33,616 nt of DNA from Bacteroidales bacterium (GTDB taxonomy: Bacteria > Bacteroidota > Bacteroidia > Bacteroidales > UBA932). Under the pieces are notes generated by a model. It saw only the letters and a list, made by a program, of their open reading frames with translations. It was not told where the DNA came from and ran no database searches. The stretch lies in NCBI GenBank assembly GCA_021443665.1, contig JABUTN010000005.1, positions 3,096 through 36,711 of the forward strand, written 5' to 3'. Of this stretch, positions 1-33,616 are shown one piece after another. How positions within the stretch are numbered: the first letter of the stretch is position 1; each line of letters starts with the position of its first letter. The position numbers and the translations under genes are program-made.

Positions 1-15
1 GCGAGAATGTAGCCT

Positions 16-423
16 CTACAGGGCCAGCAGCACCTGAGCGAGCTGGTCGGTGCAGGATGTGCCCCTTTTGCCGCACTCGAGACCTTGGAATTTCGCGATG
101 GCGTCCTTGACCTTCATCCCCTCCACGAGGACTCCGATGGCCTTGAGGTTGCCGTTGCAGCCCCTTGTATATACGAGATTGTAAATGCGGTTCTTCTTGA
201 CGTCAAACTCTATCTTGGCGGAGCACACCTTCTTGCTGGGGACGGCCACAATGTGGCGTACACCATTTTCTTTGGTGTCTGAAATGATTTTGAAGGTGTC
301 GCCCTTCTCTATCTTTTCCTCGGACTTAACGGGCTCCTGCCCTGCTGCATAAGCGTTCTGATTTGCCATAGTGCACAACATCGCTGCGGCTACTGCCACT
401 GCCATAAAAAGTTTGGTTTTCAT
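16..423 (-). CDS. Secreted TSCPD-like (TIGR03905-type, 4-Cys) protein with N-terminal signal peptide
   Basis: Signal-like MKTKLFMAVAVAAAMLCTMANQNAYAA, then VCSAKIEFDV...GCNGNLKAIGVLVEGM...GLECGKRGTSCTDQLA, matching the remembered TSCPD/4Cys motif (CNGNLKAI.LVEGM...CG.R.TSCPDQLA). Confidence 0.75.
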   Translation of the reverse strand: MKTKLFMAVAVAAAMLCTMANQNAYAAGQEPVKSEEKIEKGDTFKIISDTKENGVRHIVAVPSKKVCSAKIEFDVKKNRIYNLVYTRGCNGNLKAIGVLVEGMKVKDAIAKFQGLECGKRGTSCTDQLAQVLLAL

Positions 424-441
424 TTGTGTTATTTTCTTAAG

Positions 442-1302
442 TTACAGAATTTCAATTTGATAGGACACGGAGAAAGACTCTCTCGGGACAAGGATGTTCA
501 CCTCGTCACGGTCGATGAAATCACCCTTATAGCCCACGCGGTCGCATCTGCCCCACCAAGGTTCTATGCACACGAAGGGCGCGTTTTTGCCAACCGGTGA
601 CCAGAGGCCCACGAGCGGGGCATTGAAGGCCAGGGCGAGCCAAGGCCTGCCGTCCGGGGCGTTCAGAGTGACCTTCTTCACCTGAGAGCGGTCAAATATC
701 AAGGCGTCCGCATCGAAAAGCGAAGGGGTAATCTGAATGTTCCTGCCGCAGGGGTGGCGTTTCGAGATATCGGCGCAGCCCTTCGAGCCTATCAGTATAT
801 ATTCCAAATCGTCGCTCCCTTCAAGGGTGAAGGAACCCCTGTCAGGAGAATCCGGGTTGAAGTCGGGATAATAGAAGGCGGGATGCGCCCCTATCTGGAA
901 AGGCAGAGGGCCGGCACCGGTGTTTATGACCTTCCAGCCCACATATACTGACTTCCCCTCTATGCGGTAGCCTATCTCCAGACGGAAGGGGAAGGGGTAT
1001 TTCTCAAGGGTTTCCTCATTGCTTTCAAGGGCGTACACGATGCTGTCGGCCGTCTTTGAGACCGGAGTGAAATCCATATCGCGGGCAAACCCGTGCTGGC
1101 TCATCTTGTAGCTGCGCCCGTTCACGCGGAATGTGCCGTCCCATACACTGCCCACAATTGGGAACAGGACCGGTGAATGGCGTTTCCAGTATTGGGGGTC
1201 GGCATTCCAGAGATACTCCTGCCCACTGCACAGGATTGAGCAGAGTTCGGCCCCGTGGGCGCTGATTGCAATTTCGAGAAATTCATTCTTGAGTGTTTCC
1301 AT
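442..1302 (-). CDS. Aldose 1-epimerase / galactose mutarotase-like protein
   Basis: 286 aa; AHGAELCSI...WNADPQYWKRHSPVLFPIVG...QHGFARDMDF...GAHPAF. Confidence 0.85.
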   Translation of the reverse strand: METLKNEFLEIAISAHGAELCSILCSGQEYLWNADPQYWKRHSPVLFPIVGSVWDGTFRVNGRSYKMSQHGFARDMDFTPVSKTADSIVYALESNEETLEKYPFPFRLEIGYRIEGKSVYVGWKVINTGAGPLPFQIGAHPAFYYPDFNPDSPDRGSFTLEGSDDLEYILIGSKGCADISKRHPCGRNIQITPSLFDADALIFDRSQVKKVTLNAPDGRPWLALAFNAPLVGLWSPVGKNAPFVCIEPWWGRCDRVGYKGDFIDRDEVNILVPRESFSVSYQIEIL

Positions 1303-1332
1303 ATCGCTCCAAAGTTAGGAAAACTTTGACAC

Positions 1333-1361
1333 AAAAAAAAGCGGCCCGCAACGGAGCCGCT
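1333..1361 (-). terminator. Rho-independent terminator downstream of rpmE2
   Basis: Minus strand AGCGGC-TCCGTTGCGG-GCCGCT followed by a T-run, ~20 nt after the rpmE2 stop. Confidence 0.85.
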
Positions 1362-1382
1362 CTGTTATACCGTGGAAGAAGA

Positions 1383-1634
1383 TTATTTCTTCTTGTTTGC
1401 GTAGCGCTGGTAGAATTTGTCCACGCGGCCGGCAGTGTCCACAAGCTTCATCTTACCTGTATAGAAGGGGTGTGAGGTGTTGGAGATCTCGACCTTCACC
1501 AGGGGGTACTGAACGCCCTCGATGTCGATGGTCTCTTTGGTGGACACACAGCTGCGGGTAATGAACACGTGCTCATTTGACATATCCTTGAAAGCTACAA
1601 GACGGTAGGAATCGGGATGAATACCTTTTTTCAT
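1383..1634 (-). CDS. rpmE2: 50S ribosomal protein L31 type B
   Basis: 83 aa [20 protein letters not shown]...[25 protein letters not shown]. Confidence 0.95.
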
Positions 1635-1672
1635 ATCTGTGTGTATTTGGTTTAAAGTATTTTTCGGGACCG

Positions 1673-1703
1673 CAAAAGTACTGATTATTTTTTAATTGGC
1701 AAA
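1673..1703 (-). promoter_or_regulatory. Bacteroidetes promoter for rpmE2
   Basis: Minus strand TTTG-N19-TACTTTTG, fits TTTG/TAnnTTTG. Confidence 0.7.
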
Positions 1704-1704
1704 T

Positions 1705-2901
1705 TTATCTGATTGTTCCTCTCACAAGTTTGTCGTCATAGAGGATGTATTTCTTGGCTTTCCGCATCCATTTCTGCTCCTGTTCCTTCATATATTCGCG
1801 TGTGGGGGCCCATTTTTCAAGCCCGAGGACATAGGCCTCAAGACTCTTGTCGGAGATTACGGATGAAAGCACTTGCGGCTCGTATCCCGGACACACGCCC
1901 CTCAGATAGCGCAGGATGCGCAGGAAATGGGACACGCTGTGGTAGCTAGGGCCGGGCTGTGGCATCAGCTGGTAGCCGTAGCAGATTTGTCCGGCGTAGG
2001 CGCCCCTTGCGGGGGTGAAACGGCACCAACGGGCGAACACTCCCTCGTCGCAAAGCAGGGCAAGTCCCTCTTCGCTTTCAGTGAGCATCCCCGCGCCTTC
2101 GAGAAGTCCTCCCTCAAGACCACCGCCCAGACCGGCTTCCTCTCCGATTTTCTCCATCCAGGGGGCACCGAACATCTCGTATGGCCTTCCACTGCCCTCG
2201 CCCACACTCACGGGAAGGGCCTTGAGCATATTCATACCGCTGTAGAACCTGAAGGTAAACATCCCCGGCACATCGGCGGCGGCGGGAATGCTCCAGGGCA
2301 GCATATAATGGGTGGAACTGCGCACCAGATAGGAAATCACGTGAAGCGAGAAACGCGCCCCGAGTTCGCTCTGCATCATCAAGGCAAGTTCTCCCGTGGT
2401 CAGGCCGTGAACTTGCGGAAGTCCGTAAGGCCCGCCCATTGTACCCTCCACACCGCGTCCGCAGGGATTCTCCCTGTCAAGCACATAGACCGAAGGAGCC
2501 AGGTCACAGCGCACCAGAGTCTCGAATAGAGAGCAGACAAGTTCGGTCACAGGGTCATAGCGCGAACCCGTGTCCTGATACTCAATCACTATGGCATCGA
2601 TGTCCGAGAGCATCTCCCCGGTGAATTCCCCCGGCGCAACCGCCACGAACTCCGTGCCGGAGAGTCCGAAACGGCTGTACTGCTCCACAACTCCGTGAAT
2701 AGGCGAGCCGGCGTATTCCCCGAAAAGCCCCTCGCAGGGCACAAACACCTTCGCCAGCGTTCCCCTGCGGTAAAGCGTCTCGAAAAGATATTCCCCCGAA
2801 TCGGGGAACCACGCGCTCTGGGAGCAGAGCACAGCCACGCGGCCGCGTCTGAAGACGAGGTCTTCCTGCTCAATCAAAGGGGTGGTGCGGAAGGAGAACA
2901 T
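1705..2901 (-). CDS. DUF1343 (NamZ exo-N-acetylmuramidase-like) protein, divergent
   Basis: QDTGSRYD...VLDRENPCG..VEG...VHGLTTGELA...VGEGSGRPYEMFGAPW; start moved to MFSFRTTP just after the glmM stop. Confidence 0.75.
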   Translation of the reverse strand: MFSFRTTPLIEQEDLVFRRGRVAVLCSQSAWFPDSGEYLFETLYRRGTLAKVFVPCEGLFGEYAGSPIHGVVEQYSRFGLSGTEFVAVAPGEFTGEMLSDIDAIVIEYQDTGSRYDPVTELVCSLFETLVRCDLAPSVYVLDRENPCGRGVEGTMGGPYGLPQVHGLTTGELALMMQSELGARFSLHVISYLVRSSTHYMLPWSIPAAADVPGMFTFRFYSGMNMLKALPVSVGEGSGRPYEMFGAPWMEKIGEEAGLGGGLEGGLLEGAGMLTESEEGLALLCDEGVFARWCRFTPARGAYAGQICYGYQLMPQPGPSYHSVSHFLRILRYLRGVCPGYEPQVLSSVISDKSLEAYVLGLEKWAPTREYMKEQEQKWMRKAKKYILYDDKLVRGTIR

Positions 2902-2902
2902 C

Positions 2903-4288
2903 TTAAACTGTTTTGGCGATGGCAATCACCCTTTGGGCCAAGGCGTCGGCCTTCTCCATTGTGGAGGCCTCGCTATAGACACGGATGATGGGCTCGGTGT
3001 TGGAACGGCGCAGATGCACCCACATCTTCTCGGCATCGAAGTCTATCTTCACGCCGTCTATCGTGGTCACGCGCTCGGAGGCGAACTCCGCCTTCACCTT
3101 GTCCAGGATTCTGTCTATAAGTACGGGGTCGCTGAGTTCTATTCTGTTCTTGGAAATCTCGTAAGGGGGGAGCGAGGCACGCAACTCGCTCACGGTGCAG
3201 GCCTTGTGGGCAAGATGGCTCAGGAACAGGGCCACTCCCACCATTGCGTCACGCCCGTAGTGAAGGTCGGGGAAAATCACGCCTCCGTTGCCTTCGCCGC
3301 CTATTACGGCTCCCACCTCCTTCATCTTTGTGGTCACGTTCACCTCTCCCACCGCACTGGCGAAATACTGCCCGCCGTGGGCGAGGGTCACATCAGCGAG
3401 GGCCCTCGAACTGGACAGGTTGGAAACCGTGTTGCCGGGACGCTGTCCGAGCACATAGTCAGCCACGCTCACAAGCGTGTATTCCTCACCGAAACATTCA
3501 CCGTTCTCGCACACAAGGGCAAGGCGGTCCACGTCGGGATCCACGCTGATGCCGAGGGCCGCACCGCTTTCGACAACCTTCGAGCAAAGTTCCGTCAGGT
3601 GGGCAGGCAGAGGCTCGGGATTGTGGGCGAAATCGCCTGTGGGCTCGCAGTTGACGCGGACGCACTCGACTCCAAGCGCCTCCAGAAGGGCGGGCATTAT
3701 CACTCCGCCCACTGAATTGACGGCATCCAGGACTACCTTGAAGCCGGCCTTGCGTATGGCATCCACATCCACAAGGGGATGCGCAACTACTGCCTGCACG
3801 TGGGCGTCGGTAAAATCCTTGCGGATGATATGTCCGATACCGTCCACCTCGCAGAAAGGGAAATCCCCGTTCTCTGCGGTCTGAAGCACCGCCCCACCCT
3901 CTGCAGCCGAGAGGAACTCGCCCTTCTCGTCGAGCAGTTTCAGGGCATTCCAGTTGCGGGGGTTGTGCGAAGCTGTCAGGATGATGCCGCCGTCAGCCTT
4001 TTCGAAAATCACGGCCATCTCCACGGTGGGAGTCGAGGCCAGGCCGGCGTTTATCACATCGATGCCACAGGCGACGAGGGTGCCGCACACGAGCTGGTCG
4101 ACCATCTCACCGGAAAGGCGGGCGTCACGTCCCACGACCACACGGCGGCCCTTGGAGCTGCCGCAGCGCACAAAGAGGCGCGAAGCGTACGCGGCGGTGA
4201 ACTTCACGATATCGACAGGTGTCAAGCCTTCTCCTGCAGCGCCTCCTATGGTGCCGCGGATGCCTGAAATGGATTTTATCAGACTCAT
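2903..4288 (-). CDS. glmM: Phosphoglucosamine mutase
   Basis: 461 aa; ISGIRGTIGG, ILTASHNPRNWNALK, DPDVDRLAL, RRSNTEPIIRVY. Confidence 0.92.
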   Translation of the reverse strand: MSLIKSISGIRGTIGGAAGEGLTPVDIVKFTAAYASRLFVRCGSSKGRRVVVGRDARLSGEMVDQLVCGTLVACGIDVINAGLASTPTVEMAVIFEKADGGIILTASHNPRNWNALKLLDEKGEFLSAAEGGAVLQTAENGDFPFCEVDGIGHIIRKDFTDAHVQAVVAHPLVDVDAIRKAGFKVVLDAVNSVGGVIMPALLEALGVECVRVNCEPTGDFAHNPEPLPAHLTELCSKVVESGAALGISVDPDVDRLALVCENGECFGEEYTLVSVADYVLGQRPGNTVSNLSSSRALADVTLAHGGQYFASAVGEVNVTTKMKEVGAVIGGEGNGGVIFPDLHYGRDAMVGVALFLSHLAHKACTVSELRASLPPYEISKNRIELSDPVLIDRILDKVKAEFASERVTTIDGVKIDFDAEKMWVHLRRSNTEPIIRVYSEASTMEKADALAQRVIAIAKTV

Positions 4289-4292
4289 ATCT

Positions 4293-5051
4293 TTAAATTA
4301 TTTCTATGTCCTTTGCAAGCAGCCAGCCCTGACGACCGTCAGAGAGTTGCACACGATACCATTGGCCCAGAGAATCAATGACCTCCAGTACCGTGCCTTC
4401 GTGGAGCACGAACAAGGCCTGAGCACCGGTCCCGGGAGAACTTACGACTGAGGTCACGGGTGAAATCACCACCGCTCCGTCCTCTGCGACAGCCTCCGCC
4501 CTCGCCGCAAGGCTCATCCCGAGCGAGGAGAAGCAGCACAGGCCGAACACTATGGCCATACTGAAGGCGAATTTTCTCAGCCACATCCTGCGCCCGTAGC
4601 GGAACCACAGCAGGCTCACTGCCACAAGCGCGAAAAACGCCAGAGCGAACCAGGCCCAGGTATCGGATGAGAAACTGTGGCGAAGTTCACGCGCCCAGGT
4701 CACCAGCACGAATTCGGGAACGGTCTCGATTTTGTCGAGAGTGTACTGCCGGGCTATGGAAAGATTGGCGGCCGCATCCTTAAAGGAGGGGTCCTCGCGG
4801 AGCGCCCTCTCATAGTAGAGCACAGCCTTGCCAAGATATCCGCCGCTGCGGTAGTAGCAGTTGCCTATATTGTAGAAGAGTTCGGCGCTGCGAAGGTCCT
4901 GCCCCTCAATGGCCAGGAAGTCTTCCATCGCGCCCTGGATGTCACCTTCGGAGTATTTCTGCACAGCCCCGTTCCAGAGAGAATCAGCATCCTGGGCCCT
5001 GAGAGCAAAGGCCGTGAAGACCAACACGATTATTGCTATATATTTTTTCAT
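4293..5051 (-). CDS. batE: BatE: TPR + SH3-like domain protein
   Basis: Start MKKYIAIIVLVF; TPR (YNIGNCYYRSGGYLGKAVLYYERALREDP), TM segments, C-terminal SH3 (WYRVQLSDGRQGWLLAKDIEII). Confidence 0.85.
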   Translation of the reverse strand: MKKYIAIIVLVFTAFALRAQDADSLWNGAVQKYSEGDIQGAMEDFLAIEGQDLRSAELFYNIGNCYYRSGGYLGKAVLYYERALREDPSFKDAAANLSIARQYTLDKIETVPEFVLVTWARELRHSFSSDTWAWFALAFFALVAVSLLWFRYGRRMWLRKFAFSMAIVFGLCCFSSLGMSLAARAEAVAEDGAVVISPVTSVVSSPGTGAQALFVLHEGTVLEVIDSLGQWYRVQLSDGRQGWLLAKDIEII

Positions 5052-5056
5052 ACTTC

Positions 5057-6874
5057 TCAGTCCTCCAAGTCTGCTATTACTTTTAGTGCCGTCTGATATT
5101 TCGAGTCGAGAGCCTCGTGGGTGCCCGGAGGGGCATATCGCGCATACTCGCACTCATCCAGAAGCGCGAACAGGCCTTCTATCGCCTCCTGCGAACTTCC
5201 CCTCTCGAGAAGTTTCTCGCGTATGGTGTCCCTATCCAAGTCGGCGGGAGCGATTGTGAGTTTGTCGGCCACATAGCCGATAAGAGCCTTGTGGAGTTCC
5301 TCGATGAAGGCCGTTCCGAGTCCCTGGGCGAGATAGGAGTTCGCCTTCTTCAGACGGGCCTTGGCCACCTTCAACGCCTTGCGGCGGCGTCCTCCGGCCA
5401 CATCGGCCCTTCTGGTCTCCACCTTGCCCACTATCAGGCGCACTGCCACATAGGCTGCAACTATCAGCATGGCCGTTATCCACATCCAGGGCGAAGAGAC
5501 GAAGGAATCCCCGCTGCGGCGCAGACGGCCCGCGGATGTCGATATGTAGCGGATGTCCTCGCCGAGCGAACGCACGCTCTGTTTGTTGATGCCGCCCTCC
5601 TTGAACACGGAGGCGTCAGTGCCCTCACTGCGGGCGACCTTCACGGGTATCGGGTCGCTACTGAGTTTGAGATAGCGTCCGCCCTTTATGTTGTAGTAGG
5701 AAAGAGTCACAGGCTCCATCGTGAAATCCCCGGCACTGCGGGGAATGAAGGGGTACTCGAAGGTACGGGTGCCGCTCAAACCGGACCTGCCCGCCTTCAC
5801 GTTGTCCGTCTTCTTGATGTCATAGACCTCGAAATCGGGAGGGAAGTTTATCTTGGGGGCGTCCACCATACTGAGGTTGCCCGTTCCCGAGATAGTCACT
5901 ATCAGGGAGCCGGCCTCGTGGGCCTTCAGGGAATCCTTGGAGAGGCGCACCGTCATATTCAGGTCGCCCACGCCTCCGGTAAAGTCTGCCGGAGCCCCAT
6001 CGGGAAGGGCGCGGACGTTCACGTTTATCTTGTCCGTGGCCACCCTGCGGCGCACAGTCTGGTAGCCGCTGTCAAAGAAATCGTCGAATATGGAGCGGCC
6101 GCGCTGCGAGTTCTGCGCCCTGACCTGCAACAGGCATATAATCTCCGCCGGGTCTATGCTGATTTGTCCCGACTGCTGGGGCAGCAGCATATAGCGTCTG
6201 AGCAGGGCCGCATCGTAAATCTGGCCTCCCACATTCTCCCTCTCGAAATTGATATTCTGGGGAGCCTCGATTTCCTGGCTCCAAAAACCCTCGAAGGTGG
6301 GGAAGGTCACATCCTCAAAGCCGCTGATGGCCGCATTGCGAGCATAGAGTTTCAGGGTGGCGATAATGGGCTCGCCCTTCACGACGCTGGTCTTGCTGAG
6401 TTGCAGTTTGAGCATCAGTTCCCCGGCAGAGGCATAACTGCTCCCGCCTGAAGAACTTTCCTGTGAAGGGGAGGACTGGGGCTGCTGGCCCGAGGCCACC
6501 ACTTCTATGCTACGGGTGCCGCTGCTCTGCACCTTTCCGGCCACATCCGCCGAGGCGCTCGGTATGGTGAACTTTCCGGTGGATTTGGCCTGAAGCACGT
6601 AGGTATAGGTCACCTCGTAGGTCTGGGACCTCTTTCCGTTCACAAACTGGATGGAATTCATCGTGCTGCTTGTGGGGCCGGCCAACACGTGGAAATCCTC
6701 GAACTCAGGCTTGAAGAACTCCTTCACCTTGCCGGAGGCTATGTATTGTACATTGAAGGCCTCATCCAGAGAAACCACTGTGGGGGCCTCCACACGAAGT
6801 CCCTGGGCGGCGGCGTTGAGCGGCAGCAGCAGTGAGGCCGCAAATGCAATTATCAGACTACCAATTCTTTTCAC
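5057..6874 (-). CDS. batD: BatD, oxygen-tolerance family protein
   Basis: 605 aa; signal peptide, VSLDEAFNVQYIASGKV..F..P.F.DF.VLAGP..S, C-terminal TM, position in the Bat cluster. Confidence 0.9.
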   Translation of the reverse strand: MKRIGSLIIAFAASLLLPLNAAAQGLRVEAPTVVSLDEAFNVQYIASGKVKEFFKPEFEDFHVLAGPTSSTMNSIQFVNGKRSQTYEVTYTYVLQAKSTGKFTIPSASADVAGKVQSSGTRSIEVVASGQQPQSSPSQESSSGGSSYASAGELMLKLQLSKTSVVKGEPIIATLKLYARNAAISGFEDVTFPTFEGFWSQEIEAPQNINFERENVGGQIYDAALLRRYMLLPQQSGQISIDPAEIICLLQVRAQNSQRGRSIFDDFFDSGYQTVRRRVATDKINVNVRALPDGAPADFTGGVGDLNMTVRLSKDSLKAHEAGSLIVTISGTGNLSMVDAPKINFPPDFEVYDIKKTDNVKAGRSGLSGTRTFEYPFIPRSAGDFTMEPVTLSYYNIKGGRYLKLSSDPIPVKVARSEGTDASVFKEGGINKQSVRSLGEDIRYISTSAGRLRRSGDSFVSSPWMWITAMLIVAAYVAVRLIVGKVETRRADVAGGRRRKALKVAKARLKKANSYLAQGLGTAFIEELHKALIGYVADKLTIAPADLDRDTIREKLLERGSSQEAIEGLFALLDECEYARYAPPGTHEALDSKYQTALKVIADLED

Positions 6875-8615
6875 GTTTCTTTTCCTCCAACTTTTGTGCT
6901 TTTTCTTTCTTGACCTTGTCCTGGGTCTGCTTTTCCTTGTCCTCTATGGCCTGGAGCATCTGCTGGGCAGCCTGAGGAGTGATTTTGGGCTCCTGCTGGG
7001 GCTGGCCCTGCCGGTCTTTTTTATCCTGGTCCTTATTTTGGTTCTGGTCTTTGTTCTGATTCTGATCCTGGTTTTGGTCCTGATTCTGGTCTTTGTTCTG
7101 GTCTTTGTTCTGGTCCTGATTCTGATTTTGATCCTGCTGGTTCTGGTCTCCACCGCCGCCTCCGCCCTGCTGATCCTGCTGGTCCTTCAGATGCTTCTGG
7201 GCGTTGGCCAGGTTCTCCTTGGTTTCCATATCCGTGGGATTCAGCCTCAGCGAAGCCTTGTACTCATCCACAGCCTCCTGATACTTCTTCAACTGCATAT
7301 TCAGGTTTCCCATATTGTGATGATAGCGCGACAGTTCCTCCTTCGAGCGGCAGGTGGAGAGGGTATCAGCCAGTCCGTTCATATAGGTAGCGGCCTCGTT
7401 GTACATCTCCTGCTTGTAAAGTGTGTTGCCGAGGTTGAACTTCGCCACGGCGGAAGCCGTGTCCTTGACCAGGGCCTTGCGGTAATTCACATCGGCCTCG
7501 CGGTAATTTTCCTTCTTGAAATCCCTGTTGCCCCTGCGCACGTCCCTCTTGTCTTCCTGGGCGTTCACCACGGTGGGCACGAGCAGCAGCAAGGCAACAA
7601 TCGCGGCGGCCTTCCCATCGAAGATGGAACGGCCGGAACGGCGCTCGCTGACAAGCATCTCAATCACGAGAAGAAGCAGGGCAATCGCGAGGAAATACAT
7701 ATACTGTTCATCGAAATCCTCGAACACCAGGGACTGGTATTTCTTGGCCTCCATAGAGTGGATTTCGTCAATGATGGGGTTCAGGCCGAACTCCGTGTTC
7801 CCCGCCCTGACATAGAGTCCCTCGCCTGCGGATGCGACCTTGCGCAGCGTCTGCTCGTCAAGACGGGTCACCACCATATCGCCATTCTTGTCCTTGAGGT
7901 AACTTCCGTCCATAGGGATGGGCTTGCCTTCATTTGAGCCCACGCCTATGCAGAACACCCTCGCGCCCACACTCTTCGCGTCCTCAGCGGCGGCGACTGC
8001 ATCGTCCTCGTGGTTCTCTCCGTCCGTAATCACTATCACCGCCCTGGAGTTCTCGCTCTCAGCGCTGAAACTCCTCAGGGCCGTGCGTATGGCGTCACCT
8101 ATGGCCGTGCCCTGCACAGCCACGGACTCGGTGTTTATGGAGTTGAGGAAAATCTTGGCGGACACATAGTCTGTGGTTATGGGCAGCTGCACGAATGACT
8201 TGCCGGCGAACACAATCAGTCCCACCCTGTCGTCACGCAGACGGTCAACGAGTTTGGAAATGGCGAGTTTCGCCCTCTCCAGGCGGTTGGGGGAATAATC
8301 CTCCGCCAGCATCGAGTTGGACACGTCAAGCGCAATCATAATCTCCACTCCCTTCACCTCGCGCTCCTTGAGTGTGGCCCCAATCTGGGGACGGGCAAGC
8401 GCAACGGCGAAGAAGGCGATGGAAAGGCATACCAAGGTCAGTTTCACCCAGCCCTTGTATTTCGGGCTCAGGGGGAGAAGCTGTTCCACAAGTTCCCTGT
8501 CTCCGAAGCGCTCTATGCGTCTGCGGCGCAGCCTGCGGGAAATCGCGTAGCACACAAGCAGCAGCGGAATCAGCAGCAGAAGCCACAAATATTCTATGTT
8601 GGCGAAAATTATCAT
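6858..8615 (-). CDS. BatB-BatC fusion: VWA domain, internal TM/signal, TPRs, Q/N/D/K-rich tail
   Basis: VWA (IALDVSNSMLAEDYSPNRLERAK), TM, internal AAAIVALLLLVPTVVNAQ, TPRs, DQNQNQDQNKDQNKD tract. Confidence 0.88.
   Translation of the reverse strand: MIIFANIEYLWLLLLIPLLLVCYAISRRLRRRRIERFGDRELVEQLLPLSPKYKGWVKLTLVCLSIAFFAVALARPQIGATLKEREVKGVEIMIALDVSNSMLAEDYSPNRLERAKLAISKLVDRLRDDRVGLIVFAGKSFVQLPITTDYVSAKIFLNSINTESVAVQGTAIGDAIRTALRSFSAESENSRAVIVITDGENHEDDAVAAAEDAKSVGARVFCIGVGSNEGKPIPMDGSYLKDKNGDMVVTRLDEQTLRKVASAGEGLYVRAGNTEFGLNPIIDEIHSMEAKKYQSLVFEDFDEQYMYFLAIALLLLVIEMLVSERRSGRSIFDGKAAAIVALLLLVPTVVNAQEDKRDVRRGNRDFKKENYREADVNYRKALVKDTASAVAKFNLGNTLYKQEMYNEAATYMNGLADTLSTCRSKEELSRYHHNMGNLNMQLKKYQEAVDEYKASLRLNPTDMETKENLANAQKHLKDQQDQQGGGGGGDQNQQDQNQNQDQNKDQNKDQNQDQNQDQNQNKDQNQNKDQDKKDRQGQPQQEPKITPQAAQQMLQAIEDKEKQTQDKVKKEKAQKLEEKKREKNW
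7021..7150 (-). repeat. Degenerate in-frame 6/12-nt repeat encoding a (D/N/K)QN(Q/K)D tract in BatC
   Basis: Plus strand shows repeated ttctggtcctgattctggtctttgttctgg units. Confidence 0.85.
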
Positions 8616-9610
8616 ATCCTTCGTGCAGCGAAAAGTCTCAATAAAATTTCAAGCAGGAGCAGTGCCAGGGCGGCCAGGGCATAGCGCAGGTACAGTTCCG
8701 TATAAATCGGGAAGGAATCCACGCTCGTACGCACTTTCTCCATCTTGTTTATCTGGTCATAAATCTGCATCAGTTTGGTGTTGTCCGTGGCACGGAAATA
8801 CTCGCCGCCGGTGCTGGAGGCAATCTCCTCGAGGAGTTTCTCGTCTATCTCCACCTCCACATCCATCACCCTCACGCCGAATGCGGTCATCACCGGATAG
8901 GGGGCCGTGCCCATAGCGCCCACGCCTATGGTGTAAACCCTCACACCATATGTCTTGGCAATCTCAGCGGCCATCTGTGGAGTAATCTCGCCCCTGTTGT
9001 TCACACCGTCTGTGAGCAGGATGACCACCCTGCTCTTGGCCTGTGAGTCCTTCAGGCGGGCCACGGCGTTCGCCAGACCGTTGCCTATGGCCGTGCCGTC
9101 ATCTATGATTCCGCACTCCACCTCCTTCAGAAGGTTTATCAGGGTGGCGCGGTCTGTGGTCAGGGGAGACTGGGTATAACTCTCTCCCGCGAACACCACC
9201 ACTCCTATGCGGTCGGAGGGCCTCTGCGAGATGAACTCTATGGCAATGTTCTTGGCGGCCTCGATACGGTCGGGGTCGAAATCGCGGGCCAGCATACTCG
9301 TCGAAACGTCAAGTGCCAGCACTATGTCTATACCCTCCGTATCCACCTTTTCGAAGGTGTCACTGCTGCGGGGGCGCGCTATCGCCACTATCATCAGCGC
9401 CAGGGCCGCCAGGCGAAGCACAAAGGGAATATGGCGCAAAGAGCCGAATATGCGGTTGAGTCTGTGGCTCATAGGGGCAATGCCGGACACCCTCATCCAG
9501 GGTGTACTGCCCTTGTGCAACTGCCTGAACACGTAAAGGGCAATCAGGGGCAAGAGCGCAAACTCGAGCCACAGCACCCACGGATATTCAAAAAACACTC
9601 CCTCACTCAT
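8612..9610 (-). CDS. batA: BatA, VWA domain membrane protein
   Basis: VLALDVSTSMLARDFDPDRIEAAKNIA, N- and C-terminal TMs. Confidence 0.9.
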   Translation of the reverse strand: MSEGVFFEYPWVLWLEFALLPLIALYVFRQLHKGSTPWMRVSGIAPMSHRLNRIFGSLRHIPFVLRLAALALMIVAIARPRSSDTFEKVDTEGIDIVLALDVSTSMLARDFDPDRIEAAKNIAIEFISQRPSDRIGVVVFAGESYTQSPLTTDRATLINLLKEVECGIIDDGTAIGNGLANAVARLKDSQAKSRVVILLTDGVNNRGEITPQMAAEIAKTYGVRVYTIGVGAMGTAPYPVMTAFGVRVMDVEVEIDEKLLEEIASSTGGEYFRATDNTKLMQIYDQINKMEKVRTSVDSFPIYTELYLRYALAALALLLLEILLRLFAARRI

Positions 9611-10556
9611 TCTTCGGTTCCTCCTTTTGTTCCAGGGTCTGCATAAAAGTGTCGTTCACAAAGCGGACGGCAGTGGGAATCACTCCCTCGTTCTCCGCTT
9701 CGGAAGCGGTGTATTTGGCGAACTTGACCAGATCCGAAAGCGTGAACAAATCCTTCAGGGACTCGAAGCTCTCCGGACGGACATCCGCCTTAGACAGGTC
9801 CTCGAGAATCTCCGCGCTGGTGCGTTCCATAGACTGGATTGCAAACCTTTCCTCTATATATACCCTCATCGCATCGGTCACCTCGGTGTAGAACTGCTTC
9901 TGCTTGCCGTTCTGCCACAACTGGCTCCGGCGTGTCTTCTCCAGCGAACGGAGGGCGACTATATGGGCGGGGTCCTTTACGGTGTGGTGTCCGAGCAGGG
10001 ATTTCCCGGCCAGATGACGCTTTATCAGATATATCGCGAGGCCAGCCAGGGCTATTATCAGTAAAGCCAGTCCTATCCATGGAAGGGTTTCCCTGAAGGT
10101 GACGGGATAGGTGAGCTGGCCCTTGAGGTCGTGCATCTCGAAGGTTGTGGTGTCGATGTCAAAACTCTGCACATACAGGGGCAGAGCTTGCATCCTGATG
10201 GTGTCCACAAGTTCCTCCCCATTGTAGAAATACACCATCACGGGGGGAATCACATATACTCCCGAGTCGAAACTGGTGATGGTGGCGCGGGTGGTGAAAT
10301 TGGCGAAATCCTTCTTTACCTTCAGAGTATCGACCTTGAAATCCCCTATCAGTTCCACTCCGGGAGTCACATAGCCGGACATGGTGTCTATGTGGATGCG
10401 CATCCCCTTGGGAGCCTGGATGCGGGAACTCCACTCCACCTGATCGCCTATGAGTATGCTGTCACGGCTCAGGCGGGTTTCCACAATCTGCTGCGCCCCC
10501 AGCCGGAGGGCGAAGGCAGACAAGATTGTCATTATGACTGCAAACCTGCGTATCAT
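9603..10556 (-). CDS. BatD-like/DUF4381-like membrane protein of the Bat operon
   Basis: Signal peptide, beta-rich domain, TM (WIGLALLIIALAGLAIYLI), soluble tail; lies between DUF58 and batA. Confidence 0.65.
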   Translation of the reverse strand: MIRRFAVIMTILSAFALRLGAQQIVETRLSRDSILIGDQVEWSSRIQAPKGMRIHIDTMSGYVTPGVELIGDFKVDTLKVKKDFANFTTRATITSFDSGVYVIPPVMVYFYNGEELVDTIRMQALPLYVQSFDIDTTTFEMHDLKGQLTYPVTFRETLPWIGLALLIIALAGLAIYLIKRHLAGKSLLGHHTVKDPAHIVALRSLEKTRRSQLWQNGKQKQFYTEVTDAMRVYIEERFAIQSMERTSAEILEDLSKADVRPESFESLKDLFTLSDLVKFAKYTASEAENEGVIPTAVRFVNDTFMQTLEQKEEPKNE

Positions 10557-11446
10557 GATCTGTTCTTGAACAAAGCCACAATGGCCTTTACATAATCCTG
10601 GTCGGTGCCGACGCTCACATTATCAACCTTGTATCTGCGGAGCGTCACCAGACACTCCTCGAGTTCCCTCCTGCGGCACTCCTCATAGTGGTCGCGCACT
10701 GCGGCAAGGGAAGTGTTGATCCACATCCTTTTGCCCGTCTCCGCATCACATACCTGGAACATTCCGACATCGGGCAGACTGCGCTCGCGGGGATCGTACA
10801 CGTTTATCACCGATATGTCGTGACGTCCCACCACAATCTTGAGCGCCTCTTCCCAGCGGGGTTGTCCGTTCTGGTCGGCATCCATCATATCAGAAAGCAG
10901 GAAGGCCGTGCAGCGCCTCTTTATTGCGTTGGTAAGGTAGCGCAGGGCCTCGCCGATGTCCGTGCCCGCCTCCTGCGGCTCGAACTCCAGAAGTTCGCGG
11001 ATGATGCGCAGCAGATGGGTGCGACCCTTCTTTGGAGGGATGAATTTCTCCACCTTCGAACTGAAGAAAAGCGCTCCCACCTTGTCGTTGTTGATCGATG
11101 CCGAGAAGGCAAGGCTCGCCGCAATCTCTGCCATAAGTTCCTTCTTGGTCTTGCCGGCTGTACCGAACAGGCGCGAACGGCTCACGTCTATCAGCAGCAC
11201 CACCGTCAGTTCCCTTTCCTCCTCAAAAACCTTGATATAGGGGCTGCGGAGGCGTGCGGTGACGTTCCAGTCCATATTGCGCACATCGTCGCCCCACTGG
11301 TATTCGCGCACTTCGCTGAATGCCATACCGCGTCCCTTGAACGCGGAATGGTACTCACCGGCGAAGATTTGATGCGACAGACCGCGGGTCTTGATCTCAA
11401 TCTTCCGGACCTTCTTCAGTAACTCGTTGCTTGACCGGCTGTCCAT
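10553..11446 (-). CDS. DUF58 domain protein
   Basis: GRGMAFSEVREYQWGDDVRNMDWNVTARLRSPYIKVFEEERELTVVLLIDVS. Confidence 0.92.
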   Translation of the reverse strand: MDSRSSNELLKKVRKIEIKTRGLSHQIFAGEYHSAFKGRGMAFSEVREYQWGDDVRNMDWNVTARLRSPYIKVFEEERELTVVLLIDVSRSRLFGTAGKTKKELMAEIAASLAFSASINNDKVGALFFSSKVEKFIPPKKGRTHLLRIIRELLEFEPQEAGTDIGEALRYLTNAIKRRCTAFLLSDMMDADQNGQPRWEEALKIVVGRHDISVINVYDPRERSLPDVGMFQVCDAETGKRMWINTSLAAVRDHYEECRRRELEECLVTLRRYKVDNVSVGTDQDYVKAIVALFKNRS

Positions 11447-11449
11447 CTG

Positions 11450-12445
11450 TTAAGGAACTTCCACTGCATTGAGTATGTCGCTTATGATGGCTTCGGAGCT
11501 GATGTTCTCCGCCTCCGCCTCGTAAGTGAGGCCGATACGGTGGCGAAGCACCTCATAGCAGACGGCCCTCACGTCCTCGGGAATCACATAGCCGCGGCGA
11601 TGTATGAAGGCGTAGGCCTTGGACGCCATTGCAAGCGATATGGAGGCACGGGGCGATCCGCCGTAGGCGATAAGGTCCTTCAGTTTGCCCAGACCATAGG
11701 CCTCGGGGGTGCGGGTGGCATAGACTATATCCACGATGTATCTCTCTATCTTCTCATCCATATACACCTGACGCACCACCTCGCGAGCCCTGACTATGTC
11801 CTCGGGCTTCACAACGGGATTGGGCTCGGGAAACTCGCCCGAGTTGTTCATACGGATGATGAGTTTCTCCTCCTCTTTCTTGGGGTAACTTACCACCACC
11901 TTGAGCATGAAACGGTCCACCTGGGCCTCGGGCAGAGGATAGGTGCCTTCCTGCTCGATGGGGTTCTGAGTGGCCATCACCAGGAAAGGGTTGGGGAGTT
12001 TGAAGGTCTCGTCACCGATGGTCACCTGCTTCTCCTGCATAGCCTCCAGAAGGGCTGACTGAACCTTGGCGGGGCTTCGGTTGATCTCATCCGCAAGGAT
12101 GAAGTTGGCGAAGATGGGGCCTTTCTTGATCTGGAACTGCTCACTCTTCTGGGAATAGATCAGGGTACCGATGACATCGGCCGGGAGCAGGTCGGGTGTG
12201 AACTGGATACGGTTGAACTGAGCGCTGACGCATTTGGCAAGGGTGTTGATGGCAAGGGTCTTTGCCAGACCGGGCACACCTTCGAGCAGAATGTGGCCGC
12301 CACTGAGCAGGCCTATCATCAGGTTCTCGATGAGATGTTTCTGTCCCACAATGACCTTGTTCATCTCCATCGTGAGGATGTCCACAAACGAACTCTCAAG
12401 CTGTATTTTCTCGTTCAACTCTTTGATATTGACTGTGTTGTCCAT
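11450..12445 (-). CDS. MoxR-family AAA+ ATPase
   Basis: GGHILLEGVPGLAKTLAINTLA, RIQFTPDLLPADVIGT, LADEINRSPAKVQSALLEAMQEKQVTIG. Confidence 0.95.
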   Translation of the reverse strand: MDNTVNIKELNEKIQLESSFVDILTMEMNKVIVGQKHLIENLMIGLLSGGHILLEGVPGLAKTLAINTLAKCVSAQFNRIQFTPDLLPADVIGTLIYSQKSEQFQIKKGPIFANFILADEINRSPAKVQSALLEAMQEKQVTIGDETFKLPNPFLVMATQNPIEQEGTYPLPEAQVDRFMLKVVVSYPKKEEEKLIIRMNNSGEFPEPNPVVKPEDIVRAREVVRQVYMDEKIERYIVDIVYATRTPEAYGLGKLKDLIAYGGSPRASISLAMASKAYAFIHRRGYVIPEDVRAVCYEVLRHRIGLTYEAEAENISSEAIISDILNAVEVP

Positions 12446-12479
12446 ATATTGTATTTTTAACGCGCAAATATACTAAAAA

Positions 12480-13214
12480 TTAATACTCTATCTCCCACAA
12501 AAACAGCCCCCGGGCCGGGGCGCTCTGCGAGGCGGCACAGCGGTTGTGAGCGGCAATAATCGCGCCAAAGTTCTCAAGTTTCAGATGCCCTCTGCCGATA
12601 TCCACCAAAGTGCCCACTATGGAGCGCACCATATTCCTCAGGAAGCGGTTGGCACGTATCTCGAAATACATCCCGTCCCCGCAAGGCACGAACTCCGCCT
12701 TCGTGACCGTGCAGACGGAAGAGGAACTGTTGCCGTGCAGTTTTTCGAAAGAACTGAAATCCTGTTCTCCCAGCAGGGCGGACGCGGCCCTGTTCATCAG
12801 GCCGATGTCCAGACTCCAGCGGCACAACCAGGAGGAGTCCTGCAGGAAAGGGTCCTTCCCGAAATGCAGGAAATAGCGGTAGCAGCGTTCCCTGGCGCTG
12901 AACCTTGCGTGCATCGCCTCATCCACGGGCTCGATGGAGGCAATGGCTATATCGGCGGGCAGCAACGCATTGAGTTTGTGGCAGGCAAGGGCCGTATCCA
13001 ACGGCTCGCTCCAGTCGAAATGCGCCACATAGCTCTTAGCGTGAACCCCGGCGTCGGTGCGTCCGCAGCCTACAATCTCCACCCGGGAGCGTCCGCCGTT
13101 GAGCAGGGCGGCCAGAGCCTTCTCTATTTCGCCCTGTACAGACACGGCATTGTCCTGAATCTGCCAGCCACTATATGCGCTGCCCCGGTATGAGAGATGG
13201 AGGAAATACCTCAT
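12480..13214 (-). CDS. truA: tRNA pseudouridine(38-40) synthase
   Basis: MRYFLHLSYRGSAYSGWQIQ...GCGRTDAGVHAKSYVAHFD...FLRNMVRSIVGTLVDIG. Confidence 0.95.
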   Translation of the reverse strand: MRYFLHLSYRGSAYSGWQIQDNAVSVQGEIEKALAALLNGGRSRVEIVGCGRTDAGVHAKSYVAHFDWSEPLDTALACHKLNALLPADIAIASIEPVDEAMHARFSARERCYRYFLHFGKDPFLQDSSWLCRWSLDIGLMNRAASALLGEQDFSSFEKLHGNSSSSVCTVTKAEFVPCGDGMYFEIRANRFLRNMVRSIVGTLVDIGRGHLKLENFGAIIAAHNRCAASQSAPARGLFLWEIEY

Positions 13215-13219
13215 AGGCC

Positions 13220-16153
13220 TTACTTGCAATACTCTTTGTAGTAATCTATGTTATATGCATTCAGCTGTTCCTCGTACTTGTCCAGCTTGCTGTTGGACAG
13301 CCAGGGCACATAGCCGTCAACGAGGCCGGCCTCATAGAGTCCGCGGATTTCCTTTTCCAGGTTCTCCGCATCATAGTCGATGCCGTTGCTGTCCACGTGC
13401 TTCATCACGTGATAGGCCTGCACCCAGGTGCGCACCTTGGCGGGGGTGGGACATTTCTTCTGGCCCGCCTGCACCCTCAGGCCCCACTGGTACATAATCT
13501 CATAGGGATGGTTCCAGGGCTTCTTGACACCATAATAGTTGTCGGCGAAATGATCGGGATAGGGCATTCCGCAGATTACATCGCAGACATTGGAGATTGC
13601 GGGCCAGTACTGGCCGTATCCTGTGGTATAGCCTCCGTTGGCTGACTCCCCGAACACATCGATTGACACATATACCCCTTCCCCGTGCAGCTGGTCGCAG
13701 GCATAGCGCACGAAGCACTGCACAGCCTGGACCTTGCTCTCCCCGTAGATGTTGCGATAGTCTATGAACTCCTCTATGGAAGTGACCTTGTCGGGGAAAC
13801 GCACATAATCGAAGTTTATCTCATCGAAACCGAATTCGCGGACAATCTCCTTCGCGAGGGCGACGTTATACTCCCACACCCTGCGGCTGTACGCGCTGGG
13901 CCAGTAGGACTTGTTGTGGAAGAATGCCTTGCCGTCACGTTTATCCATCAAGGCGCATTGGGGATTGTCCTCCACGAAATAACTGTCCTTGAAGCAGGTG
14001 ATGCGGCCGACCACCCAAAAGCCGGCCTCGTGGAGTTTGCGCACCGCCTCGCGGTAAAACCTGGCATTGTCGGGAGCCTTGCGGTAACTGGTGGGCGAGT
14101 AGGTCTTCATCGCCTGAGCCTTGAAGCCGGGGGCCGTATTGTCCTTGATATCTATGACAAAAGTGTTTATCTTGGTCTTTTTCGCGAATTCAATGTACTC
14201 GTCTATGCGGCCGACCTTGGTGCAGTTGAGATACAGCCCGTAGCAGGACTGGGGCATCCTACGGCCCTCGAACTGCGGCTTCTCGACGGGGTAGTAGTCA
14301 CAGCCGTCAGCCCTGCCGCCGCCAAACTTGTCCTTTGCGGCGCTGTGCAGGGTGTCGTAATGCTCCGCCCTGTAGTTCTGAAGAGAAGCCAGACTGTCCT
14401 GGCAGGTGTATCTTCCGGCGATGACGGCAGTGGGGAAGTTCTTGTCCTTCATCTCGATGGTGTAGGTCACCACCCGTCCCTTCGCATCAAGTGTGTCGAA
14501 GCCCGCCACCAGCAGAGAAGAGCCCTTACCGGCAAAACCCGCAACGCGATGGTCTCCACCGGCCGCCGTCATTACCGTGGAAGTGCGCACAAACACCTTC
14601 TTCTCCAGAACGGTGCTGTGGTAGTCCTCCACTACAGAGGTCTTGTCCACATAGCCCTTAAACTCATCCGTCTCCACCCAGGCATAGTCTTTCTTGTTGA
14701 GTTTACACTCCCTTTCCGGGAAAACGAGGACCTTCGAGCCCCTCAGCAGCAGCGTATCGCAGACTCGGAGTGATTTTTCTTTCGCATCGATGGCGTATGT
14801 GGCCACATCCGGGCTGTCGGATGCAAGGTAGGCCTCCACCCGAGGCTCTTCCTCGTCAGGAGTCCGGCCGCAGGAGGCAAAGGATACAAGGCTCAGGGCT
14901 ATGGGAATAAGCAGCATCCCCGCCCTACCCTTTTGGAAGAAAGAACTGATATATTTGAACATTACAAAAAGGAATAACACAATCAGGATGGCCGCCTGCA
15001 GACCGACACCGCGCCTTATGTTTCTATATACAATCTCCTCATCCGCCGAGCCGTTGATGAAAGCCCTCGTGTCCCTGGGCTCCACAAAACCGCTCGCCAC
15101 CTTTGCCACCACAATGCCCTCGTTGAGATACAGGAACCCCCCGTTGGAGCGCATCATCGCTATTAGGGTGCGGTAATCGGAAAAACCGAGTTCGACCGAG
15201 CTGAGACCATAGGCATTCAGACTGGAATCCACCTGCTCATCCATCGAGGGCAGCAGAATCATAAAATATCCGCCGCAGGCGACCACACTGTCCCTGACCA
15301 TGGCTATTTCCCGCCAGGCGGACTCCGCCAGACCTTGTGGATTGCGCACAACCGACATAATCAGCGGGTACTTGAGCATCAGGAGTTCTTCGGTAATGTC
15401 GTTATCCATATGGTCAGTCACCCTCATCTGGAAAGGCGGCTTCTCGAAAAGCGTGCGCTTGTGGGCATTCACGGTATGGGATTCCTCAAAAGTCCAGCTC
15501 TCGTCCGGAAGATTATCCAAAGTGAATTCCCTGCTCTCACCGTCCTTGGAATAGGTGAAGACGGTCTCGAATTCATTTGCGTCACGGGCGTCTTCCAACT
15601 GGACCATAAGATTGGAGCCGACCGAATAGGGGCCGAAATCGATGGCCGGGGCCGTCAGATATATGCTTGTGCAGAAAATCAGGGCCAGCACGGAAAATAT
15701 GATAATCACCCTCATTTCCCAGCGGGGGGTGGAAACGGTGCGGAAACGCTTGCGGTACAAGAAAATGCATATGCTCATCAGCAGCAGAATCACATTCTTC
15801 CAGAATGTCTCCCAGGGGGTGAGGTATATCGCCTCTCCGAAACAGCCGCAGTCCGACACGGGCTCCCCTATTGCCATATACAGCGCGAAGCCGGTATAGA
15901 GGACCATCATCACCATTGTCACTATGGACACAATCCTGATATGCACCCTCATCCAGATGGCAAGGCCCAGCACTATCTCAGCCGTGCTGAGGACTATCGA
16001 CGCCGCGGGCGACAGCGTCTGCAGAAAAGGATAGTGAAGCAAATCGGAAATCTTGAGGGCAAAGCCGACGGGGTCCACGAACTTCGTCACGCCCGAAACT
16101 ATGAAAACCGCTCCCAATAAAAAGCGGAATATGAACATCAGAAACCTTATCAT
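13220..16153 (-). CDS. Fusion: DoxX/MauE-like membrane protein + SH3-like + DUF4015-type putative glycosidase
   Basis: N-terminal GAVFIVSGVTKFVDPVGFALKI...DCGCFGEAIYLTPWETF; internal MLLIPIALSLVSFASCG; C-terminal INTFVIDIKDNTAPGF...FDEINFDYVRFPD. Confidence 0.8.
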   Translation of the reverse strand: MIRFLMFIFRFLLGAVFIVSGVTKFVDPVGFALKISDLLHYPFLQTLSPAASIVLSTAEIVLGLAIWMRVHIRIVSIVTMVMMVLYTGFALYMAIGEPVSDCGCFGEAIYLTPWETFWKNVILLLMSICIFLYRKRFRTVSTPRWEMRVIIIFSVLALIFCTSIYLTAPAIDFGPYSVGSNLMVQLEDARDANEFETVFTYSKDGESREFTLDNLPDESWTFEESHTVNAHKRTLFEKPPFQMRVTDHMDNDITEELLMLKYPLIMSVVRNPQGLAESAWREIAMVRDSVVACGGYFMILLPSMDEQVDSSLNAYGLSSVELGFSDYRTLIAMMRSNGGFLYLNEGIVVAKVASGFVEPRDTRAFINGSADEEIVYRNIRRGVGLQAAILIVLFLFVMFKYISSFFQKGRAGMLLIPIALSLVSFASCGRTPDEEEPRVEAYLASDSPDVATYAIDAKEKSLRVCDTLLLRGSKVLVFPERECKLNKKDYAWVETDEFKGYVDKTSVVEDYHSTVLEKKVFVRTSTVMTAAGGDHRVAGFAGKGSSLLVAGFDTLDAKGRVVTYTIEMKDKNFPTAVIAGRYTCQDSLASLQNYRAEHYDTLHSAAKDKFGGGRADGCDYYPVEKPQFEGRRMPQSCYGLYLNCTKVGRIDEYIEFAKKTKINTFVIDIKDNTAPGFKAQAMKTYSPTSYRKAPDNARFYREAVRKLHEAGFWVVGRITCFKDSYFVEDNPQCALMDKRDGKAFFHNKSYWPSAYSRRVWEYNVALAKEIVREFGFDEINFDYVRFPDKVTSIEEFIDYRNIYGESKVQAVQCFVRYACDQLHGEGVYVSIDVFGESANGGYTTGYGQYWPAISNVCDVICGMPYPDHFADNYYGVKKPWNHPYEIMYQWGLRVQAGQKKCPTPAKVRTWVQAYHVMKHVDSNGIDYDAENLEKEIRGLYEAGLVDGYVPWLSNSKLDKYEEQLNAYNIDYYKEYCK

Positions 16154-16830
16154 CCCAGATACCCGTTTATCAGTGCCGCTATCTTTTCAAAAATCACATC
16201 CTCGGGGAGCATCCCGCCTTCTTCGTCCGAGCAGTCTATCCGCACGAAACGGCTGTCCTTGCCGCACTGGTCGAGGTAGGCATCCCTGACCCTTCTCTGG
16301 AAATCCATATCCGCCTCGTGTATGTCATCCTTGCCCTGAAGGTAGTCCCTGTCCGTACCTGAGCGCTGGGCGCTCAGTTTGGAGCCGACAAAACTAAGTG
16401 GCACATCGAGAAAGATGTTGAGTTCCGGCTGCGGGATGAGGAATTTCCCGTACTCCGACTCGAAGATCCACGACCTCAGACGCTCCCTCGCCACGGGGTC
16501 CGCCACCTTTGCGCATTGGAATGCGATGTTGGAATACACATAGCGGTCCAACAAGACCACATCTCCCTGCGAGAGCCATTCCCTTATCTGCGGGGCGGCA
16601 TCCCGCCGGTCCTCCGCATACAGCAGGGCCACAATCTGGGGATCCACCTTGTCGTTGGGGCCGTAATCGCCGCGCAGAAAGGCGGAAATCATCTCACCTA
16701 CAACGGGGGCGTCATATCTCGGGAAATGTATGTAGCGCAGGGACAGCCCGCGTTCACAAATGTACTCCCTGACCTTCCGGACCTGCGTGGACTTACCGCT
16801 GCCGTCCAGACCTTCTATTACAATCAACAT
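16150..16830 (-). CDS. tmk: Thymidylate kinase
   Basis: Start MLIVIEGLDGSGKSTQ; LLDRYVYSNIAFQCAK. Confidence 0.92.
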   Translation of the reverse strand: MLIVIEGLDGSGKSTQVRKVREYICERGLSLRYIHFPRYDAPVVGEMISAFLRGDYGPNDKVDPQIVALLYAEDRRDAAPQIREWLSQGDVVLLDRYVYSNIAFQCAKVADPVARERLRSWIFESEYGKFLIPQPELNIFLDVPLSFVGSKLSAQRSGTDRDYLQGKDDIHEADMDFQRRVRDAYLDQCGKDSRFVRIDCSDEEGGMLPEDVIFEKIAALINGYLG

Positions 16831-16853
16831 AATCTCGGATTCGCTGTAATTGT

Positions 16854-16861
16854 TATCTTTG
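16854..16861 (+). promoter_or_regulatory. -7 element TATCTTTG upstream of folP
   Basis: Matches TAnnTTTG, ~14 nt before the folP ATG; no clear -33 box. Confidence 0.4.
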
Positions 16862-16875
16862 CATAAATCTCGCAA

Positions 16876-17697
16876 ATGTACGAAAAAAACACCAGCAAGC
16901 CCCAAATAATGGGAATAATCAACCTCACCGACGACTCATTCTGGAGCGGGTCGAGGGCGAACACGCGCGATGCCGTCCGCGATAAAGCCGCAAAGATGAT
17001 TGCCGAAGGCGCCCACATCCTTGACCTTGGGGCCTGCAGCACGAGACCTGGCTCCCGCCCCGTGCCTCCCAATACCGAGAAAGAGCGCATCCTTATGGGC
17101 CTGGATGCTGTGCGCAGCGTTTCGGAAACCGTAGCCCTGAGCATAGATTCCTACCGCAGCGAGGTCATCCGTTCCGCCGTTTCCCGCTTCGGTCCCGTCA
17201 TCGCAAACGACATCTCGGCCGGTGAGGACGACCCCGACATGCTCCCGATGGTGGCGGAAATGGGGCTTGAGTACATCGCAATGCACAAGAGGGGGACTCC
17301 CGAAACGATGCAGTCGCTCTGCCGATACGATGATGTCGTGGCACAAGTCTGCGACTACTTCAGGGCCTTCGCCGAAAAGGCCCGCACCGCCGGACTTCGC
17401 GAAGACTGGATTCTGGACCCCGGCTTCGGATTCGCGAAGACACCGCAGCAGTGTTACGAGATGATTGAGCGGCTGGAGGAATTCACAAGCCTCGGCCAAC
17501 GGGTGCTTGTCGGCATCTCCCGCAAAAGTTTCATTTACCGCAGTCTGGGCTGTGGGCCGGAAGGGGCTCTGGAGGAGACATCCCGTCTTCACGCCATAGC
17601 CCTGAAAAAGGGAGCCTCTTTGTTCAGGGTGCACGATGTTTCGGAAATAATCAGTACATTTGCCCTGCTAAAAACAAAACAGAACACCCTATGCTGA
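16876..17697 (+). CDS. folP: Dihydropteroate synthase
   Basis: KPQIMGIINLTDDSFWSGSR...ILDLGACSTRPGS...NDISAG...WILDPGFGFAKT..QCYEMI...VGISRKSFI. Confidence 0.92.
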   Translation: MYEKNTSKPQIMGIINLTDDSFWSGSRANTRDAVRDKAAKMIAEGAHILDLGACSTRPGSRPVPPNTEKERILMGLDAVRSVSETVALSIDSYRSEVIRSAVSRFGPVIANDISAGEDDPDMLPMVAEMGLEYIAMHKRGTPETMQSLCRYDDVVAQVCDYFRAFAEKARTAGLREDWILDPGFGFAKTPQQCYEMIERLEEFTSLGQRVLVGISRKSFIYRSLGCGPEGALEETSRLHAIALKKGASLFRVHDVSEIISTFALLKTKQNTLC

Positions 17698-19034
17698 CAA
17701 GCCTGAATGCCATCACTCCCATAGATGGACGCTACTATTCGAAAGTAAAGGACCTTTCCAACTATTTCTCGGAATACGCCCTCATCAAATACAGGGCAAT
17801 GGTTGAAGTGGAATACTTCATCGCCTTGTGCGAACTGCCCCTCCCCGAGCTCTCGGGTGTGGAAAGCGGCATTTTCGCCACCCTGAGGTCAATCTACCAG
17901 AATTTCAGCGAAGAGGACGCCCAGAGGGTGAAGGACATAGAGAAGACCACCAACCACGACGTGAAGGCTGTCGAGTATTTCCTCAAGGAGAAATTCGCCT
18001 CCCTCGGGGTGGATGCCCGCCATTGCGAGTTCATCCATTTCGGCCTTACATCCCAGGACATAAACAACACCGCCATCCCCATTTCGCTTATGCAGGGCAT
18101 CGAGGACGTGTATCTCCCCGAACTGCAGACCGTGGTTGACAGCCTCGAGCAGATGGCCCGCGACTGGGCGGACATCCCTATGCTCGCCCACACCCACGGC
18201 CAGCCCGCCTCACCCACACGGCTCGGCAAGGAGATAATGGTCTGGGTGGTGCGTCTGCGCGAGCAGATGAAAGCCCTGAAGGCCGTGCCCTACGCAGCCA
18301 AGTTCGGAGGGGCCACAGGCGGTTTCAACGCCCACTTTGTGGCCTACCCCGACATCGACTGGCACAACTTTGCCGACAGTCTCCTCGAAGACCGCTTCGG
18401 TCTCAAACGTTCCTTCCCCACCACCCAGATTGAGCATTACGACCATATAGCCGCCCTCTTCGACGCCATCAAGCGCATAGGCACCATTCTGATCGACCTT
18501 AGTCGCGACATCTGGACCTATATCTCGATGGAATATTTCCGCCAGAGGGTTGTGGCCGGCGAGGTGGGTTCCAGCGCAATGCCCCACAAGGTCAACCCCA
18601 TCGACTTCGAGAACGCCGAGGGCAACCTCGGACTCAGCGGCGCCGTCTGCGAGCATCTCTCCCGCAAACTCCCCATCTCCAGGATGCAGCGCGACCTGAC
18701 GGACTCCACCGTCCTGCGCAATGTCGGCCTGCCCGTCGCATACAGCGTCATCGCCTTCAAATCCCTGCAGAAAGGACTCGGCAAGCTCATCCTCAACCGC
18801 GAGGCACTCGAGCGCGACCTGGACCGCAACTGGGAAGTCACGGCCGAGGCTGTGCAGACCATCCTGCGCCGCGAAGGCTATCCCAAGCCCTACGAGACCC
18901 TCAAGGCCCTCACCCGCACAGGCAAGGCAATGTCCCAGGAAGTCCTTGTGGAGTTTGTCCGTTCCCTTGACGTCAGAGACAGCGTGAAAGAGGAAATCCT
19001 CAACATCACCCCTTTCAACTACACAGGAAGGTAG
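17691..19034 (+). CDS. purB: Adenylosuccinate lyase
   Basis: 447 aa; LTSQDINNTAIPI, HTHGQPASPTRLGKE, GSSAMPHKVNPIDFENAEGNLG. Confidence 0.95.
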   Translation: MLTSLNAITPIDGRYYSKVKDLSNYFSEYALIKYRAMVEVEYFIALCELPLPELSGVESGIFATLRSIYQNFSEEDAQRVKDIEKTTNHDVKAVEYFLKEKFASLGVDARHCEFIHFGLTSQDINNTAIPISLMQGIEDVYLPELQTVVDSLEQMARDWADIPMLAHTHGQPASPTRLGKEIMVWVVRLREQMKALKAVPYAAKFGGATGGFNAHFVAYPDIDWHNFADSLLEDRFGLKRSFPTTQIEHYDHIAALFDAIKRIGTILIDLSRDIWTYISMEYFRQRVVAGEVGSSAMPHKVNPIDFENAEGNLGLSGAVCEHLSRKLPISRMQRDLTDSTVLRNVGLPVAYSVIAFKSLQKGLGKLILNREALERDLDRNWEVTAEAVQTILRREGYPKPYETLKALTRTGKAMSQEVLVEFVRSLDVRDSVKEEILNITPFNYTGR

Positions 19035-19038
19035 TCCT

Positions 19039-20412
19039 ATGAAAAAATCCTTCCTTTGGATTGCCGCGGCATTGATTGCAGTCTCCGCCTGCAACAAAAA
19101 CGGGGGAGACTCAGACATCAAGGACCTTGAGGCCAAGAAATATCTTTATTCCGCAATGAACCAGTACTACTACTGGTACAAGCACATACCCGAGAAAATC
19201 GATGCCACCCCGGACATTTTCGACATCTTCACCAATATGCTCTACCTGCCCAAAGACAGATGGAGCTGGATGACCACGGGCAAGGCCTGGAGGGACTCCC
19301 AGGAAGGCGTGTCGAGTTCTTCCTACGGAATGTCCCTGGCTCAGGGCAAGATATACTACTATAAGGACTACTCAGTCAAGGTGCGGTACATCTACGAAGG
19401 CTCTCCCCTCTACTCCAAGGGCGTGCGCCGTGGATGGACTCTGACCCATCTGAACGGCACCCCGGTCATGGAACTCATCCGTGACGGCAAATTCGAGGAG
19501 GTATATTCCCGCAGCAGCAACAGTTTCACCTTCACGGACCTTGAGGGCGAGAGCGTTGTCATCAGTGCCTCGCAAAGCGTGGTTTACAGCCGTTCCTACC
19601 TCGCCAGAAAAGTGTTCACCAGCGATGACTTCCCCGGTCTGCAATCCCCTGTAGGCTATTTCAACTACCACTCCTTCAATGTCAATATGGAAGAGGAGGA
19701 TGTTGACGGGACATTCGAGCAGTTCAAGGCCCAGGGCATCAAGGACCTGATAATCGACCTCAGATACAACGGAGGTGGCAATGTGTCCACCGCCGTTCAC
19801 ATAGCGGGCTGGCTTGCCCCCGCATCGGCACACGGAAAGATTTTCTGTTCCCAGATCTATAATGACAAAATCGAGCCCTCATCCTCCGACACCGCTTACA
19901 TAAAGCGCAACAAGAACGCCTTCGACCTCGAGCATCTGATCATCATAGGCGGCGGCAGCACAGCCTCCGCAAGCGAACTGCTCATCAACGGTCTGAGACC
20001 TCTGATGGGCAATGTGAAGTTCAAAACCATAGGCGACACCACCTACGGAAAGCCCAACGGAATGTTCGCCTTCGCGTACCCCGAGGGAGGAAGCCAGGAA
20101 AAATTCTATGACAAGGCGGACTATGTGTTCCTGCCCATCTGCTTCTACACCGTCAATTCCGAGGGATTCGGCGGATACGAGGACGGACTCGTCCCAGACC
20201 TGTACTATCCTGAAAGAATCAATTCCGACTGGGATGCCGAGGAGGACCTGATACGCTCCTCCCTCAACTACATCGCGACAGGCAGTTTCATACAGCCCGT
20301 CAAGCCGCAAAAATCCCCCGCATCACAAAGAGATGCGTTTGTCCTTGATGCAAAACTTGGGGAAGAAAATGCTCCGGGCTACGGTCTGATGTTTATCCCA
20401 GCAACTCGTTGA
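19039..20412 (+). CDS. S41-family (C-terminal processing) protease, predicted lipoprotein
   Basis: Lipobox IAVSAC; PDZ-like region; DLRYNGGGNVSTA; GGGSTASASELLINGLRP; TTYGKPNGM. Confidence 0.85.
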   Translation: MKKSFLWIAAALIAVSACNKNGGDSDIKDLEAKKYLYSAMNQYYYWYKHIPEKIDATPDIFDIFTNMLYLPKDRWSWMTTGKAWRDSQEGVSSSSYGMSLAQGKIYYYKDYSVKVRYIYEGSPLYSKGVRRGWTLTHLNGTPVMELIRDGKFEEVYSRSSNSFTFTDLEGESVVISASQSVVYSRSYLARKVFTSDDFPGLQSPVGYFNYHSFNVNMEEEDVDGTFEQFKAQGIKDLIIDLRYNGGGNVSTAVHIAGWLAPASAHGKIFCSQIYNDKIEPSSSDTAYIKRNKNAFDLEHLIIIGGGSTASASELLINGLRPLMGNVKFKTIGDTTYGKPNGMFAFAYPEGGSQEKFYDKADYVFLPICFYTVNSEGFGGYEDGLVPDLYYPERINSDWDAEEDLIRSSLNYIATGSFIQPVKPQKSPASQRDAFVLDAKLGEENAPGYGLMFIPATR

Positions 20413-20776
20413 GGCGGTCCAAATCCCTTCTCTCCTTCTTGGTGGGCCTGCCGGTGCCACGGTCGCGCTGCATAAAGATGGTCTCTTTGGGAGCCTCCAG
20501 TTTGGCCAGTTCGCTTTCGGGGGTAAGGTCTTCGGCATAGAGGCCGACGGACTTGGCGCCCTGACGGTTACCGATGGGTATCAGCACACGGTAACTGAAA
20601 TGCACGCTGCCCTTCCTGACCTCCACTATGTCTCCCTCCTTTATTTCCTTGGAAGCCTTTGCCGGCACCCCACCCACACTCACCTTACCGCTGCGGCAGG
20701 CCTCAGAAGCATCCGTGCGGGTCTTGAACACGCGGATGCTCCACAGCCATTTGTCTATGCGCTCGGTGTTATCCAT
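20393..20776 (-). CDS. hslR: S4-domain RNA-binding protein (Hsp15-like)
   Basis: MDNTERIDKWLWSIRVFKTRTDASEACRSGKVSVGGVPAKASKEIKEGDIV; upstream part of the supplied ORF is the manA tail out of frame. Confidence 0.88.
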   Translation of the reverse strand: MDNTERIDKWLWSIRVFKTRTDASEACRSGKVSVGGVPAKASKEIKEGDIVEVRKGSVHFSYRVLIPIGNRQGAKSVGLYAEDLTPESELAKLEAPKETIFMQRDRGTGRPTKKERRDLDRLNELLG

Positions 20777-21863
20777 TGTGATGGTGGTGTCCGCAGTCGC
20801 AGTGATCGTGCCCGTGATGCTCGTGCCCGCAATCACAATGATCCTCTTCCACATAGCCGTCTTCGTCCGAGGGTTTCTCTATGTAGGCCTCCACGACCTT
20901 GGCGCTCTCTCCTTCGGGAGAGATGAAGAAGTCGCTCATGGAGGCGGGAATCAGCATCGATTCTCCGGCCTTCATATCCCACTTGCCGGCCGCACACTCC
21001 ACGGTGCAGGCTCCCTCCACACACAGATACACGATGAAGCTTCCGTAGTTCGCCGGGTAGATGTGATACTTGTCCGTGATGGGCAGGATGCTCACGCTGA
21101 AATGCTCGTTGCGGGTAACATAGCCTTGAGCGCGTTCTGCGGGAACAAAATATTTATCGGCATCATACTTCTTGTAATTGATGCAGGTGAAGGCCTCGTC
21201 GAGATGCATCTGGCGGCGGGTGGCGGGGTTAAGTTCGCGGCCCCAGTCGTAAATCCTGTAGGTGGCATCCGAAAGCTGCTGCACCTCCGCAATGGTCACG
21301 CCTCCCGTAGCCGAATGCACGGTGCCAGCCTCGATGTAGAAGAAATCGCCCTTTTTGGGATGCACCACATTGAGCACCTCCTCGAGACGGCCCTCCTTGC
21401 AAAGCTGATAGAACTCGTTGGGCTCGACATCCCTGCTGAAACCCATATACACCACAGCGTCTGGAGCGGCATCCATCACATACCAGCACTCGCTCTTGCC
21501 ATAGCAGCCGTGCCTGTCAAAAGCGGTCTCATCATCGGGATGCACTTGCACGGAGAGACGGTCCTGGATATCAAGGAACTTTATCAGCAGGGGGAACTCA
21601 TTGCCGAAACGCTTGTAGTTGTCCTCTCCCACAAGTTCGTCCATATAGGTCTCCACCAGGTCGTAGAGTTCACACTCTGCCAGAAAACCGTCGGCCACCA
21701 CGGAGCTTGCCTGCTCAAAGCCGCTGACTTCCCAACTCTCCCCTATCACTTTACCGGCATCAAAGGGCTTGTTGAATTTCTTTACCAATTCGTGTCCACC
21801 CCAGGGACGCTCCGAGGGGACGGGATTGAACTTAAGCGGGTATAACTGTTTCATCTTGTCCAT
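20769..21863 (-). CDS. manA: Type I mannose-6-phosphate isomerase with His/Cys-rich C-terminal tail
   Basis: KFNPVPSERPWGGHELVKKF...LSVQVHPDDETAF...FFYIEAGTVHSA; tail EEDHCDCGHEHHGHDHCDCGHHHHNG. Confidence 0.9.
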   Translation of the reverse strand: MDKMKQLYPLKFNPVPSERPWGGHELVKKFNKPFDAGKVIGESWEVSGFEQASSVVADGFLAECELYDLVETYMDELVGEDNYKRFGNEFPLLIKFLDIQDRLSVQVHPDDETAFDRHGCYGKSECWYVMDAAPDAVVYMGFSRDVEPNEFYQLCKEGRLEEVLNVVHPKKGDFFYIEAGTVHSATGGVTIAEVQQLSDATYRIYDWGRELNPATRRQMHLDEAFTCINYKKYDADKYFVPAERAQGYVTRNEHFSVSILPITDKYHIYPANYGSFIVYLCVEGACTVECAAGKWDMKAGESMLIPASMSDFFISPEGESAKVVEAYIEKPSDEDGYVEEDHCDCGHEHHGHDHCDCGHHHHNG

Positions 21864-22689
21864 TATGTTTAGGGATATATTTGCTTACGAGGAAATAGGT
21901 CAGGGCGCAGACGCCGACTGCAATGGCATAGACGAGCCAGTAAGTCTGCGCATCGGCAAACAGGTCACGTACAGAGTCAGTGGCGGACACATCCTCTCCG
22001 AAGACCCTGGAGGCAATCACACTGAAACCATTGTTCACGGCGTGCAGGAAAATGGTGAGCCACAGGCAACCTGTGCGCCAGTAGAGCCAACCGAAGAAAA
22101 CGCCCAGACAGAAAGCGGGAATGGCCTGCCAGGGATTGAGGTGCATTACCGCAAAAATCAACGCGGACCAGAGTATGGCTGCCCTGGGGCTGTAGCCGCG
22201 GCCGATCAGACCACGCAGCATAAATCCCCTGCAGAAGAGTTCCTCAAGCAGGGGGGCGCATACGGCCACTGTCAGCAGCGTCCACCACACATTGCCTCCG
22301 GCAACAAGCGCCTCCATTATCTTTTCAAACCATTCTGAGGTGGGAAGCAGGTTCACTACAGGCTCCACCACAATCTGGAGGGCTATCGTGGCGAGAGCGG
22401 CCAGGGGAAAGAGCAGATAGGGGCTGAATCTCTTGAAATCGGGATTGTTTATGGGCATCTCGGGCACTCCTCCCACAACCAGCTGCTGCGTTTCCGCGGC
22501 CTTGGCATTGGAGCGGACAACAAGGAAGGGCAGCAGGAAGGTCAGAACATAGACCACAAAGGAATATATGTCAGTGTAGGACTTCAGCGGAAGAGCCACG
22601 ATGCTGGCCAGCAACTGACCCAAAACCACCATGCCCAGCAGACCCCAGCATCCGCCCAACGTGGGAAGGTAATAGCGAATCTTCTTCAT
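21832..22689 (-). CDS. CPBP/CAAX-type intramembrane metalloprotease
   Basis: APLLEELFCRGFMLRGL...ALIFAVMHLNPWQAIPAFCLGVFFGWLYWRTG...FLHAVNNG. Confidence 0.88.
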   Translation of the reverse strand: MKKIRYYLPTLGGCWGLLGMVVLGQLLASIVALPLKSYTDIYSFVVYVLTFLLPFLVVRSNAKAAETQQLVVGGVPEMPINNPDFKRFSPYLLFPLAALATIALQIVVEPVVNLLPTSEWFEKIMEALVAGGNVWWTLLTVAVCAPLLEELFCRGFMLRGLIGRGYSPRAAILWSALIFAVMHLNPWQAIPAFCLGVFFGWLYWRTGCLWLTIFLHAVNNGFSVIASRVFGEDVSATDSVRDLFADAQTYWLVYAIAVGVCALTYFLVSKYIPKHNGQDETVIPA

Positions 22690-22700
22690 ATCACGAAAAT

Positions 22701-22733
22701 TTTGCCAAATATAATGAATAATCTATAATTTTG
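22701..22733 (+). promoter_or_regulatory. Promoter of ftsB/divIC-like gene
   Basis: TTTG-N21-TAATTTTG, 8 nt before the ATG at 22742. Confidence 0.65.
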
Positions 22734-22741
22734 TCGCCGAT

Positions 22742-23077
22742 ATGGTACGAGAAGCACTCAAAAAACAACTTGCCCGGCTCCGGGAGTTCAAGCAGGAACA
22801 CCCTTGGGCAAAGGTTCTCATCAACCAGTACCTTATCATTGTGGTGGTGTTCGGATCGCTGTTCTTCTTTGTCGGCAACTCAAATGTCCTCACCTGGATC
22901 CGCGACAGGCACACCATCGAGGCACAAAACAAGCAGATTGAAGAATACCGCCGACAGATAGCCGCCACGGACTCTGCCCTGTACCATATCCAGCACAGCA
23001 AGGACACAATAGAAAAATACGCCCGCGAGCATTTCTATTACCACGAGGACGACGAGGAAATATTTGTTGTGAGATAG
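22742..23077 (+). CDS. FtsB/DivIC-type septum formation initiator
   Basis: 111 aa, single TM then coiled coil (IEAQNKQIEEYRRQIAATDSALYHIQHSKDTIEKYAREHFYY). Confidence 0.85.
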   Translation: MVREALKKQLARLREFKQEHPWAKVLINQYLIIVVVFGSLFFFVGNSNVLTWIRDRHTIEAQNKQIEEYRRQIAATDSALYHIQHSKDTIEKYAREHFYYHEDDEEIFVVR

Positions 23078-23080
23078 GAC

Positions 23081-23635
23081 TCAGCGGTTGTACTGGGTCA
23101 TCGTCTGCGAAAGCCCGGCCAAAGCGAAAGACTTGACGGCATCTATGGCCCGGGGAATGGAAGCCCTGATGGTTTCCAACTCGTCCGGAGTCCACTTCCC
23201 GAGAACATAATCGATCTGGTCTCCCACCTTGGGGCCTATGCCCACACGCAGGCGGGGATACTCGGTGGTGCCGATCATCTCTGCGATGTTCGCAAGTCCG
23301 TTGTGCCCCCCGTCGCTCCCCTTCCCGCGCAGACGCAGGGTGCCAAGAGGCAGGGCAAGGTCATCCACCACCACGAGCAGGCTCTCCGGGGTGAGATTCA
23401 GTTTCTTAAGCCAATAGCTGACGGCCTTCCCGCTCAGGTTCATATAGGTGGAAGGTTTCAGGAGATGGAACGTGCGGCCCTTGAATCTTATCTGGGCCAC
23501 ATCCCCATAGCGGTCTGATGAAAAAGAAATGTTGGATGCCTGCGCCCAGGCATCCAACACCATAAATCCTGTATTGTGGCGAGTCTCGAAGTACTCGGCG
23601 CCAATATTCCCAAGTCCTACTATCAGGAAATTCAT
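23081..23635 (-). CDS. pth: Peptidyl-tRNA hydrolase
   Basis: LIVGLGNIGAEYFETRHNTGFMVLD...KPSTYMNLSGKAV...VVVDDLALPLGTLRLRGKGSDGGHNGL. Confidence 0.95.
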   Translation of the reverse strand: MNFLIVGLGNIGAEYFETRHNTGFMVLDAWAQASNISFSSDRYGDVAQIRFKGRTFHLLKPSTYMNLSGKAVSYWLKKLNLTPESLLVVVDDLALPLGTLRLRGKGSDGGHNGLANIAEMIGTTEYPRLRVGIGPKVGDQIDYVLGKWTPDELETIRASIPRAIDAVKSFALAGLSQTMTQYNR

Positions 23636-23649
23636 AGGACCGGCAACGA

Positions 23650-24225
23650 TTACTGAGCCTCAGTGGCAGCGGCGGCAGCGGCACGGGTGTGCTTGACTGC
23701 GCAAACCATAGTCACCTTGGGGGAAACGATGGTGATACCGTCAAACTTGAGGTCACCGGCATTGATCTGCTGGCCAAGACCCAAAGAGGTGATATCGACT
23801 GTAAGCACATCGGGAAGGGCTGCGGGAAGACCGCAGACTTTGAGTTTGCGGGCACCGGGAACGAACTTGCCGCCGACGCGCACACCTTCTGAGTTACCTG
23901 TGATTTCAATGGGAACATTGATGGTCACGTTCTTGTCCTCGGAGATGGCCAGGAAATCAGCGTGGAGGGCCTGGTCGGCGATGGGATGGAACTGGATGTC
24001 GTGGAGAACCGCGAGATAGCTCTTACCCTCGATTGTAAGGTCAACAAGGTAGCTGTTGGGAGTGTGGGTAAGGAGTTTGAGGTCAGCGGCCTGAAGTGTG
24101 AAGTTCACATTCTCGATACCATTGCCATAAAGATTGCAGGGAACGCCCCCATTTTTGCGCAGATTCTTGACATCTGACTTTTTGCCCAAAGAACGGGCCA
24201 CACCGTTAAGTGAAATGTGTTTCAT
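23650..24225 (-). CDS. rplY: 50S ribosomal protein L25/general stress protein Ctc
   Basis: 191 aa; GVPCNLYG, YLAVLHDIQFHPIADQALHADFLAI, VRVGGKFVPGARKLKVCGLPAALPDVLTVDIT. Confidence 0.93.
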   Translation of the reverse strand: MKHISLNGVARSLGKKSDVKNLRKNGGVPCNLYGNGIENVNFTLQAADLKLLTHTPNSYLVDLTIEGKSYLAVLHDIQFHPIADQALHADFLAISEDKNVTINVPIEITGNSEGVRVGGKFVPGARKLKVCGLPAALPDVLTVDITSLGLGQQINAGDLKFDGITIVSPKVTMVCAVKHTRAAAAAATEAQ

Positions 24226-24308
24226 TGTGTTTTGTTTAAAATGTGTTACTCAGTCCGGAATGGCCGGACCCCATTGCACAAAAAAGCTTCAAGCTTTTCA
24301 AGCGGCCG

Positions 24309-24338
24309 CAAATATAGCCAATTTTTTCTATTCCACAA
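24309..24338 (-). promoter_or_regulatory. Promoter of rplY-pth
   Basis: Minus strand TTG-N19-TATATTTG, upstream part overlapping the end of the C11 peptidase gene. Confidence 0.55.
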
Positions 24339-25587
24339 CCATTCCCACCGCTTTGTTCCAGTCAAAGCCAAGGTAGAAACTGTCCAGTTTGCTGTGGCGG
24401 GGATTGGAAATGTAGGTGCTCAGGCCGCAGAACCTCTTGATCCTGAACTCCGTATGCCCTCCGAGTTTGTATTCGGGAGTGGCGGCCTTGAAGCGGCAGG
24501 CCCTGTCCCAGGCGGCACATAGTTCGGCATATTGTTCTGGAGTGGAAATCCTCTCCATAAGGTCAAGATAGTCATAGAAATAGTGTCTGCCCATACGGAA
24601 GTAGCCCTGGACCTTGTCCATAGGAAGCCCTTCAATCTTGTAGGCCGTCCCTTCCCCGTCACGCTCCAGTGAAGAGAACACAGCCCGGCTCTTCTCGGCA
24701 ACCTCGGCGAGTTCCGAGGTCTTGAAAACTGAAATCGTGGCACCCGTGTCTATGTACTCATAATAAGTGTAGTAAATGTCAGCGGCGGCCACCACTCCGT
24801 CCTCGTCCATTTTGAAGAAAGGTTCTATCACGGTGTCGTAGGGATAGCCGTCCGTCAGAATCTCCGCTGCGGAACTCATCACGAAATCGCACTTGTCCCT
24901 CAACTGGTACACAGTCTCAATGCCACCCATCAGGCAGGCATCAAAGGCGATGAAGTCATAGTGGAAGGGAAGGCAGGCGCACAGGTCGCAAATCTCCATC
25001 TCCGCCTTCGCGTTATATCTGTCGTGCAGGCCCCAGGTCTTCACCATATCGGCATAGGGGTCTTCCATCTGCGCGGGGGCGGGCCTCAGGAACACGCTGC
25101 CGTCCGGAGCTGTGACGGACTCGGTCGGATTGGAATAGAATCCCTTGGGAAGCCAGCCCGTGCCGTGCGAACTAAGTATGAGCCCCCTCTGCTTGACGGG
25201 AAAGAAACTTTCGGCATCGTTGATCACGGTAGCAAGCACCTCGGCGCTGGCGGAATTCTGATGCGGGTATTTTTTCAGGGTGTCGATGACCAGGGCCATA
25301 TCCTTCTTGTAATACCTGCACAGGGTGGGGCATTCTTCCCTTTCGCTGTCAAGATACACGAGAAGGACCTTGTCCTCCCCGCCCGTGAGATAGCCCGGGA
25401 CATAACCCTGCTTTATCTCCTCTATATCCGCGCTCACCGCAGTGGCAAGGCTGTTCTTGTATGCCGCTATGTACACCAGTATCGACTTGGAGGCCTCTCC
25501 CTCGGGGGGCACAGGCGTGTCCTGATTGCAGGATGCGAGGGTGAAAAGGGCGGCTATAATTGTGATTATGGAGTAAAAGCGCTTCAT
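24328..25587 (-). CDS. Clostripain-family (C11) cysteine peptidase, predicted lipoprotein
   Basis: Start MKRFYSIITIIAALFTLASC; LILSSHGTGW; FDACLMGGIETVYQLRDKCDFVMSSAAEI. Confidence 0.87.
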   Translation of the reverse strand: MKRFYSIITIIAALFTLASCNQDTPVPPEGEASKSILVYIAAYKNSLATAVSADIEEIKQGYVPGYLTGGEDKVLLVYLDSEREECPTLCRYYKKDMALVIDTLKKYPHQNSASAEVLATVINDAESFFPVKQRGLILSSHGTGWLPKGFYSNPTESVTAPDGSVFLRPAPAQMEDPYADMVKTWGLHDRYNAKAEMEICDLCACLPFHYDFIAFDACLMGGIETVYQLRDKCDFVMSSAAEILTDGYPYDTVIEPFFKMDEDGVVAAADIYYTYYEYIDTGATISVFKTSELAEVAEKSRAVFSSLERDGEGTAYKIEGLPMDKVQGYFRMGRHYFYDYLDLMERISTPEQYAELCAAWDRACRFKAATPEYKLGGHTEFRIKRFCGLSTYISNPRHSKLDSFYLGFDWNKAVGMVVE

Positions 25588-25606
25588 TTTTCTTTCTTTG
25601 GAATCG

Positions 25607-25639
25607 CAAATATAGAAATAATACTTAACTTTGTCCAAA
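25607..25639 (-). promoter_or_regulatory. Promoter of C11 peptidase
   Basis: Minus strand TTTG-N21-TATATTTG. Confidence 0.65.
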
Positions 25640-25658
25640 TCAATAAATACATAAAGTT

Positions 25659-25922
25659 ATGAAGACAAGCACATTTTTCGCATTCCTTTCAGGCGCTCTT
25701 GTAGGTGCCGCAGCCGCCATCCTTTATGCCCCCCAGTCCGGTGAGAAAACCCGCCAGCAGCTTTCAGAGGGTATCGACAAGGAATATCAGAAGATAAAGG
25801 TCCAACTCGAGAAGGCCAAAGCCGCCTGCGAGAAAGCCTGCGCAAAGGCCGAGGCCGCCATCGAGGAAATCAGCGAGGAAATCAAGGATACAGCCGAAGA
25901 GATATCAGAAATCGCCGAATAA
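25659..25922 (+). CDS. YtxH-domain protein
   Basis: 87 aa; FLSGALVGAAAAILYAPQSGEKTRQQL then charged helix. Confidence 0.85.
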   Translation: MKTSTFFAFLSGALVGAAAAILYAPQSGEKTRQQLSEGIDKEYQKIKVQLEKAKAACEKACAKAEAAIEEISEEIKDTAEEISEIAE

Positions 25923-25930
25923 ATCCCCCT

Positions 25931-26335
25931 ATGAGCAACACTCCGAAAGAAAATCCTAACCCCCTGGAAGATCTTTTCATCGCGGTCAAGGATTATATGG
26001 ATTTGCGCATCGACCAGATAAAACTCCACTTGGCGGAGAATATGGCCAAAACCTATAGCCGTATCCTTTCCGCCATAGTGTGTTTGCTGCTGGGCGGCAT
26101 CGCATTTTCCTTCATTGCAGTGGCCTACTACAAATGGATTTCGGCACTGCTGCTGACGGCTGCCCCCGTATATCACGAGTTCTGGGCAAGCATCATCACG
26201 GCAGCCACCGTCATCATACTGCTTGTGATGGTACTGCTGTTCAGGGAAAAGTTGCTTCTGGGCAGCTCGATCCGCATGTTCATCCGTATGTTTTTTGAAG
26301 AAAAGGACCAAGACGAAAATGGCAGCAAAAAATGA
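25931..26335 (+). CDS. Phage holin-X/YqjE-like two-TM protein
   Basis: 134 aa; DYMDLRIDQIKLHLAENMAKTYSRIL then two TM hairpins. Confidence 0.75.
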   Translation: MSNTPKENPNPLEDLFIAVKDYMDLRIDQIKLHLAENMAKTYSRILSAIVCLLLGGIAFSFIAVAYYKWISALLLTAAPVYHEFWASIITAATVIILLVMVLLFREKLLLGSSIRMFIRMFFEEKDQDENGSKK

Positions 26336-26573
26336 CAGAATAAAGGCCTACCTCTCCATCTCGAACGCCAAGGACCTTCAGTACCAGAGGCGTCTTCTCG
26401 AATCGAGGATAGACCACCAGGAGCTTATGATATCCTACAAGGTGAAATCCCTCTGGGACTATGTCTCCCCCACCCGTCTGCTGCGTGACGGATGCAATGC
26501 ATTGGCGGCAAGAAACAAGAAATTCAACATCTTCGTGCGCACATACGAATTCGTGCGCTCAATCCTGTCATAA
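26319..26573 (+). CDS. Small basic conserved-type protein (YqjK-like position)
   Basis: Start MAAKNDRIKAYLSISNAKDLQ, overlaps the holin-X gene by 17 nt. Confidence 0.6.
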   Translation: MAAKNDRIKAYLSISNAKDLQYQRRLLESRIDHQELMISYKVKSLWDYVSPTRLLRDGCNALAARNKKFNIFVRTYEFVRSILS

Positions 26574-26591
26574 GCGCAAAGGACCGATTCA

Positions 26592-28601
26592 ATGAAAATT
26601 AAGACTATGGTTATGATTGCAGGCGCAAGCCTGTCATTGGTCTCCTGCGGCCAGAAAGGCGGCACTGCGGAGACAAAGGACGATTTCAAATACCTGATAG
26701 ACGAGTTCGCCGACCTCAAAATTATCAGATACCGAGTTCCCCAGTGGGAAGAGTTGAGCCTCTCGCAGAAGGAGTACATCTACCACCTGAGCGAAGCCGC
26801 AAAGTGGGGGCGCGACATAATCTGGGCGCAGCATTTCAAATACAATCTCGACATCAGGCATACCCTTGAAGGCATAATATCCGACTATCCCGGAGACAGG
26901 AGCACCCCTGAATTCCAGTCGTTTATGGTATATGCAAAAAGGGTGTTCTTTTCCAACGGCATACACCACCACTACGCTGAAGAGAAGTTCGTGCCCGAAA
27001 TCAGCCGGGAATACTTCGCAAGCCTCGTTGCCGAGTCAGGCCTTGCCGCCCTTGACAAAGACATAGTGGAAGCCATCTTCGACCCCGAAATCTACCGCTA
27101 CCGCAGATATATAGGTACGGACAAGGACCAGGTTGCGGAATCGGCCATCAACTTCTACGAAGGTGTCACAAAAAAGGAAGTCCAGGACTTCTACAACAAG
27201 CAGCGCCGCAAGGACGACCCCAGGCCGATTTCATACGGTCTGAACACCAAACTCGTGAAGGAGAACGGCAAAATCGTGGAAAAGCCCTACAAGATTGACG
27301 GACTCTACGGCAAGGCCATAGCCAAGGTCGTGGAAGAACTCAGGCAAGCTGCAGCCTGCGCCGAGAACGACGCCCAGCGCGAGTACATCGCCCTTCTGAT
27401 AAAATACTACGAGACAGGCGATCTCAAGATTTGGGACGACTACAACGTGGCCTGGGTGCAGGACACCTCTTCCGACGTGGACTTCGTGAACGGCTTCGTG
27501 GAAGACTACAGCGATCCTCTCGGAATGAAGGCCTCCTGGGAAGCAAACATCAACTTCAGGAACAAGGCAGCCTCCGCCCGTACCGAGACCATCTCCGACA
27601 ACGCCCAATGGTTCGAGGACAATTCCCCCATTGACCAGCGTTTCAAGAAACAGACCGTCAAGGGCGTTTCCGCCAAGGTCATCAATGTAGCCCAACTCGC
27701 GGGTGACGCGTTCCCCTACACCGCCATCGGCATCAACCTGCCCAACGCGGACTGGATCCGCAAGGAGTACGGTTCCAAGTCAGTGACCATAGACAATATC
27801 ACCGAAGCCTATGCCAAAGCCGCCGAGGAGTCTCCCAAGAGTGTGCTGGGCGAGTTCGCCTGGGATGAGAAGGAAATCGCGCGTTCAAAGGAATACGGTT
27901 CAATCTGCGACAATCTACACACCGACCTGCACGAATGTCTCGGACACGGCTCCGGCCAGATTCTCCCCGGCGTTTCATCAAATGCCCTCGGAGAATACCA
28001 GTCCACCCTCGAGGAGGCGCGTGCCGACCTGTTCGGTCTATACTATCTCGCGGACCACAAACTTGTGGAACTCGGCCTTCTCCCCAACGAAGATGCCTAC
28101 AAAGCCTCATACGACGGCTACATCCGCAACGGCAGCTTCACGCAGTTCAGCCGCGTGGAACTCGGCAAACTGAACACCGAGGCCCATATGCAGAACAGAA
28201 AACTGATTTCCGACTGGTGCATAGAGAAGGGAAAGGAAGCCAATGTCATCGAGAAGAAAGTGCGTGACGGCAAGACCTACTTCGTGATCAACGACTATGA
28301 GGCCCTCAGAGGCCTGTTCGGAGACCTGCTCGCAGAAATCCAGCGCATCAAGAGCGAAGGCGACTATGAAGCCGGCAAGGCTCTCGTGGAAGGCTACGCC
28401 GTACGCATCGACCCCGAACTCCACAAAGAGGTTCTGGAGCGTTACGCCTCCCTCGAACTCAAGCCCTACGGAGGTTTCGTAAATCCCGTGATCTATCCCG
28501 TCACCAACGACAAGGGCGAAGTCATCGACTATGACCTCGACTACAGCCAGGACTTTGTCGGGCAAATGATGTATTATGGGAAGAACTATTCGACCCTCTG
28601 A
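26592..28601 (+). CDS. Dipeptidyl peptidase III (M49), predicted lipoprotein
   Basis: Lipobox SLVSC; zinc motif HECLGHGSGQ; second motif EEARADLFGLYYL. Confidence 0.92.
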   Translation: MKIKTMVMIAGASLSLVSCGQKGGTAETKDDFKYLIDEFADLKIIRYRVPQWEELSLSQKEYIYHLSEAAKWGRDIIWAQHFKYNLDIRHTLEGIISDYPGDRSTPEFQSFMVYAKRVFFSNGIHHHYAEEKFVPEISREYFASLVAESGLAALDKDIVEAIFDPEIYRYRRYIGTDKDQVAESAINFYEGVTKKEVQDFYNKQRRKDDPRPISYGLNTKLVKENGKIVEKPYKIDGLYGKAIAKVVEELRQAAACAENDAQREYIALLIKYYETGDLKIWDDYNVAWVQDTSSDVDFVNGFVEDYSDPLGMKASWEANINFRNKAASARTETISDNAQWFEDNSPIDQRFKKQTVKGVSAKVINVAQLAGDAFPYTAIGINLPNADWIRKEYGSKSVTIDNITEAYAKAAEESPKSVLGEFAWDEKEIARSKEYGSICDNLHTDLHECLGHGSGQILPGVSSNALGEYQSTLEEARADLFGLYYLADHKLVELGLLPNEDAYKASYDGYIRNGSFTQFSRVELGKLNTEAHMQNRKLISDWCIEKGKEANVIEKKVRDGKTYFVINDYEALRGLFGDLLAEIQRIKSEGDYEAGKALVEGYAVRIDPELHKEVLERYASLELKPYGGFVNPVIYPVTNDKGEVIDYDLDYSQDFVGQMMYYGKNYSTL

Positions 28602-28615
28602 TTCGCCACCGGAAA

Positions 28616-28662
28616 GGCAATAAAAAACCAGACCCCGTTGTGAGGTCTGGTTTTTTATTGCC
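28616..28662. terminator. Bidirectional intrinsic terminator
   Basis: Perfect 19-bp inverted repeat ggcaataaaaaaccagacc / ggtctggttttttattgcc, 9-nt loop, A/T tracts on both sides, between convergent genes. Confidence 0.92.
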
Positions 28663-28671
28663 GCTTGAATG

Positions 28672-28854
28672 TTATTTTGCAGCCTCGAGAGATACCTTGC
28701 GATACTCTTTGCAAAGTTTGCTGAGTTCAAGGGCGGCTTTGCGAGCACGGGTACCGGCAGCTTTGTTGCCTTTTACGAGCTGTGCCTGAGCGTCTTTCTG
28801 GAGAGCAGCGTAAACTTCAGCTACCTGGTCCAATACTTTCTTAAGATCTTCCAT
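28672..28854 (-). CDS. Histone H1-like Hc1-family protein
   Basis: 60 aa MEDLKKVLDQVAEVYAALQKDAQAQLVKGNKAAGTRARKAALELSKLCKEYRKVSLEAAK. Confidence 0.88.
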   Translation of the reverse strand: MEDLKKVLDQVAEVYAALQKDAQAQLVKGNKAAGTRARKAALELSKLCKEYRKVSLEAAK

Positions 28855-28913
28855 TGTTTTGTTTTTTTGAGGTTAATATTTATGAGTTGTTGATGTTCAT
28901 CACTTTGTGACTT

Positions 28914-28947
28914 CAAAAGTAATAATTTTTCATTTCGCAAACAAAAA
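28914..28947 (-). promoter_or_regulatory. Promoter of Hc1-like gene
   Basis: Minus strand TTTTTG-N20-TACTTTTG. Confidence 0.65.
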
Positions 28948-28959
28948 TTAGCGTATTTT

Positions 28960-29391
28960 TTATTGCAATACGGGCATTATCAGGCCTATTTTGTTCAACT
29001 TGTCCCACAGCCACATCTTGCCCCCCTCACTTTTCGAGCATTCCATATCTATAATGAAAGAGTCCACTCCGTTGGGGACCACATACTGTATGTTCACAAG
29101 AACGGTCGCTCCGAGCCCCCCGGGATTCTTATCCAGAGAGGCCATCACACAGGTGTCCTGGGCATTGGTCTGGAGGCGGAATTTCCTGCGGGCATCGTTC
29201 CTGCTGATTTGGGTGCAGGTGGGCCTGTATAGGAACTCCCCGTTTCCGTCAGAGTAGATGCCTATGCGCTCATTCTTCAGGAAAAGGGCCTTTTCCTCAG
29301 AATCTATCTCAATCTGTATATTGTTCCGGCATCCCCCCGCAAGAACGCAGAGCACCGCCGCCAATATGACTTTATGGAATCTTTTATTCAT
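28960..29391 (-). CDS. Small predicted lipoprotein, unknown function
   Basis: MNKRFHKVILAAVLCVLAGGC lipobox; start overlaps the M6 stop (ATGAATAA). Confidence 0.7.
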   Translation of the reverse strand: MNKRFHKVILAAVLCVLAGGCRNNIQIEIDSEEKALFLKNERIGIYSDGNGEFLYRPTCTQISRNDARRKFRLQTNAQDTCVMASLDKNPGGLGATVLVNIQYVVPNGVDSFIIDMECSKSEGGKMWLWDKLNKIGLIMPVLQ

Positions 29392-31363
29392 TGTCTACCT
29401 TTATTTCCTGGCTTATCACTTCCTGCGAGTGGTCCGCAGAGTAAGTTATTGTGACTGTCACGGTATGAGTGCCGGCCGTATTGAACACTATATTGTAGGG
29501 GTCCGCACTGACACCATCGCACGCCCACTCCACCTTCTCGATATCCTCTTCCACATTATACACCATCAGTCTGAAAGAGTCGCCCGGGACGCAGGCAGAA
29601 GGCAGACCGTGGATTGCGGGATAGGGAGAGGTCTGCGAAGTGGTGGTAAAGTTCACTCTCACCGTGTCCGAACAGGTCCTGCGCCCGATCTGATACACTC
29701 TCGCCTCATATACGGTGTTCATTTCGAGGCCGTCTATTACACAGGAAGGGTCTCCCACATTCCGCACCTTCCACTCGGATTCTGCCGGAGTCCGCCACTC
29801 CACCTCCCATCTCAGATTGCGTGAGGACAGGTTCTGCCACTCCACAAGGGCGGCATTCTGGTAAGGTGTCACCCTCACATCCGCCGGTTTCATCAGGAAC
29901 TCCCCATCATCCTTTTCCACTTTAAGACGGACCTTGTCGCCCTCGAGGTTTATGTTTTCAAGGGCAAGGCCCACGGGATCCGAACTCCAGGCTATGAAGG
30001 GGGGAACCGACTGGGTGGAAAAGGAATGGATATGCGCCCTGCCGGGGAAGAACACCTGGTCCACATCTTCGGCATAGGGGAAAGCCTCCACAAGGTCAGC
30101 GCACTCGTGCTTGGCAGAGGCGTTTATGAGGCCCATATTCCACCTGACCACCGCCTGTATGCCGTCAGCAATGTTCTTTGACTTGTCAATCAGATACACC
30201 AGCATCCCCCTACCCCCTATATGTCTGTCCCAGGCCTCGTCGATTCTGGTCTCCACAAGGAAATATTCGTCCTGGTTGGTGGTGGGGAAACGCAGGGCCT
30301 TGCCGTTCAGGTTCACGGCCTCAAGTTCCACCTCGTCCCCAGCCGCCGGAGTGCAGGCATCCAGGATGCCGAGCAACTCCCTGTCAATCGCACAGAAATA
30401 CGGGGGAGTGTTGCTCCTGTCATTGTAATTGCCGTAATCCATAAGGGACAAAGTCCCCCATAGGGCCTTTGCTGTCCCGTTCTTGGAGTAATCCACATCA
30501 TACAGGTCCAGCAGCCCGAGCGAATGGGCATACTCGTGGCAGAAAGTCCCTATGCCGGAATACTCCAAAGGCTGCACATCCTCCTCCCCCATAAGTTCGG
30601 ACACAATGCCATAGAGTCCGAGCCGCACATTGGGAAACCATCTCCACGAATCCGAATACTGACCGAACACGGGCCAGAGCAGGTCGGGATTAGCGGCCTC
30701 AGCCTCATTGCAGCCGGCTACGCAGAACATCACGAAGTCTATGTAATCGTCTCCGTTAAGGTCGTAATCCTTGAACCTCACGCTCTTCATCGCGGCGGTC
30801 ATCGCATCCAGAATCATCGACTCCCTCTTCACGTCATATTCTATGCCTCCCTTCCCGTCAGCGACATTGGCCCCGTAGAAAGCCAACGGTTGGCCGAGTT
30901 TCACAGGAGAGGCTACATCGAAAACAAACTCGCTCCCGGGGATGTTGTCCTCGAAATACTGCCCGGCCTTTGCGCAGAAAGTCTCAAGATATCCCTTAAT
31001 GTCCGCAATGGAGAAACTCACATCGGAGAATTCCACGGGAATCATTACCGCCTTGTGCTTCCCTTTCGCGGGGGCCTTGGCCAGCGCTGCCGCCGCCGAT
31101 TTCGTCAGGTTCTGCTCGCGGAGCAACAGCATACGCTCGGCAGTCACACCAAAGACGGGGCGGTAGAAACCATCAGCCCCCCTTTCCACGACCACTCCCA
31201 TCGCGTCCGTCAGCCATCTGCCGTACTCGTCCCCGTGGATATACACCGTCATCTTCGCACCGTCGGGCTGCACCACGCTTATGGGACGCGGAGACGCCCC
31301 CACCGCAAAAACCGTAGCGGAAAGGCAGATTAACGCAAAAAATATGACGATTATCCGGCGCAT
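29384..31363 (-). CDS. M6-family secreted metalloprotease with FN3-like and PKD-like C-terminal domains
   Basis: Signal peptide; GTFCHEYAHSLGLLDLYDVDYS; LWGTLSLMDYGNYN; C-terminal beta domains. Confidence 0.9.
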   Translation of the reverse strand: MRRIIVIFFALICLSATVFAVGASPRPISVVQPDGAKMTVYIHGDEYGRWLTDAMGVVVERGADGFYRPVFGVTAERMLLLREQNLTKSAAAALAKAPAKGKHKAVMIPVEFSDVSFSIADIKGYLETFCAKAGQYFEDNIPGSEFVFDVASPVKLGQPLAFYGANVADGKGGIEYDVKRESMILDAMTAAMKSVRFKDYDLNGDDYIDFVMFCVAGCNEAEAANPDLLWPVFGQYSDSWRWFPNVRLGLYGIVSELMGEEDVQPLEYSGIGTFCHEYAHSLGLLDLYDVDYSKNGTAKALWGTLSLMDYGNYNDRSNTPPYFCAIDRELLGILDACTPAAGDEVELEAVNLNGKALRFPTTNQDEYFLVETRIDEAWDRHIGGRGMLVYLIDKSKNIADGIQAVVRWNMGLINASAKHECADLVEAFPYAEDVDQVFFPGRAHIHSFSTQSVPPFIAWSSDPVGLALENINLEGDKVRLKVEKDDGEFLMKPADVRVTPYQNAALVEWQNLSSRNLRWEVEWRTPAESEWKVRNVGDPSCVIDGLEMNTVYEARVYQIGRRTCSDTVRVNFTTTSQTSPYPAIHGLPSACVPGDSFRLMVYNVEEDIEKVEWACDGVSADPYNIVFNTAGTHTVTVTITYSADHSQEVISQEIKVDNE

Positions 31364-31417
31364 TTGTTACTTTTGTGGCTGTACAAAAACCTTAAAACCT
31401 TGCAAGATACACATTTT

Positions 31418-32377
31418 ATGAGAAAGTATATCCCAAGTTCCTTATTTTCAACACTTCTTGTGGGTCTTTCCCTATCTGCCGGCGCCCAATGCGAGTCGGC
31501 GAAACTGATTGAGGAGGCGGGCAAATTCGAAGACTGGCGGGTTTGCGAAATCAAAGAGTCCAACATCATCGGAGGCAACACCTATTATATATACAAACTC
31601 AGCGATGGTGACACCCTCCGCGGCAACCTCCCCTATATCCACGCCGAAGACGAGCCTTTCGCGACTTCAAACATCCTGGCGAATGTCAGCGGAATCACCA
31701 AAGCCTCGGGCAGTGTTTTTCCCGACGTCCACGGTGACGGCAGATGCGCCCGCATCGAGGTCATACTCGAAAAGGTCAAGGCCCTCGGCGTCATCAACAT
31801 CAGCGCAGTGTCTCAGGGGACCATCTTCGTAGGTTCGATGACCGAGCCCATCACCAGTGCCTCCGCCTCCTATAGCCAGGCCTGCTACGGCATCCCCTTC
31901 ACAGACCGCCCCAAGGGTCTCCAGTTCGACTACAAGGCCGATGTGGGCAAGCGCAAGACGACCAACTGCAAGAAATACGAAGACTCCCCGGACTACGGGG
32001 AAGTGGTGGTGTTCCTCCAGAAGAGATGGGAGGACGAGAAAGGACGGATTCACGCCAAACGTGTGGGCACGGCCTATATGACCCTTGACGAGTCAACTGA
32101 CTGGAGGGAAGGGGTGCAACTGCCCATTTCCTACGGGAGGCTGGACAGCGGACACAAGTATCTGAATGTCCGCTCGGAACTCCGCCCCGACGGTGAACTC
32201 GCCCTGTACGACATAAACTCCGCGAACAAGTCCACAATGATCATAGAAGAAGGCTGGGCAGACCGCAACGAACAGCCCACCCATCTGATAATGTGGTTCG
32301 CCGCATCGAATTCCAGGCCATTCCTCGGCGGAGTGGGCAACAAGATATGGATAGACAACGTGAAATTCGTCTATTGA
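31418..32377 (+). CDS. PCMD (putative carbohydrate metabolism domain)-type secreted protein
   Basis: Signal peptide MRKYIPSSLFSTLLVGLSLSAGAQ; GIPFTDRPKGLQFDYKADVG; FAASNSRPFLGGVGNKIWIDNVKFVY. Confidence 0.75.
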   Translation: MRKYIPSSLFSTLLVGLSLSAGAQCESAKLIEEAGKFEDWRVCEIKESNIIGGNTYYIYKLSDGDTLRGNLPYIHAEDEPFATSNILANVSGITKASGSVFPDVHGDGRCARIEVILEKVKALGVINISAVSQGTIFVGSMTEPITSASASYSQACYGIPFTDRPKGLQFDYKADVGKRKTTNCKKYEDSPDYGEVVVFLQKRWEDEKGRIHAKRVGTAYMTLDESTDWREGVQLPISYGRLDSGHKYLNVRSELRPDGELALYDINSANKSTMIIEEGWADRNEQPTHLIMWFAASNSRPFLGGVGNKIWIDNVKFVY

Positions 32378-33441
32378 TTCTGCTCGCCGTCCTGTGGGCA
32401 CTGCCGGTCGGAGCCTGCGGACAGACGACGAAGGGGGAAAGCAATCTTCCTCCCAACATCGTACGCCTCTCCCCATACGTAAGCGTGGGCTATTCACCCG
32501 AGCGGAGCGGAATGCTCTACGGAGGTCTTAACCTCAGGTATCTTAGCGACCTGAAATCCAAGGAAATATCCTCTTTCGACTTCGCCGCCGACATTTCCCT
32601 GAACCTATCAGTCGGGGCGTCCGCCAGCGGCATCCATTATTCTCCCAAAGGCAGGTTTGTGATAGATTGGGGCGCCGGCTACGACTACAGTCCCATCCAG
32701 TTTTGGGGAGTGGAGAACATAGGACAGGCCAAGGATGCTCCCTCTACCAGCCTCACCTCACACAAACTGAAGGTTAAGGGGGATTTTCTCTATCGTGACA
32801 TCCGTTCCGGCATATACATAGGCCCCATTGCCGGCCTTGACTTCTACCGCAACGCCAAGGTAGCCGACAGCAGTTTCGTCATCGGACTTGCCCCCGAGGA
32901 ACTCGACCTTTTCACAGGACTGCACTTCATCTGGGACAAAAGGGACAATATGGTCTATCCCACCAGGGGGGTCTGCATGGACCTCCTGCAGCGTTTTTTC
33001 TTTCCTTTGAGGGGAGGCACCGAGACCTTCTACAACACCACTGCACTCCTTGACGTCTACATCCCGGCCTGGAAGGGCGCTGTCTTTATGCTTGACTTCT
33101 ACGGAGACTTCGTATATGGGAACGCCCCCTGGATGATGTGGCCCCTGCTCGGACAGGACTCGCATCTGAGGGGCTACTACAACGGGCGCTACCGCGAAAA
33201 GAACCTTTTCTCCGCCCAACTCGAGTTCCGGCAGAAGATTAAGGAAATCCACGCTATAGTGGTCTGGGGAGGCGCCGGCTGGATGTTCCACGACGTCAAG
33301 AGCTTCAATGTCAACACTGTGCTCCCCACAGTGGGCCTGGGCTACCGCCTTAATGTCGGCGGCTTCGTCCTGCACATCGACTTCGGTGTCGGCCGTGAAT
33401 GGCAGAACAGCCTCACCGCCGGCTTCTCCGCCTCCTTCTAA
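32347..33441 (+). CDS. Omp85/BamA-like outer-membrane barrel without POTRA domains
   Basis: Signal peptide; aromatic-rich alternating strands; LRGYYNGRYREKN (Omp85 RG[FY] motif); C-terminal ...TAGFSASF. Confidence 0.75.
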   Translation: MDRQREIRLLILLAVLWALPVGACGQTTKGESNLPPNIVRLSPYVSVGYSPERSGMLYGGLNLRYLSDLKSKEISSFDFAADISLNLSVGASASGIHYSPKGRFVIDWGAGYDYSPIQFWGVENIGQAKDAPSTSLTSHKLKVKGDFLYRDIRSGIYIGPIAGLDFYRNAKVADSSFVIGLAPEELDLFTGLHFIWDKRDNMVYPTRGVCMDLLQRFFFPLRGGTETFYNTTALLDVYIPAWKGAVFMLDFYGDFVYGNAPWMMWPLLGQDSHLRGYYNGRYREKNLFSAQLEFRQKIKEIHAIVVWGGAGWMFHDVKSFNVNTVLPTVGLGYRLNVGGFVLHIDFGVGREWQNSLTAGFSASF

Positions 33442-33483
33442 TCGGCTCTGAATCCCCGTCCCACGCGACCATATGCTTCATCA

Positions 33484-33541
33484 CCCTCGTGAACAGTGCG
33501 CTGGCGTGAGTTGCCGAAAACGCCTACGCCCTGCACGAGGG
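33484..33541. repeat. Inverted repeat / stem-loop candidate
   Basis: ccctcgtg ... cacgaggg perfect 8-bp arms, with inner ggcgt/acgcc arms. Confidence 0.45.
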
Positions 33542-33559
33542 CTCTGAAGGCAGCAACTG

Positions 33560-33611
33560 CGTCATCCTGAAGCGAAGCCGAAGGATTTTTCGCCGGCGTC
33601 TCAGAATGACG
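33560..33611. repeat. Dispersed-repeat-like intergenic element with imperfect terminal inverted repeats
   Basis: cgtcatcctga...tcagaatgacg (one mismatch between arms), internal agcgaagccgaaggat. Confidence 0.55.
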
Positions 33612-33616
33612 GGATA

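Follow-up and report, generated by a model that had tools for sequence, protein, structure and literature searches.

An open reading frame joining a BT_3928-family membrane protein to a lipoprotein-type DUF4015 glycosidase in an uncultured Bacteroidales bacterium

We found that an uncultured gut-type Bacteroidales bacterium carries a single open reading frame (ORF) that joins a BT_3928-family protein of the DoxX/MauE type to a lipoprotein-type glycosidase composed of two SH3-like modules and a DUF4015 domain. The ORF encodes 977 amino acids and runs free of stop codons from position 13220 to 16153 on the minus strand of the window, the 33,616-nucleotide stretch of DNA analyzed here. The fusion is probably real and restricted to one species, and its architecture combines known parts in a new way. 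We see about an even chance that it is a genuine in-frame fusion made as one chain, in which the old signal peptide of the lipoprotein exports the glycosidase and the chain is most likely cut at Cys428 by Lgt and LspA. The fusion protein may then be a precursor that is cut in two by the cell.

As claimed in a preliminary description of this DNA, two otherwise separate genes are joined here in a continuous frame, and the check for a missed stop found none in frame between the start ATG at 16153 and the stop codon at 13222-13220. In the whole assembly (1.79 Mb in 44 contigs, 96% complete) the open frame is 988 amino acids long, and each half is present in one copy, both within the fusion ORF. 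Third-position GC stays at ~0.6-0.8 along the entire ORF, with no foreign patch. The end of the upstream gene tmk (thymidylate kinase, PF02223; 16150-16905, minus strand) overlaps the start of the fusion, and tmk also lies directly 5' of the BT_3928 gene in the regions of 18 relatives, mostly with folP divergent. Downstream lies truA (tRNA pseudouridine synthase, PF01416; 12480-13229, minus strand), and the annotated genes adjoining the fusion ORF appear unbroken. A chimeric contig is unlikely, given an in-frame join at a natural terminus, uniform third-position GC and a family-typical gene order upstream. Elsewhere, the window encodes a further peptidoglycan-related enzyme, the exo-beta-N-acetylmuramidase NamZ (1705-2925, minus strand), beside the phosphoglucosamine mutase gene glmM (2903-4288). 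Three unrelated peptidases lie within ~7 kb of one another: a Clostripain-family C11 peptidase (24328-25638, minus strand), an M49 peptidase (26592-28601, plus strand) and an M6-type peptidase (29384-31363, minus strand).

Residues 1-410 of the fusion protein (14924-16153; this and all further features of the ORF are on the minus strand) form the BT_3928-family part, whose natural C-terminus falls at about residues 403-412 in an alignment with 33 relatives. The NCBIfam model BT_3928_fam (NF045576) matches residues 6-353 with 280.6 bits, above its curated equivalog cut-off of 250 bits, and the profiles for MauE (PF07291; 75.6 bits vs a cut-off of 27) and DoxX (PF07681; 25.4 bits vs 23.6) agree with the DoxX/MauE identity assigned at the outset. 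The four-helix MauE/DoxX membrane domain, delimited by the PF07291 match and by helices in a structure model, spans residues 4-131 (15761-16144). The paired cysteines of the BT_3928 part are those of the DCGCFG motif in this domain (residues 101-106; 15836-15853), of which C102-G106 are invariant in 34 aligned sequences. The structure model, covering residues 1-440 (pLDDT 87.5), contains membrane helices, the last of them at residues 370-412, and a thioredoxin fold of periplasmic type that is closest to ResA; within that last helix, hydropathy places TM6, the last helix of the BT_3928 part, at residues 388-406 (14936-14992). The best Foldseek matches of the thioredoxin/ResA-like domain (residues ~180-355; 15089-15616) are ResA/TlpA-type thioredoxins (probability 1.00, TMt ~0.6-0.68), at an E-value of only 5e-3. 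Model and matches thus point to a predicted periplasmic domain, as had been suggested. A search of its translation found no CXXC, which makes it improbable that this domain acts as a thiol oxidoreductase itself.

The fusion protein shares with the BT_3928 family an NF045576 score above the equivalog cut-off, the tmk-BT_3928 gene order and the DCGCFG motif. In usual members the last helix is followed by a short basic tail and the protein stops near residue 410, whereas the fusion protein runs 565 residues further, its frame continuing into the DUF4015 protein. NF045576 is a domain-level model, and the BT_3928 membership of residues 1-410 therefore stands.

The C-terminal part, residues 413-977, was modeled by AlphaFold2 on 17 aligned sequences (mean pLDDT 89.1, pTM 0.87) as two all-beta SH3-like modules followed by a TIM barrel. 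The modules, at residues 439-503 (14645-14839) and 519-579 (14417-14599), are recognized by their strands in the model, consistent with the SH3-like repeats proposed earlier, and a Pfam search over both returned no match. The barrel, at residues 640-954 (13292-14236), is a glycoside-hydrolase-like DUF4015 domain (PF13200; 234.2 bits vs a gathering cut-off of 27, profile positions 2-310 of 313) that keeps all columns invariant among the 17 aligned sequences, D782, D832 and E836 being examples of invariant acidic residues. The proposed DUF4015-type glycosidase was borne out by profile and structure alike: phmmer matched the domain to 4s1a (6.9e-29), and Foldseek matched the barrel to the same protein, Cthe_0052 (TMt 0.84), to Cwp19 of Clostridioides difficile (E 3.7e-13) and to the glycosidase domain of PgaB (E 1.1e-10). 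Cwp19 (GHL10, PF02638), a peptidoglycan lytic transglycosylase (PMC6016235), and PgaB have the same barrel fold but are 10-15% identical to the DUF4015 domain and belong to another Pfam family. In a literature search DUF4015 was scarcely mentioned, with no enzyme activity established in the papers found; it is fused in one case to YkyA, a domain elsewhere paired with polysaccharide deacetylases (PMC12700454). Our best guess for the predicted substrate is peptidoglycan or an amino-sugar polymer akin to it, judging from the two SH3-like modules, a barrel similar to those of Cwp19 and PgaB, and the link to YkyA.

The junction between the two parts lies at the natural ends of both. In the alignment with the 33 BT_3928 relatives, K400 is opposite K or R in 23, Y401 opposite Y in 17 and R410 opposite K or R in 31. 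Tail homology holds in frame to R410 and is followed by A411, G412 and M413, where the glycosidase protein begins, indicating that two whole proteins were joined with no linker. An earlier BT_3928 end, at a TAATG overlap near codon 398, is excluded because conserved tail residues run on in frame. The basic junction loop QKGRAG (residues 407-412; 14918-14935), predicted to be cytosolic, aligns with the basic tails of the relatives.

Codon 413 is the ATG at 14917, where the text MLLIPIALSLVSFASCG is present, and it opens a retained lipoprotein-type signal peptide, or predicted TM7, spanning residues 413-428 (14870-14917). The signal ends in the lipobox FASC, whose Cys428 is encoded at 14870-14872. 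LVSFAS-C428 follows a hydrophobic core and is homologous to the starts of 27 stand-alone copies of the glycosidase, so that the lipoprotein-type signal suspected at codon 413 appears, by homology, to be what it was taken for. Such a start was present in 27 of the 32 stand-alone homologues read, and in 27/27 at least one K or R (one to three) precedes the hydrophobic core; one of the stand-alone copies has an identical FASC lipobox. In the fusion protein no K or R follows M413 in the signal (MLLIPIALSLVSFAS-C), and K400, K408 and R410 sit in the BT_3928 tail. The -3 residue of the lipobox is F, which is not the commonest residue at this position. From Cys428 the sequence reads CGRTPDEEE, and its acidic run resembles the surface lipoprotein export signal (LES) of Bacteroidota. 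That signal consists of C-X-K-(D/E)2 or Q-A-(D/E)2 adjoining the Cys, with C-X-K-(D/E)2 as the optimum (PMC5080379); here R occupies +3, and the acidic run, at +6 to +9, lies further from the Cys than in the LES optimum.

The BT_3928 tail is also fused to other proteins. In genus g11 of the same family, BT_3928 and MurB are encoded in frame in at least eight species (for example at 223-2562, minus strand, of locus L018), while two more species have a stop near the join and most others have the genes in tandem. The MurB part of several of these fusions has no start Met at the join, and such fusions must be translated as one. In genus g53, from another family of the order, BT_3928 and TpiA are in frame in 7/8 species (for example at 8668-10773, plus strand, of locus L088), and in the eighth a single TAA stands at the join. 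In each case, as in the fusion described here, a downstream gene is joined in frame to the BT_3928 tail. The MurB and TpiA fusions differ in having cytosolic partners without a signal and in being kept across several species, whereas the DUF4015 partner is exported and occurs once. The MurB and TpiA cases indicate that the tail tolerates fusion, and across the frames compared here it has acquired a downstream partner on at least three separate occasions (MurB, TpiA, DUF4015).

These fusions also bear on topology. MurB and TpiA are cytosolic enzymes, and the BT_3928 tail to which they are fused would therefore lie on the cytosolic side, an orientation that also fits its basic residues. With a cytosolic tail, one more helix is needed for the glycosidase to lie outside, and the signal at codon 413 could provide it. 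The topology judged coherent in the preliminary description is thus supported, as a prediction, by the basic tail and by fusions in other genera. A BatB-BatC fusion of 585 amino acids is also present in the window (6858-8615, minus strand) and had been named as another fusion with a retained internal export signal. A search of 60 genomes found BatB and BatC in one frame in several relatives and split in others, which makes it a common family-level fusion and not a comparable peculiarity of the source genome.

We surveyed fused and split genes among relatives. The BT_3928 protein was found in 384 of the 399 genomes sampled from the family, suggesting that the N-terminal part is probably needed, and the source genome has no replacement for it. 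Among the matches listed or read from the 399 genomes, no BT_3928-DUF4015 fusion was found outside the source genome. Two other genomes of the source genus have an unfused BT_3928 gene and no glycosidase, these genomes being only 73% and 76% complete. Stand-alone glycosidases were identified in 13 other family genomes, all of genus g23, and in 37/400 species of this sister genus; these searches ruled out that the glycosidase is new to the family, as its absence from 99 other relatives in a first search (0/99) had implied. At the 12 stand-alone loci read, the glycosidase was not beside a BT_3928 gene.

The stand-alone SH3-DUF4015 lipoproteins are patchy in g23 and are kin to anchored homologues from Bacilli. 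Both groups have the same module order as the C-terminal part of the fusion but are encoded by separate genes with their own basic signal-peptide start, and the Bacilli homologues (41-45% identity) are anchored by a simple hydrophobic segment that lacks a lipobox. Most g23 copies share 60-68% identity with the glycosidase domain of the fusion, the most distant one 57%, and the Bacilli copies 50-53%. In a phylogenetic tree, the fusion's glycosidase and the g23 copies formed one Bacteroidales clade (support 99/100) apart from the Bacilli homologues. An old transfer of the SH3-DUF4015 gene between gut Bacilli and Bacteroidales is suggested, with a tree too weakly supported to give its direction. 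Plasmid or phage carriage of the glycosidase was rejected, since the searches yielded weak plasmid matches only and one 40% match in an unannotated faecal phage record.

We propose that the BT_3928 gene lost its stop codon, and that the last basic BT_3928 residues became the n-region for the signal peptide of a lipoprotein glycosidase encoded directly downstream. Made as one chain, the product would insert so that the thioredoxin-like domain of its BT_3928 part is periplasmic and the tail cytosolic. A cytosolic turn, QKGRAG, would lead into the former signal peptide, which would run outward as a seventh helix and export the SH3-DUF4015 part through the inner membrane. The chain would then most likely be lipidated and cut at Cys428 by Lgt and LspA. 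This would yield a BT_3928 protein extended by one short helix, together with a normal envelope lipoprotein that starts CGRTPDEEE and is predicted to cut glycan. More broadly, the ORF could encode a natural polyprotein whose internal lipoprotein signal is lipidated and cut by Lgt and LspA, so that one translation product supplies both a protein of the inner membrane and a lipoprotein of the envelope, while the BT_3928 tail would be a repeated acceptor of MurB, TpiA and DUF4015; we offer this wider description tentatively, with the balance tipping slightly against it. A limited search of the open-access literature found no paper on a natural case of LspA cutting an internal signal after six helices. 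The nearest known parallel is FbcH of Bradyrhizobium, a cytochrome b/c1 polyprotein that is cut at an internal signal by ordinary signal peptidase and whose parts work together. In both, a single frame runs from a multi-helix membrane protein through an internal signal sequence to an exported protein, but FbcH has an ordinary signal peptidase site whereas the signal of the fusion is lipoprotein-type and only predicted to be cut.

The chain could instead stay uncut: the old signal would remain as a permanent seventh transmembrane helix that holds the SH3-glycosidase at the inner membrane, next to the thioredoxin-like domain, where it would act on periplasmic glycan. The TM6-loop-TM7 hairpin is coherent in hydropathy and in the model, and the plain hydrophobic anchor of the Bacilli homologues indicates that this enzyme can function while tethered. 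However, the lipobox Cys is retained, like that of most Bacteroidales copies, and a lipobox out of use would be expected to drift. Unless the fusion is young, this conservation speaks for cutting rather than lasting tethering, and leaves the uncut chain a serious but rather unlikely alternative.

We consider it unlikely that a one-base assembly or sequencing error masks the BT_3928 stop and that the ORF is really two tandem genes. Tightly overlapping tandem genes are the rule in the window, and an out-of-frame TAG lies 10 bases before ATG413, at the expected BT_3928 end, and the gain or loss of one base in the A/G run next to it would bring it into frame. Such a TAG could reflect a one-base error or equally the one-base mutation that created the fusion. 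What favors the fusion is that two hidden genes would leave a signal peptide unlike those of all relatives, as a lipoprotein starting at M413 would have no basic n-region while 27/27 relatives have one. The in-frame BT_3928 homology to R410, the unbroken look of the annotated adjoining genes and the true fusions of the BT_3928 tail in other genera likewise argue against an artefact.

A continuous frame from which the glycosidase is mainly made as a separate lipoprotein, through an internal start at ATG413 or at ATG398 with a longer basic n-region, seems to us quite improbable. Both ATGs are in frame, operons in the window are densely overlapped, and a start at M398 would put MFKYISSFFQKGRAG ahead of the hydrophobic core. 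But M398 lies inside a conserved BT_3928 motif (F-R/K-Y) and so need not be a start, and no basic residue lies between M413 and the core. The in-frame ATG at 14917 is present as had been pointed out, and initiation there is less likely than was implied because it would come with no basic n-region.

By itself, the DUF4015 case is a single-species fusion of known parts. If the fusion protein is cut at Cys428, it would offer a natural experiment on whether the enzymes of lipoprotein maturation can use a signal embedded within a polytopic membrane protein. Of wider bearing is the recurrence of fusions at the BT_3928 tail, with its cytosolic side fixed by MurB and TpiA. This recurrence raises the question of whether the BT_3928 protein, uncharacterized but nearly universal in the family, gains from carrying enzymes at the membrane.
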